Both the position numbers and the translations under genes were made by a program. Source: Fulvimarina sp. (GTDB lineage: Bacteria; Pseudomonadota; Alphaproteobacteria; Rhizobiales; Rhizobiaceae). From it: a stretch of 64,000 nt of DNA. Of this stretch, positions 1 to 64,000 are shown one piece after another. Each line of letters begins with the position of its first letter. Positions within the stretch are counted from its first letter, which is position 1. The notes beneath the pieces are model-generated. The model was not told the DNA's origin, made no database searches, and saw nothing but the letters and a program-made list of their open reading frames with translations. The stretch lies in the NCBI GenBank assembly GCA_002700095.1, contig PACL01000054.1, positions 1 to 64,000 on the forward strand, written 5' to 3'.

Positions 1-2590
1 GTGAGACGATCGTGCGCTGCAGATGGGCGATGCTGGGCCGTGCGTCGGCCGCTCCCGAGATACGTCTAAACTCGCCGCGATAGGCTGACTCTCGAAGGTC
101 GTCTGGGACAAGCAGCGCGCATGACTGGATGTTCAGAAGGTTTTCGCGGCGCGCATGAGGAATCGGCGCACCAACGACGATTGTAGGACGCGTCGAGACA
201 GCGTCGCCAGATCGCGCATAGATCAGCGCCGGACCGACGACAGCCGAAGGCAGACGATAGGTGCCAGCGGCATCGTCCCGCTCCAGGACGACTTCGCGAT
301 CGGCGTCGATCAGCGAGCGTGCGACGGGCGTACTCGCTTCACCGAGGTCGGCGAAATCGATCGACAGTAGGATTTCCTCCGACCCGTCGGCGACCGTTCG
401 GCCGATTTTCGGCTGGAGTTGTGGACGCTTGACACGGCACAGCTGGCGTCCGTCCGACGAGGAAACCATCACCGTCGGTCCTCGCTCCCGCGAAAGGCCC
501 AGAAGCATTGCGACAAGGTCGAGAAGGCTTTCCGCCGGGAGGATGCCCTCGACCAAACGCATGACATGAGCGGACATGCCGCCGCCGATAAGCTGGAGAT
601 TGATCTCGACGCCCTTGTCGCTTCGCAGCGACATCCCGCGCAGATTCGGCATCGAGATCGTCGGGACCCCAGCAACGACATTCCCGTTGGGCCCCACGAG
701 CGTCAGCCGGTCGCAGCGCAGGTCCACCGTCAGCTCGATCCTCCGATCGTTTGGAGCGATGAGTTCGATCGCCTGGCAAGCTGTCGGACCGCTGTGCGGA
801 GGTATCGTGAGGCTGCCGGATTCGCTGGCGGCAGGCCGCTCGGCGCCGCCTCGCTTCAGGGTCCAGCCGCGAAGCCCTGCCCACTTTATCTCCGCACCGC
901 GATCACTCAATCGGCCCTCGATCGACGCTTGCTGCGGCAGGATGACGAGCCTTCGCGAATCGATCAAGAAACCGTCGTCGTCGCGCCATCGCAACGTGAC
1001 AATGCCTTCCGCCCGGCCGATGTCGGAAATCGGGCGCCCCGCCTGATGGCATTCTACCTTGCCCTGTTCGGGCAAACGCTGGACGCCGTTTTCCTCGATC
1101 TTGATCTCCACCGGGCGATAGCAGGGCGTCAACGTGCGGTCGGAGAAGTGAATCCCGGGAAAGAAGCCTTCGCCGACGATCAGCCGGCGGTCGTCTTCGC
1201 TCGACCCAGAAACGACGCGATACCGCTCGCCGTCCGGTAGCTTGACGACGACAGCCCCCCTGATCCGCCAGAGCGCGTGATCAGCGTCGCTCCAGTCAAG
1301 CTTTGCGCTTGCGCCCGCATCCGGTTCGACAAATGCGCGAACATTCGTATAGACGAAGAGCTCTTCGAACTTCGACCGCGTTGACGCCGTGCCTACGAGA
1401 ACGAGGCTTTCCTGCGAGCGGATCGCGGCCAAGACATGGACCTCGCCGTGCGACGCTCGACCGCCTGGCCAGAGCATCGAGAATGGTACCGCGCCGTCTT
1501 GGATGAGCTGCACCACGAGCGGCTCATCGAAGGGATATGGACTGATCGTGTGCTTGTGCCGGACCGGCTTGGCATCGACGACGTAGTCCTTCGCACCCTC
1601 TGGGACGTGAACGTAGAGGTGCGCGAACTCGCGCGACACACGCCTTCCCGCCGACCCGGCGAAAAAGGCACGGAAGCGGCTTTCGCCCTGCCGCGTGAGT
1701 TCGGGTGCTGGGACGCGGCCTTCGGCGCCGACGCGAATACCGGGAACCCAGTTGCCGCCGGCATCACGTTCCAGGACCCGTTCAACGCCCACCGAAGGCC
1801 CCGTGCTGCGCGGCTGCACTAGTAAAAGGTCGTTGAACAAGCGACTGCAGGCGCTGGTTTCCTGCGGTAGGTAAATCGGAATTCGCGATCGCCATTCCGG
1901 GTCGGTCTCATCAAGCATGGCCGCCGGGTCGCTCAGCGTTCGGCCTGAAGGAAGATGTTCGCGGCATTTCAGCAACTCGCTGACAAGCTCACTTGTCAGC
2001 TCGTAGATCACGCGGTCGCGATAAGTTTCCGGCAGATGATGGGCCATCAATTGAACGATCCGGTCGAGGGTTTCCGGCGACCTGTCGCTCATCGCGAGGA
2101 CTTCCGCCATGACGTTGCGAAAATAGGCGACGACAGGACGACTTTGCTCGCTGGTCATGACGTGTGCTGGTAGCCCACCGTTCACGGCCAGCGTCAAAAG
2201 ATACTCGTTGCTGCCGTTGATGCCTCTTCGGCACGGAATACGCCAGAAGCTTAGTCCCGCTAGCGCCATCTCACTTCGCTCGGACGGCTCAATGTCGTCG
2301 GGAATTATGCCGAGACTTTCCCACTTGCGCGCCATTGTTTTAGCTTCACGGCGAAACCATTCCGAGCCGTAGATCACCATGACGGCGCACGCATTGGGAT
2401 TGGCAGCGCAAAGGAATGGGCCCGCAGCCTCCAGAATCTCCCGGCTGCGCTCGTATTGTCGGTCCGTTAATTGATATCGAAAAAGAGCCCTGCCGTCTGG
2501 CAGTTCAAGTCCGGCGTTGGAGACAATTTCGTTGAGCAATCTGCGGAAAGGAGAAAGGCGAGGTTTTGGGGTATGCAAAACGACCGTCAT
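1..2590 (-). CDS. Partial STY4851/ECs_5259 (YjiT)-family protein, candidate DruH of a Druantia type III defence system
   Basis: Reading the minus strand from an ATG at 2590 gives 863 codons without a stop, and the gene continues past the left edge. The N-terminus (residues about 12-150) carries the pattern I associate with this family: LELPDGRALFRYQLTDRQYE, then an EWFRRE segment, then a GGLP segment. The rest is a long mixed alpha/beta protein with a segment at about residue 405, STRSKFEELFVYTNVRAF, and no enzymatic motif that I recognise. Family members are about 1,000-1,100 residues, so most of the protein is visible. DruH works with the helicase DruE, which would be expected just beyond the left edge. 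The lower GC and mixed codon use compared with the rest of the window, and the tRNA fragment 240 bp upstream, suit an acquired island. The family call is from memory of sequence patterns; the Druantia link depends on the unseen neighbour. Confidence 0.6.
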   Translation of the reverse strand, partial: MTVVLHTPKPRLSPFRRLLNEIVSNAGLELPDGRALFRYQLTDRQYERSREILEAAGPFLCAANPNACAVMVIYGSEWFRREAKTMARKWESLGIIPDDIEPSERSEMALAGLSFWRIPCRRGINGSNEYLLTLAVNGGLPAHVMTSEQSRPVVAYFRNVMAEVLAMSDRSPETLDRIVQLMAHHLPETYRDRVIYELTSELVSELLKCREHLPSGRTLSDPAAMLDETDPEWRSRIPIYLPQETSACSRLFNDLLLVQPRSTGPSVGVERVLERDAGGNWVPGIRVGAEGRVPAPELTRQGESRFRAFFAGSAGRRVSREFAHLYVHVPEGAKDYVVDAKPVRHKHTISPYPFDEPLVVQLIQDGAVPFSMLWPGGRASHGEVHVLAAIRSQESLVLVGTASTRSKFEELFVYTNVRAFVEPDAGASAKLDWSDADHALWRIRGAVVVKLPDGERYRVVSGSSEDDRRLIVGEGFFPGIHFSDRTLTPCYRPVEIKIEENGVQRLPEQGKVECHQAGRPISDIGRAEGIVTLRWRDDDGFLIDSRRLVILPQQASIEGRLSDRGAEIKWAGLRGWTLKRGGAERPAASESGSLTIPPHSGPTACQAIELIAPNDRRIELTVDLRCDRLTLVGPNGNVVAGVPTISMPNLRGMSLRSDKGVEINLQLIGGGMSAHVMRLVEGILPAESLLDLVAMLLGLSRERGPTVMVSSSDGRQLCRVKRPQLQPKIGRTVADGSEEILLSIDFADLGEASTPVARSLIDADREVVLERDDAAGTYRLPSAVVGPALIYARSGDAVSTRPTIVVGAPIPHARRENLLNIQSCALLVPDDLRESAYRGEFRRISGAADARPSIAHLQRTIVS

Positions 2591-2830
2591 TACACCCGAC
2601 TCGAAAACTGACACGCAACGGTAGCGAGTTTTGCACGCGGATCTGGTGAGATTCAATATGGAATACGACCATCCTCCTGGCGTTCTCATCCAGTCCGCTG
2701 GCGTTGGAACCGCGAAAGCACTAAAACGTCTCGATCGATGACGCGTCCGCGTCGCCGTCACATGATGCCGTCACAGAAGCAGTGGAAAATCGCTGATTTT
2801 AACCTGTAGATCAATTGCTTGCGCTGAAAG
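2591..2830. other. Intergenic region between the defence-type gene and the tRNA-derived repeat
   Basis: This 240-bp stretch is richer in A and T than the rest of the window and must hold the promoter of the minus-strand gene that starts at 2590. A partial inverted repeat (ACTCGAAAACT at about 2599 and GCGAGTTTTG at about 2624) lies just upstream of the start codon. I see no reading frame worth calling and no integrase gene on this side. Confidence 0.4.
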
Positions 2831-2857
2831 CGGGTTCGAATCCCTTCCTCTCCGCCA
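2831..2857 (+). repeat. tRNA-Ser 3' end fragment, likely attachment site (att) of a genomic island
   Basis: The sequence holds a T-loop (GGGTTCGAATCCC), a 7-base acceptor 3' strand (CCTCTCC), a discriminator G and an encoded CCA, in that order. This is the last 27 bases of a bacterial tRNA, and the acceptor strand fits a serine isoacceptor beginning GGAGAGG. Upstream of 2831 there is no D arm, anticodon arm or variable arm, so this is not a tRNA gene. Tyrosine-recombinase islands that integrate in tRNA 3' ends leave exactly such a copy at the far end. With the fragment on the plus strand, the intact tRNA and the island should lie to the left, which includes the defence-type gene at 1-2590. 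Confidence 0.7.
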
Positions 2858-3462
2858 TCGAAACTTTCTCAATTCACATCGACGGCTTATCCTGTCTCGA
2901 AACTGGTAGTTGGACCATTTTTTGGATGGAGATAGATTGAGCGGCGGCACGCGGCGGTCCGCACATGCGATCCGGTGACCTTCCCCCTTCTTGCTTAGCG
3001 GGCGGATGGACATCCCGGCCGCCGAGCGACCGACTCCAAGCGGCGTGAGTAGGCATCTCGTCGCAGCCGCTAACGTGATCGGCGCTGCGGGCATACCGTC
3101 AGTGTTGCGCTCTCGTCGCCGTTCCGATTGTCGTCCGGTGGTTCGCCCTCGTCCTTGCTCCTGCTTTGGATGTTCCAGTGCAGCGGGCCGCCGTCAACGC
3201 AGCGGTTAGGCTCAATAATCCCACGGACGCCGACCGCCGCCATCCGGCGGTTGATCACGTCGGGATGCGTCCCGGGCGAATTCGCTCACGGCGATCGCCG
3301 GGCCGAACGGGGGCTGCCAAGTCGACCTTCCCGAACACGATCACTGGCCTCATGCCACCGGACGAGCCGCATCCAATTCGGCGGGATCTGACGTCATGGT
3401 GACTCCGCATCGCAGAGCCCGTCGCGGACGAGGATGGTCGGCGCGATGGGGCGAGGCCGTTG
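2858..3462. other. No recognisable gene
   Basis: About 600 bp just outside the presumed island boundary. Short open frames exist on both strands, but none has a convincing ribosome binding site, codon pattern or recognisable protein sequence. It may be decayed chromosomal DNA next to the integration site. I see no repeat or transposase remnant. Confidence 0.4.
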
Positions 3463-3828
3463 CTAATGCCTCTGGCCACCACCTGTGGGGACATGGTTGG
3501 GGTACGGGCGCATGCCATTCCCGCGGTGCGTCGGGCGGGAGGGCTGTCTCGTCCACAGATCCGGCGGAATCCGGCCGAAATGGCCGCCCGGCAGGTGCTG
3601 CAGTCCGATGTCCCGAAGTTCGGATTCGGACATCTGGCGCAACCGCTGCTCGTCGCGCCGGATTCGCAGACGCGCCCTTTGCGCAGAAACGAGGCCTCGC
3701 GTCTTGGCCAGGATGTGTCGCCACAGCCGCAGCAACGGGTGGCGTTTCGGCAGGACTGCCCCGGCTGCCAGTCGCCGGGAGCGCATTGCAGGCGCAACCG
3801 ACCGTTCGAGCGAGATTTCTTCGGACAT
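3463..3828 (-). CDS. DUF1127 domain protein
   Basis: The 121-residue product has a basic helix (about residues 32-58) followed by the DUF1127 core RLRQMSESELRDIGL at residues 62-76. The family consists of small basic proteins common in alphaproteobacteria, some of them linked to RNA turnover and to phosphate, nitrogen and carbon balance. The start at 3828 has a purine-rich GAGGG about seven bases upstream. The C-terminal 40 residues after the domain are unusually long and rich in Pro, Arg and Gly, unlike the short tails of most members, so the end of the gene may have been extended by loss of the original stop. The neighbours give no functional clue. The domain call is fairly secure; the role is unknown. 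Confidence 0.6.
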   Translation of the reverse strand: MSEEISLERSVAPAMRSRRLAAGAVLPKRHPLLRLWRHILAKTRGLVSAQRARLRIRRDEQRLRQMSESELRDIGLQHLPGGHFGRIPPDLWTRQPSRPTHRGNGMRPYPNHVPTGGGQRH

Positions 3829-4237
3829 TTCCGACCCTCGGCTTTCAGGTTTCGCATCACGTCCGGACTTCTGCGGAACGCGGTAGCTTCGGGCGGGTTT
3901 TCGGACGCTCGCATTGCATGCCCGTTTCGGAATCGATCGGGATATTTACAATCGCAATGCAGACGTCGCCGAGGTCTGCCGCAGGGCATTCGGGCGCCAG
4001 CACCGGCGGTATGAATTGTCGGTCTCGACGCTGGCATGCACTCGCGCCTCGTCGACGAAAAGCGTTTCGACGCCGCGACGGTGCAGCCGCGAGAAGGAGC
4101 CTTGGGGTCGGCTTCGCCTCGCGCCCCCTTCCAGACGTTAGCTTCGATTGAAACGCGGAATGCAGGCTTCGAAGCAGATATGTAACGCGGTTCTTTCAAG
4201 TCTGGCGCCGTTCAGTCACCAAGACAGAAAGACCCGA
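3829..4237. other. No recognisable gene; divergent promoter region
   Basis: This 409-bp stretch separates the minus-strand DUF1127 gene from the plus-strand cupin gene and should carry both promoters. Several open frames cross it on both strands, but their predicted products are Arg-rich and resemble nothing I know, as expected of non-coding high-GC DNA. Confidence 0.4.
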
Positions 4238-4738
4238 ATGCTCATTCCGACACGACATCTGCCCGTCGCTGCGAACTCAGGCAGCGAATGGCGGGAGGTC
4301 ACGCCCGGCGAACGATTTGCCATTCGCACCTCCGCCAGGGAGACCCAGGGCATCTATACGATGATCGAGATCGTCGCCGATCCTCGCAACGGCGTCCCTA
4401 TGCATGTCCATGCGAACGAGGAGGAACACTTCGTCATCCTCGAAGGCGGCGTTCATCTCGTCCATGGTGATCAGACTGCAGTAGTGTCGGCAGGCGATAC
4501 CGCGACGGTCAGGAGAGGAACGCCGCACGCATGGTGCAATCTCTCGGACCGTCCGGTGCGGATGCTGATCATCTTCTCGCCCGGCCATCTTGAGAGAACG
4601 TTCAGGCTGATCGGGTCGCTGCAGGGCGATGATCTCTCGGCCGCCCTGGCGTCCAATGAAAGCGATGGCTCCACGGTTCTCGGACCGCCGCCTTTCGAAA
4701 ACGTCTATTCGATCCTGACGCCTCGGCCGAGGCCGTAG
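4238..4738 (+). CDS. Cupin domain protein
   Basis: A 166-residue single-domain cupin. The first cupin motif is visible at about residues 62-76 as PMHVHANEEEHFVILEG, giving metal-ligand candidates His-His-Glu-His, and the second is at about residues 96-108, GTPHAWCNLSDRP. Such proteins bind a divalent metal and act as small dioxygenases, isomerases or sensors; the sequence does not say which. I chose the start MLIPTRHLP because the upstream in-frame extension is not cupin-like and the cupin fold begins about 30 residues later. The following DoxX-like gene runs the same way 142 bp further on, but there is no sign of coupling. The fold is clear, the function is not. Confidence 0.75.
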   Translation: MLIPTRHLPVAANSGSEWREVTPGERFAIRTSARETQGIYTMIEIVADPRNGVPMHVHANEEEHFVILEGGVHLVHGDQTAVVSAGDTATVRRGTPHAWCNLSDRPVRMLIIFSPGHLERTFRLIGSLQGDDLSAALASNESDGSTVLGPPPFENVYSILTPRPRP

Positions 4739-4879
4739 GGCAGCTCAAGCGCGGTGCGGACTGATTGCCTCGCTGCAGTTTCCCACGACCCGCTGCTCTC
4801 GGCCGGATCGCGTCGGTCCACCGCCACGGTCCCTCGCCTCTCTGCCGGGGTTTTCCCATCGAAAAAAGGACGACTTGAA

Positions 4880-5299
4880 ATGCGTGCTTCCATCGCTGGC
4901 CGCTCGATCGTGACCGTCGTTGCCGTTCTCCTGCTTCTCGACGGCGCGCTTCAACTGGCCTCGGCGCCCATGATCGCCGAAGCCATGACCCATGCCGGAT
5001 ACGCGGCCGACAGCGGACCGCGCGTCGCGGTCTTCACGCTGGCCTGCGCGTTCCTGCTGCTGATCCCTCGCCTGTCGCCGCTCGGGGCGGTGCTGTCCAC
5101 CGGCTTCCTGGGAGGCGCGATCGCCACCCACTTCCGCATCGATGACTTCGGCTCGCCGCCGCAGCTGATCTGTCTCGCCCTCGGGGTGGTCATGTGGCTC
5201 GGCATGGCCCTTGCCGATCCGCGGGTCCGCGCCTTCCTGCCGGCTCCCCTCGGCCCTCGCTCGCGGAGCGGATGGCCTGCCGGAAAGGAACGCCTGTAG
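4880..5299 (+). CDS. DoxX-like small integral membrane protein
   Basis: The 139-residue product begins with a membrane segment (about residues 8-28). It has three more hydrophobic stretches at about 48-62, 66-84 and 94-112, the four-helix layout of the DoxX-like/DUF4345 families. The internal GAVLSTGFLGGAIATHFRI stretch is typical: DoxX-like proteins carry a conserved Gly-rich, His-containing segment here. A start at 4880 is supported by AAGGA nine bases upstream; an in-frame extension to 4754 is Arg/Ser-rich and unlikely to be translated. Members are inner-membrane proteins of mostly unknown function, some linked to redox stress. It is not clearly in an operon with its neighbours. Confidence 0.7.
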   Translation: MRASIAGRSIVTVVAVLLLLDGALQLASAPMIAEAMTHAGYAADSGPRVAVFTLACAFLLLIPRLSPLGAVLSTGFLGGAIATHFRIDDFGSPPQLICLALGVVMWLGMALADPRVRAFLPAPLGPRSRSGWPAGKERL

Positions 5300-5446
5300 C
5301 GTTGTTACGAGCCATTGCAGGACGCCGTCGCCACCGTCCCACCTGGACGCCGAGCCACGGCGCCTGCTCCGCAGCTCGTCATACAGGCCAAGTCCGGCCA
5401 TCTCACGGGGCGGCGCCGGCGGGGCGGCGGGCGCCCCGCCGGCGCA

Positions 5447-6235
5447 TCACACCGTCGGCACGGTTCCTCCGTCGATCACATATTCCGTTCCGGTGATGGC
5501 GGCGGCTCGCGGCGAGACGAGGAAGGCGACGAGATCTGCCACCTCCCGGGGCTTGGCCGGGCGACCGAGCGGAATGCCGCCGAGGCTGTCCATGATGATC
5601 GCCTTGCCGCCCTCGTAGTCGGTCCCGGCCTGCTCGGCGAGGCGCTCCGCAAGCCGAACGGCCGCAGCGGTCTCCACCCAGCCGGGCGAGACCCGCACGA
5701 CGCGCACGCCATCCGGCGCCACCTGCTTCGACAGCGCCTTGCTGTAGGTGGCGAGAGCGGCCTTGGCGGCAGCGTAGGCGGTCGTCGATTCCGGCAGGGG
5801 CAACTCGTGCTGGATCGAGGTGACGTGGATCACCACACCCGATCCGCGCGTGATCATCCCAGGCACGAGAGCCCGGTCGATGCGCACGGCCGCCATGAGA
5901 TTCTGGTTGATTTCGTTCATCCAGATTTCGTCGTCCAGCGCCGCGAAGCCTCCTCCGGGAGCGCCGGATCCGCCCAGGACGTTTACGAGAATGTCGACGC
6001 CCCCGAGTTCGGCCTCCGCAAAGCGGGCGAAGGCCTCGCAGCCCTCGGGCGACATCAGGTCGGCCGCCAGGAAGCGGACTTCCTTCGGCAGAGTATCCGG
6101 TTTCGACCGGGCGCCCGTCACGACGCGGGCACCGGCCTCGAAGAGAGCCGCGACGACGGCTTCGCCCACGCCCTTCGTGCCGCCCGTGACGACGGCACGG
6201 CGACCGCCGAGATCGATCCAGCCGCCACCCATCAT
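5447..6235 (-). CDS. SDR family oxidoreductase
   Basis: A classical 262-residue short-chain dehydrogenase/reductase. It has the cofactor motif TGGTKGVG at residues 17-24, an NVLGG segment at about 85-89 in place of NNAG, the catalytic Ser140, Tyr154 and Lys158 (YAAAK), and a C-terminal GTEYVIDGG typical of NAD(P)-binding SDRs. An Arg at 42 and Ser at 44 after beta-2 favour NADPH. The start overlaps the stop of the upstream NTF2-like gene (ATGATG), so the two are co-translated. Together with the HxlR regulator divergent from this pair, it forms a small inducible reductase module. The substrate is unknown. Confidence 0.85.
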
Positions 6236-6555
6236 CCGATCTCCAGCGTGGCGATGCGGCCATCGCGCAAGGCAAAGCGATGGGTGAGCGTCAGGGGGCT
6301 GCCTGGGAACGATCCCGTCACCTCGGCCGGCACGACGAACTCCCCGTCATGCTGTTCGACGGCGAGGGGCCGGGCCGTGAACGGCGTGCGCTCCATGGTC
6401 TCGACACGCCAGTCGTGGATCGCCAGAATGCCCCGGTGACGCCTTGCCTCGTCGCGGACGACGGCGTCATCCGTAAACGCGGCGCTGAGTTCTGCTACAG
6501 TGGCCCTCGGGGCGAGGCCGAAGTAGATGGTGAGTGACTCGGGCATGTTCAGCAT
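6232..6555 (-). CDS. NTF2-like (SnoaL) family protein
   Basis: The 107-residue product has the alpha+beta cone layout of the nuclear transport factor 2 superfamily. An N-terminal helix carries the [18 protein letters not shown] motif (a cavity-lining Asp pair), then strands follow, ending [29 protein letters not shown]. The start at 6555 has AAGGAAACGAC immediately upstream, which decides against a longer frame reading back to 6672. It is the first gene of a two-gene operon with the SDR at 5447-6235 and overlaps it by four bases. Members in SDR/HxlR operons are often small hydrolases, isomerases or ligand-binding proteins. The activity cannot be told from sequence. Confidence 0.75.
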
Positions 6556-6602
6556 GTCGTTTCCTTCAAGGTTGTGGTGCTGTTGCAGAGAGATCTGACC
6601 AA

Positions 6603-6995
6603 ATGTCGCAAATGACAAGTACGCACGAAAAAGTCGGGTACTTACCGGAAAGTAAGCCCCCCAGCCATACACCCCTGACGGCCGCTTCCGGGGTCGAGAA
6701 CGCCGTGCGGATGCTGGAGGGTCGCTGGAAGCTGGTGATCCTGTTCAATCTCTTCGGCGGCCGGCTCATGCGCTTTTCGGATCTGGAGCGAGCGATCCCC
6801 GACATCTCGCAGAAGATGCTGATCCAGCAGCTCCGCCAGATGGAGGCCGACGGGATCGTCACCCGTCTCGTGCACCATCAGGTGCCGCCGAAGGTCGAAT
6901 ACGGGCTGACGGCATGGGGCCAGTCGCTCTGCCCGGCGCTCGACGCGCTCCTGACATGGGCGGAAGCCCGACCGGATAATCCCGGCGCTGAGTGA
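6603..6995 (+). CDS. HxlR family transcriptional regulator
   Basis: A 130-residue winged-helix protein with the HxlR core: MLEGRWKLVILFNLF (about residues 36-50), RFSDLERAIPDISQKMLIQQLRQME (recognition helix about 60-83), and a wing ending VEYGLTAWGQSL. It lies divergent from the NTF2-SDR operon with 47 bp between the start codons, the usual layout for an HxlR regulator that controls its neighbour. A small inverted repeat (CTTAC-6-GTAAG, 6641-6656) lies inside the first 20 codons and could be an operator if the true start is later. Many HxlR proteins respond to aldehydes, quinones or oxidative signals through cysteines; here only one Cys (near the C-terminus) is visible. Confidence 0.85.
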   Translation: MSQMTSTHEKVGYLPESKPPSHTPLTAASGVENAVRMLEGRWKLVILFNLFGGRLMRFSDLERAIPDISQKMLIQQLRQMEADGIVTRLVHHQVPPKVEYGLTAWGQSLCPALDALLTWAEARPDNPGAE

Positions 6996-7004
6996 GCGCG
7001 CTGC

Positions 7005-7628
7005 TCAGTCGTGGCCAGCGCCGCGGCGCTGCCGCCGCCTGGCAAGGCCGAGTTGGGTGACGGCGACCATGGCGGCGCCCAGCGCCCATCCGGACATGAC
7101 GTCGCTCGGCCAGTGAGCGCCCGCAAGGACGCGGGCGAGACAAGCCGCCACGCCGACGATCAGGAGCGGCAATCGACAGCGGGGCAGTCGCATCGACACA
7201 CTGAGGACGACCGCGGCGGCGACGGCTGCCTGCACCGATGGCCATGCCGCAAAATCGTCGTCGAAGGCCATCAGCTCGAAGCGCCAGGGATCGGCGCCCT
7301 GCGTCGAGGGTCGAATGCGCCCGACCACATGCTTCAGGAGGCCGGCCGAGTCGAGCGATGCCGCGGCGGAAACGGCAACCAGCATCGCGGCGCTCGCGGT
7401 GTGGCGCACCACCCGGACGGAGTGGCCGGCAACTGACGGGGCGAGCGACAGCACGACCGCGACGACAGCGACGGCAAGGCCGAGAACGCCGAGCGTCGCC
7501 GACACCGTGGCAGCGCCCGCGGCGAGCCAGCTCGGCAGCTTTGCCGCTGAGGCTGCCAGAGGCGCGTCGACGAAGATAGCGGCGGGGACGGTCATGGCGG
7601 CGAGGACGATCGAACCGGCGCATCGCAT
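7005..7628 (-). CDS. PAP2 family membrane phosphatase with an altered active site
   Basis: A 207-residue multi-pass protein (about six hydrophobic segments) of the type 2 phosphatidic acid phosphatase superfamily. The first motif is intact as Lys99-x6-Arg106-Pro107, and the third as Arg166-x5-His172-x3-Asp176. The second motif, normally PSGH, reads Pro130-Ser131-Val132-Gln133, so the His that normally acts as the general acid is missing. The protein may therefore be weak, altered in chemistry or inactive. The gene lies 4 bp downstream of the flavin monooxygenase stop and is probably co-transcribed with it. It converges on the HxlR gene with only 9 bp between the stops. Confidence 0.8.
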   Translation of the reverse strand: MRCAGSIVLAAMTVPAAIFVDAPLAASAAKLPSWLAAGAATVSATLGVLGLAVAVVAVVLSLAPSVAGHSVRVVRHTASAAMLVAVSAAASLDSAGLLKHVVGRIRPSTQGADPWRFELMAFDDDFAAWPSVQAAVAAAVVLSVSMRLPRCRLPLLIVGVAACLARVLAGAHWPSDVMSGWALGAAMVAVTQLGLARRRQRRGAGHD

Positions 7629-7632
7629 CGGG

Positions 7633-8745
7633 TCAGGCCTTTGCGAGCAGCGGCGTATAGCTGCGCCTGTACATCCTCGTGCCGGCGAACCGGAGCAGTC
7701 TCGTGCTGATCGCCGCCGGCAACCGGCGAATCCGGTCTCGGGTTTCCGACTGTCCCCTCACCCAGTCCACGCGCGGCTGGCGGCGTGCGGCGTAGCGCCC
7801 GAGCGCGGTATCGAGATCGTCTCCCGCGGTGATAGCGTCGGCCAAGAGAACTGCATCCTCGCAGGCCATTCCGGCACCCTCGGCCATGCTGGGCGACGTC
7901 GCATGGGCCGCATCGCCGATCAGGACGACACGGCCGCGGAAGCAGACCGGCGGCTGAACGGCTTCGATCCGGCTGAAATGCACCGGCGTGTCGGGCTGGA
8001 GCTGCCGGAGCAGCGGACCGAGCGGCGCTGTGAAATCGGCAAAGATGGCCTGCAACTCGGCGCGGCTGGCCCGTTCCCGCGGATCGCCGGCCGCCTGGGC
8101 GAGCTCGGCATAGACATAGAGCGTCGACCGGTCGACCGGTTCGGCCAGAAGCGTCCGGCCCTTGGCCACCATCACCGTCCAGGCGTCGATGCCCGCATGA
8201 TTGTCGGCGAAGAAACGCCAGCATCCGTTGCCCGTATAGGTCGGAGGCGCAGGGTCGATGGCCAGCCGGCGAACGGTGGAATTGAGACCGTCCGCCCCCA
8301 CGACGAGGTCATAGGTCTCGCAGCTCCAGTCGTCGAACGTCACGAGGCACCCGCCGGCCACCTGCCGGACGTCGGCGATGGCCCGGCCGGTGCGGATCGG
8401 AACCGGGGCGACCGAATCCAGAAGGATCTTGTGCATGACGGCGCGAGGCATGCCGAGGCAAGGTCCGCAGCCTTCCCAGAACCTCTCGGAATCGACCGTG
8501 CTGAGGTGCCGGCCGCGATGGTCGTAGAAGTCCTGCCGGCGGATCGGGACGGCCGACTGACTGATTGCGGAAAACAAGCCGAGTTCCGCAAAGGCTCGGG
8601 ATGCATTGCCGGGCAGGAAAAGCCCGAAGCCCGATGACGTCCAGTCGGGCCTCCGTTCGACCACGTCGGCACGAATGCCGCGCGTGAGAAGCGCACGCGC
8701 CAGAGAGAGACCGGCAAGCCCGGCGCCGGCGATGAGTATCTTCAC
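7633..8745 (-). CDS. FAD-dependent aromatic-ring-type monooxygenase
   Basis: A 370-residue group A flavoprotein monooxygenase. The N-terminus has the dinucleotide fold GAGLAGLSLARAL, followed by the DG motif GADGLNS at about residue 155. The GD motif VVLIGDAAHATSPSMAEGAGMACEDA is at about residues 275-300. The family hydroxylates phenolic or heteroaromatic acids using NAD(P)H and oxygen. I chose the GTG at 8745 because GAGGAAAG precedes it at the right spacing; an ATG five codons upstream has no such site. The gene is followed after 4 bp by the PAP2 gene. Nothing nearby shows the substrate; salicylate, 3-hydroxybenzoate or hydroxynicotinate-type acids are all possible. Confidence 0.85.
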   Translation of the reverse strand: MKILIAGAGLAGLSLARALLTRGIRADVVERRPDWTSSGFGLFLPGNASRAFAELGLFSAISQSAVPIRRQDFYDHRGRHLSTVDSERFWEGCGPCLGMPRAVMHKILLDSVAPVPIRTGRAIADVRQVAGGCLVTFDDWSCETYDLVVGADGLNSTVRRLAIDPAPPTYTGNGCWRFFADNHAGIDAWTVMVAKGRTLLAEPVDRSTLYVYAELAQAAGDPRERASRAELQAIFADFTAPLGPLLRQLQPDTPVHFSRIEAVQPPVCFRGRVVLIGDAAHATSPSMAEGAGMACEDAVLLADAITAGDDLDTALGRYAARRQPRVDWVRGQSETRDRIRRLPAAISTRLLRFAGTRMYRRSYTPLLAKA

Positions 8746-9038
8746 GGTCTTTCCTCGCATGTCTCGACATCACGTCGAATGGCGTCTTGCCCGCCGTCCG
8801 GGCGATCGCTGTTCCTATCTGGCAGATGAGTTGTCGCGCCGTGGCAGGGCGGCCCTGCCCCGGTCGCTTCGGCGGCGCGCCGGGTCTTCTGGATCCCGCC
8901 CGTGTACCGATCGTTTCGAAGCGGCGATCTTGCGTTACATCGATAACAACTCTGCCCCTCCCGCGAGAGCGCGATCGCATCGCTGCGGGTCACGGCAATG
9001 CAACCGGCGACTGGCTCGATCATGGGCAGAAGTCGGTG
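8746..9038. other. Intergenic region, promoter of the flavin monooxygenase operon
   Basis: This 293-bp stretch lies between the start of the monooxygenase and the stop of the response regulator, both on the minus strand. It should hold the monooxygenase promoter. A short dyad, GTTACATCGATAAC at 8934-8947, is about 190 bp upstream of the start and might be a regulator site. No gene is evident. Confidence 0.35.
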
Positions 9039-9764
9039 CTAGCGCACGACCTCGACGTCGGCGTTGAACAGGTATCCGACGCCGCGCTCGGTCCGGATCA
9101 GCTGTGGGTTGCTGGGGTCGGCCTCGAGCTTGCGCCGCAGCCGCAGGATCAGAACGTCGATGCTGCGGTCGAAGACTTCTTCGTCGTGCAGCCGGGTCGC
9201 GGCAATCAGCTGCTCCCGGCTGAGGATCTGCTGCGGCGAACGCAGGAAGGCGGTCAGGAGATTGAACTCGCCGACAGTCAGCTTGACCAGCGTCTGATGC
9301 GGAGACGTCAGGCGGCGCATGCGGACGCTGAGTTCGAAGCCGGCGAACCTGTAGCGGATCCGCTGCTGGATTTCCCGCGAGCGCCCGTCGGCGCGTTCAG
9401 AGCGCCGCAGAACGGCTCTTGTCCGGGCCATCAACTCCCGCAGGCTGAACGGCTTGGTGACGTAGTCGTCGGCCCCGAGTTCGAGCGCCACCACCCGGTC
9501 CGGCTCGTCCCGGCGCTGCCCCGTGATGATGATCACCGGCACTTGGCTGTCGGAGGAGATGCCGCGCATCAGGTCGAGCCCGTTCTCCTTGGCCAGCTGC
9601 AGGTCGAGGATGATGAGGTCGGCGGGACGCGCGTTGAGCACGCGCTTCACCGCCGGACCGTCGGGTGCGGTGCTGACCTCGTAGCCGTGATTGGTGAAAT
9701 AGGTGCCGATGAGGTCCCGCATGGCGGGATCGTCGTCCACGACGAGGATATGCCTTCCGGTCAT
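9039..9764 (-). CDS. OmpR-family response regulator (VirG-like)
   Basis: A 241-residue two-domain regulator. The receiver domain (residues 4-120) has the acidic pocket Asp10-Asp12, the phospho-acceptor Asp54 in LIILDLQ, and Lys104 in YVTKPFS. The C-terminal winged helix (about 140-235) has the TVGEFNLLTAFLRSPQQILSREQL recognition region and the closing GVGYLF. It lies 22 bp downstream of the hybrid kinase gene, its obvious partner. The layout and the kinase type resemble VirA/VirG of Agrobacterium, but no vir genes or vir boxes are visible nearby, so here the pair probably senses something else. The target is likely the operon itself or the adjacent peroxidase and oxidoreductase genes. Confidence 0.88.
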   Translation of the reverse strand: MTGRHILVVDDDPAMRDLIGTYFTNHGYEVSTAPDGPAVKRVLNARPADLIILDLQLAKENGLDLMRGISSDSQVPVIIITGQRRDEPDRVVALELGADDYVTKPFSLRELMARTRAVLRRSERADGRSREIQQRIRYRFAGFELSVRMRRLTSPHQTLVKLTVGEFNLLTAFLRSPQQILSREQLIAATRLHDEEVFDRSIDVLILRLRRKLEADPSNPQLIRTERGVGYLFNADVEVVR

Positions 9765-9786
9765 GAATGTGCCCCGTTACCGCGCG

Positions 9787-12324
9787 TCATGGTCGTCCCG
9801 CCGCGAGTTGAAGTGTTGGGTTTCGTCCGGTGGAATTCAGCTGGATCTGCTGCGAAAGCGCCATGGCGAGGGCTTCCATGCGCAGCGGCTTCTCGAGCCT
9901 CATGCCGGATGGATGCTGCCATTTGTGCCCGCCGCTCCCGGAGCCGCGTTCGGCTATGACGAGAACGGGCAGCCCAGCAAGCGGACCCGGCGGACCGTTC
10001 CAGACATGCTGCAGGCCGGCGTCGAGGACCGCTTCGTCCAGCAGCGCAAGATCGAACCGGTCGCTGTCGCGGGCAATGGCATCCAGCGCCGTCTGCGTCT
10101 GGCCGAAGCCGACGGCCTCGTAGCCGAGATGTGCCAGCATTTCCTCGAGCAATGTCCGCCGCTGCCTGTCGGCGTCGACGACGAGGATCGTCTCGCCGCT
10201 GCCCCTGGGGATATCTCGGCTGAGCGCCGCAGCATCCTCCGCCTCGATGGGCGAGAGGTCGCTGCAGGGGAAATAGGCCGCGATGCTGCTTCCCTTTCCG
10301 ATCTCGCTGCTGACATCGAGCGTGCCCTTGTGCGCCATCACGATCCCATGAACAGCCGACAGCCCCAGCCCCGTGCCCTCTCCCACCGACTTCGTCGTGA
10401 AGAATGGCTCGAACATCCGTTGAAGGGTCTCCGGGCTCATCCCGTGTCCGCGGTCGCGCACGGCCAGGCGCACGTAACGCCCGGGCTTGAGCCGCCCGTG
10501 CGACAATTCGCGGTCGCGGGCGATGGTGACCTCGTCGACGACCAGCTGGACGACACCCTCGCGCTCCATGGCGTGGGCCGCATTGGCGCAGAGGTTCATC
10601 ACCACCTGCTGCAACTCGGCCGGGTCGCCCAGGATGACGCCGTCGCCGTCCGCGAAGCGGGTCTTTATCGCGATGGTGCCGGGGAGCGAGGCGCGAATGA
10701 GATCGAGCGCCTCGACGACGACCGGAACCGTCCGCATCGGGCGATAGCGATTGTCGCGCCGGCGGCTGAAAGCCAGGATCTGGTCGGTGATGCTCTGGGC
10801 GCGCATGCCGGCCCGGACGATCTGCTGGACCTGCCTGTGCGGCGTGCCGTCGGCATCGAGCTCGGACAGAGCGAGCTCGCCGTAGCCGAGGATCGCCCCC
10901 AGGATGTTGTTGTATTCGTGGGCGATCCCGCCGGCGAGCGTCCCCAGCGATTCCAGCCTCTGGGACTCCGCCAGCCGGGTTTCGAGGAAGGCCCGCTGCC
11001 GATCGCCGTAGGCGCGTTGCAGCGCATTGGTGAAAATCTCTGCGGCGGTGCGAAGCAGGGCGACCTCGTCCGCCGGCCAGCGCCGCTCCCGTGACCGCGT
11101 CGCGAAGCTGAGATAGCCGAAATTGCGCTCCGCATTCTGCAGCGGCAGGGCCAGCCACGACCGGTAGCCGAGGCGCTCGAGGCGATTTCGCTGGCCGCCG
11201 ATCGGCAGCGCCGACACTTTCGCAACCTCGATACCGCCATGGGATGCGCGCCTCCCGTCCCAGTTCTCGGCCAGCCTGAAAACCGCGGTCGCGGCGGCGA
11301 CCGGACCCGTGGGCCCGGCCGGGCAAAGGGCTTCGGCTCGAACCTCTTCGCGGGTGAGCAGCCGCACCTCGTCGAGGCCGGCCGAGCGGCCGAGGATGGC
11401 GAGCCCCGCCTCCATCTCCCGGCAGAGATGATCCAGATCCATGTCGATCAGGCTGGTCGAGACCGCGGCGATGGCAGCTTCCAGCACCAGCCGGTCACGC
11501 AGGGTCGCCGCGTTCTGCTGAAGGCGAGCGAAGAGATACGCCACATACGCACACAGGATCAGCGCCATGCCGTAGAGGACGACGCGGAAGTGAGCGGCCC
11601 GATCCGACGCTTCTGCGTGGAGGACGAGATAGCGAGCCTGATATCGCTGCACCAGGACGGCAGTGGGAACCCGCTGCAGGTCCGCGGCGATCGCGTCGAC
11701 GACGGGAAAGGTATTCGCCAGCACCCGTCCGTGGATGATCAGCGTGCGGGCGAGAGGCCCGCCAAACTCCGGCAGGAACGGGAAATGCAGATGGTTCAGC
11801 GCCAGATTGAGCTGTCTCTGGTTCTCCGGGCTCGGCTCTCGGGTAAACCTGGAAAGGGTTCCCGCGACGCTCGTCAGGCGCATGTGGGCTTCGGCGCTCG
11901 TCGAGGGCAGGCCCCGCTTCACCAATTCCAGCGTGTCGCCGAAGATGATCTGCGAGTTCTGCATCACCGAGTTCTTCGACTTGAAGCGCTCGACCAACTC
12001 GCCGGCGCGGTCCAGCGCGATGTCCAGGTCGACGGCGAGCCGGGCAAGCTGCGCATCCCCGCTGCCGACGGCCTCGTACAGCGTATCCGACGACCGCCGC
12101 ATCGCATCGAGGCTGCGGACCAGGGGGTCATAGTTCTGCAGGATCGCGCTGCGCGCCTGCAGCACGTCGCGTTGCAGCGAGGCATTGCTCGTGTCGATCG
12201 ACCGCAGCGCCTCCAGCGTCCGTTGGTGGCGCGCATCGTCGGGGGTCATGCTGAGGACGAACAGGGTCGTCAGGATACCGAGCATCCCAGCCACCGCGCC
12301 AAGAAAGATGGGCAGGCGGTTCAA
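9787..12324 (-). CDS. VirA-like hybrid sensor histidine kinase
   Basis: About 845 residues: membrane segment at about 4-26, an all-helical extracytoplasmic region of about 220 residues (DAHL-like, beginning TLEALRSIDTSNASLQRD), and a second membrane segment at about 250-265. A GAF-type linker (about 290-440), a HisKA helix with GGIAHEYNN (His near 468) and the ATPase domain with GHGMSPETL and GTGLGLSAVHGI follow. The C-terminal receiver (about 712-830) keeps an acceptor Asp (LALLD) and a Lys (LEKPL), though the N-terminal acidic pair is DAD. This is the VirA layout. The best start is a TTG at 12324 that overlaps the peroxidase stop (TTGA); a longer open frame upstream runs antiparallel to the peroxidase codon pattern and is not coding. 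Its partner is the regulator at 9039. Confidence 0.85.
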   Translation of the reverse strand: MNRLPIFLGAVAGMLGILTTLFVLSMTPDDARHQRTLEALRSIDTSNASLQRDVLQARSAILQNYDPLVRSLDAMRRSSDTLYEAVGSGDAQLARLAVDLDIALDRAGELVERFKSKNSVMQNSQIIFGDTLELVKRGLPSTSAEAHMRLTSVAGTLSRFTREPSPENQRQLNLALNHLHFPFLPEFGGPLARTLIIHGRVLANTFPVVDAIAADLQRVPTAVLVQRYQARYLVLHAEASDRAAHFRVVLYGMALILCAYVAYLFARLQQNAATLRDRLVLEAAIAAVSTSLIDMDLDHLCREMEAGLAILGRSAGLDEVRLLTREEVRAEALCPAGPTGPVAAATAVFRLAENWDGRRASHGGIEVAKVSALPIGGQRNRLERLGYRSWLALPLQNAERNFGYLSFATRSRERRWPADEVALLRTAAEIFTNALQRAYGDRQRAFLETRLAESQRLESLGTLAGGIAHEYNNILGAILGYGELALSELDADGTPHRQVQQIVRAGMRAQSITDQILAFSRRRDNRYRPMRTVPVVVEALDLIRASLPGTIAIKTRFADGDGVILGDPAELQQVVMNLCANAAHAMEREGVVQLVVDEVTIARDRELSHGRLKPGRYVRLAVRDRGHGMSPETLQRMFEPFFTTKSVGEGTGLGLSAVHGIVMAHKGTLDVSSEIGKGSSIAAYFPCSDLSPIEAEDAAALSRDIPRGSGETILVVDADRQRRTLLEEMLAHLGYEAVGFGQTQTALDAIARDSDRFDLALLDEAVLDAGLQHVWNGPPGPLAGLPVLVIAERGSGSGGHKWQHPSGMRLEKPLRMEALAMALSQQIQLNSTGRNPTLQLAAGRP

Positions 12325-13412
12325 CGTGTCGTGTCCCCGTGCAGCGATGGGGGATCGATCGGATTGAGGCCGTTCAGCGTCCCCAGAAATTTCACGATCA
12401 GACGGACATCGCTCGCGGGAACGGTTCGCCTGAGCTGGCTCGCGGCCATTTCGCCAACGGCTGCTTCGAGCGTCGCCGCGCGGCCATCGTGGAAATAGGG
12501 TGCCGTCAGCGCAACGTTCCGAAGACTCGGCACGCGGAACAGGGAACGGTCCTCCGCTTGCCCGGTCAGGGCGTAGCGGCCGATGTCCGCCGCGCTGGCG
12601 GTCTCGCCCTCGTCGCTGGCGGCCTGCGCGAAGCCTGGCCGAAAGAGAGGAAAGCGCTGCATGAGGTTGCCGCCGACGTTTTCGCCCTGATGGCAGGATA
12701 TGCATCCGTATGACTTGAACAGCCCGTATCCCTGCTCCTCCTCCGCCGTGATGGCGCCGGCCTCGCCCTTGAGATAGCGGTCGAAGCGGCCTCCCGCCGT
12801 CGTCAGCGACCGTTGAAAGGCGCCCAGCGCCTCGAGAACCCGCTGCCGATCGGGACCCTCGCCAAAGAGCCTGCGGAAGCTTGCGGCGTAGTGCCGATCG
12901 TCGCGAAGCAACGAGATGATGGACGGCCACGAGCTGCCCATGACGTTGGGAGCCAGCAGAATGGCCTCGTTCTGCTCTTCCAGCGTCGCGAAGTTGCCCC
13001 GCCAGTTGTATCGATAGTTCTTCCAGGCGTTGAAGATGCTGGGCGTGTTGAAGAGATGGTCTTCGCCGTTCGCGCCGACCGCCCTTCGCCTGCCATCGTC
13101 GCCGCCCGCTTCGAGCCGGTGGCAGGTGGCACAGGCGCGGCTGGCGCCCGCCGAAAGCCGTTCGTCCGAAAAGAGCCTGGCACCAAGGGCGACCAGGTCC
13201 GATCGCTGTCCCGCGATTGGCGCGAGGGGACTGATCGGTTCCGGCAGGGCGAGTTGCGATGCCGCCAAAGCAGCGCTCATTGGCGCAGCTGGCACACCCG
13301 TCTGCCGTTCCGTCGCCAGCGGCGAGCGCGACAGCGACGCGCCCCAGATACAGCTGACCGCGATCACGAGCCCGCAGACGCCCGGCGTCCGCATCCATCT
13401 TGCTATCGACAT
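12321..13412 (-). CDS. Di-haem cytochrome-c peroxidase, MauG family
   Basis: A 363-residue exported protein with a hydrophobic N-terminal signal or anchor (about residues 10-27). It has two c-type haem sites, Cys94-x-x-Cys97-His98 and Cys237-x-x-Cys240-His241, the spacing of bacterial di-haem peroxidases. The segment ALGAFQRSLTTAGGRFDRY between the haems and the closing RVPSLRNVALTAPYFHDG are family hallmarks. It acts in the periplasm, either reducing hydrogen peroxide or oxidising a protein side chain as MauG does. Its stop overlaps the kinase start, and its start lies inside the 3' end of the upstream unknown gene, so peroxidase and kinase are co-translated. This suggests that the kinase senses a redox or phenolic signal that the peroxidase helps to process. 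That role is inference. Confidence 0.88.
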   Translation of the reverse strand: MSIARWMRTPGVCGLVIAVSCIWGASLSRSPLATERQTGVPAAPMSAALAASQLALPEPISPLAPIAGQRSDLVALGARLFSDERLSAGASRACATCHRLEAGGDDGRRRAVGANGEDHLFNTPSIFNAWKNYRYNWRGNFATLEEQNEAILLAPNVMGSSWPSIISLLRDDRHYAASFRRLFGEGPDRQRVLEALGAFQRSLTTAGGRFDRYLKGEAGAITAEEEQGYGLFKSYGCISCHQGENVGGNLMQRFPLFRPGFAQAASDEGETASAADIGRYALTGQAEDRSLFRVPSLRNVALTAPYFHDGRAATLEAAVGEMAASQLRRTVPASDVRLIVKFLGTLNGLNPIDPPSLHGDTTR

Positions 13413-14059
13413 GAATTGTCCTGCCGCAACGACAAAACTGGAGACCAGCCGAGTGAGACTGCGGCAGGTCGCAGCCGAAGCTCAAGGCGACTGATGATGC
13501 CGACATCGGGCGCCCCTGCCCCGAGCAACGTGACCGCCTCCGCCGCGCCACTCAGCGGCAGCCATCGGATGGTGCCGTGCAGGCTGACCTTCTGCAGGCG
13601 CAGCAGCGGGGTGGGATCGACACGCAACATGCCCAAAAGGCTGTCGCGATCGTCATCAGGCAAGGAGGCTCCGGCAAAACAGGGCGTCATCTGCTGCTCG
13701 CGGCACGACTGCATGAGCTGGGCGTGTGTCGCACCCGGCCCGGCCCAGGCAATCCCCGCCTCACGGCTGACATCGACGGCGCAGGCCAGGGACAGGTCGG
13801 CGCAGAGCATGGAGGCGAACTGCGCCTCGATCATCGCCTGTTCGGCGGAAACGAGACCCATTTCGGTGACGACGTCACCCCGGCGGGCCGGAAGCGAGGA
13901 GCCGGCGGGGCCGTAGAAGCACGCCGTGGGTGCCACCGAACGCGCTGCGACGCGGGCGAACTTGAGGATGTCGGGCAGGTCGCGGCAGCAGAAAATGAGC
14001 CGCGGCAACCATTTCGCCGCACGCCATGTGGCGCCGGCACTTTGCTGATACGTCATCAT
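13403..14059 (-). CDS. Uncharacterised Cys-rich protein at the head of the peroxidase-kinase operon
   Basis: I do not recognise this 218-residue protein. It has eight cysteines (two adjacent in FCCRD), a hydrophobic N-terminal stretch LPRLIFCC, and no membrane segment long enough to be certain. The start at 14059 (or the adjacent ATG at 14056) is chosen because GAGGAAG lies six bases upstream; the frame stays open to 14398 but that part is not protein-like. The last 10 bases overlap the peroxidase start, so the two are translationally coupled. A helper in haem-protein maturation, a sensor accessory or an enzyme are all possible; the conserved position in this operon in relatives would be informative. 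Confidence 0.6.
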   Translation of the reverse strand: MMTYQQSAGATWRAAKWLPRLIFCCRDLPDILKFARVAARSVAPTACFYGPAGSSLPARRGDVVTEMGLVSAEQAMIEAQFASMLCADLSLACAVDVSREAGIAWAGPGATHAQLMQSCREQQMTPCFAGASLPDDDRDSLLGMLRVDPTPLLRLQKVSLHGTIRWLPLSGAAEAVTLLGAGAPDVGIISRLELRLRPAAVSLGWSPVLSLRQDNSCR

Positions 14060-14387
14060 GCTTCCTCGGCATTCGATGTGGACCAGTGCCGCCGGGTCGA
14101 ACAGTCGGCCCATCTGTCGGTATTCGGACCTGCACACCGGCGTCGTTACCCGCGTCCCATTGCTTTCTTCAGAGAATCCCCGGCAGGAGGTCGATGTCGC
14201 CGGCAAACCCGGCTTCTGCCGGCCCAGGCCTTGGCCCTGGAAACAACCATCCGCCCATGCCTCGATTGATCGAGACGACGGGAGGGCCCCATTGGGCAAA
14301 GCGATCACCTTCCGGCAGCTGCAGTCTGAGCGAAGCCTGTCGACGCGGCGGCGACATTTGAAATCGTCCCCGCCGCGTCGGCCCTCA
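14060..14387. other. Intergenic region, likely promoter of the peroxidase-kinase operon
   Basis: This 328-bp stretch lies between the stop of the GMC oxidoreductase and the start of the unknown gene at 14059, both on the minus strand. It is long enough for a separate promoter. The proximal part near 14200 has a GC-rich dyad (AACCCGGCTTCTGCCGGCC) that may terminate the GMC transcript. No gene is evident. Confidence 0.35.
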
Positions 14388-16004
14388 TCAGGCGGCATGC
14401 GCGGTCCGGATCATCTCGGCCGCCCGCTCGCCGATGATGGCGCATGGCGCCTGGGTGTTACCTGTCGTCACCTTCGGCATGATCGAGCCGTCGGCCACGC
14501 GCAGCCCGTCGATGCCGTAGACCCGCAGGGACGCATCGACCACGGACATCGCATCCCGGCCCATCTTGTTGGTGCAGGACTGGTGCCAGTAGGTGACCGC
14601 CGCGTCGCGGATATAGTCGTCGAGCGCTGCCCCCTTGATATCGCCCGGCATGGCTTCGGCCTTGACGTGGCGCTGGAAGGCCTTCGCGTTACCGAGCTCG
14701 CGGCAGAGCTCGACGCAGCGACGGGCGGTCGCAACGTCGGAGGGATGGCTCAGCATGTTGGCGTCGATCGCCAGCGGCGTCAGCGGATTGGAATCCTGGA
14801 GCCGCAGACGGCCACGGCTTTCCGGGTGTGCGAGGCCCGCGAACATCGTCCAGCCATGCTCCGGGACGCCTCGCGCCGCGGTGCGATCGCTGGGCACCGG
14901 AAACTCCACCTGACAGAAGACCAGGTCCGGAGCGTCGAGATCGGGGCGGCTCTTCCAATACATCGTCGCTTCGCTGCCGCTGTTACGCGGTGCGATCGGC
15001 TCCCGATATTCCCAGGTGCATCCAAAGGAAACGTGGTCCTGGAGGTTCTGCCCGACACCGGGAAGATGCTGCACGACGTCGATGCCGTGGCGGGCCAACT
15101 CGGCCTCGTCGCCAATGCCTGAATGCATCAACACCTTCGGCGACTGGATCGCCCCGAGTGACAGCACCACTTCGGCTCTTGCGCCGATCGTGGCAACTTG
15201 TCCGTCGTGTAGGACCTCGACGCCGGTCGCACGCTTGCCCTCGAGCACCACGCGAAGAACCGTCGTGCCGGTGAGGACCGTCAGATTGGGGCGGTCGCGC
15301 CAGGGGTGGACGTAAGCGCGGTACAGCGAGTGTCGCCGGCCGTGGCGGACCAGCATGTCGGCCAGGGCAGCGCCCCCCGGCCCTTCCATCATCTCGCCGT
15401 TCGGGTGCTCGAACCGCGGAATGCCGATCTCGCGGGCCGCGGCGAGCATCGCATAGGCGATCGGGCTGGGTTCGCATGCCGGCTGAACCCAGACAGGACC
15501 AGAGGAGCCCCGATATTTTGGATCGGGCTCGCCCTGCCAGTTTTCGATGCGGCGATAGATATCGAGGACATTGGCATATCCCCATGCCGGATCCCCGGCC
15601 TCCGCAGCGAAGAAGTCCCAATCGCTGCGGTGCCCCCGAGCCCAGACCATCACGTTGATACTGGATCCGCCGCCGAGCCCCTTGCCCATCGACATCGACA
15701 ATGCGCGGCCGTTCAGCTGCGGGTTGGGTTGCGCCTGGAAACCCCAGTCGCGCTCGCTGCCCAGATTGACGGGCCATGCCGCCGGATCGAGCACGGTTTC
15801 GGCCTCGTCGTCGCTGCCGGCCTCGATCAGGAGCACCTGGACGTCGGCGTTCTCGGCAAGCCGCCGGGCGATGACCGAGCCAGAAGCACCAGCGCCGCAG
15901 ACAATGAAGTCATAAGCGGGTTTCGGCGTGGTCGTGGCCGGGCGCCGGCTTTCCTGCGGGCGTGGACCGCGCTCGCTGTCGCCGTGTTCAGCATGTGTCG
16001 TCAT
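14388..16004 (-). CDS. GMC family oxidoreductase (choline dehydrogenase-like)
   Basis: About 538 residues with the GMC layout: FAD-binding GAGASGSVIARRL near residue 43, the ERDWGFQAQPNPQLNGR substrate loop, signature 1 GKGLGGGSSINVMVWARG, and signature 2 GAIQSPKVLMHSGIGD. The active-site region TYWHQSCTNKMG ends in a typical GMC tail VTTGNTQAPCAIIGERAAEMI. The family oxidises alcohols to aldehydes or ketones. The start is set at 16004 because AAGGA lies eight bases upstream; the frame extends seven codons further to 16025 without a good site. It is divergent from the HTH-GAF regulator across a 250-bp AT-rich promoter region, so that protein may regulate it. The alcohol substrate is unknown. 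Confidence 0.9.
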   Translation of the reverse strand: MTTHAEHGDSERGPRPQESRRPATTTPKPAYDFIVCGAGASGSVIARRLAENADVQVLLIEAGSDDEAETVLDPAAWPVNLGSERDWGFQAQPNPQLNGRALSMSMGKGLGGGSSINVMVWARGHRSDWDFFAAEAGDPAWGYANVLDIYRRIENWQGEPDPKYRGSSGPVWVQPACEPSPIAYAMLAAAREIGIPRFEHPNGEMMEGPGGAALADMLVRHGRRHSLYRAYVHPWRDRPNLTVLTGTTVLRVVLEGKRATGVEVLHDGQVATIGARAEVVLSLGAIQSPKVLMHSGIGDEAELARHGIDVVQHLPGVGQNLQDHVSFGCTWEYREPIAPRNSGSEATMYWKSRPDLDAPDLVFCQVEFPVPSDRTAARGVPEHGWTMFAGLAHPESRGRLRLQDSNPLTPLAIDANMLSHPSDVATARRCVELCRELGNAKAFQRHVKAEAMPGDIKGAALDDYIRDAAVTYWHQSCTNKMGRDAMSVVDASLRVYGIDGLRVADGSIMPKVTTGNTQAPCAIIGERAAEMIRTAHAA

Positions 16005-16255
16005 GCGAAGATTCCTTCGTTGCATCGAGCGCTGGGCGCTCGAATGGGGGCGCTTCCGTGCCTCGGCTCGTGCCGCGATGTCCGGTGGGACCGCGCTTCA
16101 CGCCTTGTCTCGGTCGCGATACGGCAATTATCAATTTTATCATTTCTATCAATTCACGACGAAGTCATCGGTTTTGTATTGTATTGCAATTGAAACAACG
16201 GGCCGCTCCTCGTACTGGTCGACGGGTTGCGCAGCTCCGCAGCGACCGATGTGCG
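16005..16255. promoter_or_regulatory. AT-rich divergent promoter region
   Basis: The middle of this region (about 16128-16200) is much richer in A and T than its surroundings and has repeated near-palindromic elements: CAATTATC, TATCATTTCTATCAATTC and TATTGTATTGCAATTG. It separates the GMC oxidoreductase from the HTH-GAF regulator and must hold both promoters. The TTGCAATTGAA dyad at about 16183 is a candidate regulator site. Confidence 0.5.
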
Positions 16256-17368
16256 ATGGCCATGCCGAACAGTAACAAGGACATTCTGACGACAGCCGAG
16301 ACAGCCAAGCTGTTCGGCGTTTCCGTGCGGACCGCCCAGTTGATGATCGAGGGCGGCTCGATCCCGTCATGGAAGACCCCCGGCGGGCACCGCCGCGTCT
16401 ATCGGACCGATGTCGAAGCGCTGATCGCGGGCTCCGGCATGGACGCCCACGCGCCCTCCGCATTGGTCGTGGTGCTAGCGTCCGCAGACCGGCTGCCGCT
16501 CTACGAGATGCTCTCGTCGGCGATGCCCGAATGCACTTTCAAGGCCTTCGACGATCCGCATGCGGCATCGTTCGCGATCGGTTCGACGCGACCCTTCGGC
16601 GTCATCGTCGACCTGCCGGCTCCCGATCCCTCGCGGCACGCGCTGCTCTCAAGCCTCGTCGACAATCCGGCTCTCGGCCACACCCGGATCCTCACCGTCG
16701 GAAATTCGGCGCCGAACGGCGGCAACAGGATCAGCCATGTCCAAACATCCGAGGCCGCGGCGGCCGCACTCCGGAAAGCCTTCGCCGATACCGGCGAAAC
16801 TGCGGGGCCGCCGGCCGACGCGACATTCCCGATTGCCCTGAACGAGCGTCAGCGGCTGCGTGCCCTCGAACATTCCGGCCTCGTGGATACAGCGCCGGAG
16901 GAGGCCTTCGACCGGCTGGCGTGGCTGGCCTCCCAGACGCTGGATGCGCCGGTCGCGCTCGTGACTTTGCTGACGCAAAACCGGCAGTGGTTCAAATCGC
17001 GGGTCGGGCTCGACCTTAGCGAGACCCCGCGTGACTGGTCCTTCTGCAATCACACGATCCTCCAGAAGGGGATCTTCGCGGTCAGCGATCTCGCGAGCGA
17101 TCCTCGCTTCGAGGCCAATCCCGCCGTCATCGCCTCGCCGAACTTCCGGTTCTATGCCGGGGCACCCATCCGCGACGGTAACGGCTTCGCGCTGGGGTCC
17201 CTGTGCGTCATCGACTACAAGCCCCGCGTGCTGGAGGACGCCCAGGAAAGGAGCCTCCTCGCCCTGGCAGGGCTGGCTTCCGACGAATTCCGGCTTCGAT
17301 CCACCGAACGCCAGCTTCGCGATATGCGTCGCCGCGCAGAGCCGCAGGACCCGCAGGCCAGGAGCTGA
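16256..17368 (+). CDS. Excisionase/MerR-type HTH, pseudo-receiver and GAF domain protein
   Basis: A 370-residue protein with three parts. Residues 7-58 form a helix-turn-helix of the excisionase/MerR-like type (LTTAETAKLFGVSVRTAQLMIEG, then the wing TPGGHRRVYRTDVEAL). Residues about 65-165 look like a response-regulator fold without a clear phospho-acceptor Asp (ALVVVLASADRLPLYEM). Residues about 200-355 form a GAF domain of the type found before diguanylate cyclases (ALEHSGLVDTAPEEAFDRLAWLASQTLDAPVALVTLL, SFCNHTIL, FYAGAPI, GSLCVID). No output enzyme follows, so the HTH is the output. The start ATG is at 16256 (an ATG two codons later is possible). It faces the GMC oxidoreductase gene, its likeliest target. 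Confidence 0.8.
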   Translation: MAMPNSNKDILTTAETAKLFGVSVRTAQLMIEGGSIPSWKTPGGHRRVYRTDVEALIAGSGMDAHAPSALVVVLASADRLPLYEMLSSAMPECTFKAFDDPHAASFAIGSTRPFGVIVDLPAPDPSRHALLSSLVDNPALGHTRILTVGNSAPNGGNRISHVQTSEAAAAALRKAFADTGETAGPPADATFPIALNERQRLRALEHSGLVDTAPEEAFDRLAWLASQTLDAPVALVTLLTQNRQWFKSRVGLDLSETPRDWSFCNHTILQKGIFAVSDLASDPRFEANPAVIASPNFRFYAGAPIRDGNGFALGSLCVIDYKPRVLEDAQERSLLALAGLASDEFRLRSTERQLRDMRRRAEPQDPQARS

Positions 17369-17461
17369 TCCGGCTGCCCATCGTTCGATCGCGCCGCAAG
17401 TTCGAGGACGACGCGATGACGCTCGGGCAGAAGGTGGATCAAGGTTGCCGGCTCCCGCCTC

Positions 17462-18298
17462 TCACTGTGACTGCGACATGCCGTCCGGCGCAGCCTCGTC
17501 CGCTCCATCCGCCGTGTCAGCCGAAACCTGCCGGGCCGCCTTGTCGATGACCTCGGCAACGACTTTCGGCTGGGTCGTGAAGATGGAATGGCTGGCAGCG
17601 ACTTCCGTCACCTCGGCGCCGATGCGCTCTGCCATGGCGTGGAGCATGCGCTGGTCGAACGCCTTGTCCTCGGTGCCGAACACCGCCCAGCTCGGCTTCG
17701 TGCGCCAGGCTGCGTTATGGAGCGTGGTCGCGAAGGCCGACAGGTTGATCGGCACCTGGGAATCCCGCATGAAGGCGGCATCCGCATCCTCGGTATCGGC
17801 CGCAAAGCCGGCCTTGAATGTGTCCGGCTTCACGAAGCCGAAGCCATCGTCCGCCGTCTCGAGGACGAATTCGGGCGGGGTGGTGTAGCCCTGGTAGAGG
17901 TCGGCGGTGGTCTGGCCGGCGTCGGGCGACAGGGCGGCGACGTAGACGAGCCCGGCGACCTTGGGATCGACGCCGGCTTCGGTGATCACAGTGCCGCCCC
18001 AGCTATGGCCGACGAGGATGATGGGGCCGTCTTGGCGGTCCAGGGCTCGATTCGTCGCGGCGACGTCGTCAGCCAGCGAGGTCAGGGGGTTCTGGACGAT
18101 GGTGACGCGGTAGCCGCGCCCGATCAGTTCGTCGTAGACGCCGCGCCAGCCCGAACCGTCGGCGAAGGCGCCGTGCACCAGCACGACGTTCCTGACCGAA
18201 GGCTCGGACGCGACATCCTGCGCCCTCGTGGTCGCGACACTGGCGACGAGGGTTGCCCCAGCCAGGGCAGCCATGATCGCATTTCCCATCCTGCTCAT
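17462..18298 (-). CDS. Secreted alpha/beta hydrolase
   Basis: The 278-residue product starts with a signal peptide (about 1-26, cut near TRAQ-D). It then has the alpha/beta hydrolase pattern: the oxyanion-loop VLVHGAFADGSGW at 39-51, the nucleophile elbow GHSWGG with Ser99, an acid in FGTEDKAF and a final His in ASHSIFT. The family includes esterases and methyl-ester hydrolases that act on small ester or lactone substrates. The start is set at 18298, where GGAGAACGAGA precedes the ATG and the signal sequence begins; the frame upstream is not protein-like. The LysR gene at 18730 is divergent, and the same hydrolase-then-LysR layout repeats immediately downstream. Confidence 0.85.
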   Translation of the reverse strand: MSRMGNAIMAALAGATLVASVATTRAQDVASEPSVRNVVLVHGAFADGSGWRGVYDELIGRGYRVTIVQNPLTSLADDVAATNRALDRQDGPIILVGHSWGGTVITEAGVDPKVAGLVYVAALSPDAGQTTADLYQGYTTPPEFVLETADDGFGFVKPDTFKAGFAADTEDADAAFMRDSQVPINLSAFATTLHNAAWRTKPSWAVFGTEDKAFDQRMLHAMAERIGAEVTEVAASHSIFTTQPKVVAEVIDKAARQVSADTADGADEAAPDGMSQSQ

Positions 18299-18729
18299 TC
18301 TCGTTCTCCATTGTCCGGACGATCTGATCTCGCCCGACATACCGATGAATTTTTCGGCCGAGCCGCAAAGGCCGGAAACCGATCCGGCGATCCGGACGGA
18401 CATCCGGGGCCTTCTCCAGTCCGGCCCGCGGCGGGTTTCGCGCATGCATTCGGCAGACATGCGTCACGCCGGATGCGGGCCGATCGCGCGATCGACGCCA
18501 GCTCGGCTGACGGTCGGGGAGCGCATGTCGTCATGCGCAGGTCGACATCAGTGTACCGGATCCGTGATCTGGTTCGTGCCGCTGTCCTGCCGCGTTACAC
18601 GAGGGTGATATTCACCGAGGCGATCCTCATTGACGGCACTCGGTGCAGCTGTTTATGCGGAAACGAACGGCATGATTAGCCGCCCCTTTAGCAACGCGAC
18701 GTCTCCCAGGTGAAACAGCGAGCCGGCGG
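18299..18729. other. Long divergent promoter region upstream of the LysR gene
   Basis: The 431 bp between the hydrolase start and the LysR start hold no supported gene. The last 90 bp are repeated at 20951-21035 in front of the LysR relic with high identity. This includes a GTTT-6-AAAC dyad and the GCAACGCG.CGTCTCCCAGG block just before the start codon, which marks the functional LysR promoter/leader. Confidence 0.5.
18651..18664. promoter_or_regulatory. Conserved dyad in the LysR promoter
   Basis: GTTTATGCGGAAAC has GTTT/AAAC arms and lies 79 bp before the LysR start codon. The relic copy has the same element at exactly the same distance (20957-20970), although its coding part has decayed. 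The position suits an autoregulatory LysR site. Regulator binding is inferred. Confidence 0.45.
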
Positions 18730-19629
18730 ATGGATGATGCCAACGACTACGTCGCGCTGCACGCCGTGCTGATCCATGGCGGGTTCTCAGCCGCTGCACG
18801 CCGGATCGGACTGCCCAAGGCGACGCTGAGCAAGCGGGTGGCGAGGCTGGAAGCACACTTGGGCGTGCGACTTCTGGAACGATCGACCCGCGACGTTCGG
18901 CCGACCGAAGTGGGGCGGCAGATCTTCGAGCAGGCGCAGGCGATCGTCGCCGGGTTGGGAGCGGCGGCAGCCGTCGCCGCGTCGGCCCAGGCCGAACCGA
19001 ACGGCGTTCTGCGGGTGGGCAGCCCGCAAGGCCTGATCCATGGCATGCTCGCCGAGATCCTGCCTGGCTTCCTGCGGCTCCACCCCCGGATATGCCTGCA
19101 CCTCGAGGAAATGAACCGGCCCGCCGATCTCGTTCGAGACCGGATCGATCTGGCGCTCCGCGCACGCTACGAAGTCGAAGCAGATGCCCATCAGGTGGTT
19201 CGGCAGTTCTGCCGGGAGTGCGGCGTACTCGCTGCCGCGCCCGCGTACCTCGCAGGAATGGGGACCCTTCCTCTCCTGGAGGACCTCACGCTACTGCCGA
19301 CGCTGGCGATGGCCCACGAAACGATCTGGAGCCTCGTCAATCGATCAGGCGAACGCGTGGAAATCGAGGTGGCTCCGCGTCTTCTCTCCACTAACCTCGA
19401 GATGCTCCGGGCGGCGACGGAAGCGGGTTTGGGCATTGCCCTGTTGCCGCAGCACGTCTGCCGCCCCGGCTTTGACGCCGGGACGCTCGTGCGGGTCCTT
19501 CCGGACTGGAGCACGGCCGAGGGCACGATCTACGCCGTTTTCTCATCCCGGCGCGGTCTGACGCCGGCCCTGCGGGCGCTCATCGACTATCTCGCCGAAA
19601 CGATCCCTCGGACGATAGCTCCTATCTGA
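18730..19629 (+). CDS. LysR family transcriptional regulator
   Basis: A 299-residue LysR protein. The HTH is at about residues 18-37 (FSAAARRIGLPKATLSKRVARLE), followed by GVRLLERSTRDVRPTEVGRQIFEQA. The effector domain from about residue 92 begins VLRVGSPQGLIHGMLAEILPGFLRLHPRI and keeps the late GLGIALLPQHV loop. The sequence type is that of LysR proteins paired with small redox enzymes or hydrolases. It lies between two minus-strand hydrolase genes, diverges from the first, and may control either or both. A decayed paralogue with the same promoter follows at 21036. Confidence 0.9.
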   Translation: MDDANDYVALHAVLIHGGFSAAARRIGLPKATLSKRVARLEAHLGVRLLERSTRDVRPTEVGRQIFEQAQAIVAGLGAAAAVAASAQAEPNGVLRVGSPQGLIHGMLAEILPGFLRLHPRICLHLEEMNRPADLVRDRIDLALRARYEVEADAHQVVRQFCRECGVLAAAPAYLAGMGTLPLLEDLTLLPTLAMAHETIWSLVNRSGERVEIEVAPRLLSTNLEMLRAATEAGLGIALLPQHVCRPGFDAGTLVRVLPDWSTAEGTIYAVFSSRRGLTPALRALIDYLAETIPRTIAPI

Positions 19630-19739
19630 GGCATTACGGCGGGCTTGACCGGTGCAGAGCCCGTCCGGAACCTCCGGGTCTCGCGCCCTCAGGGCGGCTT
19701 GGGCTGCAGGGTGTTCCCGTGGCCCAAGCCGAAGACAAC

Positions 19740-20726
19740 TCAGCTGGTGATGAAAGCCAGCAGATCGGCGTTCAGCACATCGGCGTTGACCGTCAACATG
19801 CCGTGCGAGAAGCCGGGATAGGTCTTCAGCGTTCCGTTCGCCAGAAGCTCGACCGATTTTTCCGCCGATGCGGCGATCGGGACGATCTGGTCGTCCTCGC
19901 CATGCAGCACCATCGTCGGCACGGTGATCGCTTTCAGATCCTCGGTCTGGTCCGTCTCCGAGAAGGCCTTGATGCCGTCGTAATGCGCTTTGGCGCTGCC
20001 CATCATGCCCTGCCGCCACCAGTTCTGGATCACGCCCTCATGGACCGTCGCTCCTTCGCGGTTGAAGCCGTAGAACGGGCCCGACGGAACGTCGCGGAAG
20101 AACTGCGCGCGATTGCCGGCTAGCGCTGCCCGAAAGCCGTCGAAGACCTCCAACGGAGTACCTTCCGGATTGTCGACGGTTTTCAGCATCAGTGGCGGAA
20201 TGGCGGAAACCAGGACGGCCTTGGCCACTCGACCAGCCGGCTCACCGAACTTCGCGACGTAACGGGCCACTTCGCCGCCGCCGGTGGAATGGCCGATATG
20301 GACGGCGTTCTTCAGGTCCAGAGCCTCGGCCACGGCGAAGGCGTCGGCCGCATAATGGTCCATGTCGTGGCCATCAGCGACCTGGGCCGAGCGGCCATGG
20401 CCGCGCCGGTCATGAGCGACGACGCGGTAGCCCTTCGACAGGAAGAACAGCATCTGGGCGTCCCAGTCGTCGGACGAGAGCGGCCAGCCATGGTGGAAAA
20501 CGATGGGCTGGGCGTCCTTGGGACCCCAGTCCTTGTAGAAAATCTGCACGTCGTCGGCGGTCGTGACGAAGCTCATTGTAGCATCTCCTGGCAGAACGTC
20601 TTTGATGGAGGCCCCCGCGGCTCGCGCAGGGTTCGTTGGAAAAGCGAGGCTCACGCCGAGCGCCGAGGCCGTGATGAGGACGTCCCGGCGGCTGAGCGAA
20701 AAGCCCGTTGGGAAATGCGGAGACAT
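19740..20726 (-). CDS. Tat-exported alpha/beta hydrolase, non-haem chloroperoxidase-like
   Basis: The 328-residue product has a twin-arginine signal (SLSRRDVLITASALGVSLAF, Arg13-Arg14). The hydrolase domain follows: VFHHGWPLSSDDWDAQM at 77-92, DRRGHGRS at 106-113, the elbow GHSTGG with Ser147, an acid in HGEDDQIVP and a His in GFSHGM. This is the pattern of cofactor-free chloroperoxidases/esterases, which act as perhydrolases in vitro but whose natural substrates are usually esters. A Tat signal on this family is less usual and places the enzyme in the periplasm. A second Met (position 51) would give a cytoplasmic form without the signal. It is divergent from the LysR relic at 21036, so its original regulator may be lost. 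Confidence 0.85.
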   Translation of the reverse strand: MSPHFPTGFSLSRRDVLITASALGVSLAFPTNPARAAGASIKDVLPGDATMSFVTTADDVQIFYKDWGPKDAQPIVFHHGWPLSSDDWDAQMLFFLSKGYRVVAHDRRGHGRSAQVADGHDMDHYAADAFAVAEALDLKNAVHIGHSTGGGEVARYVAKFGEPAGRVAKAVLVSAIPPLMLKTVDNPEGTPLEVFDGFRAALAGNRAQFFRDVPSGPFYGFNREGATVHEGVIQNWWRQGMMGSAKAHYDGIKAFSETDQTEDLKAITVPTMVLHGEDDQIVPIAASAEKSVELLANGTLKTYPGFSHGMLTVNADVLNADLLAFITS

Positions 20727-20956
20727 TGTTCAGATCCTGACCATAAAACGTCTTGAAGGGTCCCGTTGGTTCACGACGCCGGTCCTCGGATGTCATCCCC
20801 TGGAGCCGGTCGCCGTGACCTTCGCCAGCATCGGCCGATCCGCCCATAAGTCCGTCAGAGCTTCGACGATCGGTGCGGGCGTTTCATCCGACCGCCAGAG
20901 ACCCACCCCCGCTAATGCGCCAGGCCGCGCCAGCACGATCCGCCAGCGAAGAAGCT

Positions 20957-20970
20957 GTTTATGCGCAAAC
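20957..20970. promoter_or_regulatory. Second copy of the LysR promoter dyad
   Basis: GTTTATGCGCAAAC lies 79 bp before the start of the LysR relic, the same spacing as the copy at 18651. It differs by one base, and that change makes the inner part more symmetric. The site may now serve only the divergent chloroperoxidase-like gene, with the intact LysR acting in trans. Confidence 0.45.
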
Positions 20971-21035
20971 GAGCGTCATGATTAGCTGCCCTTTTAGCAA
21001 CGCGGCGTCTCCCAGGCGAAACAGCGGACCGGCGG

Positions 21036-21445
21036 ATGGATGATGATAACGACGACGTCGCGCTGGACGCCGTGCTGATGCCTGGCGGTTTTTCCGTCGC
21101 ATCGCGCCGGCGCGGGGCTGCCCGAGGTGACCCTGAGCAAGCGGGTGGCAAGGCTTGAAGGACACCTAAGGATGCATGCTCTGGAAAGAGCGAGACGCAA
21201 CGCCCGGGCGACCGACGTGGCAAGCAGATCTTCTAGCAGGCCCAGGTCATCGTCGCCGGGCTCTGAGCGGCTTCTGCCGTCGCCGCCTTTTACGACGCGG
21301 AACCCAACGACGTTTGCTGGGTGGGCAGCCCGCAAGGCCTGATCCATGGCATGCCGGCCGAAATCCTGCCCGACTTCCTGCGGCCCTGCGGGCCCTCATC
21401 GACTGTCTCGCCGAAACGATCCCTCGGATGACGGCTCCGATCTGA
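21036..21445 (+). pseudogene. Internally deleted LysR relic, duplicate of the gene at 18730
   Basis: The first 330 bp align with the start of the LysR gene at 18730: the same ATGGATGAT start, a CTGAGCAAGCGGGTGGC stretch at about 21133, and the GGGCAGCCCGCAAGGCCTG stretch at about 21323, with many substitutions and small indels. After the ATCCTGCC.GA.TTCCTGCGGC segment it jumps directly to the extreme 3' end (GGGCCCTCATCGACT through the stop). About 500 bp for the effector domain are missing. The reading frame is broken several times. About 85 bp upstream are also duplicated, including the promoter dyad. The relic is thus the remains of a tandem hydrolase-LysR duplication. Confidence 0.85.
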
Positions 21446-21523
21446 AGGACGCAGGCGCGGCTGGCCCTGCGAACTGCTGAGATCCTGGCAATCGCCGGGC
21501 GCCGATCCCCGCATCGTGATCGT

Positions 21524-21991
21524 TCAGGGGGATGGCCCCTCCTCCGCGGATGCGAGGCTCGTGACTTTCGAGGCCAGCGCGATGAACTGTCGGTACTCAT
21601 CGTCGTCGAGCCCCGGAAGAATGTCCTTCTGCAGGGCCATGACCACCGGGAGCAGCTTGGCGAGCACCGTCTTTCCCTCCTCCGTCAGAGCGAGCACACG
21701 GGCCCGCTTGTCCTGCGGGCTGATGCGGCGGTCGACGAGGCCCTTCTGCTCCAGCCGCTCCAGGACGGAGCCGAGTGTGGCGCGGTCTTTCGCGACGAGC
21801 TTGGCAAGCCCCTTCTGATCGATGTCCGGATTGTGGGCGAGCGCATCGAGGGCGGCGAACTGGACCGGCGTGATGTCGTATCCCGCCGCCTCGACACGGC
21901 TGTGGAACACCATCGTCGACACCTGATGCAGCCTGCGGATCAGATGCCCCGGCATCGCCAGGCTCGTCGTTCCTGCCCTCTCCTTCGCCAT
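21524..21991 (-). CDS. MarR family transcriptional regulator
   Basis: A 155-residue winged-helix protein. The DNA-binding region is at about 50-100: VQFAALDALAHNPDIDQKGLAKLVAKDRATLGSVLERLEQKGLVDRRISPQDKRARVLALTEEG, with the usual Asp-x-Arg wing. It begins 110 bp from the divergent ring monooxygenase gene, and the space holds two copies of a TATGT-2-ACATA operator. MarR proteins of this kind repress aromatic catabolic genes and release DNA on binding the aromatic acid, so the monooxygenase is the probable target. Confidence 0.88.
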   Translation of the reverse strand: MAKERAGTTSLAMPGHLIRRLHQVSTMVFHSRVEAAGYDITPVQFAALDALAHNPDIDQKGLAKLVAKDRATLGSVLERLEQKGLVDRRISPQDKRARVLALTEEGKTVLAKLLPVVMALQKDILPGLDDDEYRQFIALASKVTSLASAEEGPSP

Positions 21992-22027
21992 CAGCCATTC
22001 CCTCGTTCATGTCCCTCGGCGAGATAG

Positions 22028-22084
22028 TATGTACACGTATCAACTTGATCCGACCACGCCCGGCGGGTATAGTATGTGGACATA
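22028..22084. promoter_or_regulatory. Two MarR operators between marR and the monooxygenase gene
   Basis: TATGTACACGTA (22028-22039) and TATGTGGACATA (22073-22084) are copies of one palindrome, TATGT-2-ACATA; the second is perfect and the first has one mismatch. Each is preceded by the same ATAG (ATAGTATGT), so the repeated unit is about 16 bp. The centres are 45 bp apart. They sit on either side of the overlapping divergent promoters, and the second ends 17 bp before the monooxygenase start codon, as a repressor site should. Confidence 0.75.
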
Positions 22085-22101
22085 TTAATCTGGGAGGATC
22101 C

Positions 22102-24066
22102 ATGCAGTACCATCTCCACGGCTTTCGCGCCGGCGATCCGGAAACGTTCGACCCTGCGCCGGGGCGGCCGGCCGCCTCGGAGCTTCCCGACTGTCTCGAC
22201 GTCCTCATCGTCGGCTGCGGGCCGGCTGGGCTGACGCTTGCCGCGCAGCTCGCCGCCTTTCCGGAAATCTCGACGCGGATCGTCGAGCGCAAGCTAGGGC
22301 CGATCGAGAAGGGCCAGGCGGACGGCATCTCGTGCAGGTCGATGGAGATGTTCAACGCCTTCGGCTTCGCCGACACGGTCAAGCGCCAGGGCTATTGGGT
22401 GAACGAGACGACGTTCTGGAAGGCAGATCCCCAGCGCCCGGAGCACATCCTGCGCACGGGCCGGGTGCAGGACGTCGAGGACGGGCTTTCCGAGATGCCC
22501 CACATGATCCTCAACCAGGCTCGCGTCCACGACATGTATCTTTCGGTGATGGCAAGGTCGCCGTCGCGGCTGGTGCCGGACTACGGCCTCGAAGTCGTCG
22601 ACGTGACAAGCGATCCGGAGGGCGGCGACCATCCCGTCACGGTCACCCTGAAGCGGGTCGCCGAGACGGCGGAGCGCAGCAACACGGATACCGCCGAGGC
22701 GTTCACCCTGCGCGCCAAATACGTCGTCGGCTGCGACGGGGCCCGCAGCGGCGTGCGACGCGCCATCGGCCTCGAGCTGAAGGGCGACTTCGCCAACCAG
22801 GCCTGGGGCGTGATGGACGTCCTCGCCGTCACCGACTTTCCCGACATCCGCTGCAAGACGCTGATCCAGGCTTCGGGCGGCGGCAACATTATCATCATTC
22901 CCCGCGAGGGCGGCTATCTCCTGCGCTTTTACGTGGAGCTGGGCGCGCTCGGAGCCGGTCAGCGGCTCGCCCGGGACGAGGTCACCGTCGACCGGCTGAT
23001 CGAGGCCGTGCAGCGGACGTTCCGGCCCTATGACTTCGCGGTCAAGGAAGTGGCCTGGTGGTCGGTCTACGAGATCGGCCAGCGCCTGACCGACCGGTTC
23101 GACGACGCAGATGAGGAAAGCGCCCAGCTGCCGCGCATCTTCATCGCCGGCGATGCCTGCCATACCCACAGCCCCAAGGCCGGCCAGGGGATGAACGTCT
23201 CCATGGGCGACGCCTTCAATCTCGGCTGGAAGCTCGTCTCGGTGCTGACCGGCCGCTCGGCGCCGGAGCTGCTCTCGACCTACTCCGAGGAGCGCCAGGC
23301 GGTGGCGCGCGATCTCATCGACTTCGACCGGGAATGGTCGCGGATCATGAGCGAGCGGGCGAGCGCGGACGCAGCCGACACGGGCGAAACGCCGAAATTC
23401 CAGCGCTATTTCGTCGAACACGGCCGCTACACCGCGGGCATGTCGGTCGCCTACAAGCCATCGGTGCTGACGGGCGAAGCGACGTGGCAGTCCCTGGCTC
23501 CGGGTTTTCCCATCGGCGAGCGACTTCATTCCGCCCCGGTGATCCGCCTCGCGGATGCCAAGCCCATGGAACTCGGCGAGACCATCCTGGCCGACGCGCG
23601 CTGGCGGCTCTATGCCTTCGCCCCAGCGGCGGACCAGGCGGCCGAAGGATCGGCCATCCGGTCCCTGTGCGACTATCTGGCGTCGGATCCGGCCTCGCCG
23701 ATCCTGCGCCATACTTCGGCGGGTTCCGACGTCGATGCGACGATCGACGTCCGGGTGGTCTTCCCACAGGCGGCGAAGGACATCGCTCTGGAGACGATGC
23801 CGCCGCTCCTGCTGCCCAAAAAGGGTCGCCTGGGTCTCGTCGACTACGAAAAGACATTCCGCCGAGACGACGCTCCCGGCCGGGACATCTTCGAGCTCAG
23901 AGGCATCGACCGGCAGGAGGGCTGCCTCGTGATCGTGCGACCCGACCAGTATGTCGCGCATGTATTGCCGCTGAACGCCTACGGGGAGCTTGCCCGCTTC
24001 TTCGCCGGCGTCCTGTTACCGGCCAACGCTGCGCGAACACCCGATTCCGAAACGGCCGCCGCCTGA
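22102..24066 (+). CDS. FAD-dependent phenol hydroxylase-type monooxygenase, probably 3-hydroxybenzoate 4-monooxygenase
   Basis: A 654-residue group A flavin monooxygenase with three regions. The FAD fold VLIVGCGPAGLTLAAQLA is at about 35-52. The DG motif region has VVGCDGARSGVRRAIG at about 212, and FIAGDACHTHSPKAGQGMN binds FAD at about 350. The C-terminal third is the thioredoxin-like domain of the phenol hydroxylase subfamily. Length and N-terminus (MQYHLHGFRAGDP, then a DVLIVG fold) resemble 3-hydroxybenzoate 4-monooxygenase (MobA), which makes protocatechuate. GGGAGGATCC before the ATG at 22102 sets the start; an in-frame upstream ATG lies in the operator region. Control by the divergent MarR is likely. 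The nearby gallate-type lower pathway suggests that the product could also be a trihydroxybenzoate. Confidence 0.85.
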   Translation: MQYHLHGFRAGDPETFDPAPGRPAASELPDCLDVLIVGCGPAGLTLAAQLAAFPEISTRIVERKLGPIEKGQADGISCRSMEMFNAFGFADTVKRQGYWVNETTFWKADPQRPEHILRTGRVQDVEDGLSEMPHMILNQARVHDMYLSVMARSPSRLVPDYGLEVVDVTSDPEGGDHPVTVTLKRVAETAERSNTDTAEAFTLRAKYVVGCDGARSGVRRAIGLELKGDFANQAWGVMDVLAVTDFPDIRCKTLIQASGGGNIIIIPREGGYLLRFYVELGALGAGQRLARDEVTVDRLIEAVQRTFRPYDFAVKEVAWWSVYEIGQRLTDRFDDADEESAQLPRIFIAGDACHTHSPKAGQGMNVSMGDAFNLGWKLVSVLTGRSAPELLSTYSEERQAVARDLIDFDREWSRIMSERASADAADTGETPKFQRYFVEHGRYTAGMSVAYKPSVLTGEATWQSLAPGFPIGERLHSAPVIRLADAKPMELGETILADARWRLYAFAPAADQAAEGSAIRSLCDYLASDPASPILRHTSAGSDVDATIDVRVVFPQAAKDIALETMPPLLLPKKGRLGLVDYEKTFRRDDAPGRDIFELRGIDRQEGCLVIVRPDQYVAHVLPLNAYGELARFFAGVLLPANAARTPDSETAAA

Positions 24067-24226
24067 TCGGTTGGTCGAGCACCGGCTGCGACGACGCTGA
24101 CGGCGCTGCCGGGCCCGACCTCTCCTCGACATCTTCTGGCCGACCCAGAACCCGCAGACGACAAAGGGGGTGCGGGTCGGCTCCTGGATCCCCCGGCCCC
24201 GTCGATGCCGAAAGACCCGGCGCAAG

Positions 24227-24257
24227 AAGGCCCGACCGCTCGAAGCGGCCGGGCCTT
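24227..24257. terminator. Bidirectional terminator hairpin
   Basis: A 14-bp stem with arms AAGGCCCGACCGCT and AGCGGCCGGGCCTT (one internal mismatch) closes on a 3-base loop. It lies between the converging stops of the monooxygenase (24066) and the TRAP binding protein (24283). The A and T pairs at its base suit both directions, though there is no long T run. Confidence 0.75.
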
Positions 24258-24282
24258 GCGACGAACCGGAATGGTCGGGCGG

Positions 24283-25272
24283 TCAGTTGCCCTTCAGCGC
24301 TTCGACGAAGGCCGTCGCTTCGATCCCCGAGCCGTCCGCCTCGGAAATGACGCGCTCGACCACCGGGGCCGACGCCGCGTCGAACTTCGCGGCCTCTTCG
24401 GCGGGCAGAGTGATGACTTCCTTGCCGTCCGTGGACCCGAAATCGGCGAGCACCGTCTCCGCGGTCGATTTCCATGCGTCATGCCCGTGGCGTGCGGCCT
24501 CGCGTCCGGCCTCAGTCACGGCCTGGCGTTGCTCGTCGGTCAACTCGCCGAGCGCGTCGCGGTTCATGATCAGGAAGAAGCTGGAGATCGTCGTCTTCAT
24601 GCCCTGCGTCACGAAGTTGGTGACCTCGCCGAGCTTGAACGCCTTCAGCGCCGTCGCATCGATCATCGCGCCGTCGATGACGCCGGTCTGCATGGCGTTG
24701 TAGATTTCCGGCGCCGGCATCGAGACCGGCGTCGCGCCCCAGGCCTCGACCACCAGCCCGGCATTGCGTGAAGGCACGCGGATCTTCATGCCCTTGAGGT
24801 CTTCGAGGGTCCGGATCGGCTTGCTGGCCGACAGGAGCAGATTCGGCGCGTTGTTCCACAGCCCGAGCAGCGCGACGCGGCGATACTCGTCGGACAGCAT
24901 GTCCATGTTGGCGAGGATGTGCTCCGTTCCCGTTGCGGCGTTGATCACGCCGGGCAGTTCGGTCAGAAGCGTCTTCGGGAAGTTGGCGGCGGTGTAGCCC
25001 GGCAGGCCGAAGGCGATGTCGGTGACACCCTCGACGGTCCGGTTGTACTGTTCGGACGGTCCCGGGCCGAGTTCGCCGCCCATATAGAAGGTGACGGTGA
25101 CCGCGCCACCCGTCGCCGACTCCACGGACGTCTTGAACGGCTCGTAGACCGAGCCGACGACGAAGTGGCTCGGCGGCTGGAAGTCGGCGAGCTTGAGGTT
25201 CTGGGCGGACGCCAGCGGCGCCGCCACGAGTGCCGCCGCCGTGACGGCTGCCTGCATTGCTGTCTTGAACAC
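24283..25272 (-). CDS. TRAP transporter solute-binding protein (DctP family)
   Basis: A 329-residue periplasmic protein with a signal peptide cut after ASAQ (residue 24). The DctP features are visible: GELGPGPSEQYNRTVEGVTDIAFG, LKGMKIRVPSRNAGLVVEAWGATPVSMPAPEIYNAMQTGVIDGAM (with the Arg that binds the carboxylate), and the closing helix region. TRAP systems bring in organic acids with sodium. The start is a GTG at 25272 with an excellent AGGAGGAAACGAC upstream. It is the last gene of a Q-M-P order operon, downstream of the aromatic-pathway LysR, and therefore probably binds the aromatic or ring-cleavage acid handled by the divergent operon. Confidence 0.9.
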   Translation of the reverse strand: MFKTAMQAAVTAAALVAAPLASAQNLKLADFQPPSHFVVGSVYEPFKTSVESATGGAVTVTFYMGGELGPGPSEQYNRTVEGVTDIAFGLPGYTAANFPKTLLTELPGVINAATGTEHILANMDMLSDEYRRVALLGLWNNAPNLLLSASKPIRTLEDLKGMKIRVPSRNAGLVVEAWGATPVSMPAPEIYNAMQTGVIDGAMIDATALKAFKLGEVTNFVTQGMKTTISSFFLIMNRDALGELTDEQRQAVTEAGREAARHGHDAWKSTAETVLADFGSTDGKEVITLPAEEAAKFDAASAPVVERVISEADGSGIEATAFVEALKGN

Positions 25273-25339
25273 GTCGTTTCCTCCTGTTTGACATGCGTTG
25301 ATGGGATGCGAGGCGCGGCTTGCGGGGGTGTCAGCCTCG

Positions 25340-26644
25340 TCAACCGAACATCGAATTGGGAAGCAGGAGCGCGATCCCGGGGATCGCGATGATCAGCAAG
25401 AGGCCGACGATCATCGCGATGAGGAAGGGCATTACCCCTCGAAAGATGGTTGTGAGCGGCACGTCTTCGGCGACGCCGCGCACGACGAAGACATTGAGCC
25501 CCACCGGCGGCGTGATCATGCCCATCTCGATGACGATCACCGCGACGACGCCGAACCAGATCGGATCGAAGCCGAAGGCGACGATGACCGGGAAGACGAT
25601 CGGGATGGTGACGACCAGCATCGACAGCCCGTCCATGAACATGCCGAGGATGAGATAGGCGATGATGATGACGAAGAGCGTGCCATAGGCGCCGAAACCG
25701 AGCTCGACGAGGCCGTCGCCGAGCGCTTCCGGAATGCGTGTGATGGCGAAGAACGGGTTGAGGACGTTCGCGCCGATGACGATCATGTAGAGCATCGCCG
25801 AGGTGCTGAGCGTATTCAGCACCGCTTCCTTGAACCCGGCGAAGGTCAGCCGCCGGCGGGCGAGAGCCAGGAGGATGACCAGCGCGGCCCCGACGCCCGA
25901 AGCCTCGACCGGCGTGAAGACACCGGCATAGATCCCGCCGATCGAGACGACGATGATCGCCAGAAGCGGTGCGGCCTGGCCGAGAACGCGGAAGCGCTCG
26001 CCGAGCGGCACCGGCTCGCCGCGCGGACCGGCCTTCGGATCGAGCGTCGCGACGATCCAGATCGCGCCGATGAACAGCCCGGTCAAAAGCAGCCCCGGCA
26101 GGATGCCGGCCATGAACAGGCGGCCGATCGATTCTTCGGTGAGGACGGCGTAGAGCACGAAGCCGGTCGAGGGCGGGATCAGGAAGCCCAGCGTACCGCC
26201 CGCGGCGATGGCTCCGGTGGACAGGCTCGGCGCATAGCCGAGACGGCGCATCTCCGGCAGCGCGACCCGTCCTAGGGTCACCGCCGTCGCGACGGACGAT
26301 CCGGAGACGGCTGCAAACACCGCGCATCCGAGGACCGAGGCCGAGGCGAGCCCGCCCTTGAACCGGCCGACCCACGCGAAGGCGGCGTCGTAGAGGCCGC
26401 GGCTGAAGCCGGCCACCGCCGAAATGTTGCCGAGAAGGACGAACATCGGCACGATGATGAGATTGTAGTTCGCAACGGCGGAATAACTCTCGGTCAGGAG
26501 CACGCCGCCCGCGCTGCGCATCCCCTCCAGCGCCCAATAGCCGAAGAAGCCGGTGGCCAGCATGGCGAAGGCGACCGGCGTCCTGATGATGAGAAGAGCG
26601 AACAGGCAGGCGATGCCGAGGAGGCCGACGGTGACCGGCATCAT
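25340..26644 (-). CDS. TRAP transporter large permease (DctM family)
   Basis: A 434-residue integral membrane protein with 11-12 hydrophobic segments and the DctM hallmarks: RTPVAFAMLATGFFGY near the start, YNLIIVPMFVLLGN, GSSVATAVTLGRVALPEMRRLGY, GGTLGFLIPPSTGFVLYAVLTEESIGRLFMAGILPG and GMITPPVGLNVFVV. It forms the channel of the importer. Its start ATGATG overlaps the stop of the small permease gene. A frame running back to 27232 is open but overlaps DctQ and is not coding. The binding protein follows 67 bp downstream. Confidence 0.92.
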   Translation of the reverse strand: MMPVTVGLLGIACLFALLIIRTPVAFAMLATGFFGYWALEGMRSAGGVLLTESYSAVANYNLIIVPMFVLLGNISAVAGFSRGLYDAAFAWVGRFKGGLASASVLGCAVFAAVSGSSVATAVTLGRVALPEMRRLGYAPSLSTGAIAAGGTLGFLIPPSTGFVLYAVLTEESIGRLFMAGILPGLLLTGLFIGAIWIVATLDPKAGPRGEPVPLGERFRVLGQAAPLLAIIVVSIGGIYAGVFTPVEASGVGAALVILLALARRRLTFAGFKEAVLNTLSTSAMLYMIVIGANVLNPFFAITRIPEALGDGLVELGFGAYGTLFVIIIAYLILGMFMDGLSMLVVTIPIVFPVIVAFGFDPIWFGVVAVIVIEMGMITPPVGLNVFVVRGVAEDVPLTTIFRGVMPFLIAMIVGLLLIIAIPGIALLLPNSMFG

Positions 26645-27141
26645 TGCTGCGGGCCTTTCGCGATCAGGACGAGGGCCTGGGCCGCGAAGACCAGGGCGCA
26701 CAGCGCCGTGCCCGCGGCGAGGATCGCGTAATAGGGCCAGAGCGGCATCCGCAGCATGTTGGTGGCGTCGCCCCATTCGAGGGCGTCGAGCGTTTTCAGC
26801 ACCCCGCGGTGGGTCAGGATGGCGAGGATCATGACCGCGATGCCGCGCGACAGGAGGTCGCCGAGAAGCCGGCCCCACGCCCCGAGCATGCCCTCGAACA
26901 CGTCGACGGCCACGTGATCGCCGCGGGCCGTGCAATAGGGAAGCGCCGACATGACCAGGGCGACGGCAGTGAGTTCGACGATCTCGTTCACCCCGAGCAG
27001 GGGCGCCCCGAAGACGTAGCGCGACACCACGCCCGCCGTCACCACGACAACCATGCCGAGGAGGCAGAGGCCGCCGATCACCGTCAGTCCGATCGTCACC
27101 TTCTCCAGGCGGTTGGACAGCCGTTCCAGTCCTCTCAGCAT
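26641..27141 (-). CDS. TRAP transporter small permease (DctQ family)
   Basis: A 166-residue membrane protein with four hydrophobic segments (about 17-40, 53-70, 93-112 and 130-155). It carries the DctQ pattern VVSRYVFGAPLLGVNEIVELTAVALVMSALPYCTARGDHVAVDVF. It partners DctM. GAGGGGAGGAACC precedes the start at 27141. It is the first gene of the transporter operon, 122 bp downstream of the LysR stop, and a LysR-type box overlaps that stop codon. Confidence 0.9.
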   Translation of the reverse strand: MLRGLERLSNRLEKVTIGLTVIGGLCLLGMVVVVTAGVVSRYVFGAPLLGVNEIVELTAVALVMSALPYCTARGDHVAVDVFEGMLGAWGRLLGDLLSRGIAVMILAILTHRGVLKTLDALEWGDATNMLRMPLWPYYAILAAGTALCALVFAAQALVLIAKGPQQ

Positions 27142-27252
27142 GGTTCCTCCCCTCGCAGCGCCGAGACGAAGTCCTCCCTCGCACGGGCTGCCTGCCCCCC
27201 TTCACTAGCCGCCGGTGGTTCGCAATTCCCAATTCAAACCACAGGGGCTACC

Positions 27253-27267
27253 ATAAGATGATGCTAT
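27253..27267. promoter_or_regulatory. LysR-type T-N11-A box before the TRAP operon
   Basis: ATAAGATGATGCTAT; read on the other strand it is ATAGCATCATCTTAT, which matches the box at 29392 at 13 of 15 positions. It overlaps the stop codon of the LysR gene and lies about 112 bp before the first transporter gene. This is the usual distance for a LysR recognition site. Confidence 0.6.
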
Positions 27268-28439
27268 GACGCCTCGTGAGCGGCCCGGCCTCGGATCAGG
27301 TCGAGAAGCATCGACTGCGCCCGTGTTGGCGCCCAGTTCTCGCGATAAGTCAGCCCGATCGGACGTCCGGGCCAGCGCGTGCCGACATCGATTTCGGCGA
27401 CGAGGCCCTTCGAAATCTCTGCAAGAGCCTGTTGCCCGGAGATGCAGCCAAGATGCTCGCTCGCGGCAACGATTTCGCGCATCAGAAGGATCGAGCCGGC
27501 CTCGATGATGCCGGCCGGGAGTTCGATACCGCGGAAGAAGGCATCGAACTGGAGCCGCGCGGGCGTTCCCTCGCGTGGTACCACCCACGGAAAGGCGGAC
27601 AGCGCCTCGCGAGATACACCGGTTCGCCCGACGAGCGGATGATGATTGCCGGCGATGATCGTCAGGTGGTCGTCGAAGAGCCGTTCCTGGACGACGTCGC
27701 CGATCGGCGCCGGCTGGCGGAGCGCGCCGACGATGACGTCGATGTCGCCGCGCCTGAGCCCCGTCAGGAGTTCGTCGTAGAGGCCGTCGACGACGAGCAC
27801 CCGCTGTCCCGGGCGCAAGGCACGGAAGGCGACGAGCGCCTGCGGCAGCAGAGCCGAGCGGGCAAGCGGAAGCGCGCCGATGACGATGCGCCCGGCGTCG
27901 CGCCCGGCAAATTCCGCCAGATCCGCCTCCGCTTGGTCGAATTCGCGGAACGCCAGGAGGACGGCGCGCGCCAGCGCCGTCGTCTGGCGGGAGGCGACCA
28001 TGCCGAATGACATCCGCTCGAACAGCCTGCGCCCGGCCTCCCGCTCGAGCAGCGTGACCGCCCGGTGGACCGTGGGCTGCGCGAGTCCCAGCCGGCGGGC
28101 AGCCAGCGTCACGTTCTCGGTCTCGACGACGGCGGCCAGCGCCTGCAACTGGGCCATGGTCGCCGTGAGTTTCAGGCGCGGCGAGATGTCGGCAAGCGCC
28201 GGATCGAGACGATCGAAGGCCCTCCGCAGCCGGTCGACGAGCGCGCCGCCCCTCGGCGTGACGAAGAAACCCTGCCGCGTCCGGTCGAAGAGCGGGCCAC
28301 CGAAGTCCCGCTCGAGCTTGCCGATCGCCTGCGTTACCGCCGGCTGCGAGACATGGGCGGCCTGGGACGCGAGAGTCAGCTTGCCGGTATCGGCGACCGC
28401 GAGAAACAGTCGCAAGTGGCGGAGGTTGCGGGAAATCAC
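27264..28439 (-). CDS. LysR family regulator with two tandem N-terminal HTH domains
   Basis: A 391-residue protein, about 90 longer than a normal LysR. Two winged-helix units follow one another: the first at about residues 5-75 (HLRLFLAVADTGKLTLASQ, then SQPAVTQAIGKLERDFG), the second at about 90-160 (LQALAAVVETENVTLAARR, then AQPTVHRAVTLLEREAG). A single effector domain begins near residue 178 (GRIVIGALPLARSALLPQAL). The start is a GTG at 28439 that overlaps the stop of the DUF1932 dehydrogenase gene (GTGA). Its position between the dehydrogenase and the transporter, with similar T-N11-A boxes before both operons, makes it the regulator of this aromatic-acid regulon. Confidence 0.88.
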   Translation of the reverse strand: MISRNLRHLRLFLAVADTGKLTLASQAAHVSQPAVTQAIGKLERDFGGPLFDRTRQGFFVTPRGGALVDRLRRAFDRLDPALADISPRLKLTATMAQLQALAAVVETENVTLAARRLGLAQPTVHRAVTLLEREAGRRLFERMSFGMVASRQTTALARAVLLAFREFDQAEADLAEFAGRDAGRIVIGALPLARSALLPQALVAFRALRPGQRVLVVDGLYDELLTGLRRGDIDVIVGALRQPAPIGDVVQERLFDDHLTIIAGNHHPLVGRTGVSREALSAFPWVVPREGTPARLQFDAFFRGIELPAGIIEAGSILLMREIVAASEHLGCISGQQALAEISKGLVAEIDVGTRWPGRPIGLTYRENWAPTRAQSMLLDLIRGRAAHEAS

Positions 28440-29332
28440 AACCGGTTCAAGAGCGCGTCGGCGCGGGCCGCCAGGCCGCGATCTCCGGCAGCCGGATCCT
28501 CGCCTTCGAAGACAAGGCCGAGCGCGCCGATCTGCCGCTGCCAGGCGGCGATGGCCGCGCTCATGCGGGGCGGCAGGCCGAGCGCTGCGACCGTCTTCTC
28601 GACCTCCTCCATCTCGGCCGCCCGGCGGCTTCCGTGGGCCGTCATCCGTTCGAGATTGTAGCTCGACCGGGCCTGCCAATCGAAGCCAGGATCGGACGCC
28701 TGCAGGGAGGCGAGGACCTGGTCCTCGACTCCTGCCCTCCGCGCCGCCAGGATGCATTCGGCCGTCAGCGCCTCGAGACCCTTTATCATCACCGAGCGCA
28801 ACATCTTTATGGCCGACGCCTGGCCGACCTCCAACCCGGCGACGGAGGCATTCATGTCGAGCGCCGCAAGAACCGCGAGCCCGGCTTCGGCATGCGGGCC
28901 GGCGATGAGGATCGGGACGCGATGTCCCTTCGGATGCACCGGCGCCATGATCGCCATATCGACGTAGCGCCCGCCGGCGGCTTCGATGATCGCTGCCGCC
29001 TCCCGCTTGCTGTCCGGGCTGCAGCTGTTGCCGTCGAACCAGAGCGCGCCGGGAACGAGCGACGCCGAGGCCTCGCGCGCCGCGACCACCGCCTGGTCCG
29101 CGGTCACCAGGCAGAACACCGTCCCTGCCCCGGCGAGCGCGTCTGCAGCCGACGGACAGCCCGAGATGCCGGCCTCCCGACACCGCGCCGCCATCGCCTC
29201 GCGAGTTTCGCTTGCCGCCGTCTTGATGTCGAAGGCCGCCAGGGTGTCCCGGGCGACCGGCCAACCGGCGCTGATCGTCCGTCCTGCCTCGCCGAAGCCG
29301 ATGATGGCGATCCGTCCGCTCACTTGCGTCAT
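28436..29332 (-). CDS. NAD(P)-binding dehydrogenase with DUF1932 domain
   Basis: A 298-residue protein of the 6-phosphogluconate/hydroxyisobutyrate dehydrogenase type. The Rossmann motif IAIIGFGEAGRTISAG is at about residues 7-22. The middle has FDGNSCSPDSK and YVDMAIMAPVHPKGHRVPILIAG. The second domain (about 185-270) is the DUF1932 helical region (KMLRSVMIKGLEALTAECILAARRAG). Such genes recur in protocatechuate and gallate clusters of alphaproteobacteria, where their reaction is not established. The start at 29332 (MTQVSGRIAI) is preferred over one 12 codons earlier because the Rossmann fold begins directly after it. The gene is divergent from the galB-like operon and shares its LysR box. 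Confidence 0.8.
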   Translation of the reverse strand: MTQVSGRIAIIGFGEAGRTISAGWPVARDTLAAFDIKTAASETREAMAARCREAGISGCPSAADALAGAGTVFCLVTADQAVVAAREASASLVPGALWFDGNSCSPDSKREAAAIIEAAGGRYVDMAIMAPVHPKGHRVPILIAGPHAEAGLAVLAALDMNASVAGLEVGQASAIKMLRSVMIKGLEALTAECILAARRAGVEDQVLASLQASDPGFDWQARSSYNLERMTAHGSRRAAEMEEVEKTVAALGLPPRMSAAIAAWQRQIGALGLVFEGEDPAAGDRGLAARADALLNRL

Positions 29333-29391
29333 TCCCGTGGTCCTCCTCGCGTCTGACCTGTCGCACAAACGCGCTCGGAAGAGGAGCGGCT

Positions 29392-29406
29392 ATAGCATGA
29401 ACTTAT
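29392..29406. promoter_or_regulatory. LysR-type T-N11-A box in the divergent gal/dehydrogenase promoter
   Basis: ATAGCATGAACTTAT lies 60 bp before the dehydrogenase start and 80 bp before the hydratase start. It matches the box at 27253 (read on the opposite strand) at 13 of 15 positions, and both are followed on the plus strand by GACGCC. A single LysR protein probably acts at both. Confidence 0.6.
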
Positions 29407-29485
29407 GACGCCGTGCGCGCTTCCAAATTGCCGCGAACCGCTCGGGAGGTGAAAGCTCGGCGCCGGAACAACGCAGGAGACGGCC

Positions 29486-30220
29486 ATGTCCGCCCAGAAA
29501 ACCGCCCTCGTGATCTCCGCCCATGCCGCCGACTTCGTCTGGCGCTGCGGCGGCGCGATCGCGCTCCACGCCGACAAGGGCTATGCGGTCACGGTCCTCT
29601 GCCTCTCCTTCGGCGAGCGCGGCGAGAGCGCCAAGCTGTGGAAGCAGGAGGGCATGACGCTTCAAAGGGTCAAGGACGAGCGCCGCAAGGAGGCCGAGGA
29701 GGCCGCAAGGGTGCTCGGCGTCCACGATCTCGTCTGCCTCGATCTCGGCGACTATCCGCTGGAGTTCTCCCGCGGCAACAAGATGAAGATCGTCGACGTG
29801 ATCCGGCACGTGCAGCCGGCCTTCATGCTCTCCCATTCGCGCTACGACCCCTACAACACCGATCACATGAACACGACCCAGGCAGTGCTCGAATGCCGGA
29901 TGATCGCCCAGGCCTGGGGGCACAATCCGGGTGAGAAGGTGCTCGGTGCGCCGCAGCTCTATCTGTTCGAACCGCATCAGACCGAGCAGATGGGCTGGAA
30001 GCCCGACACCTTCCTCGACATCACCCCGGTCTGGGAGAAGAAGCGGGCGGCGATCGAGGCCATGCAGGGCCAGGAGCATCTGTGGGAATATTACACCCGC
30101 GTCGCCATCAACCGCGCCAATCACTTCAAGCGCAATTCCGGCGGCCAGTCAGGCGGGCGGGACTGCCGCTATGCCGAAGGCTTCGAATCCGTCTTCCCCC
30201 GCACGGTGGACGAGCTCTGA
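29486..30220 (+). CDS. galB: 4-oxalomesaconate hydratase, PIG-L family (GalB-like)
   Basis: A 244-residue PIG-L superfamily protein. The metal motif, HPDD in deacetylases, reads His13-Ala-Ala-Asp16 followed by FVWRCGGAIALHA. Further on come VLCLSFGERGESAKLWK, DLGDYPLEFS and the second metal segment YDPYNTDHMNTTQAV. These sequences match the GalB type, which hydrates 4-oxalomesaconate to 4-carboxy-4-hydroxy-2-oxoadipate in gallate degradation rather than removing acetyl groups. The next genes encode the aldolase for that product and the tautomerase that makes the substrate, which supports the assignment. It is the first gene of the operon, reading away from the LysR box at 29392. Confidence 0.85.
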   Translation: MSAQKTALVISAHAADFVWRCGGAIALHADKGYAVTVLCLSFGERGESAKLWKQEGMTLQRVKDERRKEAEEAARVLGVHDLVCLDLGDYPLEFSRGNKMKIVDVIRHVQPAFMLSHSRYDPYNTDHMNTTQAVLECRMIAQAWGHNPGEKVLGAPQLYLFEPHQTEQMGWKPDTFLDITPVWEKKRAAIEAMQGQEHLWEYYTRVAINRANHFKRNSGGQSGGRDCRYAEGFESVFPRTVDEL

Positions 30221-30257
30221 GCCGCCAAGGCCAAGACCACCTGGGAGGTGAGACCAC

Positions 30258-31220
30258 ATGAACACGCCGACGACCACCAGCTTCGACATCGCCCATCTCG
30301 GCCATGTCGAGATGCTGACCGACCGCTTTGAGGAGAGCCTCGACTTCTTCACGCGGGTCTATGGGCTGAAGCTCTCCGGCCAGGACGGGACCTCGGCCTA
30401 TCTGCGCGCCTGGGACGACTACGAGCACTGCTCCTTGAAACTGACGCGCTCGGACAGGACCGGCGTCGGCCATGTCGCCTATCGTTCAGCCTCGCCGGAA
30501 GCCTTGGAGCGCCGCGTCGCCGCGATCGAGGCTTCGGGCTACGAGATCCATGGGTGGATCGAGGGTGACGACAGCCACGGCCGCGCCTTCCGCTTCGAGG
30601 ACCCGTTCGGCCACGTCTTCGAGATCTACTACGACACGGTCTGGTACGAATCGCAGGAAGCCGCCGAAAAGCCCGCGCTCAAGAACACCGCCTCCTCCTT
30701 CACCGGCGCCGCGCCCCGCCGGATCGACCATCTGAACCTTCTCGCCGAGGATGTCGGCGAATTCCGCCGCTTCATGGAAACCTGCCTCGGCAGCCGCGTG
30801 ACGGAATACATCCAGCTCGACAACGGCCGGATCGGCGGCTGCTGGTTCACCGTCAACAACAAGACCTACGACCTCGCCTGCACCGAGGAGCACGGCAAAG
30901 GCCACGGCCGCTTTCACCACGTCACCTACGCCACCGACCAGCGTGAGGATATCCTGCGCGCCGCCGACATCTTCCTGCAGAACGGCGTCCACATCGAAAC
31001 CGGGCCGCACAAGCACGCGATCCAGGGCACCTTCTTCCTCTATGTCTGGGAGCCGGCCGGCAACCGGGTCGAACTCGCCAATGCCGGCGCCAGGCTGATC
31101 CTGGCCCCCGACTGGCAGCCGGTCGTCTGGACCGAGACCGATCGGAAGAAGGGACAGGCCTGGGGTCTGAAGACCATCGAGACATTCCACACCCACGGCA
31201 CGCCGCCGGTCAAAGCCTGA
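30258..31220 (+). CDS. VOC-type extradiol ring-cleavage dioxygenase, candidate gallate/protocatechuate-type dioxygenase
   Basis: A 320-residue two-domain vicinal oxygen chelate protein. The C-terminal domain keeps the iron triad of type I extradiol dioxygenases: His158 (RRIDHLNLL), His221 ([10 protein letters not shown]) and Glu272 (GNRVELAN), with a Tyr at 262 (LYVWEP). The N-terminal domain (residues 10-130) is the non-metal repeat, [13 protein letters not shown] and [14 protein letters not shown]. In known gallate and protocatechuate-4,5 pathways this step uses the unrelated LigAB type. The gene is 37 bp after galB and 14 bp before the aldolase gene, so it is clearly part of the pathway. 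No LigC or LigI homologue is present, so the ring-cleavage product should be 4-oxalomesaconate itself. The fold is secure; the substrate is inference. Confidence 0.85.
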
Positions 31221-31234
31221 GGAAGGGCGACGTC

Positions 31235-31942
31235 ATGGCCTTCGACATCCATTCCATCGCGCCGCACGCGCCGGGCTACGTGGTTCAGGACGTTCAGCGC
31301 GCCGATCCGTCGGTGATCGCCGCCCTCGCCGAAGCCGGTACCTCGACGGTCCACGAGGCGCAGGGACGGACCGGCTATCTCGGCAGCACGCTCCGCCCCA
31401 TCCAGGCGGGCGCGCGCATCGCTGGCTCCGCGGTCACCATTTCCTCGCCGCCCGGCGACAACTGGATGCTGCATGTGGCGATCGAGCAGTTGCGGGACGG
31501 CGACATCCTCGTGCTCGCGCCGACCAGCCCCTGCGACGATGGCTATTTCGGCGATCTGCTGGCGACGAGCGCCAAGGCCCGCGGCTGCCGCGGCCTGATC
31601 ATCGAGGCAGGTGTCCGCGACGTCGCCGATCTGAAGGCGATGAGCTTTCCGGTCTGGTCGAAGGCGGTGTCCTCGCAAGGCACGATCAAGGAGACGCTCG
31701 GCTCGGTGAACGTGCCGATCATCTGCGGCGGCCAGCTGATCGAGGCCGGCGACGTCATCGTCGCCGACGACGACGGCGTCTGCGTCGTCAGGCGGGCCGA
31801 TGCCGCATCGGTCGCCGAAAAGGCCAGGGCCCGCACCGACAACGAGGAGGCCAAGCGCCAGCGCCTCGCCGCCGGCGAGCTCGGCCTCGACATCTACTCC
31901 ATGCGCGGGCGGCTGGCCGAAAAGGGCCTCAAATATGTCTGA
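31235..31942 (+). CDS. galC: 4-carboxy-4-hydroxy-2-oxoadipate aldolase (GalC/LigK type)
   Basis: A 235-residue RraA-like class II aldolase. Visible features are [38 protein letters not shown], the active-site loop [31 protein letters not shown] (Gly-Asp-Leu-Leu, then Arg-Asp that binds the metal and substrate), and [26 protein letters not shown]. The enzyme splits 4-carboxy-4-hydroxy-2-oxoadipate into pyruvate and oxaloacetate and can decarboxylate oxaloacetate. It is the last step of the gallate or protocatechuate-4,5 route. The stop overlaps the start of the tautomerase gene by eight bases. Confidence 0.88.
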
Positions 31943-33032
31943 AGCGCCTCGCCCGGCGACCGCGCCTCTCGATCCGGTGCATGACGGCATTCCCTGCCTC
32001 TGGATGCGCGGCGGCACCTCGAAGGGCGCCTATTTCCTGGCAGCCGACCTGCCGGACGAGCCCGCCGCCCGCGACGACCTTCTCCTGCGGATCATGGGTT
32101 CGCCCGACCCGCGCCAGATCGACGGCATCGGCGGTGCCGATCCCCTGACCTCCAAGGTCGCGATCCTTTCGCCGCCCAGCCGCGACGACGCCGACGTCGA
32201 CTATCTCTTCCTGCAGGTCTTCGTCGACCAGGCGCTGGTGTCGGACGCACAGGGCTGCGGCAATATCCTAGCCGGGGTCGGCCCGGCGGCGATCGAGCGC
32301 GGCCTCGTTGCCGTCGCGGGCGCGGAAACGCTTGTCCGCATCCACATGCTCAACACCGGCGAGGTCGCCAACGCCCGCATCCAGACGCCGGACGGCCGCG
32401 TTTCCTATGCCGGTGAGGCTGCGATCGACGGCGTACCGGGCCATCATGCCGCGGTGCCGCTGATGTTCCAGAACATTGCCGGCTCGATGTGCGGCGCCCT
32501 GCTCCCCACCGGCAATACGGTCGACGTCATCGACGGCGTCGAGGCGACGCTGATCGACAACGGCATGCCGATCGTGGTCATGCGGGCGAGTGATCTCGGG
32601 ATCGACGGTTCGGAAAGCCGCGCGGCGCTGGAAGCCAACGCCGAGCTGAAGGCGCGGCTCGAAGCGATCCGGCTGAAGGCCGGTCCGATGATGAATCTTG
32701 GCGACGTGACCGAGAAATCAGTGCCGAAGATGACGCTGGTCTCGCCAGCCAAAGCCGGTGGCACGATCTCGACCCGCAGCTTCATTCCCCATCGCTGCCA
32801 CGCGACCATCGGCGTCTTCGCCGCCGTCTCCGTCGCGACAGCTTGCACGCTGGAGGGGACCCCTGCCGGCGAGATGATCGGCCCGCATCCCGATGGCCGC
32901 TTCCTGATCGAGCATCCGACCGGCGCCGCCGAAGTCCTCATCGAGCGGGACGAGGCAGGTCTCGTGACGGGTGCCGGCGCGTTGCGCACCGCGCGCAAAC
33001 TCTTCGACGGCCGCGTGTTCCCCAGCCGGTAG
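31935..33032 (+). CDS. galD: 4-oxalomesaconate tautomerase (GalD), PrpF family
   Basis: A 365-residue PrpF/AcnD-accessory family isomerase with the diaminopimelate-epimerase fold. The start of the domain, [22 protein letters not shown] (about residues 18-39), is typical, followed by [32 protein letters not shown] and [21 protein letters not shown]. GalD interconverts keto and enol forms of 4-oxalomesaconate, giving the substrate of GalB. The ATG at 31935 lies inside the end of the aldolase gene. The frame reads further upstream but that part overlaps the aldolase. Confidence 0.87.
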
Positions 33033-33091
33033 GTCGAAGCTGTGGAGCACCGGGCGAGGACGCCGACGCATCCGCCCGCCGACGGCGTGCA

Positions 33092-34417
33092 TCAGAATTC
33101 GGAGACCTTTCCCCAGGCGCGGCAGCCAAAGCGCGACAGCGCATAGTGCCGATGCGCGACCGCGGGCCGATCGCCGGCGACGAGATCGGCGATCAGCCGC
33201 CCGGCCCCCGGGCCGATCCCGAAGCCGTGGCCGGAAAAGCCGGCGGCGAGCAGAAAGCCCTCCGGCCCTGCCGCGGGATCGATGACCGGGACGCCATCCG
33301 GCGTCGAATCGATGTAGCCGGCCCAGGCCGCCTGGACTGGGATGGGCGTCAGCTCGGGAATGAGCCGGCGCGCCCGCTCGAGGATCAGTTGGATCGCCCT
33401 TTGGGATGGCCGCGGATCGAGCACGCGCATCTTTTCCATGGGCGTCGGCCGGTCGAGCGCCCAACGGCGCAGCGTCTCGTGCCCGGCCTCGAGACCCGAG
33501 AGATTGCCGGGAGCGAGCATCCGCCATCGCTTGGCGAACATCGGCAGGAAGCTGCGGGCAAAGCGCAGCTGCTGGAACGTCGGGTCGACGCTCGCCATGC
33601 CGGAGACGGCGAGCGTGTAGCCACCGTCGCCGCGCCGCGTCACCGACACCTGCGAAGTGTGCAGCGCCTCGGGAAGGTTCTTCGCGCCGGGCATGACCGA
33701 GAGGATCGACGAGCGCACCGAGGACTGGGGAAAGACCACGCCGAGCTGCCGGCAGAAGGACGACGCCCAGGCGCCGCCGGCGAACACGACCTGCCGGGTG
33801 CGGATCGTGCCGTGTTCGGTCACGACGGCCGAGACTCGCCCCGCCTCTGTCTCCAGCCCGCGCGCGGCGCAGAACTGATGCACCGTGCCGCCATGCTGGA
33901 TCACGCCTCTGGCGATCATCGGCGCGGCGCGGGCCGGATCGGCGATGCCGTCGCTCGGCGAGAAGATGCCGCCTTTCCAAGGCTTGCCGGTGGCGCTGCC
34001 ACGCCCGGTTGCCTCGGCGGCGCTCAGCATGTGGGTGACGACGCCCTCCCCTGCCGCGAAGTCGCGCCACTTCGCCCAGCCGGCAATCTCCGCCTCGTCG
34101 TCGGAGAGATAGAGAAGGCCGCAGCGGCGAAAGCCGAGATCCTCGCCGAGCTCGGACTGGATCTCCTCCCACAGGGCAAGGCTCTGCGTCGCCAGCGGCA
34201 GTTCGCGCGCGTCGCGATTCTGCTGCCGGCACCAGCCCCAGTTCCGGCTCGACTGCTCGGCGCCGATCCGGCCTTTTTCGAGAAGCGCGACCTTCCGGCC
34301 GCCCCGCGCCAGAAAATAGGCCGCTGATGCCCCGACGATGCCGCCACCGATGACGACGATGTCGACCGCCGCTGGCAACGTCCCGGATGACGCGATGGTG
34401 ACCAGTGGGGCGGGCAT
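33092..34417 (-). CDS. FAD-dependent oxidoreductase of the DAO family
   Basis: A 441-residue DAAO-type flavoprotein: dinucleotide fold DIVVIGGGIVGASAAYFLARGG at about 19-40, the ERxSSRNWGWCRQQ flavin loop at about 54-66 (IGAEQSSRNWGWCRQQNRD), a substrate domain, and the FAD-closing AAGFSGHGFGIGPGAGRLIADLV near residue 400. The family oxidises amino acids, N-methyl amino acids or hydroxy acids. SSRNWGWCRQQ is characteristic of a rhizobial subfamily whose substrate I do not know. It converges on the gal operon and has no partner in the same orientation immediately next to it. Confidence 0.85.
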   Translation of the reverse strand: MPAPLVTIASSGTLPAAVDIVVIGGGIVGASAAYFLARGGRKVALLEKGRIGAEQSSRNWGWCRQQNRDARELPLATQSLALWEEIQSELGEDLGFRRCGLLYLSDDEAEIAGWAKWRDFAAGEGVVTHMLSAAEATGRGSATGKPWKGGIFSPSDGIADPARAAPMIARGVIQHGGTVHQFCAARGLETEAGRVSAVVTEHGTIRTRQVVFAGGAWASSFCRQLGVVFPQSSVRSSILSVMPGAKNLPEALHTSQVSVTRRGDGGYTLAVSGMASVDPTFQQLRFARSFLPMFAKRWRMLAPGNLSGLEAGHETLRRWALDRPTPMEKMRVLDPRPSQRAIQLILERARRLIPELTPIPVQAAWAGYIDSTPDGVPVIDPAAGPEGFLLAAGFSGHGFGIGPGAGRLIADLVAGDRPAVAHRHYALSRFGCRAWGKVSEF

Positions 34418-34765
34418 GTCTCACTCCTGATGCTCGTCGCGATCCAACCCCGGCGGCGCGTGAGGGTTCGATCGATCGAGGATACGGTCCGGCATGATCT
34501 GCCGCGCTCGGCGGAGATGGCAGCAGCTCATTTCCGGATGCCCGTCCCGATGCGGCTTGCCAGTCAGCCGGAGCCGGTTCAAGCCGGCGGAATGATCTGC
34601 CGCAGGCCTTTGCATCGGAGACGACCTGCTCACCGCCGCTACGCGGATGAAGCTCGACATGATCGACGTCAAGATCCTGGTTCGACCCTCAGACCATGCG
34701 AACTGGATCAAGCTGGTTCTGATAGGAATTAAGGTCGTCGAGCGGCGACATTGCGCCGGGCGCGC
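34418..34765. other. No recognisable gene
   Basis: This 348-bp stretch between the start of the DAO-type gene and the AraC fragment has no convincing reading frame. Part of it, next to the truncated AraC frame, may be decayed coding sequence. It should carry the promoter of the DAO-type gene. Confidence 0.35.
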
Positions 34766-35080
34766 TCAAGCCAGCCGTGCGGAACGCCGATCCTCGCCAC
34801 GCGACAGGCCGAAGGCCGCCTTATAGGGACGCAGGAAGTGCGAATAGGAGCGGAAGCCGCGGCGTGCGGCCACGCGAGACAGCTCGGCCAGACTGGCCTT
34901 GATCAGCTTGCGGGCCCTCGCCGGCCGCATCGTGCGAAGATGCTCCGCAGCGCTTTGGGCGAAGGCTACCTGAAACAGCCGATCGAGATACCGACGCGAG
35001 TGTCGGATCTCATCGGCGATCGCTTCGACCGAACAGACCGTCTGGACGGCCTCGGCCATCGTGCGGCAGGCCTGCTGCAC
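34766..35080 (-). pseudogene. AraC-type HTH fragment
   Basis: About 104 residues matching the C-terminal DNA-binding part of AraC/GlxA-type regulators: CSVEAIADEIRHSRRYLDRLFQVAF (first HTH), then AEHLRTMRPARARKLIKASLAELSRVAARRGFRSYSHFLRPYKAAFG (second HTH with the typical F-x-PYK-FG end). The frame stays open upstream to about 35170 (IIDPYRREAETFLDVFTTAHSDLPL) but no ligand-binding domain exists, because the ABC permease gene begins there. A GTG at 35080 could start a short HTH-only protein. More likely this is the remnant of a full-length regulator cut when the transporter genes were placed here. Confidence 0.6.
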
Positions 35081-35177
35081 CGCCAGAGGCAGGTCCGAAT
35101 GAGCCGTGGTGAAGACGTCGAGGAAGGTCTCCGCCTCGCGTCGGTAAGGATCGATGATCAGGGCGGCAGGATCGCAT

Positions 35178-35876
35178 CTATCGAGCGTCCTGCTCCTCCA
35201 TTTTGCGGGAGTAGGCCCGGCCGTAATGGGCCTCGATGCGCATCTGGATGAAGTGCCAGGCGGTCGTCATGATCAGGTAATAGATCGCCGCGACGATGAA
35301 GAGTTCGAGCACCAGGAACTTCTCCTGGATCAGCATCTGGGTGCGGCGGAGCAGCTCCTCCATCGAAATCACCGATGTGACCGAGGTGGTCTTCAACAGG
35401 CCGTTCACGCTGTTGCCGAGAACCGGAATGATGATCCGCGTCGCCTGGGGCATGATGACATAGGCCATCACCTGAGGCGGCTTAAAGCCGAGAGCGCGGG
35501 CGGCGTTCCATTGGCCGGCGGGCACGCCGAGGATGCCGCCGCGCACGATCTCCGAAAGATAGGCCGCCTCGTTGAGGATCAGGCCGAGGAGTGCAGATTC
35601 GATGACCCCGAGCCGAATGCCGAACTGCGGAAGGCCGGTATAGATGATGATCAGCTGGACAAGCAGCGGCGTCCCCCGGAACACCCAGATATAGAAGCGC
35701 GCCGGATAGGTGAGGAGCCGACTCGACGACATGCGCATGACGGCGAGAAGACAGCCGAGAACGAGGCCTCCGGCGATCGCCACGAGCGTCAGCCACAGCG
35801 TCGTCAGCGCACCGCCGAGGATGAAGGGATTGACGAGATATTCGAAAAATCCCGTCCAGCTCCAGCGAATGTCCAT
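35178..35876 (-). CDS. Polar amino acid ABC transporter permease
   Basis: A 232-residue HisM/GlnP-type permease with five membrane segments and the family loops. The N-terminal TLWLTLVAIAGGLVLGCLLAVMRMS is followed by YIWVFRGTPLLVQLIIIYTGLPQFG, the NEAAYLSEIVRGGILGVPAGQWNAARALGF coupling (EAA) loop, and PVLGNSVNGLLKTTSVTSVISMEELL. It works with the binding protein at 36120 and the ATPase at 41053; only one permease gene is seen, so it probably acts as a homodimer. It is downstream of the binding protein in the same orientation, separated by a RIME-like repeat. Confidence 0.9.
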   Translation of the reverse strand: MDIRWSWTGFFEYLVNPFILGGALTTLWLTLVAIAGGLVLGCLLAVMRMSSSRLLTYPARFYIWVFRGTPLLVQLIIIYTGLPQFGIRLGVIESALLGLILNEAAYLSEIVRGGILGVPAGQWNAARALGFKPPQVMAYVIMPQATRIIIPVLGNSVNGLLKTTSVTSVISMEELLRRTQMLIQEKFLVLELFIVAAIYYLIMTTAWHFIQMRIEAHYGRAYSRKMEEQDAR

Positions 35877-35933
35877 GCAGGCCTCAAGGCTAAAGGGGGT
35901 TCGAGGCAGGCCCTCGCCGAACCATTGTCGACC

Positions 35934-36040
35934 AGAGCATGATCCCGAAAAGAGGGAACCGGTTTTCGGAAAAAATCATGCGGCAAGAAGAGGATAGAGT
36001 GGGATGTCGATCGAAGCTGATCTCATCCCGTTCCAAGACC
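35934..36040. repeat. RIME-like intergenic repeat of Hyphomicrobiales
   Basis: The segment starts AGAGCATGATCCCGAAAA, continues with GGGAACCGGTTTTCGGAAAA and ATCATGCGGC, and ends with a second palindrome, GGGATG-17-CATCCC. I know this two-palindrome layout from rhizobial intergenic mosaic elements that occur in many copies per genome. It lies between two genes of one transporter and can fold in RNA, so it may set the ratio of binding protein to permease. The match is from memory. Confidence 0.7.
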
Positions 36041-36119
36041 TGCTGCATCTTCGCCGGCCGAGAGTGTCTCGGCCGGCCATCATGTTCGAGGGCGGTGGCC
36101 CTTTGGCCAAAGCAGCCGA

Positions 36120-36962
36120 TCAGTCGTTCGGGCCGCGGAGCGAGAAGGGCTTGGTGTTGGCAAGAAGGCCGTATTCGTCCATCAGCGTCTTGTAGCTGCC
36201 GTCCTTCATCATCTCGTTCAGCGTCTCGACGACGGCGTCGGCAACGGTCTCGTTCGCCATTGCCAGCGCGACGGGCGTCGGGAAGAGGCCGGAGATCGCC
36301 CGGTCGAAGTCGCCGCGCCTGTCGTATTCCGCAGCCGTCGGATCGATGCTCACCGTCGCGTCGGTCTGGCCGGCGGAGAGCGCCTGATAGGCCAGCGCGA
36401 AGTTGTCGAAGGTGCGGATGTCGATCGCCTCGAGGCCCTCGCCCTGGAGCTTCTCATCGAGCGCCTTCAGCTTGGCCTCCTCGAAGCCGCCAATCTCGAC
36501 CCCGACCGTCTTGCCGGCAAGGTCTTCTTCCTTGGTGATCTTTTCAGGGTTGCCCTTCTGCACCGAGATCGAGATCGCCTGGGATTCGTATGGCACCATC
36601 TTCATCATGGCCGCCCGCTCGGGGTTCCAGAAGATGCCCGTATTGATGACGTCCCAGCGGCCCGCCTGAAGGCCAGGGATCATGGCCGAGAACTCGATCC
36701 GGACATATTCCGGCTCGAGGCACAGCCGCTTGGCGATCTCGTCGCCGAGGGTGATGCGCATGCCCTTCAGCGTGCCGGTGGAATCGACGTACTGCATCGG
36801 CGGCAGCGTCGGGTTGGTCGACATCGTCAACTTGCCGGGCGATACGAGCGCGCTGTCCGGAACCGCCTGCTCGCAATCCTGAGCGAGAACCGGCGCGGCC
36901 GTGGCGAGAAGGCTGGCCGCAAGACCACCGGCGAGGATGAGGGCGTCGTGAAGTCTGGTCAT
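36120..36962 (-). CDS. ABC transporter substrate-binding protein, family 3
   Basis: A 280-residue periplasmic binding protein. The signal peptide is cut after VLAQ (about residue 28). Family-3 features include KLTMSTNPTLPPMQYVDSTGTLKGMRITLGDEIAKRL (about 43-80), then FSAMIPGLQAGRWDVINTG and EEDLAGKTVGVEIGGFEEAKL. Such proteins bind polar amino acids, opines or related compounds. It precedes the permease gene and follows the DapA-like gene, all minus strand, so the three are probably one operon reading away from the GntR palindrome. The ligand is likely the substrate of the fused dehydrogenase opposite. Confidence 0.9.
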   Translation of the reverse strand: MTRLHDALILAGGLAASLLATAAPVLAQDCEQAVPDSALVSPGKLTMSTNPTLPPMQYVDSTGTLKGMRITLGDEIAKRLCLEPEYVRIEFSAMIPGLQAGRWDVINTGIFWNPERAAMMKMVPYESQAISISVQKGNPEKITKEEDLAGKTVGVEIGGFEEAKLKALDEKLQGEGLEAIDIRTFDNFALAYQALSAGQTDATVSIDPTAAEYDRRGDFDRAISGLFPTPVALAMANETVADAVVETLNEMMKDGSYKTLMDEYGLLANTKPFSLRGPND

Positions 36963-37074
36963 GCTGGTCTCCTGTAGGCCCCTGCGGGCTCGATGAAAGG
37001 GCAGCGTTTCATTCCCGGTATTTGTGGGGTAGCGGGCGTCGACGCCCGTCTGTTGTTGGGGCCTCAGCGACCCG

Positions 37075-37974
37075 TCATGCGCTCGCGAGACTGCCGATCA
37101 GGTCGAGGCTGGCGAGAGTGTCCCGCAAGGCGGCCCGGTCCGGCCCGGGAAGCGGCAGGCGCGGCGCGCGCGGATCGCCAACCGGCAGACCCATCATGGC
37201 GAGCCCTGCCTTCGAGGCCGAGACATAGCGGGGGCCACCCACCCAACGGACCACCGGCAGGATCTTCCGGTAGAGCGCCAAGGCCGCGTCCTTGTCGCTT
37301 TCGTCGGCGACGAGTTCGAACAGCCGCGCCGATTCCTTCGGCATCAGGTTCGAACAAACGGCCACCCAGCCGACGGCGCCGAGCCAGAAGGATTCATAGC
37401 CGAGGATGCCGGCGAAGACGTCGATCCGGTCGCCGCAAAGATCGATGATGTCGCGCACGCGGGTGACTTCGAGGGTCGATTCCTTGATCGAGCGGACGGC
37501 GTCGATGTGGCTCAGCCGCGCCACAGTCTGCGGGACGAGGTCGACATTCGCCGTCGCCGGATTGTTGTAGACCATGATCGGGATGGAGATCGCTTCGCCG
37601 ATCTTGCGATAATGCTCGAAGAGTTCGTCCACTGTCGGCGCTGAGTAGAAGGGCGGAATGATCATCACGCCGTCGGCGCCCATCGCTTCCGCTTCGCGCG
37701 ACAGCTCGACCGCATCGAACGTCGCCTCGGCGCCGGTGCCGATATAGACCGGCACCCGGCCCGCCGCCGCCGAAACGCAGATCTCGACGATTTCCTGGCG
37801 CTCTGCCCGAGAGCAGGACAGGAACTCACCGGTACTGCCAAGGGGAATGAGGCCGTGAATGCCCTGTTCGATCTGCCAGTTGACCAGACGCCTCAGGGCC
37901 GCAGCATCGACGGCCGAGCCATCGGCCGTGAACGGCGTTACCAGAACTGTGAAGGTGCCCCTCGCTTTGGTCAT
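37075..37974 (-). CDS. Dihydrodipicolinate synthase (DapA) family lyase
   Basis: A 299-residue Schiff-base aldolase/lyase. Visible are the pyruvate-binding GSTGEFLSCSRAERQEI, the active-site Tyr in PIMVYNNPATANVDL and the Schiff-base Lys in VRSIKESTLEVTRVRDI. The spacing is normal, so it should be active. Beside a three-part dehydrogenase of the D-hydroxyproline type and an amino acid importer, a role like 1-pyrroline-4-hydroxy-2-carboxylate deaminase is possible, but no hydroxyproline epimerase is seen. The start at 37974 is chosen because the TIM barrel begins at once (KARGTFTVLVTPF); earlier frames run across the promoter palindrome. Confidence 0.85.
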   Translation of the reverse strand: MTKARGTFTVLVTPFTADGSAVDAAALRRLVNWQIEQGIHGLIPLGSTGEFLSCSRAERQEIVEICVSAAAGRVPVYIGTGAEATFDAVELSREAEAMGADGVMIIPPFYSAPTVDELFEHYRKIGEAISIPIMVYNNPATANVDLVPQTVARLSHIDAVRSIKESTLEVTRVRDIIDLCGDRIDVFAGILGYESFWLGAVGWVAVCSNLMPKESARLFELVADESDKDAALALYRKILPVVRWVGGPRYVSASKAGLAMMGLPVGDPRAPRLPLPGPDRAALRDTLASLDLIGSLASA

Positions 37975-38019
37975 TGCCCGTCTTTCATCGCTTTCATTGG
38001 CAGCACCATAACAAAAATA

Positions 38020-38041
38020 TTTTCTCTGTATACAGAGAAAA
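38020..38041. promoter_or_regulatory. Perfect 22-bp palindrome, likely GntR operator
   Basis: Two 11-bp arms, TTTTCTCTGTA and TACAGAGAAAA, meet without a spacer. The core TGTATACA is of the kind bound by FadR/FCD-type GntR proteins. It lies between the divergent DapA-like gene (start 37974) and fused dehydrogenase gene (start 38092), 46 and 51 bp from the two start codons, and would control both. The matching GntR gene is at 42837, in the dehydrogenase operon. Confidence 0.75.
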
Positions 38042-38091
38042 TCCAGATCGTGTAATGTTGCCATCGTCAACAGTCACCAGACACCGAGCCC

Positions 38092-41049
38092 ATGCGTCTC
38101 AGCCGCAAGACCGTCCAACCGGCAGCACACCCCGTTGAGTTCACCTTCGACGGACGGCCGCTCTCTGCCCTGCCGGGGGAGACGATCGCGGCTGCGCTGG
38201 CGGCGAACGGCATCGCGGCGATCCGCCGATTCGATGCCGGGGCGCCGGGTGAGGAAAGCTGGCGCGGCCTCTATTGCGGCATGGGCGCCTGTTACGACTG
38301 CGTCGTGACGGTGGACGGCAGAGCCGGGCAGCGCGCCTGCCTGACGAAGATTTCGGGCGGCGAGACCATCCGTTCGTCCCAGCCGACGGGAACCCCGGAC
38401 GACAGGCTGGCGCCTCTGGCAGCGCTGCCCGCCGAGGCGCCGCGCGAAGAAATCGGCGTCGACATCCTCGTGGTCGGCGCAGGACCCGCGGGAATGGCGG
38501 CGGCGCTCGCCGCCCGGCGGGTCGGTGCTTCGGTAACGGTAATCGACGAACGCGCCCAGGCGGGCGGGCAGTATTACAAGCCGCTCGCGCCATCCCTGAG
38601 TGCGGCCGAGCAGCCGGACCGGCAGTTCCGCCGCGGCGCCGAGCGCTTCAAGGCCCTTGAAGACGCGGGCGCGACGCTCGTTCAGGGTGCTCTCGTCTGG
38701 GGCGCTATCCGCCCCGACGAAGTTCTGACCCTGGTCGAGGGGCGCGAGGTCGTCTATCGGCCGAAACGGCTGATCCTCGCCACCGGCGCCTATGAGCGCC
38801 CCTATCCCATTCCCGGCTGGACCCTGCCCGGCGTCATGACAACGGGTGCCGCCCAGACCCTGTCGCGCGCCTATGGCGTCTCGCCCGGCCAGCGTGTCGT
38901 CGTCGCGGGCAATGGACCGTTGAATCTCCAGCTTGCCGCCGACCTTGCGGCCCATGGCGTAACGATCGTCGCTGTCGTCGAGGCCGCGCCACGGCCCGGC
39001 CTCGGCAAATGGCGTAGCCTCGCCCGGGCGGGCCTTGCGGCGCCGGATCTTTTGCTCGAGGGCGCAAAATATCGGGCGGTGCTGGCAAAAAGCGGCACGC
39101 CGATCCACTGGGGCCATGCCGCCGTCGTAGCGAAGGGAAATGGGCGGCTCGAAAGCGTCGCCATCGCCCCGCTCGGCGCTGACGGCGAGGCCGACGTGGC
39201 GCGCGCGATCGAACTTCAGGCCGACACCCTGTGCCTCGGCTACGGCTTCGTCGCGTCGGGCGAGATCGCAAGGGCGCTCGGCTGCCGAACGGTCCACGAC
39301 CCACGTCATCTCGGTACGCCTGCCATCTGGACCGGCGCGAACGGCGAGACCAGCCTGTCCGGCGTCTATGCCGTCGGCGACGGCGCCTTCGTCGCCGGCT
39401 CCCGCGTCGCCGAGGCCACGGGCACCATCTCGGGCGCCCATGCGGCCGAGACGTTGGGGTACGGCGCGGCTTCCGCCGTCGCCGATCGGGCGCGCCGCGA
39501 GCTCAAGACCGCCCGTTCCTTCCAGCTTGCGCTATGGGACCTTTTCGCCGCGCCGCCCGTCCCGCTGACGGGGGTCCCGGACGAGACGATCCTCTGCCGC
39601 TGCGAAGGCCTGACTTTCGGCCGGATCCGAAGTGAGATCGATGCCGGCTGGGACAGCCTCGGCACGCTGAAGCGGCGCACGCGTCTCGGCATGGGGCGCT
39701 GTCAGGCTCGCTACTGCTCGGCGACGGCTGCCAGGCTCATCGAGGAGCGAACCGGGCGCAAACGGGAGGTCGAAGGCTTCGCCCCGCGCCTGCCGGTCAA
39801 GCCTTTTCCCGCCGCCGCGCTCGCCCGCCAGAAGCCGGAATGGGGCGGCCATGCGAGGGCCGGTTCCCCCAATCTCGCCCGGGCGCCCGAAGCCGAGCCC
39901 TTCGGCACGATGGAAGCCGCGATCGCCGTCATCGGCGGCGGCGTTGTCGGCGCATGCCTTGCCTATGAATTCGCCCATGCCGGCAAGGACGTCCTCGTCA
40001 TCGAGCGCGACGACGTCAATCTCCAGGCCTCGGGCGCCAATGCCGGCAGCCTGCATGTCCAGCTGCTCTCCTTCGATTTCGGCAAGAAGGCCGAGGCGGG
40101 TGGCGGCCCGGCCGCCGACACGCTGCCGCTCGGCCCCTATGCCGTCAGACTCTGGCAGGAGATCGCCAAGGCCTGCGGCGGCGACTTCGAAATCCGCGTC
40201 ACCGGCGGCCTGATGGTGGCAGAAAGCGAAGCCGGCATGGCCTTTCTGAAGGCAAAGGCCGAGGTGGAGCGCCGCCACGGCATCGACGCCCATATCCTTG
40301 GCCGGTCGGAGCTGCGCGATCTGGCTCCCGGCCTTTCGGAGGAGCTGATCGGCGCCGAATACGTCGCCGAGGAAGGCAAGATCAATCCGCTGACGGCGAC
40401 CTATCGCACCTTCGAGGCGGCAAAGGCCGCCGGCGCGAGGTCGCTGCGCGGCACAAACGTCACCGCCATCGAACGGGACGGCGCGGCCTGGACGATCACC
40501 ACCCAGCGCGGCACCATCCGCGCCGGCACGGTGATCAACGCTGCCGGCCCCTGGGCACGGGAAATCGGGGCGATGGTCGGCCTCGACGTGCCGGTCTACA
40601 GCGCGCCGCTGCAGATGATCACCACCGAGCGCGCCCCTGCCCTGATCGGCCAGCTCGTCGCCCATGCGGACCGGCATCTTTCGCTGAAGCAGCTTTCCAC
40701 CGGCGGCATCCTGATCGGCGGCGCCTGGCCGGCCCACTATGCCGAGCATCAGCGCCTCAACACGACGATGCTCGACAGCATCGAGGGCAATCTCTGGGTC
40801 GCCCAGCGCGTCGTGCCGCAGATCGCGGGCCTGCATGTCCTGAGGAGCTGGGCCGGCATGAACGTCAATATCGACGGCGCGCCGATCGTCGGCGAGGCGC
40901 CCGGCCTGTCCGGCTTCTACAACTGCGTGACCTCCAACGGCTACACGCTGGCGCCCGCCGTCGCGCGCCTCACCCGCGAACTCGTCACCCACGGTTCGGC
41001 GAGCTTCGATGTCGCCCCTTACCGCCTCGAACGCTTCGACAGGAGCTGA
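38092..41049 (+). CDS. Three-in-one fused dehydrogenase (HcnA-HcnB-HcnC type)
   Basis: A 985-residue protein that joins what are normally three subunits. Residues about 12-105 are the small ferredoxin-like subunit with a [2Fe-2S] motif (LYCGMGACYDC, later Cys in QRACL). Residues about 120-560 are the large subunit: FAD fold ILVVGAGPAGMAAALAARR, NAD-type fold VVVAGNGPLNLQLAADL, and a BFD-like iron-sulphur segment ILCRCEGLTFGRI through GRCQARYCSAT. Residues about 608-985 are the DAO-type subunit (IAVIGGGVVGACLAYEFAHAG, SGANAGSLHVQLLS, and the closing NGYTLAPAVARL). Separate-subunit relatives are hydrogen cyanide synthase, opine oxidases and D-hydroxyproline dehydrogenase. It opens an operon with the ABC ATPase three bases later. 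Confidence 0.88.
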   Translation: MRLSRKTVQPAAHPVEFTFDGRPLSALPGETIAAALAANGIAAIRRFDAGAPGEESWRGLYCGMGACYDCVVTVDGRAGQRACLTKISGGETIRSSQPTGTPDDRLAPLAALPAEAPREEIGVDILVVGAGPAGMAAALAARRVGASVTVIDERAQAGGQYYKPLAPSLSAAEQPDRQFRRGAERFKALEDAGATLVQGALVWGAIRPDEVLTLVEGREVVYRPKRLILATGAYERPYPIPGWTLPGVMTTGAAQTLSRAYGVSPGQRVVVAGNGPLNLQLAADLAAHGVTIVAVVEAAPRPGLGKWRSLARAGLAAPDLLLEGAKYRAVLAKSGTPIHWGHAAVVAKGNGRLESVAIAPLGADGEADVARAIELQADTLCLGYGFVASGEIARALGCRTVHDPRHLGTPAIWTGANGETSLSGVYAVGDGAFVAGSRVAEATGTISGAHAAETLGYGAASAVADRARRELKTARSFQLALWDLFAAPPVPLTGVPDETILCRCEGLTFGRIRSEIDAGWDSLGTLKRRTRLGMGRCQARYCSATAARLIEERTGRKREVEGFAPRLPVKPFPAAALARQKPEWGGHARAGSPNLARAPEAEPFGTMEAAIAVIGGGVVGACLAYEFAHAGKDVLVIERDDVNLQASGANAGSLHVQLLSFDFGKKAEAGGGPAADTLPLGPYAVRLWQEIAKACGGDFEIRVTGGLMVAESEAGMAFLKAKAEVERRHGIDAHILGRSELRDLAPGLSEELIGAEYVAEEGKINPLTATYRTFEAAKAAGARSLRGTNVTAIERDGAAWTITTQRGTIRAGTVINAAGPWAREIGAMVGLDVPVYSAPLQMITTERAPALIGQLVAHADRHLSLKQLSTGGILIGGAWPAHYAEHQRLNTTMLDSIEGNLWVAQRVVPQIAGLHVLRSWAGMNVNIDGAPIVGEAPGLSGFYNCVTSNGYTLAPAVARLTRELVTHGSASFDVAPYRLERFDRS

Positions 41050-41052
41050 ATA

Positions 41053-41781
41053 GTGATCACGCTCGACAACGTCTCCAAGACCTTCGGCAAGTTTCAGGTC
41101 CTGAAGAACTGCTCCACCACCGTCGAACGCGGCGAGGTCGTCGTCGTCTGCGGGCCTTCGGGGTCTGGAAAGTCGACGCTCATCAAGACGATCAACGGGC
41201 TGGAGCCGATCGATTCCGGCCGCATCGAGGTGGCGGGGATCGACGTGTGGGCCGAGGGCACGGACCTTGCCAAGCTGCGGGCAAAGACCGGCATGGTCTT
41301 CCAGAATTTCGAGCTCTTCCCGCATCTGTCGATCATCGACAATCTGACCATAGCCCAGCGCAAGGTTCTCGGCCGCTCGAAGGCCGAAGCGACGGAAAAG
41401 GCCGAGGCGCTGCTCGAGCGCGTCGGTCTCGCCGACCAGGCCCGCAAATATCCGATCCAGCTGTCCGGCGGGCAGCAGCAGCGCGTCGCCATCGCCAGAG
41501 CCCTCGCCATGGATCCCGTCGCCATGCTCTTCGACGAGCCGACCTCCGCGCTCGATCCGGAGATGATCAGCGAGGTTCTCGACGTGATGGTCAAGCTCGC
41601 CAATGAGGGAATGACGATGGTCTGCGTCACCCACGAGATGGGCTTTGCCCGCAAGGTCGCGAACAAGGTCGTCTTCATGGACAATGGCGAGATTGTCGAG
41701 GATTGCAGTGGCGACGAGTTCTTCACCACCGAGCGCTCGGAACGGGCGACCCAGTTCCTCGACAAGATCCTCAAGCACTAG
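41053..41781 (+). CDS. Polar amino acid ABC transporter ATPase
   Basis: A 242-residue ATPase of the GlnQ/HisP type: Walker A GPSGSGKSTLIKTINGLE, Q-loop MVFQNFELFPHL, signature LSGGQQQRVAIARALAM, Walker B AMLFDEPTSALDPEM, and the switch His in CVTHEMGFARKV. It starts with GTG at 41053, three bases after the fused dehydrogenase stop, with AGGAGCTGA upstream. The binding protein and permease are on the other side of the divergent promoter, so the importer is split across two operons under one palindrome. The pairing is inferred from family and context. Confidence 0.92.
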   Translation: MITLDNVSKTFGKFQVLKNCSTTVERGEVVVVCGPSGSGKSTLIKTINGLEPIDSGRIEVAGIDVWAEGTDLAKLRAKTGMVFQNFELFPHLSIIDNLTIAQRKVLGRSKAEATEKAEALLERVGLADQARKYPIQLSGGQQQRVAIARALAMDPVAMLFDEPTSALDPEMISEVLDVMVKLANEGMTMVCVTHEMGFARKVANKVVFMDNGEIVEDCSGDEFFTTERSERATQFLDKILKH

Positions 41782-41790
41782 GCCGGGACG

Positions 41791-42819
41791 ATGGGAGGCT
41801 TCGCCCAAACGGTGACGGGACGGATCGCAGCGGCCGAGCTCGGCCGGACGCTGATGCACGAGCACATCCTGTGCGACCTGCGCGCGCCGGGCGAACGAAT
41901 TCCGCCATCGCCCGAGCCGATCACCATGGAGAACCGCTTCGAGGTCGACTATTTCCAGAACCGCGTTGCCGAAAACATGTTTCTCGACGACGACGCGGCC
42001 GCCGATCTCGACCTGAAGCACTATGCGGCCGCCGGCGGCGGCACGATCGTTGAACTCACCATCGGAGGGATGGCGCCCCAGCCTGAACGGCTTGCGGCTC
42101 TCTCCAGAGCGACCGGCGTCAACATCGTTCTAGGCGCAGGCTGGTACACACAAGCCTATCTGCCGCCGGAACTCGGCGCGATGGATGAAGACGCGCTCCA
42201 GACAGAGATCGAGGCTCAGGTGCTGCATGGTGCCTGGGGCACGCAGATCCGCTGCGGCATCATCGGCGAGATCGGCTGTTCCTGGCCGATCACTCCGACA
42301 GAGCGCCGCATTCTCTCCGCCGCCGCGAAGGCTCAAAGGGCCACCGGCGCGGCGCTGACCATCCATCCGGGGCGGCACGAGGATGCACCCGCCGAAATCG
42401 CCGACATCGTCATGGCCGCCGGCGGCGATCCCGAACGCACTATCATCGGCCACATGGACCGCACGGTCTTCGACCGTGACCGTCTCCTCGCCCTCCTCGC
42501 GCGCGGCTTCGTCCTCGAATGGGATTTCTTCGGCATCGAGACGTCGCAATACTGGATGGCCGGCGTCGATCTCGACCTGCCGACCGATTACATGCGGCTC
42601 GACCTCATCCGCACGCTCATCGATCGCGGCTATCTCGGCCAGATCGCCCTCTCCCACGACATCTGCACCCGAACCCGCTTGCTCGCGAATGGCGGCCACG
42701 GTTACGGACATCTCATCGCCCATGTCGCGCCGCTCGCGCGCCGGCGGGGCTTTTCGGCTAGCGAACTCGATCAGCTGCTGGTGAAGACACCGGCGCGGCT
42801 CCTGAGCTTCCTGAGCTGA
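41791..42819 (+). CDS. Phosphotriesterase-like amidohydrolase (lactonase-type)
   Basis: A 342-residue TIM-barrel metalloenzyme. The N-terminal metal pair is His23-x-His25 (TLMHEHILCDL). Further ligands are visible as GEIGCSWPITPTERRILSAAAKAQ (start of the Lys/Glu region), LTIHPGRHEDAP, IIGHMDRT and the late Asp in LSHDICTRT. In most phosphotriesterase homologues the bridging residue is a carbamylated Lys in the VIGEIG.... segment; here that region has EIGCS followed by no obvious Lys, so the centre may be variant. Relatives are lactonases and N-acyl or imide hydrolases rather than true phosphotriesterases. It lies 9 bp after the ATPase gene in the same operon. Confidence 0.8.
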   Translation: MGGFAQTVTGRIAAAELGRTLMHEHILCDLRAPGERIPPSPEPITMENRFEVDYFQNRVAENMFLDDDAAADLDLKHYAAAGGGTIVELTIGGMAPQPERLAALSRATGVNIVLGAGWYTQAYLPPELGAMDEDALQTEIEAQVLHGAWGTQIRCGIIGEIGCSWPITPTERRILSAAAKAQRATGAALTIHPGRHEDAPAEIADIVMAAGGDPERTIIGHMDRTVFDRDRLLALLARGFVLEWDFFGIETSQYWMAGVDLDLPTDYMRLDLIRTLIDRGYLGQIALSHDICTRTRLLANGGHGYGHLIAHVAPLARRRGFSASELDQLLVKTPARLLSFLS

Positions 42820-42836
42820 TCGGCAGGAGAAGACGC

Positions 42837-43541
42837 ATGGCCCGGCACGGCATGGTCCAGGACGACAAGAGCGCGGCATCGCCCGAAAAGCGCAAGCGCG
42901 CGGCGGGCGACGGCGAAAGCCTTGGCCGCAAGGCCTATGGGGCGATCCGGGCGATGATCATGGAGCGGCGCCTTCCGGGCGGCGATATCCTGTCCGAAGA
43001 AAAGCTCGCGGCGGAACTCGAAATCTCCCGCACGCCGGTGCGCGAGGCGCTGCTTCTCCTCCAGAATGCCGGTCTCATCCAGAAGGAGATGAACCAGCCT
43101 TTCCGGGTGCGGCTCGTTTCCAATCGCGAATATTTCCAGAGCATGCGTTTGCGAGAGCTTCTGGAGGGCGAGGCGATCGCCACCGCCGTGGCCGCCATCT
43201 CTCCCGCCGCGCTGGGAAGGGTCGAGCAGGCGATGCTGGCCTTGAAGGACGATCCCGACGTACCGGCAGAGGTTCACTGGGCGGCGGACGAACAATTGCA
43301 CGAGATGATCGCGGAGGCTTCCGGCAACGACGTGATGGCAGCGATGATCGCATCGCTGCGCATCACCACACGGCTTTACGAACTCTCAGGGCTGCCCTCG
43401 CGCTTCCGCCCGGACACCGAAGAGCATATCGCCATCATCGAAGCGCTGCGCACCGGCGATGCGGATAGGGCCCGGGCGTCGATGCAGGCCCATATCCGCA
43501 GCCTGACCAACGATGTGCTCGCAGCGATGGCACGGCTATGA
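42837..43541 (+). CDS. GntR family regulator, FCD subfamily
   Basis: A 234-residue regulator. An N-terminal winged helix (about 28-98) has AYGAIRAMIMERRLPGGDILSEEKLAAELEISRTPVREALLLLQNAGLI. The all-helical FCD ligand domain (about 105-230) has MRLRELLEGEAIATAVAAIS, DEQLHEMIAEASGNDVMAAMIASLRITTRLYEL, then HIAIIEALRTGDADRARASMQAHI. The metal-binding His and Asp positions of FCD are present. It is fourth in the operon that starts with the fused dehydrogenase, and its stop overlaps the next gene (ATGAG). The perfect palindrome at 38020 is the natural operator. Confidence 0.9.
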   Translation: MARHGMVQDDKSAASPEKRKRAAGDGESLGRKAYGAIRAMIMERRLPGGDILSEEKLAAELEISRTPVREALLLLQNAGLIQKEMNQPFRVRLVSNREYFQSMRLRELLEGEAIATAVAAISPAALGRVEQAMLALKDDPDVPAEVHWAADEQLHEMIAEASGNDVMAAMIASLRITTRLYELSGLPSRFRPDTEEHIAIIEALRTGDADRARASMQAHIRSLTNDVLAAMARL

Positions 43542-44893
43542 GCGGATCCGAGAAGACGGGCGGTGCAGGATCGTTAGATGCGTCCATCGCCGACGCCGTT
43601 AGGCTGGCGGCAGAGGGGATCGAAGCGTCGAGCCTCGATCTGCTGAAGCGCCTGGTCCATGCTGCCAGAGACGGCCGCGACGCGATCGACGCCTTGATCG
43701 GCTTGCAGATGACGGCGCTGGGCCTTGATGACGAGAGCTTCGACTACGACCCGGCCGACGTGCCGCTCATCGCCGAATTCGCCTCGGAGCAGCCGGGAGG
43801 CCATCAGCGCGAGCGCTGCCTCGTCGGGCGCAGCGGCAAGGGGGCAGACGAGACCGGCCGCAGCCTGATCCTCTTCGCTCACCCGGATCCCGAGCCCTAT
43901 CGCGACACGCCGGCCTGGGCGACCGGGCCGTTCGCCGCGACGGTTGCCAATGGCCGCATCACCGGATGGGGCGTTGCCGACGATCTCGCCGGCATCGCCG
44001 TCATGCTGCAAAGCCTTGCCGTCCTTAAGGCCGCTGGCCTTGCGCCCTCAGGGGCACTCAGCCTTGTCTCGGCGCCGTCGAAGAGCCATCGCCGGGGGAT
44101 CGCCGCCGCGCTGCATCGTGGCCTTGCGGCCGACGCCGCGATCTATCTCCACCCGGCGGAATCCGGCAAAGGCCTCGACGAGATCAAGGCTTTCGCACCC
44201 GGCCAGATCGAATTTCAGGTGACGGTCGAAGGGCGCCTGCCCGAGACCAACGAACCTGCACACACGGCTTTTGCCCATCTAGCCGTCGATCCGCTCAGTG
44301 AGGCGCTGACCATTGTCGCGGCCCTCAGGGCGCTCGATGCCGAGCGTGGCGAAAGGGTTCGCCATCCCCTGCTCGAAGCGGCGGTGGGCCGCTCGACCAA
44401 TCTCCTGATCACCCGCTTCGACCATGGCGAGGACGGCGGCTCTCCGCGCGTTGCCCGGAACTGCCAGCTGCGGGCTGCCATGTCGCTGATCCCGGGCGAG
44501 GATCTGGAGACGGCAAAGGGCGAGATCGCCGCCGCGATCGAACGCGGCAGCGATGCCTCGCCTTGGCTCCGAGAGCATCCGCCCATGATCGCGTGGCTCG
44601 CGGGCGTCAGCGCCGCCGAGACCGACCGCGACGGCGATCTTTACCGGCTCGTCGAAAGCATACTCTCAGAGGCCGGTGCGCGTCCCGCGGTCAATCCGCT
44701 CCACACCTCCAGCGACATCCGCAACCCGGTCGTCCAGCGGAACATTCCGACCGTCGGCTACGGCCCGCTTTGTGGCGGGCTGACCATGGCCGGCGGCCAC
44801 GACGAATGGGTCGACGTTGCCGATTTCCACCGCACGATCGTCGTCACAGCCCGGATCATCGCCGAGTGGTGCGGCGTGCGCCCGGCAGTCTGA
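43538..44893 (+). CDS. M20-peptidase-like protein lacking the Glu-Glu pair
   Basis: A 451-residue protein with the M20/ArgE-DapE fold pattern. LILFAHPDPEP gives the first His-x-Asp, GWGVADDLAGIAVMLQSLAVLKAAG gives the bridging Asp, and the C-terminal metal His is in MAGGHDEWVDVADF. Between them, the segment that should hold the catalytic Glu and the metal-binding Glu (normally ..DEE.G) reads SLVSAPSKSHRRGIAAAL, with no acidic residue. The third ligand region is IYLHPAESGKGLDEIK. It may thus bind one metal, do different chemistry or be a binding protein. It overlaps the GntR stop by four bases and belongs to the same operon. Confidence 0.75.
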   Translation: MSGSEKTGGAGSLDASIADAVRLAAEGIEASSLDLLKRLVHAARDGRDAIDALIGLQMTALGLDDESFDYDPADVPLIAEFASEQPGGHQRERCLVGRSGKGADETGRSLILFAHPDPEPYRDTPAWATGPFAATVANGRITGWGVADDLAGIAVMLQSLAVLKAAGLAPSGALSLVSAPSKSHRRGIAAALHRGLAADAAIYLHPAESGKGLDEIKAFAPGQIEFQVTVEGRLPETNEPAHTAFAHLAVDPLSEALTIVAALRALDAERGERVRHPLLEAAVGRSTNLLITRFDHGEDGGSPRVARNCQLRAAMSLIPGEDLETAKGEIAAAIERGSDASPWLREHPPMIAWLAGVSAAETDRDGDLYRLVESILSEAGARPAVNPLHTSSDIRNPVVQRNIPTVGYGPLCGGLTMAGGHDEWVDVADFHRTIVVTARIIAEWCGVRPAV

Positions 44894-44949
44894 CCGGACG
44901 CTCCCCACTCATCCCGAACTTGCAGCATCTTCGAAGCGAAAGGACCATC

Positions 44950-45366
44950 ATGCCGAAAGCCCTCAAGATCACCGCCGGCGATTTCACCTTCGACGCGCGG
45001 CTCGAAACCGAACTCGCGCCGAAGACCTCGGCCGCCTTTCTCGAACGCCTGCCTTACGAGAGCCAGATCGTCCATGTGCGCTGGAGCGGTGAAGGCGTCT
45101 GGGTGCCCCTCGGCGACACGGATTTCGGCGTCTCTTATGAAAACCACACCAGCCACCCGGCACCGGGCCACATCATCCTCTATCCCGGCGGGATCAGCGA
45201 GACGGAGATTCTGCTCGCCTATGGCGGGGTCGATTTCTCCTCGAAGATGGGCCAGCTCGCCGGCAACCACTTCATCACCCTGACCTCGAACCTCGACAAG
45301 CTGCACGAGCTCGGCACCACGGTCCTGTGGAAGGGCGCCCAGCCGATCCGCTTCGAACTTTGCTGA
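44950..45366 (+). CDS. DUF3830 family protein (cyclophilin-like fold)
   Basis: A 138-residue protein matching DUF3830: it begins ALKITAGDFTFDARLETELAPKTSAAFLERLPYESQIVHVRWSGEGVWVPLGD and ends in a long beta-rich stretch with GHIILYPGGISETEILLAYGG. The family has a cyclophilin-like barrel, no known activity, and often lies near genes for amino acid, hydantoin or allantoin breakdown. A start at 44950 is supported by AGGACC eight bases upstream. It ends the catabolic operon; PoxB follows 143 bp later with its own leader. Confidence 0.82.
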   Translation: MPKALKITAGDFTFDARLETELAPKTSAAFLERLPYESQIVHVRWSGEGVWVPLGDTDFGVSYENHTSHPAPGHIILYPGGISETEILLAYGGVDFSSKMGQLAGNHFITLTSNLDKLHELGTTVLWKGAQPIRFELC

Positions 45367-45509
45367 TCCCATAGCAAGGATCGCTTGAGCACCTGCCGAC
45401 AAGCCGGATCAAACCTCGCCGGTGAGAAATTGCTTGGACATCACCGGCCGCTACTTTCATTCCTCAACGGCGTGTCGCCGCCGCGACACGAGCTTTCAGG
45501 AGAACCGGG

Positions 45510-47246
45510 ATGTCCAAGGGCAACGTGGCGGAGCTGATCGTCGATACGCTTCACGAGGTCGGCGTTCGGCGGATCTACGGGGTTGTCGGCGATAGTCTCA
45601 ATGCCCTCACCGAGGCGCTGCGCCAGCGCCAGACGATCCGCTGGGTGCATGTGCGCCACGAGGAGGTGGCGGCTTTCGCCGCCTCGGCCGAGTCCCAGCT
45701 GACCGGGGAACTCGCCGTCTGCGCCGGCTCCTGCGGGCCGGGCAACCTCCATCTCATCAACGGGCTCTTCGACGCCCAGCGGACCCGAACCCCGGTGCTC
45801 GCCATCGCCGCGCAGATCCCCTCCTCCGAGATCGGCGGCGGCTATTTCCAGGAAACCCACCCGCAGAACCTGTTTCGCGAGTGCAGCGTCTATTGCGAGA
45901 TGGTCTCCGACACGAGCCAGATGCCCTACGTGCTCGAAAACGCCATCCGTGCCGCCGTCGGCCAGAGAGGCGTCGCGGTCGTCGTCATTCCCGGCGACGT
46001 CGCTTTGAAGCCCGCGCCCGAGCGGGCGATGTCACCACTGGCGGGTCTCTTGCCGGTCGCGCCGCAGGTGACGCCGAACGCCGAGACCGTCGGCCGGCTG
46101 GCCGATCTCCTCAACGGCGCCGGAAAGGTGACGCTCTTCTGTGGCCGGGGCTGTGCCGACGCCCACGCAGAGTTGATGCAGCTCGCCGAGAAGCTCAAGA
46201 GCCCGATTGTCCATGCCCTCGGCGGCAAGGAGCACGTCGAATACGACAACCCCTATGACGTCGGCCTGACCGGCTTCATCGGCTTTGCCTCGGGCTACGA
46301 GGCGATGCATGCCTGCGACACGCTTCTCATGCTCGGCACCGACTTTCCCTACAAGCAGTTCATCCCGAAAGGGATCAAGATCGCCCAGGTCGATATTCGG
46401 CCGGAGCAGCTCGGCCGGCGGGCGCGGCTCGACGTCGGGGTGGTCGGCGACGTCGGTGCGACGATCGCGGCGCTGCTGCCGAAGCTCGCCGACAGGACCG
46501 ACGCCAAGCACCTGGACGACAGCGTCGCGCGCTACAAGAAGGTCCGCGCCTCTCTCGACGATCTCGCCGAGGGAACGCCCGGCCACAAGCCGATCCATCC
46601 GCAATATCTGACGCGGCTTCTCGACGAGGCGGCGGCGGACGACGCGGTCTTCACCTTCGACGTCGGAACGCCGACGATCTGGGCGGCGCGCTACCTCAAG
46701 ATGAACGGCAAGCGCCGGCTGGTCGGCTCTCTGATCCACGGCTCGATGGCCAATGCCATGGCCCAGGCGATCGGCATCGCCGCGACCGAGCCGAAGCGTC
46801 AGGTGGTCTCGCTCTCCGGTGACGGTGGCTTCGCCATGCTGATGGGCGATCTCCTCACCCTGACGCAGGAAAAGCTGCCGGTGAAGATCGTCATCTACAA
46901 CAACGGCACCCTCGGCTTCGTCGCGCTGGAGATGAAGGCAGCGGGCTTCGTCGAACTTGGCACCAGGCTCGACAATCCCGACTTCGCGGCGATGGCGCGG
47001 GCGATCGGCATCCATGGCGCGCGGGTCGAGGATCCGGGCGACCTGCCGGGCGCCGTCGATGCGTTTCTCGCCCATGACGGGCCGGCGGTGCTAGACGTGG
47101 TGACGGCGACGCAGGAGCTGTCGATCCCGCCGACGATCGGCGCTGAACAGGTCAAGGGCTTTGGCCTGTGGATGATCCGCGCGGTGATGAGCGGGCGCGG
47201 CGACGAGGTGGTGGATCTGGCGAAAGAGAACCTGTTCCGGCGCTGA
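45510..47246 (+). CDS. poxB: Pyruvate dehydrogenase (quinone), thiamine diphosphate-dependent
   Basis: A 578-residue enzyme of the pyruvate oxidase type. The N-terminal domain has [15 protein letters not shown] and the catalytic Glu in [30 protein letters not shown]. The middle FAD/DHS domain is about 200-335. The C-terminal domain binds thiamine diphosphate through [15 protein letters not shown] and [10 protein letters not shown]. PoxB oxidises pyruvate to acetate and carbon dioxide and passes electrons to ubiquinone at the membrane. The length and motifs match E. coli PoxB (572 residues). AGGAGAACCGGG precedes the start. It is a single-gene unit that ends in a hairpin at 47259. Confidence 0.9.
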
Positions 47247-47258
47247 AGACGCCCGACT

Positions 47259-47277
47259 GCCGGCCCGAGAGGCCGGC
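47259..47277. terminator. Bidirectional terminator hairpin
   Basis: A perfect 7-bp stem, GCCGGCC and GGCCGGC, with loop CGAGA lies between the converging stops of poxB (47246) and the MmgE/PrpD gene (47292). No T run follows, as is common in this GC range. Confidence 0.6.
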
Positions 47278-47291
47278 GCCCCTTGCCGGCT

Positions 47292-48608
47292 CTAGCGGCT
47301 TGCCTCCAACTGCTCGGCCAGGCCGGCGAGGCCGACTGCATCCTGGTTCAGCGTCGAGACCGCCTGCCATAGTGCTTCGGATTGCGCCACGCCGAGAAGC
47401 GTCGCAGATTTTGCCTTCAGCCGCAGTGCGGTCCGGGCCGGATCCGGCGTCGCGGCCAGATCGTGAGAGGCGGATCGCCGCGTTCCGTCCTTGAGGTCGG
47501 CGACGACCTGCGAAGCCGTATCGGCCAGCGCTGCATCCCCCTCGACCACGACCTTGTCGCGCAGGGCGACGAGGTCCGCCCGGCGGCAGGTCGCTTCGTC
47601 GTAGACACCAAGATCCGCTGTATCGACGCCATGCAGGGCCATCGCCGCCGTCATGCGGTAGCTGAACTTCGCCTCGAGGCCCGTCGTCGGCTCCGGCTTG
47701 TTGCAGACGGCGAACCAGCGCGGATTGGTCGTGATGATGATCCGTTCCACCGCCTCGGGGGCGACGCCGCCAGCCTTGATCTCCGCCAGGCATTCGAGCA
47801 TCGCGTGGAGGCCGTGGCAGCAGGCGTGGTACTTGTAGGAAACCTCCGGGAACACCCAGTCACGCCCTATGCCGTCGAAGGCCTGACGGCGGTCCGACCC
47901 GGCATGGGTGGCGCCGAAGCCCTGCGCGTCCTCGAAGGCCTCTGGATTGGAAACGACGCCGTACCTTGCAAGCAGCGCACAGGTGACGCCGACCTCGGCG
48001 GCAAAGCCGGCGTTCAACGGTTTCGCCATGGTGCCGAACTGGCTCTTCAACCCCGCCGCGCGGGTCGTCGCGAGACCGAGAGCGGAGGTCATGGCCGCTT
48101 CGTCGAGGCCGAGGATCCGCCCGGCAGCGGCCGTCGCGCCGAAGGCGCCGGCGGTGCCGGTCTGATGGAAGCCTGCCTCGTAGTGGGAGCGCCCGAGCCA
48201 GTCGCCGACCCGGCAGGCGAGTTCCAGACCTCGCGTGAGCGCCGCGAGAAAGTCGGCGCCACGGGAGCCTTCTACCTCGGCGATGGCGAGTGCCGCCGAC
48301 ATCACGACGACGCTCGGATGGCCGATGTGGAGGAAGTGGGTGTCGTCATAGTCGAGCGCATGGCTGATCGCGCCATTGGCGAGGGCTGCGGCGCGCGGAT
48401 GGACCTTGCCGCCGCCGATCACGGTCGAGCCGCCGGTCGCCCCCTCGCCCAGCGCCATCGCCCGCGCCGCCCGCGACACCGGCTCGTCGCGACCAGCGAG
48501 ACCGGCGGTCGCCCAGTCGAACAGCGAAAGCTCGGTAAAGCGGCTGGCCGCCTCGCTCGCCGGCGCCTGCGACAGGGCGAAGCGGGCGAGATCTGCAGCG
48601 ATCGTCAT
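47292..48608 (-). CDS. MmgE/PrpD family protein (2-methylcitrate dehydratase / cis-aconitate decarboxylase fold)
   Basis: A 438-residue MmgE/PrpD protein. Typical segments are ALANGAISHALDYDDTHFLHIGHPSVVVMSAALAIAE (about 78-114), SHYEAGFHQTGTAGAFGATAAAGRILGL (about 145-172), AKPLNAGFAAEVGVTCALLA, and the YKYHACCHGLHAMLECLAEI segment near residue 265. The fold includes 2-methylcitrate dehydratase and cis-aconitate decarboxylase (which makes itaconate). The second activity is noteworthy beside a CoA-transferase/hydratase/lyase set of the itaconate type. The start ATG overlaps the stop of the acyl-CoA dehydrogenase gene, so the two are co-translated. Which reaction it performs is not visible. 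Confidence 0.85.
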   Translation of the reverse strand: MTIAADLARFALSQAPASEAASRFTELSLFDWATAGLAGRDEPVSRAARAMALGEGATGGSTVIGGGKVHPRAAALANGAISHALDYDDTHFLHIGHPSVVVMSAALAIAEVEGSRGADFLAALTRGLELACRVGDWLGRSHYEAGFHQTGTAGAFGATAAAGRILGLDEAAMTSALGLATTRAAGLKSQFGTMAKPLNAGFAAEVGVTCALLARYGVVSNPEAFEDAQGFGATHAGSDRRQAFDGIGRDWVFPEVSYKYHACCHGLHAMLECLAEIKAGGVAPEAVERIIITTNPRWFAVCNKPEPTTGLEAKFSYRMTAAMALHGVDTADLGVYDEATCRRADLVALRDKVVVEGDAALADTASQVVADLKDGTRRSASHDLAATPDPARTALRLKAKSATLLGVAQSEALWQAVSTLNQDAVGLAGLAEQLEASR

Positions 48609-49765
48609 CAGTAGCTCCTCGGCATGCCGAGGACATGCTCGGCGAGATAGGAGAGGATGAGGTTGGTCGAGATCGGCGCCACCTGATAGAGCCGAGTCTC
48701 CCGGAACTTGCGCTCGACGTCGTATTCCTCGGCAAAGCCGAAGCCGCCATGGGTCTGGACGCAAGCCTCCGCCGCCTCCCAGCTGGCCTCGGCAGCCAGC
48801 ATCTTCGCCATGTTCGCCTCGGCGCCCGGGTTCTCGTTCGCCTCGTAGAGCCGGATCGCCTCGTGCAGCATTAACTCGGCCGCCCGCATGCGCGCATAGG
48901 CCTTGGCGATGGGGAACTGGATACCCTGGTTCTGGCCGATCGGCCGGCCGAAGACGACGCGCTCGTTGGCATAGGCCGAGGCCTTGTCGATGAACCACTT
49001 GGCGTCGCCGATGCATTCCGCGGCGATCAGGATCCGCTCGGCATTCATACCAGATAGTATGTAGCGGAAGCCCTTGCCTTCCTCACCGATCATGTTCTCC
49101 GCCGGCACCGGCACCTCGTCGAAGAACAGTTCCGTCGTCGCGTGGTTCATCATGGTGCGGATCGGCTGGATGGTCAGGCCGTTCTTCTTCGCCTCCACCA
49201 TGTCGACGAGGAAGACCGAGAGCCCCTGCGTCTTCTTCTCCACCTGGTCCAGCGGCGTCGTGCGGCAGAGCAGGATCATCAGGTCGGAGTGCTCCGACCG
49301 TGAAATCCAGATTTTCTGGCCGTTGACGACGAAGGTGTCCCCCTCCCTGCGGGCCGTCGTGCGCAGCGACCCGGTGTCGGTGCCGCTGGTGGGTTCTGTC
49401 ACTCCGAAGGACTGGAGCCGCAGCGAACCGTCGGCAATCTTTGGCAGATAGGCCTGTTTCTGCACGTCGGAGCCGTGCCGCAGCAGCGTGCCCATCGTGT
49501 ACATCTGGGCATGGCAGGCACCCGCATTGCCGCCCTGGCGATGGATCTCCTCGAGGATCACCGCGGCGGCAGACAAGGGCAGGCCCGAGCCGCCGTACTC
49601 TTCCGGGATCAGCGCCGACAGGAAGCCCGCCTCCGTCAGGGCCTTCACGAACGCCGTCGGATAGGCTCGCCGCTCGTCGAGCTCGCGCCAGTAGCTGCCG
49701 GGAAAATCCTGGCAGAGCCGGCCGACGGCTTCGCGGATCTCGTCATGGGTCTCGATGGTGGTCAT
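48608..49765 (-). CDS. Acyl-CoA dehydrogenase
   Basis: A 385-residue flavoenzyme with the three-domain layout: N-terminal helices, the FAD/substrate segment QSFGVTEPTSGTDTGSLRTTARREGDTFVVNGQKIWIS (about 120-157), and the C-terminal VFGRPIGQNQGIQFPIAKAYARMRAAELML and QTHGGFGFAEEYDVERKFRETRL. The catalytic base position (Glu in GGFGFAEEYDVER) looks normal. I chose the ATG at 49765, where GGAGACAGCC sits before it, over a TTG four codons earlier. It forms a two-gene operon with the MmgE/PrpD gene. The substrate is probably a short, branched or dicarboxylic acyl-CoA. Confidence 0.9.
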   Translation of the reverse strand: MTTIETHDEIREAVGRLCQDFPGSYWRELDERRAYPTAFVKALTEAGFLSALIPEEYGGSGLPLSAAAVILEEIHRQGGNAGACHAQMYTMGTLLRHGSDVQKQAYLPKIADGSLRLQSFGVTEPTSGTDTGSLRTTARREGDTFVVNGQKIWISRSEHSDLMILLCRTTPLDQVEKKTQGLSVFLVDMVEAKKNGLTIQPIRTMMNHATTELFFDEVPVPAENMIGEEGKGFRYILSGMNAERILIAAECIGDAKWFIDKASAYANERVVFGRPIGQNQGIQFPIAKAYARMRAAELMLHEAIRLYEANENPGAEANMAKMLAAEASWEAAEACVQTHGGFGFAEEYDVERKFRETRLYQVAPISTNLILSYLAEHVLGMPRSY

Positions 49766-50162
49766 GGCTGTCTCCAATGCTCGGCCGACCTTACCCCGCA
49801 GAGCGGTCGGACTGGAGGATGCAAATGAAATGCTGGCGATAGGCTGTGGCTATGATCACTCTTCCCGGCATCCAAGCCCTCCGTCGTCAGAGCGTCGGCC
49901 CGCTTTCCTGGATGGAGTTGACCCAAACGTTGGTTGCCCCGGACGTCGACGGCGGGCGTCACCAGCATGCCCTCTACCCCGGAGAGGATGACGAAAACGG
50001 CCGGATGGCGCCATGTGCGGCGCTACATAGGAGGCGGCTATTGCCGCCATATGGCCGCCAGCGCTTTCGGCGGCGCCTGCGATGGGGCTATCTGACGCTC
50101 GGAAGACGGCCGCGGACCGGCACGACGCCCCGTCCGCAGACCGAAAGCCTGGAGGAAAGCCC
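49766..50162. other. Divergent promoter region, no recognisable gene
   Basis: The 397 bp between the acyl-CoA dehydrogenase start and the CitE-like start carry both promoters. Small open frames here give Arg/Pro-rich products and are not credible. I see no clear palindrome; the stretch around 49910-49945 is the least GC-rich. Confidence 0.35.
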
Positions 50163-50954
50163 GTGATACGCCATCTGTCCACCGCCCGCAGCTTCCTCTT
50201 CGTGCCGGCGACCCGCCCGGAGCGGATCGCCAAAGCCCGAGCGAGCGGCGCCGACGCGGTGGTCGTCGATCTCGAGGACGCCGTCCCGCCGCAGGAAAAG
50301 GCGGCGGCACGCGCGGGCCTGGCAGCCGCGTTGGCGGACGACGCCGGCATCGTGCTGCGCATCAACGCGGCCGGAACACCCTTTCATACGGACGACGCCC
50401 ACCTCGCCGCCCATTCCGGCATCGCCGCCGTCATGCTGGCCAAGGCCGAAAGCGCCGCAGAGATCGAGGGGCTCGACAAACCCGTCATCGCACTGATCGA
50501 GACGGCGCGGGGACTTGCGGCGGCGCGGTCGATCGCGGCGGCGCGCGGCGTTTTTCGACTTGCCTTCGGGACGATCGACTTCATGGCCGATCTCGGCCTT
50601 GCCGAGGACGGGCCGGCGATGGCGGTCTACCGCGCCGAACTCGCCCTCGCCTCCCGCCTCGCCGGCATAGCGCCGCCGGTGGACGGCATCACGGCGGCGA
50701 TCGACGACGACGCTCTGATCGCGGAGGAGACGCGCAGGGCCCTGGCCTTCGGCTTTGCCGCGCGGCTGGCGATCCATCCAAGGCAGATCGGTCCGATCCA
50801 CGAGGCGCTCCGCCCCTCCGACGCCGAGATCGTCCGCGCAAAGGCCATCGTCGATGCGGCGGAAGCGTCCGATGGCGGGGCGATCCGTCTCGGCGGTGAG
50901 ATGATCGATGCGCCGGTGGTCCTTCGAGCCCGCGCGGTGCTGGCGCGGGCCTGA
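50163..50954 (+). CDS. CitE-like acyl-CoA lyase (citramalyl-CoA lyase type)
   Basis: A 263-residue HpcH/HpaI-citrate lyase family TIM barrel. SFLFVPATRPERIAKARASGADAVVVDLEDAVPPQEKAAAR (about 8-50) carries the phosphate/CoA-binding and metal Asp-Glu-Asp segment. VMLAKAESAAEIE and LIETARGLAAARSIAAA (catalytic region Glu) follow, then FGTIDFMADLGL and the late RLAIHPRQIGPIHEAL. The enzyme cleaves beta-hydroxy or citramalyl/malyl-CoA type esters. It begins with GTG at 50163 after an excellent GGAGGAAAGCCC. It converges on the FAS1-like hydratase gene, whose product would be its substrate in an itaconate/mesaconate route. Confidence 0.88.
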   Translation: MIRHLSTARSFLFVPATRPERIAKARASGADAVVVDLEDAVPPQEKAAARAGLAAALADDAGIVLRINAAGTPFHTDDAHLAAHSGIAAVMLAKAESAAEIEGLDKPVIALIETARGLAAARSIAAARGVFRLAFGTIDFMADLGLAEDGPAMAVYRAELALASRLAGIAPPVDGITAAIDDDALIAEETRRALAFGFAARLAIHPRQIGPIHEALRPSDAEIVRAKAIVDAAEASDGGAIRLGGEMIDAPVVLRARAVLARA

Positions 50955-50979
50955 GTCGTCGCCCACCGGCCCCGCCGTC

Positions 50980-51843
50980 TCAGGCACCGCTCAGCGTCGC
51001 CGCCATGGCGGTGACGCCGTCGGAGCGCTCGACGCGGGCCTTGCTGGCCGCCTCCTCGCCACCCGCTTCCATGACGAGGCGGATCGGCGTCGTGTCGAAG
51101 ACCGGTGCCTGCGCCCGAAAGGCGAAGCGGCGGGCCGACGGATCGCCGGAGCCTTGTGCCTCCGCCTCGTCGATCATCCCGTGGCAGAGCTTCGTCGCCA
51201 TCAAGGGGCCGTGGACGACAAGACCGGGATAGCCCTCAATGGTACGGCAGAAGTCCCGATCCCAATGGATCCGGTGGCCGTTATGGGTGAGCGCGGAGTA
51301 GAAATACAGCTCCATGTCCGGATGGACGAAATAGCCTTTCGGCACGGGATCGGCCGGCCCGCGCAGCGCCGTTTCGGCGAGACCGCGATCACGGTAGACG
51401 ACGGTCTGGATCTCGTCGATGGCGTTTGCGCCGTCTTGCGTGATGGCGTGGGTGACGGTGACGAAGCACAGATCGCCGCTCTTGCCGGTCTTGAAGTCGA
51501 CGGCGGCGATGATCGAGCGCCGCGTCGCCGGGGTGCCGGGCCGCAGCGGCCGGTGGACCGTCACGTCGCCTGCCGCCCACATGCGCCGGTGGAACGGCGC
51601 CGGCGGCAGGAACAGGCCGAGGCGCTCGTGTCCGTCCTCGCCGGCATCGGCGATGGGATAGCCGTGGTTGAAATAGGCCCAGTGCCAGGTCGGCGGCAGG
51701 CCTTGTGCGGGCATCGGGCGGCCAAGCAGCGTCGCGAGCTTGATCGCCGTTTCCGGCGCCATGCTGTCCGTGACCTCCCGCTCACGGCCGACATAGGCTT
51801 CGCACTCGGCGCGGACCGCTTCGTTCATGCGCTGGTTCTCCAT
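50980..51843 (-). CDS. FAS1-like dehydratase domain protein (mesaconyl/itaconyl-CoA hydratase type)
   Basis: A 287-residue double hot-dog protein: residues about 20-120 form the N-terminal FAS1-like half (LPPTWHWAYFNHGYPIADAGEDGHERLGLFLPPAPFHRRMWAAGDV), and the C-terminal half holds the MaoC-like active-site region HWDRDFCRTIEGYPGLVVHGPLMATKL with Asp and His. This is the pattern of mesaconyl-C4-CoA hydratase and of itaconyl-CoA hydratase of pseudomonads. Hydration would give citramalyl-CoA for the CitE-like lyase next door. The start is at 51843, overlapping the end of an SDR relic whose ribosome binding site may now drive it. It is in the same orientation as the LysR gene upstream. Confidence 0.85.
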   Translation of the reverse strand: MENQRMNEAVRAECEAYVGREREVTDSMAPETAIKLATLLGRPMPAQGLPPTWHWAYFNHGYPIADAGEDGHERLGLFLPPAPFHRRMWAAGDVTVHRPLRPGTPATRRSIIAAVDFKTGKSGDLCFVTVTHAITQDGANAIDEIQTVVYRDRGLAETALRGPADPVPKGYFVHPDMELYFYSALTHNGHRIHWDRDFCRTIEGYPGLVVHGPLMATKLCHGMIDEAEAQGSGDPSARRFAFRAQAPVFDTTPIRLVMEAGGEEAASKARVERSDGVTAMAATLSGA

Positions 51844-51971
51844 CAGATCGTCCGGCCACCATCGATTTCGAGGATGGAGCCGGTGAGGAATTGGGCCTCG
51901 TCGGAGGCGATGCCCTCACCGAAATCGGCCGCCGCGCCGGTGACGAGACAGCGTTTTCCTTCAAGCCGCAT
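51843..51971 (-). pseudogene. SDR relic: N-terminus joined to C-terminus by an in-frame deletion
   Basis: A 42-codon open frame starts at 51971 with GGAGGATCATC before it. It reads MRLEGKRCLVTGAAADFGEGI, the first strand and glycine-rich loop of a short-chain dehydrogenase. It then passes directly into ASDEAQFLTGSILEIDGGRTI and a stop, the family's C-terminal strand and tail. About 200 codons with the catalytic residues are missing, but the frame is intact. The stop overlaps the hydratase start (TGATG), so the relic may survive as a leader that couples translation to the hydratase. Confidence 0.85.
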
Positions 51972-52056
51972 GATGATCCTCCCATGTGGTGAGGCGACGG
52001 TAGGCCTCTCCGCCATCGGCTGTCCAATAGGCGGGCCGCCGGAGCGTCATAGGCGG

Positions 52057-53001
52057 CTACTCTGGCCCGGCCGGAAACTCCGCCTGCCAGATGCCCCGGC
52101 GCACGAGGTCGGCGATCACCTTCCGGCAATAGGTCTCGATCGCGCGCGTCGCGGCGGTGGCCCGGGTCTTCGCCGAGCGGACGAGATAGACCGGCCTGCG
52201 CATGCGCGGCTCGACGATCTGGCTCCCGACGAGACGGCCCATCTCGACGAGGTCGTGGACGGCGGCGGGCGACAGGATGGTATGGCCGCTGCCGCGGGCG
52301 ACGAGCGCCTTGATCTGCTGCAGCGAATCCATCTCGGTGACGACCCGGGGCTCCAGCCGCGCGCCCTTGGCGATACGGTCGATGAGGATCCTCAGCCCAT
52401 GGCGGCGCGACGGCAGAACGAGGTCGAGTTGCATGACGGCGGCCAGCGGCACCGGCGCGCCCGGCGGCGTCTCGAAGGGCCAGTCGTCGGCTGCGGCGTA
52501 GAACCAGAGGTCCTCCATCACGATCAGCTCGGAGGCGCAGTCGCCGATCCCGTCCTCGTCATAGAGCAGCGCGAGATCGATCTCGCCGGACTTCACCCAT
52601 TCCTTGATGTGGCCGCTCATTGCCTCGGTGGCGCAGAAATGGACGCGTGGCATCTCCACCCGCACGGTCTCTGCGAGCGGGATCGACAGGGCCATCGAGA
52701 CCGAGGCCGGCAGGCCGAAATCGACCCGTCCCGAGGGCTCGCTGGAGACGGCCCGCACTTCCTCCTCGGCCGTTTCGAGGAGGTCGGCGATGCGGCAGGC
52801 ATGTTCGTAGAGCCGCTGTCCCGCCTCGGTGGGCATGACGCCGCGAGCGGTGCGGGTCAGAAGTTCGGTGCCGAGATGGCCTTCGAGGTTGCGGGTCTGC
52901 TGGGAGAGCGAGGGCTGGGCGACGCCCAGAACGCGCGCCGCCTCGCTCATCGAGCCGCTCTCGACGATCTGCCGGAAATAGGCGAGCTGGCGCGAATCCA
53001 T
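52057..53001 (-). CDS. LysR family transcriptional regulator
   Basis: A 314-residue LysR protein: HTH at about 3-60 (QLAYFRQIVESGSMSEAARVLGVAQPSLSQQTRNLEGHLGTELLTRTARGVMPTEAG), effector domain from about residue 92 (RVDFGLPASVSMALSIPLAETV). This N-terminal sequence type resembles NAC-like regulators. I set the start at the MDSRQLAYF Met (53001). It is divergent from the CoA-transferase gene, and the 107-bp space holds a near-perfect T-N11-A palindrome. It therefore probably controls the CoA transferase and, in the other direction, itself and the hydratase genes. Confidence 0.9.
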   Translation of the reverse strand: MDSRQLAYFRQIVESGSMSEAARVLGVAQPSLSQQTRNLEGHLGTELLTRTARGVMPTEAGQRLYEHACRIADLLETAEEEVRAVSSEPSGRVDFGLPASVSMALSIPLAETVRVEMPRVHFCATEAMSGHIKEWVKSGEIDLALLYDEDGIGDCASELIVMEDLWFYAAADDWPFETPPGAPVPLAAVMQLDLVLPSRRHGLRILIDRIAKGARLEPRVVTEMDSLQQIKALVARGSGHTILSPAAVHDLVEMGRLVGSQIVEPRMRRPVYLVRSAKTRATAATRAIETYCRKVIADLVRRGIWQAEFPAGPE

Positions 53002-53015
53002 GACGCTCCTCGGTG

Positions 53016-53030
53016 ATAGGATCATCCTAT
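53016..53030. promoter_or_regulatory. LysR-type T-N11-A palindrome
   Basis: ATAGGATCATCCTAT has 7-bp arms around one central base and fits the T-N11-A consensus. It starts 15 bp from the LysR start codon and lies 79 bp before the CoA-transferase start codon, the standard place for LysR autoregulation plus divergent activation. Confidence 0.75.
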
Positions 53031-53108
53031 TGGTAGAGGGCGCCGAAGCTATTTGTACAGTCGCCCCATCTTTCGGCATCCTCGCTCGTGACAACGAGAG
53101 GATAATTC

Positions 53109-54242
53109 ATGCGCGATCTCGAAGGCCTGACCGTGGTGTCGGTCGAGCATGCGGTGGCAGCGCCCTACGCCTCGGTGAAGCTTGCCGATGCGGGGGCCCG
53201 CGTCATCAAGGTGGAGCGGCCGGAGGGTGATTTCGCGCGGGGCTACGACAAGCTGGCGGCCGGCAACAGCGCCTATTTCGTCTGGCTCAACCGCGGGAAG
53301 GAATCGATCGCTCTCGATCTGAAGGACGAGGCCGACAAGGCGGTGTTGGCGAAGCTGATCGAGAAGGCCGACATCCTCATCCAGAATCTCGGCCCGGGGG
53401 TAATGGAGCGGCTGGGCTTCGGCATCGACGCCCTGCTGGCCCGCCATCCGAGCCTCATCGCCTGTTCGATCTCCGGCTACGGCTCGGAAGGGCCGCGCGC
53501 CTCGCAGAAGGCGTACGATCTCCTGATTCAGGCGGAAAGCGGTCTTTCTGCGATCAACGGCACGCCGGAAGGGCCGGCCCGCGTCGGCGTCTCGGTCTGC
53601 GACATCGCGGCCGGCATGACCGCCTATCAGGCGATCCTCGAGGCCCTCATCGGCCGGGCGTTCAACGGCAAGGGCCGGCATGTCGAGGTGTCCCTCTATC
53701 ACGCCATGGCCGACTGGATGAACGTGCCTTATCTGCAGCACCGCTATGGCGGCAAGACACCGCAGCGCCAGGGACTGCGGCACCCGACCATCGCCCCCTA
53801 CAGCGTCTTCGACTGCGCCGACGGCAAGGCGCTGTTGCTCTCGGTCCAGAACGACCGGGAATGGGCCAGGCTTTGCGCGGCGCTCGGCGCGCCGGAGATG
53901 GCAGGTAAGGGCGGCTTTGCGACCAATGACGAGCGGGTCAGGAACCGCCCCGAGACGGACGGCTTCGTCGGCGGCGAACTCGCCAAGCGCGACCGGGAGG
54001 CGAACATCGCGCTTCTGACCCAAGCCGGCATCGCCATCGGCCGCCTCTCCGACATGGAGGACGTCGTCCAGCATCCGCAGAACCGCTTCGTCGAGGTGCC
54101 GACCCCGACCGGTCCCCTGCAGCTTCTCGCTCCGGGCGCCGTCGTCAGCGGAGAGCAAGCCGTGGCCTATGGCAAGGTCCCGGAGGTGGACGAGCACGGC
54201 GGTTCGATCCGCGCCGAACTCGGCTTTGCCGACCGGCAGTGA
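53109..54242 (+). CDS. CaiB/BaiF CoA transferase (succinyl-CoA:itaconate/mesaconate type)
   Basis: A 377-residue family III CoA transferase: start DLEGLTVVSVEHAVAAPYASVKLADAGARVIKVERPEGDFARGYD, then NRGKESIALDLKD, QNLGPGVMERLGFG, ISGYGSEGPRASQKAYDLLIQAESG, and the catalytic Asp near residue 169 in SVCDIAAGMTAYQAIL. It transfers CoA from an acyl-CoA to a dicarboxylic acid. With the hydratase, CitE-like lyase and LysR next door, the set matches activation, hydration and cleavage of itaconate or mesaconate to pyruvate and acetyl-CoA or a close analogue. It is the only gene of its transcript before the next LysR gene. Confidence 0.9.
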   Translation: MRDLEGLTVVSVEHAVAAPYASVKLADAGARVIKVERPEGDFARGYDKLAAGNSAYFVWLNRGKESIALDLKDEADKAVLAKLIEKADILIQNLGPGVMERLGFGIDALLARHPSLIACSISGYGSEGPRASQKAYDLLIQAESGLSAINGTPEGPARVGVSVCDIAAGMTAYQAILEALIGRAFNGKGRHVEVSLYHAMADWMNVPYLQHRYGGKTPQRQGLRHPTIAPYSVFDCADGKALLLSVQNDREWARLCAALGAPEMAGKGGFATNDERVRNRPETDGFVGGELAKRDREANIALLTQAGIAIGRLSDMEDVVQHPQNRFVEVPTPTGPLQLLAPGAVVSGEQAVAYGKVPEVDEHGGSIRAELGFADRQ

Positions 54243-54365
54243 GACACTGGGGCCGACGGGCCGGCACCGATCACCTCTTTGCGTGATCATTCGGCACGTC
54301 AATCCGTTGACGTTCCGCGCGGCCAGCATTGAAGCAGTGTGAGGCGCGGATGCTATGATCGGACC

Positions 54366-55280
54366 ATGCGCAATCTCGACCTGTTCTCGCTCTCGCTCTT
54401 CGTCGCCATCTGCGAGACCCGCAGCATCAGCCGCGCGGCGGAGCGGATGAACATCGTCGTCTCGGCCGCGAGCCGGCGCGTCGGCCTGCTCGAACACGAG
54501 GCGGGACTTCCCCTTCTGATCCGCCGCCCGCACGGCGTCGAGCCGACGTCTGCCGGGCTCATCGTCCTGCGCTATGCCCGCGACGTGATGCATCTCGGGC
54601 AAAAGGTCGAGGCGGAGCTGGAAGACCATCGCTCCGGAGCGAGCGGAACGATCCGGGTCTATGCCTCGAGCTCCGTGCTGGTCGAATGCCTCGCCGCCGA
54701 TCTCGCGGCATTCGCCAAAGAACAGCCCGCGATCAAAATCGATCTGGAGGAAAGACCGAGCGTCGATACGCTCGAAGCGCTCTACCGCAAGCAGGCCGAT
54801 GTCGGCGTCGTCGTCGCCGGCAGCGATACCGACGGTCTTGCAACCCATCCCTATGCCCACGACGCCCTGGCCGTTGCCATGCCCTGCGACCACCACCTGG
54901 CCGGCCGGGACGAGGTCCGCTTCCAAGAGCTCTTCGACGACGACCACATCGCGCTGGAGCCCGGTACCGCCGTCCACCGCCTGCTCGCCGATCAGTCGCG
55001 GGCCCATGGACGCGGGCCCCGGGTTCGCGTGCAGGTGCGCAGCTTCGAGGTGATGTGCCAGATGATCGGCCAGGGGCTCGGGATCGGCATCCTGCCACGA
55101 CGGGCCATCGGACCGCTTGCCAGCGCCCTCGGCCTCTCGCTCGTGCCGCTGGCTGAGCCATGGGCCGAGCGCCGCTTCATCATCTGCATCCAGGAAGCCG
55201 AAGCCCCGAACGCCTCGACCGCCCGGCTGATCGCCTTTCTGAAGGACCGGGCCGTCCAGCACGCGTGCGCTCCCGGCTGA
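54366..55280 (+). CDS. LysR family transcriptional regulator
   Basis: A 304-residue LysR protein with HTH at about 4-62 (LDLFSLSLFVAICETRSISRAAERMNIVVSAASRRVGLLEHEAGLPLLIRRPHGVEPTSAG) and effector domain from about residue 90 (GTIRVYASSSVLVECLAADLAAF). The start at 54366 (MRNLDLFSL) fits the family; nine further in-frame codons upstream do not. It reads in the same direction as the following amidase operon (132 bp away) and is its likely regulator. Confidence 0.9.
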   Translation: MRNLDLFSLSLFVAICETRSISRAAERMNIVVSAASRRVGLLEHEAGLPLLIRRPHGVEPTSAGLIVLRYARDVMHLGQKVEAELEDHRSGASGTIRVYASSSVLVECLAADLAAFAKEQPAIKIDLEERPSVDTLEALYRKQADVGVVVAGSDTDGLATHPYAHDALAVAMPCDHHLAGRDEVRFQELFDDDHIALEPGTAVHRLLADQSRAHGRGPRVRVQVRSFEVMCQMIGQGLGIGILPRRAIGPLASALGLSLVPLAEPWAERRFIICIQEAEAPNASTARLIAFLKDRAVQHACAPG

Positions 55281-55412
55281 CGAGGGTTCCATGCATGACC
55301 CCAACGAGTTTCCCGGTTTCTCCTTCGGAGAAATCTGCCGACGCTGAATTCTCATTCCCAGAGGTCGCATTTGCCCATAGGCTGAACAGGCCCAAGAAAC
55401 AGGCAGCACAAG

Positions 55413-56786
55413 GTGCCTTGCTTCATGCCTTTCGCCGCGCTCCCGCAATGGACAGACCTGACGCCTGACCGGCGGGTCGTTGCGGCCGAGCGTTGCCGGG
55501 CTGCGGGCGCCGACCTTGACGACGCCTTCCGGCTGTTCGTTGAGCGGGAAGAACAGAGAGACGAAGCTCCGCCGGCCGCGACGGTCGCAGGCCGTCCGCT
55601 CGCCGGACTTGCCTACGCCGCAAAGGACATGTTCGATCTCCTCGGGCGTGCTCCACTCTGCGGGCTCGAGGAGACATTCTCCCAACCGCCGCGCCAAACC
55701 GCCACGATCCTGCGCCGATTGGATGCGGCCGGCGCGGCGCGGGTCGGACTGACGCAGATGACGCAGCTCGCCTTCGAGCCCTCCGGCATCGGCACGGCCC
55801 TCAACCCCTGGAACCCCGATTTCGCGACGGGCGGCTCGTCCTCCGGTTCCGGCGCGGCCGTTGCGAGCGGCGCGGCCTTCATGGCGATTGGATCGGATAC
55901 GGCGGGCTCCGTCCGCATCCCCGCGAGTTGCTGCGGCGTCACGGGCTGGAAGCCATCTGTCGGCCTCGTCCCTGATGGCGGAGCAATGGTTCTGAGCCCT
56001 AGCCTCGACACGATCGGCCTGCTTGGCCGCGGTGCGGCCGATATCCTGCACGTCGCCTCCGGCCTTGGGCTATTCGACGGCGATCAGGCCACCGACGTCG
56101 AGCCCCGCGACGTCGGAAGCAGGAGGATCGCCGTCGCGACGGACCTTCTGGAGCGCTGCGAGGCGTCGGTTCGCGCCGCCTGCGAGGATGGAATCGCAAT
56201 CTTTCGGGCGCTGGGCATGGCGACCATCGGCTCGGTCGGGAGCCCCGCGATCGACGAAAACGGAGCGGCTGCGCTTCGCGTTCTCGGCGCTGAAGCCGCA
56301 CGAATCCTCGGCTCCATCCCCGAACTCGCCGCGAAGGAGCCAGCCCTCGCCCGCCGCATCGCTAGCGGGTTTTCGGTTGACGACGACGCGCTTCGCCGGG
56401 ACCTCGACGCCAGAACCGCCGCACGCTCGGCCTTTCTGGGCGCCGTTTTCGGCGAGGCGGATGTCCTCGTCACCCCAGCCATGGCGATCCGTACGCCGCG
56501 GCTCTGCGACGTCGACCCTTCTGCGCCGGGATTTTCCGGGCGAACCCTTTATGCGCTCAGCGCCTTCACGCGCTTCGCCAATTATCTCGTCCTGCCGGCC
56601 CTCGTCGTCCCGACCGGTTTCGACGACCGTGCCATGCCGGTCGGTCTGCAGATCGTCGGCCGCCCCGGCCGGGATCGCGCCCTGTTGCAACTCGGCGCGG
56701 CGTTCCAGGCGCAATCGTCCTGGCACGGCCGCGTGCCGCCTCTGGCCCGCCCCATCCTCGAAGCCACGGAAAGCCTCTTCCCATGA
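55413..56786 (+). CDS. Amidase signature family hydrolase
   Basis: A 457-residue amidase (453 if it begins at 55425). The Ser-Ser-Lys triad is visible: Lys in GLAYAAKDMFDLLG (about 70), the Ser of the Gly-rich GGSSSGSGAAVASG (about 146), and the nucleophile Ser in GSDTAGSVRIPASCCG (about 170). The tail is usual for the family (VVPTGFDDRAMPVGLQIVGRP). It hydrolyses an amide in the cytoplasm. It overlaps the next CaiB gene by four bases, which ties it to CoA activation of the released acid. The substrate is unknown; relatives act on aryl and alkyl amides. Confidence 0.9.
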   Translation: MPCFMPFAALPQWTDLTPDRRVVAAERCRAAGADLDDAFRLFVEREEQRDEAPPAATVAGRPLAGLAYAAKDMFDLLGRAPLCGLEETFSQPPRQTATILRRLDAAGAARVGLTQMTQLAFEPSGIGTALNPWNPDFATGGSSSGSGAAVASGAAFMAIGSDTAGSVRIPASCCGVTGWKPSVGLVPDGGAMVLSPSLDTIGLLGRGAADILHVASGLGLFDGDQATDVEPRDVGSRRIAVATDLLERCEASVRAACEDGIAIFRALGMATIGSVGSPAIDENGAAALRVLGAEAARILGSIPELAAKEPALARRIASGFSVDDDALRRDLDARTAARSAFLGAVFGEADVLVTPAMAIRTPRLCDVDPSAPGFSGRTLYALSAFTRFANYLVLPALVVPTGFDDRAMPVGLQIVGRPGRDRALLQLGAAFQAQSSWHGRVPPLARPILEATESLFP

Positions 56787-57964
56787 GCTCCGCTGCCCTG
56801 TCCGATCTTCGCGTCCTCGACCTCACCCGCGTGCGGGCCGGCCCGACCTGTTGCCGCATCCTCGCCGATTTCGGTGCCGACGTGATCAAGGTCGAGGCGC
56901 CCGCCGGCGTTGATCCCAATGCCAAGATGAGCGGTGAGCGGCATGGCTACGACATGCTCAATCTCCACCGCAACAAGCGTTCGCTCACGCTCAATCTGAA
57001 GAAGACCGAGGGCCGAGCCCTGTTCATGCGGCTGGTGCGCGATGCCGATGTGGTTGTCGAGAATTTCCGCCCCGACGTGAAGGAGCGGCTCGGCATCGCC
57101 TACGACGATCTGAAGGCGGAAAATCCCCGCGTCATCCTCGCCTCGATCTCCGGCTTCGGCCAGACCGGCCCCTACCGGATGCGCGCCGGCTTCGACCAGA
57201 TCGCGCAGGGGATGGGCGGGCTGATGGGTGTCACCGGCCTGCCCGGCCAGGGGCCGGTGCGTGCAGGCATCGCCGTCGCGGATTCGACCGCCGGCATCTA
57301 CGCCGCCTGCGGCATTCTGGTGGCGTTGGCCGAGCGCGAGCGATCGGGCGAAGGCCAGTGGCTGCACACCTCGCTGCTGGAATCGATGATCGCGATGATG
57401 GATTTCCAGGCCGCGCGGTATCTGATCGACGGCGAGGTGCCGGGCCAGGCGGGCAACGACCACCCCTATTCGACCCCCATGGGCGTCGTCGAAACCGCCG
57501 ACGGCCACGTCAACATTGCCGTCGGCGGCGAGAGCCAGTGGGCGCCGTTCTGCGCAGCGATCGGCCGGCCCGAACTCGCTGAAGACGAACGCTTCGCAAC
57601 ACAAGCCGACCGCTTTGCCAACCGGCCCACCCTGACGGCACTCCTGAAGGAGATCTTCGTCGAGAAGCGCTCCGAAGATTGGCTTGCGATCCTCGAAGAC
57701 CACGGCGTGCCCTGCGGCCCGATCAACGGCATTGACGCCGTCTTTGCTGATCCGCAGGTGCGACATCTTGGTGTCGCAAAACCGCTGACGCATCAGGCGC
57801 GCGGCCCGATCAAGGTCGTTGCGACCCCGATCACCATGAGCCGGACACCCTCGTCGATCCGCACACCTTCTCCGGACCCCGGCGAACATACGGACGAGAT
57901 CCTCGCCGAAGCCGGGCTGTCGAGTGACGAAATCGGCGACCTCAGGGCGAAGGGAGCGATCTGA
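56783..57964 (+). CDS. CaiB/BaiF CoA transferase
   Basis: A 393-residue family III CoA transferase: LRVLDLTRVRAGPTCCRILADFGADVIKVEAPAG, NKRSLTLNLKKTEGRALF, ENFRPDVKERLGIAYDDLKAENPRVILASISGFGQTGPYRMRAGFDQIAQGMGGLMGVTG, and a catalytic Asp near residue 173 in IAVADSTAGIYAACGILVAL. It differs clearly from the other CaiB protein at 53109, so the two serve different acids. It overlaps the amidase stop, and the enoyl-CoA hydratase gene follows after two bases, so the three act in sequence: amide hydrolysis, CoA loading, hydration or another crotonase-type step. Confidence 0.9.
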   Translation: MSSAALSDLRVLDLTRVRAGPTCCRILADFGADVIKVEAPAGVDPNAKMSGERHGYDMLNLHRNKRSLTLNLKKTEGRALFMRLVRDADVVVENFRPDVKERLGIAYDDLKAENPRVILASISGFGQTGPYRMRAGFDQIAQGMGGLMGVTGLPGQGPVRAGIAVADSTAGIYAACGILVALAERERSGEGQWLHTSLLESMIAMMDFQAARYLIDGEVPGQAGNDHPYSTPMGVVETADGHVNIAVGGESQWAPFCAAIGRPELAEDERFATQADRFANRPTLTALLKEIFVEKRSEDWLAILEDHGVPCGPINGIDAVFADPQVRHLGVAKPLTHQARGPIKVVATPITMSRTPSSIRTPSPDPGEHTDEILAEAGLSSDEIGDLRAKGAI

Positions 57965-57966
57965 CC

Positions 57967-58803
57967 ATGCCCATCGATCTACACAAAGATGGCCACGCGG
58001 CCACGCTCACCATCGACAACGAACGCCGCCGCAACGCTGTGGGGCTGGCGATGTGGCGGGCGATCCCGGAGCGCATCGCCGAAGCTTCCGCCGATCCGGA
58101 CATTCGCGTCGTCATTCTCGAAGGCGCCGGCGAGCTCGCCTTTTCCGCCGGGGCAGACATTTCGGAATTCGTCACGGTTCGATCCAGCCCGCAGAATGTT
58201 GCCGCCTACGAGCACGCGGTCGAGGCGGCGCTCGAAGCCGTCGCGAATTGTCCCAAGCCGACCATCGCGGCGATCCGCGGCATCTGCTTCGGTGGCGGGT
58301 TCGAACTGGCACTCGCCTGTGACCTGGGGATCGCTGCGGAGGGTTCGACCTTCCGCATGCCCGGCACGCGCCTCGGTCTCGGCTATGCCTATTCGGCCGT
58401 GGAGATGTTCGTCGCCCGGCTTGGCCAGGCCGCGACGGCCGAAATCCTCTTCACCGGCGAGGTCTTCGATGCCGCCGCCGCCCAGCGCCTCGGCGTCGTG
58501 CAGAAAGTCTTTGGCAAGCCGGACTTCGAGGCAGAGCGCAACGCCCTCGTCGAAACGATCTCCACCAATGCCCCGCTGACCTTGCTGGCCGCCAAGCGCG
58601 CGCTGATCGAGCTGTCGCGCCCCCATGCAGAGCGTGACAAGGCCGCCGTCGACGCCCTCGTCGCGGCCTGTTTTGCCAGCCCCGACTATGCCGAGGGCCG
58701 CGCGGCCTTCGCCGAAAAACGCCAACCGCTCTTCAAGGCCGCTGCCGGGACGGCCGAACCGAGAGTGCAATCCGACCCCGGTGTGAAAAAGGTGACGCCA
58801 TGA
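57967..58803 (+). CDS. Enoyl-CoA hydratase/isomerase family protein
   Basis: A 278-residue crotonase. GAGELAFSAGADISEFVT (about 53-70) forms the oxyanion hole and CoA site, followed by IAAIRGICFGGGFELALACDLGIAAEGSTFRMPGTRLGLGYAYSAVEMFVARLGQAATAEILFTGE. The first catalytic Glu of hydratases (position of E in GGG.ELA.ACD) is present as the FEL of FGGGFELAL; the second (usually P.E.GL..G) is replaced by an Arg in PGTRLGLG. That replacement is unusual for a true hydratase and suggests another crotonase reaction. It lies between the CaiB and the transporter binding-protein genes and overlaps the latter by four bases. Confidence 0.85.
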   Translation: MPIDLHKDGHAATLTIDNERRRNAVGLAMWRAIPERIAEASADPDIRVVILEGAGELAFSAGADISEFVTVRSSPQNVAAYEHAVEAALEAVANCPKPTIAAIRGICFGGGFELALACDLGIAAEGSTFRMPGTRLGLGYAYSAVEMFVARLGQAATAEILFTGEVFDAAAAQRLGVVQKVFGKPDFEAERNALVETISTNAPLTLLAAKRALIELSRPHAERDKAAVDALVAACFASPDYAEGRAAFAEKRQPLFKAAAGTAEPRVQSDPGVKKVTP

Positions 58804-59801
58804 TGAGACGCAGCATTCTTCGCCATTCGCTCGCGGCAGCCGCCGTCCTCGCCGCCGCCATGCTCCCCATGCGGGCCTATGCCGTCGGACCGGAGCCGAA
58901 ACCGCTCGACAAGCCGGTCGAGCTCACCGTCGGCTACCAGAAGGTCGGCCACCTCGCCCCGATCACCCTGATCTCGGACGAACTCGACAAGCTCGGCGTG
59001 AAGCTGAAGACGGTCGAGTTCGCCCGCTATGCCGATGCGCGCACCGCGCTTCTGTCGGGCTCGCTCGATATGGCGACGGTCGGCCCGGCCGATCTCGCCA
59101 TCGCGCTGTCGCAAGGAGCCACCGACATCGTCGGCATCATGGGCGTTGGCTCGTCGAAGAAATACGTCATCGGCCGCAAGGGTGTGAAGCTGGACAGCTG
59201 GGCCGACCTCAAAGGCAAGACGGTCGCGATCGCGCCGGGCTCCGCCGTCTGGTTCCAGTTCGCCGCGACGCTGATCGAGGCGGGCGTTCCCTATGACAGC
59301 TTCAAGGCGGTCAACATCCAGGGCGGTGGCGCCAATTTCGATCAGGCGCTGAAGAAGGGCGAGGTCGACGCCATCGTCACCTGGGAGCCGTTCGAATCCA
59401 TCCCGGTCATCGAGGGCTACGGTTATTTCGCCAAGAATCTCGAATACAGCCGGTCCAAGGCCGTCGGTGCCGAGCTCGGCATGCTGGTCGCGACCAAGAA
59501 TGCGGTCGAGAACAAGCGCGGCGCCGTCGAGCGCTTCGTCTGGGCCTATCTCAACGCGCAGGAAAAGCTCGCCAAGGATCCAGAAGCCTTCGCCGCCGCC
59601 TATGCCAAGCTGACCGGTCTTGCGCCCGACGTCGCCAAGGAGGCCGCCAAGCCGATCACGCTCGGTTCGGTGATCACGCCGGAGCAGATCGAGAGCCAGG
59701 CCAAGGCCTTCGCCGATCTCGGCGTCATCCAGAAGGACGTCTCGGGCGACATCGCCAAGCACTGGGACGCGTCCCTCGTCAAAGAAGCCCAGGGAAAGTA
59801 A
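58800..59801 (+). CDS. NitT/TauT-type ABC transporter substrate-binding protein
   Basis: A 333-residue periplasmic binding protein with a signal peptide (MMRRSILRHSLAAAAVLAAAMLPMRAYA). Its body has the SsuA/TauA pattern: VELTVGYQKVGHLAPITLISDELDKLGVKLKTVEFARYADARTALLSGSLDMATVGPADLAIALSQGATDIVGI, then KGKTVAIAPGSAVWFQFAATL and KKGEVDAIVTWEPFESI. Such systems import sulfonates, nitriles, aromatic acids, pyrimidines and similar small acids. It overlaps the crotonase stop by four bases and is followed by a hairpin and then the permease gene, a common way to raise binding protein over permease. Confidence 0.9.
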   Translation: MMRRSILRHSLAAAAVLAAAMLPMRAYAVGPEPKPLDKPVELTVGYQKVGHLAPITLISDELDKLGVKLKTVEFARYADARTALLSGSLDMATVGPADLAIALSQGATDIVGIMGVGSSKKYVIGRKGVKLDSWADLKGKTVAIAPGSAVWFQFAATLIEAGVPYDSFKAVNIQGGGANFDQALKKGEVDAIVTWEPFESIPVIEGYGYFAKNLEYSRSKAVGAELGMLVATKNAVENKRGAVERFVWAYLNAQEKLAKDPEAFAAAYAKLTGLAPDVAKEAAKPITLGSVITPEQIESQAKAFADLGVIQKDVSGDIAKHWDASLVKEAQGK

Positions 59802-59811
59802 CGCCCACCTT

Positions 59812-59837
59812 CTCCCCGGCGCACCGGCGTCGGGGAG
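59812..59837 (+). terminator. Stem-loop between binding-protein and permease genes
   Basis: Arms CTCCCCG and CGGGGAG, extended inward by a GCGC/GCGT pair, form a stable hairpin 11 bp after the binding-protein stop. With no T run and the operon continuing, it is more likely an attenuator or 3' stabiliser of the binding-protein message than a full terminator. Confidence 0.55.
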
Positions 59838-59903
59838 TGTCGCCGGACCCGGCGCCCCAGATCCTATGCACGCGCAGACCGTACGTATCCCAGGAGCGAT
59901 GCC

Positions 59904-60797
59904 ATGACAGACACCTCCGTCAAGCAGGCTGGCAGCCGTCCCGCCGGCATGGCCGCGCCCGGCAGTCGCGCCCTCGGAAGCACGCTGCCCCGCATCCTCG
60001 TGAACAGCGGTCTTGCCCAGATCGTGCTTGCGCTGATCCTGCCGGTGGCCATCGTAGCCATCTGGCAGCTCGCCGGAACCAACGGCTCGCTGTTCGGCGG
60101 TGTGCTGCCGACGCCGGATCGGGTGGTGTCAGCCTGGTGGATCTGGGCCTTCGGCCCCAAGGGCATGGGGCTCAACCCCTATAGCGGCACCTGGCTCGCC
60201 AATGTGATCTTCTCCACCCAGCGCGTCGCTCAAGGCTTTCTGGTCGCGATCCTGGTTGGTGTTCCCGCCGGCATCTGGATCGGCTGGAGCCGCCTCGGCG
60301 CCCAGATCCTCGACCCGACGGTGCAGATGCTGCGGCCGATCCCGATCACCGCCTGGCTGCCCTTCTCGCTGGCCGTCTTCGGCATTTCAGGCTTCAGCGC
60401 GATCTTTCTCATCGCCCTCGGCGCCTTCTATCCGATCGTCATCAACACCACACAAGGCGCCCGCCATGTGGAGCGCAATCTCGTGCGCGCCGCGCTGATG
60501 ATGGGTGCGGGCCGTTTCGACATCCTGCGCCGGGTGGTGCTGCCGGCCGCCCTGCCCTCGATCTTCACCGGCCTCAGGATCGGCCTCGGCATCGGCTGGA
60601 CCGCGGTCATCGTCTCGGAGATGATCGCAGTGAAATCCGGCCTCGGCTATGTCCTGTGGGACGCCTATTACGTCGGCCGCATGGACGTCGTCATCGCCGA
60701 CATGGTGTCGATCGGCGTGATGGGCCTCCTGTCGGACCAGCTGATCCTCCTCGCCGAACGCTGGGCGCTCTCCTGGCGTCTTGCCGGCGCCCGCTGA
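59904..60797 (+). CDS. ABC transporter permease (NitT/TauT type)
   Basis: A 297-residue permease with about six membrane segments and the BPD family loops. GFLVAILVGVPAGIWIGWSRLGAQILDPTVQMLRPIPITAWLPFSLAVFGISGFSAIFLIALGAFYPIVINTTQGARHVERNLVRAALMMGAGRFDILRRVVLPAALPSIFTGLRIGLGIGWTAVIVSEMIA includes the EAA loop (ALMMGAGRFDILRRVVLP). It starts 102 bp after the binding-protein gene and ends 11 bp before the ATPase gene. Confidence 0.92.
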   Translation: MTDTSVKQAGSRPAGMAAPGSRALGSTLPRILVNSGLAQIVLALILPVAIVAIWQLAGTNGSLFGGVLPTPDRVVSAWWIWAFGPKGMGLNPYSGTWLANVIFSTQRVAQGFLVAILVGVPAGIWIGWSRLGAQILDPTVQMLRPIPITAWLPFSLAVFGISGFSAIFLIALGAFYPIVINTTQGARHVERNLVRAALMMGAGRFDILRRVVLPAALPSIFTGLRIGLGIGWTAVIVSEMIAVKSGLGYVLWDAYYVGRMDVVIADMVSIGVMGLLSDQLILLAERWALSWRLAGAR

Positions 60798-60808
60798 GAG
60801 AGACGAAC

Positions 60809-61588
60809 ATGGCTGAAATCACCCTTCGCCAGGTCGCCAAGACCTATTTCTCGGCAGTGCCCGTCCGCGCCCTCGACAGCGTCGACCTCGACATTGCCGA
60901 GGGGGAGTTCGTGGCGCTGCTCGGGCCGTCCGGCTGTGGCAAGTCCACGCTCCTCAACATCCTCGCCGGCTTCGAGGGAGCGAGCGAGGGCTCCGCCCTG
61001 ATCGACGGCGGCGCCATCGGCAAGCCCGGCCCCGACCGCGGCGTCGTCTTCCAGGAAGCAGCCCTGTTTCCCTGGCTGACCGTCTGGGAAAATGTCGTCT
61101 TCGGCCCGAAGATGCAGGGTGTTCCACGCTCAGACTACGAGGATCGCGCGAGGGAAATGCTGGCGACCGTCGGACTGAAGGACTTCGCCCAGTCCTATCC
61201 GGCGCAGCTGTCCGGCGGCATGCGCCAGCGTGTCGGCATCGCCCGGGTGCTGGTCATGCAGCCCCGTGCCCTGCTGATGGACGAGCCCTTCGGCGCGCTT
61301 GACGCGCAGACCCGCATGGCGATGCAGGAGCTGCTTCTCACCGTCTGGGAAAAGCTCAACACGACGGTGGTCTTCGTCACCCACGACATCGACGAGGCGA
61401 TCCTGCTGGCCGACCGGGTCTGCGTGATGACGGCAAGGCCGGCCCGCATCGGCCGGGAAATCCCGATCGCGCTCCCTCGTCCCCGCTCGATCGACGACCT
61501 GACGACGCCCGAATTCACCCGCTACAAGGCCGAGATCATGGCCGAGATGCGCAGCGCCCACCGGCAGGCGGAGACTACCGCAGCATGA
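60809..61588 (+). CDS. ABC transporter ATPase (NitT/TauT type)
   Basis: A 259-residue ATPase: Walker [21 protein letters not shown]-loop [22 protein letters not shown], signature [17 protein letters not shown], Walker [17 protein letters not shown], switch His [17 protein letters not shown] is the usual Q-loop of taurine/nitrate type importers. The ATG at 60809 follows AGAGAGACGA. It overlaps the next gene (ATGAG), so the importer and the deacetylase-like gene are co-translated. Confidence 0.93.
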
Positions 61589-62481
61589 GCAATCCCCGGA
61601 TTCCCTACCGCATGTCGAGCGAGCGCCCGGCGCTGCCAACGATGGACGGCAAACGCATCCTCGTCAATCTCGTCGTCAACGTCGAGAACTGGCAGTTCGA
61701 CCAGCCGATGCCGCGCACCATCATCACCCCGCCGCATGGCCGAGAGACGGTACCCGACGTGCCGAATTTCTCCTGGGCCGACTACGGCATGCGTGCCGGC
61801 CTGCCGCGCATCCTCAAGCTCTTCGCCGATCGCGGCCTGCCCGCTTCCACCTCCATCAATGCCGGTGTCATCGCCGCCTATCCGCAGGCCGCCGAGGCGA
61901 TGCGCAATGCCGGCTGGGAGTTCATCGGCCATGGCCTCCACCAGCGCGCGCTCAACCATTCCGGCACCGGCGAGGCGGAGCTCGTCGCCGAGACGATCCG
62001 GCTGATCCGCGACTTCACCGGCGCGCCGGTGCGCGGCTGGCTCAGCCCCGGCCTGCGCGAAAGTCTCGAGACGCCGGAAATCCTCAAGCAAAGCGGCGTC
62101 GACCATGTCTTCGACTGGGTGGTGGACGACCTGCCCTCCTGGATCGACACCAGCGAAGGCCCGCTGATGGCTATGCCCTACAATCTCGAGATCAACGACT
62201 CCATCGTCTATGCCATCGAGAAACACGCCACCGGCGAGATGCTGAACCGCCTGACCCGGACGCTCGAGCTGTTCCGCACCGAAGCCAGCGACAATCCCCG
62301 CGTCCTGGCGATCGGCCTCCATCCGCATCTCCAGGGCGTGCCGCATCGCCTGCAGGAACTCGCCGACATGGTCGATCTTCTGCGTAGCTGCGATGACGTG
62401 CTGTTCACCACGGGCTCGGCAATCGCCGACTGGTACGCTACGGCCGAGCCGGCGCCCGGTCGCGTCGATGGAGAGGCCTGA
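61585..62481 (+). CDS. Polysaccharide deacetylase family hydrolase (PuuE/imidase-like)
   Basis: A 298-residue NodB-type barrel of the subgroup that acts on small cyclic amides rather than sugars. LVVNVENWQFDQPMPRTIITPPHG (about 29-53) replaces the usual T(F/Y)DDG with NVENW. FADRGLPASTSINAGVIAAYPQAAEAMRNAGWEFIGHGLHQRAL holds the metal His pair (GHGLHQ), and the later WLSPGLRESLETPEILKQSGVDHVFDWVVDDLP is like allantoinase PuuE. A cyclic imide or a related ring would fit a path that also includes an amidase and a CoA transferase. The start overlaps the ATPase stop by four bases and its end shares a base with the next gene. Confidence 0.83.
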   Translation: MSNPRIPYRMSSERPALPTMDGKRILVNLVVNVENWQFDQPMPRTIITPPHGRETVPDVPNFSWADYGMRAGLPRILKLFADRGLPASTSINAGVIAAYPQAAEAMRNAGWEFIGHGLHQRALNHSGTGEAELVAETIRLIRDFTGAPVRGWLSPGLRESLETPEILKQSGVDHVFDWVVDDLPSWIDTSEGPLMAMPYNLEINDSIVYAIEKHATGEMLNRLTRTLELFRTEASDNPRVLAIGLHPHLQGVPHRLQELADMVDLLRSCDDVLFTTGSAIADWYATAEPAPGRVDGEA

Positions 62482-63251
62482 TGGACCTGCAGCTTGCCGG
62501 AAAGCGCGTCCTGGTCACAGGCAGCTCCAAGGGCATCGGCTTTGCCATTGCAGACCTCTTCGCCGCGGAACGAGCGGCTGTCACCATCGTCGGCCGTGAC
62601 GAGGCGAGGCTGGATGCGGCGAGAGACCGACTCGCCGCCCATGGAACCACGATCACTGCCCATGCCTGCGACGTCGGCGATGCGGCTGCCCGCAAGGGCC
62701 TGATCGAGATCGCCGGCGATATCGACATCCTCGTCAATTGTGCCGGGGCGATCCCCGGCGGCGATCTCTTCGCGCTGCCGATCGAGACCTGGCAGGAGTC
62801 CTGGCAGCTCAAAGTTTTCGGCTACATCGACCTGACCAGGCTCGCGCTGGAAGGCATGAAGACGCGCGGCAGCGGCACGATCGTCAACATCATCGGCGAT
62901 CTCGGCCGCGCACCGCGCTTCGACTATGTGTGCGGTTCCACCGCCAATGCCGCGTTGATCGCCTTCACCGAGGCGGTCGGGGCCAAGAGCACAGACTGGA
63001 ACGTCCGGGTCTTCGGGGTGAACCCGTCCGGCACGAAAACCGATCGGGTGGTTGAGGTGGCACGCAAGAGGGCCGAAAGCGCGCTGGGAGACCCGGAGCG
63101 CTGGCCCGAGATCCTGTCGAACCTGCCCTTTGGCCGCCTCGCGGAGCCGGACGAGATCGCCCGCATGGTCGTGATGCTGGCCTCGCCGCTGGCAGGCTAT
63201 CTGTCAGGCACCGTCGTCGACGTCGATGCGGGGCTGCGGCACCGAAAGTGA
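62481..63251 (+). CDS. SDR family protein lacking the catalytic lysine
   Basis: A 256-residue short-chain dehydrogenase fold. TGSSKGIGFAIADLF (about 13-27) and DILVNCAGAIPGG (about 82-94) are normal. The active site is not: where Ser-x-YxxxK is expected, the sequence is NIIGDLGRAPRFDYVCGSTANAAL, with Tyr149 present but Ser153 in place of Lys and Gly139 at the usual Ser position. The C-terminal GTVVDVDAG is typical. It could use another base, or isomerise or decarboxylate. It is the last gene of the long amidase-transporter operon and shares one base with the preceding gene (TGATG). Confidence 0.85.
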   Translation: MDLQLAGKRVLVTGSSKGIGFAIADLFAAERAAVTIVGRDEARLDAARDRLAAHGTTITAHACDVGDAAARKGLIEIAGDIDILVNCAGAIPGGDLFALPIETWQESWQLKVFGYIDLTRLALEGMKTRGSGTIVNIIGDLGRAPRFDYVCGSTANAALIAFTEAVGAKSTDWNVRVFGVNPSGTKTDRVVEVARKRAESALGDPERWPEILSNLPFGRLAEPDEIARMVVMLASPLAGYLSGTVVDVDAGLRHRK

Positions 63252-63354
63252 GGCAGCAGACGCCAGAGTGTCGACCTGATCCCAGAGTGTCCTGTCGAAT
63301 GCCTCGCGCTCATCAAGACTGTCTCACCGACCCTGTCGGCACCCCCGCCACCGA

Positions 63355-63645
63355 TCACGCTCTCACATAGGCCCAGCCATCTTCCTGCCTGCGGACGAGA
63401 TGAAGGATCGCAGCAGGCACGCGAACGAGCCCCTCTCGGGGATCGCGCCCCAGCCTCTTCAGCGTGTTCGAGCACAGAACGAGATGGCCGTCCGTGTCAT
63501 CGGGCGCATCGAGGGCGGCGGCGACGGCGCCGGCATTGACGACGATCTCGATCGCGGCGTCCGGCACCTCGCGGATGAGGTTCCGGGTGTTGGAGCGCGC
63601 GCGTTCCAGCGAGGCTGCGTCCACGGCGTGAATGACGACCTTCAT
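63355..63645 (-). CDS. DsrE-like family protein
   Basis: A 96-residue protein: MKVVIHAVDAASLERARSNTRNLIREVPDAAIEIVVNAGAVAAALDAPDDTDGHLVLCSNTLKRLG has the flavodoxin-like strand order of DsrE/DsrF-type proteins and a single Cys (LVLCSNTLKRLG) at the place of the conserved active Cys. Such proteins move sulfur or act as small structural partners. The start at 63645 overlaps the end of the ABC ATPase gene (ATGA) read on the same strand, so it is part of that ABC operon. It converges on the SDR gene 103 bp away; that gap shows only a short CCAGAGTGTC direct repeat. Confidence 0.75.
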   Translation of the reverse strand: MKVVIHAVDAASLERARSNTRNLIREVPDAAIEIVVNAGAVAAALDAPDDTDGHLVLCSNTLKRLGRDPREGLVRVPAAILHLVRRQEDGWAYVRA

Positions 63646-64000
63646 ATGCCTTCTCCGTCGATGCCGCCCATCGCCGCCGAGATCCGATCCGCAGCCGCCT
63701 CCTGAGCGGTGTCTTCATGGACACGGTCGCGGCTGCGCCGACCCATCGGCTCGTCATGCACGACCCGCGCCGGCGAACCGCCCATGACGAGGATGCGATC
63801 CGAAAGATAGGTGGCTTCGCGAATGTCATGGGTCACGAAAAGGACGGCGAGTTCCCGCTCGGACCAGATGCCCAGCAGCTCGTCCTGAAGGTGCCTTCGG
63901 GTCAGGGCGTCGACCGCGGAAAACGGCTCGTCCATCAGGACGATTTTCGGCCGCACGGCGAGCGCCCGGGCGATGCCGACGCGCTGGCTCTGGCCGCCGG
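63642..64000 (-). CDS. Partial ABC transporter ATPase (NitT/TauT type)
   Basis: The 3' part of an ATPase gene that runs off the right edge. From the edge the protein reads GGQSQRVGIARALAVRPKIVLMDEPFSAVDALTRRHLQDELLGIW, which is the second half of the signature motif and Walker B, then VTHDIREATYLSDRILVM (switch His). The signature Gln-Ser-Gln differs from the more common GGMRQR of this type. A C-terminal tail of about 35 residues rich in Arg and Glu follows. It is the second NitT/TauT-type ATPase here and belongs to another importer whose other parts lie to the right. The DsrE-like gene is downstream of it. Confidence 0.88.
   Translation of the reverse strand, partial: GGQSQRVGIARALAVRPKIVLMDEPFSAVDALTRRHLQDELLGIWSERELAVLFVTHDIREATYLSDRILVMGGSPARVVHDEPMGRRSRDRVHEDTAQEAAADRISAAMGGIDGEGI

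Follow-up and report, generated by a model that had tools for sequence, protein, structure and literature searches.

A VOC-family extradiol dioxygenase encoded in a gal operon of Fulvimarina is a candidate gallate dioxygenase unrelated to GalA and LigAB

The DNA that we analyzed, called the window below, is a stretch of 64,000 nucleotides on contig C87 of a Fulvimarina sp. genome (5.62 Mb in 100 contigs, 93.3% complete). Its features of interest are listed in Table 1. Four genes, galB, a gene for a VOC-family (type I) extradiol dioxygenase, galC, and galD, follow one another with only 37 bp between galB and the VOC gene, 14 bp between the VOC gene and galC, and an 8-bp overlap of galC and galD. 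Because the gaps are short and the last two genes overlap, the four are likely to be a single operon. GalC and GalD both scored above the curated cut-offs of the models for LigK and for 4-oxalomesaconate (OMA) tautomerase. GalB is a putative assignment, made from its PIG-L domain and its kept linkage to the other genes; a GalB-specific model was not among the Pfam and NCBIfam matches. The gene order is identical in two named relatives, Jiella mangrovi (L009), with 92% identity, and Aurantimonas manganoxydans (L010), with 93%. The VOC protein of a genome of the host's genus (G392) is identical to that of J. mangrovi.

TABLE 1 Genes and regulatory features in and around the gal operon of the window
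Positions	Strand	Feature	Evidence and remarks
22102..24066	+	FAD aromatic hydroxylase, phenol 2-monooxygenase type	NF006144, 975.5 bits (cut-off, 560); possible feeder, loosely linked
24283..25272	-	TRAP solute-binding protein (dctP), proposed gallate uptake	PF03480, 147.2 bits
25340..26644	-	Putative TRAP large permease	ORF; order as in annotated TRAP genes
26641..27141	-	Putative TRAP small permease	ORF; order as in annotated TRAP genes
27264..28439	-	GalR-like LysR regulator	Two HTH_1 domains; GTG start assigned manually; ORF family common to GalA-type loci
28436..29332	-	DUF1932/6-phosphogluconate-dehydrogenase-like NAD(P) oxidoreductase, divergent	PF09130, 74.3 bits; PF03446, 37 bits; start codon assigned manually
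29391..29406	+	Operator-like site TATAGC-N3-W-N2-TTAT, candidate GalR box	Between DUF1932 gene and galB; conserved
29486..30220	+	galB, PIG-L type OMA(enol) hydratase	PF02585, 88.2 bits; found in 77 of 87 VOC loci
30258..31220	+	VOC (type I) extradiol dioxygenase, proposed gallate dioxygenase	Ligands His158, His221, Glu272; Tyr204 at the usual His200 position
31235..31942	+	galC/ligK, 4-carboxy-4-hydroxy-2-oxoadipate aldolase	NCBIfam TIGR02798, 362.3 bits (cut-off, 304.5)
31935..33032	+	galD, 4-oxalomesaconate tautomerase	NCBIfam NF033377, 516.9 bits (cut-off, 440); ATG at 31935

The VOC gene is intact and encodes a protein of 320 amino acids with two tandem glyoxalase/dioxygenase modules (Pfam PF00903, E value of 1.4e-22, two stretches). 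In a HMMER alignment His158, His221, and Glu272 fall on His155, His214, and Glu267 of HPCD, the homoprotocatechuate 2,3-dioxygenase (HpaD) of B. fuscum, which we take to be the metal ligands of that enzyme. All three residues are invariant in the 88 core sequences of the family. The protein shares the two modules and the 2-His-1-Glu triad with catechol 2,3-dioxygenases of the XylE type but is only 28% identical to XylE of pWW0, and its 301.9 bits against the corresponding equivalog model (TIGR03211) fall just below the cut-off of 320.2. Against the HpaD model (TIGR02295) it scored 194.8 bits, far below the cut-off (321.4). An AlphaFold model made with 23 close sequences was poor (mean pLDDT of 54.6, with most of residues 139 to 320 below 50), and its fold matches, which include several crystal structures of HPCD His200 variants, would back the VOC fold only.

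The regulator encoded beside the operon has the HTH_1 domain twice, followed by a LysR_substrate domain, as has the regulator of a GalA-type locus (L089), which, rather than P. putida GalR, was the protein used for comparison. The doubled HTH_1 ahead of the substrate domain was thus seen in both of the LysR proteins scanned, one from a VOC locus (the window) and one from a GalA-type locus (L089:12092-13339). Upstream of the operon, a small putative MarR-like ORF and the hydroxylase gene of Table 1 together occupy positions 21524 to 24066 of the window. A hydroxylase of this phenol 2-monooxygenase type, likewise paired with such an ORF, lies near 5 of the 87 other VOC loci described below. We assume that the enzyme resembles 3-hydroxybenzoate 4-hydroxylase and that it could convert 3,5-dihydroxybenzoate to gallate.

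We searched the whole host genome for the usual ring-cleavage genes and their partners. There was no match to LigA, although the identical search recovered LigA in two other sampled genomes (G012 and G297), and no match to LigI at an E value of 1e-10 or better. With a LigC query, only partial matches were obtained, three in number and all weak (28 to 32% identity). A single host gene encodes a LigB domain; it is closest to the 4,5-DOPA-extradiol-dioxygenase model (187 bits, below the cut-off of 233) and was not matched by the LigB profile made from lig and gal clusters. Since 7% of the genome is missing and the rest is in many contigs, the absence of these genes is strong yet not absolute. Contig C12 encodes both subunits of protocatechuate 3,4-dioxygenase above their cut-offs (375.9 versus 296.4 bits and 233.8 versus 126.3 bits), so in this host protocatechuate has another route that does not need the VOC enzyme. 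The preliminary description of the window had reported a VOC dioxygenase gene flanked by galB and galC, with the His158-His221-Glu272 triad of the protein intact, in an operon with GalB, GalC, and GalD homologues and with no LigAB-type gene, LigC, or LigI. All of this holds up, and the search of the full genome that it proposed extends the absence of LigA and LigI to the whole assembly and leaves one LigB gene, of the DOPA type.

To place the window among other gal and lig clusters we drew 398 genomes from across the phylum. GalD above its cut-off was present in 58 of them, at 63 places, and the window and the 62 regions outside it were scored with profiles made from these regions. galC was also present in 37 of the 63 regions. 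Among these 37 clusters, 7 had the VOC gene without LigB, 24 had LigB without VOC, 1 (L103) had both, and 5 had neither. The eight VOC clusters include the window and a cluster from the same genus (L116). The nearly complete mutual exclusion of VOC and LigB gave a Fisher P value of 5e-4 (1.4e-3 minus the window and 4e-3 minus the window and L116), a calculation that ignores relatedness. VOC was found in none of the 26 regions that had galD without galC.

The two kinds of cluster also differ in the genes downstream of ring cleavage. LigC was in 0 of the 8 VOC clusters versus 20 of the 24 LigB-only clusters, and LigI in 0 of 8 versus 22 of 24. In five regions LigB and LigA are in a single chain, as in GalA; these lack LigC too, and two of them (L089 and L091) have a match to the LigI profile. 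The VOC clusters thus have the gene content of gallate clusters. DUF1932 accompanied both kinds of OMA pathway, being present in all 8 VOC clusters and in 17 of the 24 LigB-only clusters, although it is not known to catalyze any step of that pathway.

At the level of genomes, all nine in the sample that encode a VOC protein with at least 67% identity carry GalD above its cut-off, compared to 58 of 398 overall. Seven of the nine have neither LigA nor a cluster-type LigB. Both are present in G012 and G297, and in G297 LigAB is located away from the VOC cluster; the one cluster that holds both VOC and LigAB is L103. The same-genus genome G392 has no LigA, and its only LigB match is outside the cluster-type profile; genome searches of G265, G307, and G382 gave no LigB or LigA match. 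LigI relatives occur elsewhere in six of the nine VOC genomes, the host excepted, with 63% identity in G262 and 30 to 50% in the others.

Five clusters had neither enzyme nearby. One (L120) is truncated at the end of its contig, and in the genome of another (L121) the VOC gene is on a different contig. The other three (L119, L131, and L140) have galC and galD, with galB in L131 and L140, and no VOC or LigB gene lies within about 10 kb of them. LigB genes are present elsewhere in the genome of L119, but the L131 and L140 genomes (G313 and G238) encode no LigB domain and no VOC of the window type. These three clusters may use a third ring-cleavage enzyme or act on a different substrate, and so there may be at least one further solution. 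Because they are unexplained, a dioxygenase missing beside gal genes can have other causes.

We then assembled 87 VOC loci, consisting of the best 80 of at least 391 confirmed candidates from species genomes and 7 chosen from 312 plasmid records. Several of the contigs are short. galC was present in 79 of these loci, galD in 78, galB in 77, and all three in 76. A GalR-type LysR gene was found in 64 and DUF1932 in 50; tannase-family genes were found in 6, a LigI-like gene in 4, LigJ in 2, and LigB in 1; LigA and LigC were found in none of the 87, short contigs included. Seven VOC copies had no galB, galC, or galD in the stretch covered (L007, L019, L040, L047, L060, L074, and L077), and here, too, some contigs are short. 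Given the recurrence across genera, we rejected a chance neighborhood of the VOC and gal genes.

Several of the genes that travel with these loci bear on the substrate. The tannase gene lies between galC and galD in two Paracoccus loci (L011 and L014), directly after galC and at the contig end in L057, and after galD in L013, L017, and L005, an Agrobacterium plasmid. The L005 tannase matched PF07519 with 437.9 bits, and the other five were assigned by sequence grouping with it. O-demethylase genes of the LigM/DesA family lie within 10 kb in 6 of the 87 loci; of the two scanned, that of L041 was above the LigM cut-off (615 versus 580 bits) and that of L023 was under both cut-offs. TRAP transport genes were present in 35 loci, a branched-chain-type ABC transporter in 5, and a GalT-like MFS transporter in 4. 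On a Pantoea piersonii plasmid (L008), the VOC gene is the only ring-cleavage gene in a 19-kb stretch, beside a transporter gene and with no LigB there. The galB, galC, galD, GalR, DUF1932, and aromatic-acid transporter genes of L008 are 52 to 85% identical to those of GalA-type clusters (L089, L091, and L096). L008 appears to be the cleanest case of a replacement.

The operator-like site upstream of galB did not occur in 100 shuffles of the window. Of the 78 galB-bearing VOC loci (window included), 51 have it no more than 300 bp from the start of galB, a count that is partly circular because we defined the motif by inspecting 11 of the upstream sequences by eye; its near-absence from control regions is not circular. 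Among those controls, the 26 LigB regions (0.51 Mb) contained it twice and the 26 galD-only regions (0.51 Mb) not at all. The window and the VOC loci together contain 74 sites. Of these, 54 are at most 400 bp from a galB start, 13 are that close to a dctP start, and 2 are that close to a VOC start; 5 of these were counted twice, and 10 sites were near none of the three. As the window has this single site, there is none at its TRAP operon. A study of P. putida (PMC9942251) names OMA, and not gallate, as the effector of GalR. If OMA is the effector, an OMA-making enzyme would be needed to turn on such an operon. The arrangement suggests that the operon is driven by the GalR-like LysR protein, which probably responds to OMA like its P. 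putida counterpart, and that in some loci the same protein would also drive the TRAP uptake genes via the shared operator.

Cleavage of protocatechuate at the 4,5 bond yields a semialdehyde, and LigC and LigI are needed to take it to OMA. Gallate has a hydroxyl on the carbon that is cleaved, and OMA is formed directly. Therefore, a cluster that has kept GalB, GalC, and GalD and lost LigC and LigI points to gallate. The substrate, product, metal, and regulation proposed here for the VOC operon are read from its observed gene content, gene order, conservation, and metal triad and from the observed absence of LigA, LigI, and cluster-type LigB. On that basis, we consider it probable that the VOC protein is a gallate dioxygenase unrelated to GalA and LigAB and that it passes OMA to GalD, GalB, and GalC without LigC and LigI. 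It would be an Fe(II)-dependent (possibly Mn(II)-dependent) type I enzyme, holding gallate by two neighboring hydroxyls at the metal of His158, His221, and Glu272 and inserting O2 into the adjacent ring bond. As the cleaved carbon bears the third hydroxyl, the product would be an acid, the keto form of OMA, and not a semialdehyde, so that the LigC dehydrogenase and the LigI lactonase would be unneeded; GalD, GalB, and GalC would then convert OMA to pyruvate and oxaloacetate. The preliminary description had proposed, provided that the protein cleaves gallate, a nonhomologous replacement of the gallate-cleavage step, and the genomic evidence (the absence of LigA, LigI, and cluster-type LigB, the recurrence of the cluster, the tannase genes, and the Pantoea plasmid) mostly favors that proposal.

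Some points count against this reading. The tannase and O-demethylase links were each found in just 6 of 87 loci, L103 has both enzymes, and some VOC copies stand alone. Tyr204, discussed below, could mean an altered reaction. One characterized catechol 2,3-dioxygenase (C23O) is described as inactive on pyrogallol (PMC8671467).

The preliminary description also allowed for a methylated analogue of gallate. The main substrate might be 3-O-methylgallate from the syringate branch, with a methyl ester as the product and an esterase to release OMA, and the O-demethylase genes near 6 of the 87 loci fit such a route, as does a Roseomonas relative (61% identity) that adjoins an alpha/beta hydrolase gene and has a Rieske oxygenase gene about 5 kb off. 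However, LigM itself would yield gallate, the operon has no constant O-demethylase or dedicated esterase, and neither is encoded between galB and galD of the window. Since LigI is missing as well, a methylated analogue is less likely to be the main substrate, and we regard it as improbable.

Quite improbable, too, is cleavage of protocatechuate at the 4,5 bond, with DUF1932 or another oxidoreductase standing in for LigC. The hydroxylase in the window and near 5 of the 87 other loci could supply protocatechuate, DUF1932 is an NAD(P)-binding protein encoded next to the operon, and most of the VOC genomes have a LigI relative somewhere. Against this, 14 of the 37 clusters have both DUF1932 and LigC; DUF1932 therefore does not simply take the place of LigC, and we rejected it in that role. 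Protocatechuate as the main substrate was rejected because the host has no LigI and no close LigC but does have protocatechuate 3,4-dioxygenase; the tannase links also favor gallate.

We think it very unlikely that the VOC protein just rides in the operon as a common dioxygenase for catechol or homoprotocatechuate or as an enzyme that detoxifies pyrogallol-type compounds. Its best NCBIfam model is indeed catechol 2,3-dioxygenase, and a relative with 63% identity (L158) is above the cut-off of that model (366.1 versus 320.2 bits). Yet the window protein itself is under the cut-offs of both that model and HpaD, it has Thr248 in place of HPCD Arg243, which we take to be a contact to the substrate carboxylate, and the products of catechol cleavage do not enter the GalB, GalC, and GalD steps. 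Moreover, without the VOC gene seven of the eight sampled VOC clusters would have no ring-cleavage gene. That a LigAB or GalA gene hidden in the missing part of the assembly does the step is hardly credible, even with one sampled VOC cluster holding LigAB, because G392 likewise lacks LigA and a cluster-type LigB, and the searches of G265, G307, and G382 gave no match to either domain.

The active site of the VOC protein departs from that of the characterized type I enzymes. In the HMMER alignment, Tyr204 falls on His200 of HPCD, Thr248 on Arg243, His253 on His248, and Tyr262 on Tyr257, so the last two residues, like the triad, are shared with HPCD and the first two are not. We take His200 to be the second-sphere acid/base histidine of HPCD and its presence to be a feature of the characterized type I members rather than of the fold; the window protein has Tyr204 instead of this otherwise conserved residue. 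The tyrosine is present in all 88 core sequences, in 10 further rows (L157 to L166), and in a Roseomonas row, the latter 11 with 61 to 64% identity. Histidine is found in the rows for pWW0 XylE, HpaD, Thermus, Rhodococcus, Geobacillus, and L167 (48% identity), and also in AphC (7Q2A) and the RHA1 2,3-dihydroxybiphenyl dioxygenase (3LM4), both of which are 27 to 28% identical to the window protein. The solved structure nearest by sequence is PDB 9WGJ (323 amino acids; E value of 1.5e-106), deposited as "Catechol 1,2-dioxygenase," which in the alignment also has the tyrosine and a C-terminal GQAWG stretch. It was absent among the 50 fold matches listed for the AlphaFold model, and we found no mention of it in open-access papers.

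In a tree made from a subset of 63 rows, the tyrosine-bearing rows are on one branch (support of 100/95), which splits into a side with L157 to L166 and Roseomonas and a side with the gal operons; the outgroup branches are long. The gal label requires nine changes on this tree, so the association with gal genes is imperfect. Tyr204 appears to mark a distinct VOC subfamily, and a tyrosine at the position of the catalytic histidine would seem to be a new feature. It is a guess that this residue is adapted to the third hydroxyl of gallate. We lean toward the view that the clade is an independently evolved gallate dioxygenase in which the change of the catalytic histidine to tyrosine allows trihydroxylated (pyrogallol-type) rings to be opened by a modified proton transfer and which would thus be both a replacement for GalA/DesB and a new catalytic variant. 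Many variants of HPCD at position 200 have been solved, and a natural histidine-to-tyrosine change at that position gives a direct handle on the role of the residue.

GalA of Pseudomonas putida KT2440 and DesB of Sphingobium SYK-6 resemble the window protein in the proposed reaction (gallate to OMA), in the setting with galB, galC, galD, and GalR, and in having no need of LigC. They are type II (LigB/LigA) enzymes, whereas the window protein belongs to the VOC superfamily and has no match to PF02900 or PF07746. Although superfamily, pathway, and reaction are each known, we did not find their combination, or any type I gallate dioxygenase, in the open-access literature. PraA, the protocatechuate 2,3-dioxygenase, is an extradiol enzyme that acts on a carboxylated catechol, but it cleaves a different bond and belongs to a different pathway.

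Gallate is a central product of tannin breakdown and a node in the breakdown of syringyl lignin. If our reading is true, the VOC enzyme is a second, independently evolved solution to gallate ring opening in many soil, plant-associated, and marine bacteria, and the putative gallate dioxygenase is widespread in the Alphaproteobacteria and is also carried on plasmids. The genes are annotated merely as "VOC family protein" or "catechol 2,3-dioxygenase." Homologue surveys search for LigB-type genes (PMC12314914). They would therefore count as gallate negative some enterobacterial plasmids and members of four families (Rhizobiaceae, Aurantimonadaceae, Paracoccaceae, and Roseobacteraceae) in spite of an apparently complete pathway with a different first enzyme.

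The wider VOC family may not be uniform, given the mixed context of L157 to L166, which are 10 VOC loci (62 to 64% identity) from two genera of the host's order, perhaps Bradyrhizobium-like. Four of the 10 have galB (with galC in 3) and a LigI-like amidohydrolase gene without galD, and 6 have no gal genes. The four (L157, L158, L160, and L166) consist of genes for the LigI-like amidohydrolase, galB, galC (undetected in L166), an NMT1-like protein, and the tyrosine-type VOC. The L158 amidohydrolase is nearest to 4-sulfomuconolactone hydrolase (293 bits, under the cut-off of 500), and these clusters possibly serve a different substrate. On a Chimaeribacter arupi plasmid (L007), a VOC gene at positions 8995 to 9975, with 76% identity, follows a LysR gene and has a pirin-family gene close by; no gal gene lies within 9 kb of it. 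On a Roseomonas mucosa plasmid (L171), genes for a class III extradiol dioxygenase, an alpha/beta hydrolase, and the tyrosine-type VOC (61%) adjoin one another, together with DUF1932 and an ABC transporter and with the Rieske oxygenase gene about 5 kb on; this may be a syringate/3-O-methylgallate cluster.

Elsewhere in the window, at positions 38092 to 41049, there is an ORF of 985 amino acids that by eye is an apparent fusion of a 2Fe-2S/FAD oxidoreductase and amino-acid-oxidase-like parts. It adjoins a dihydrodipicolinate-synthase-like gene and a gene for an ABC transporter ATPase, and the operon around it looks like one for amino acid catabolism.
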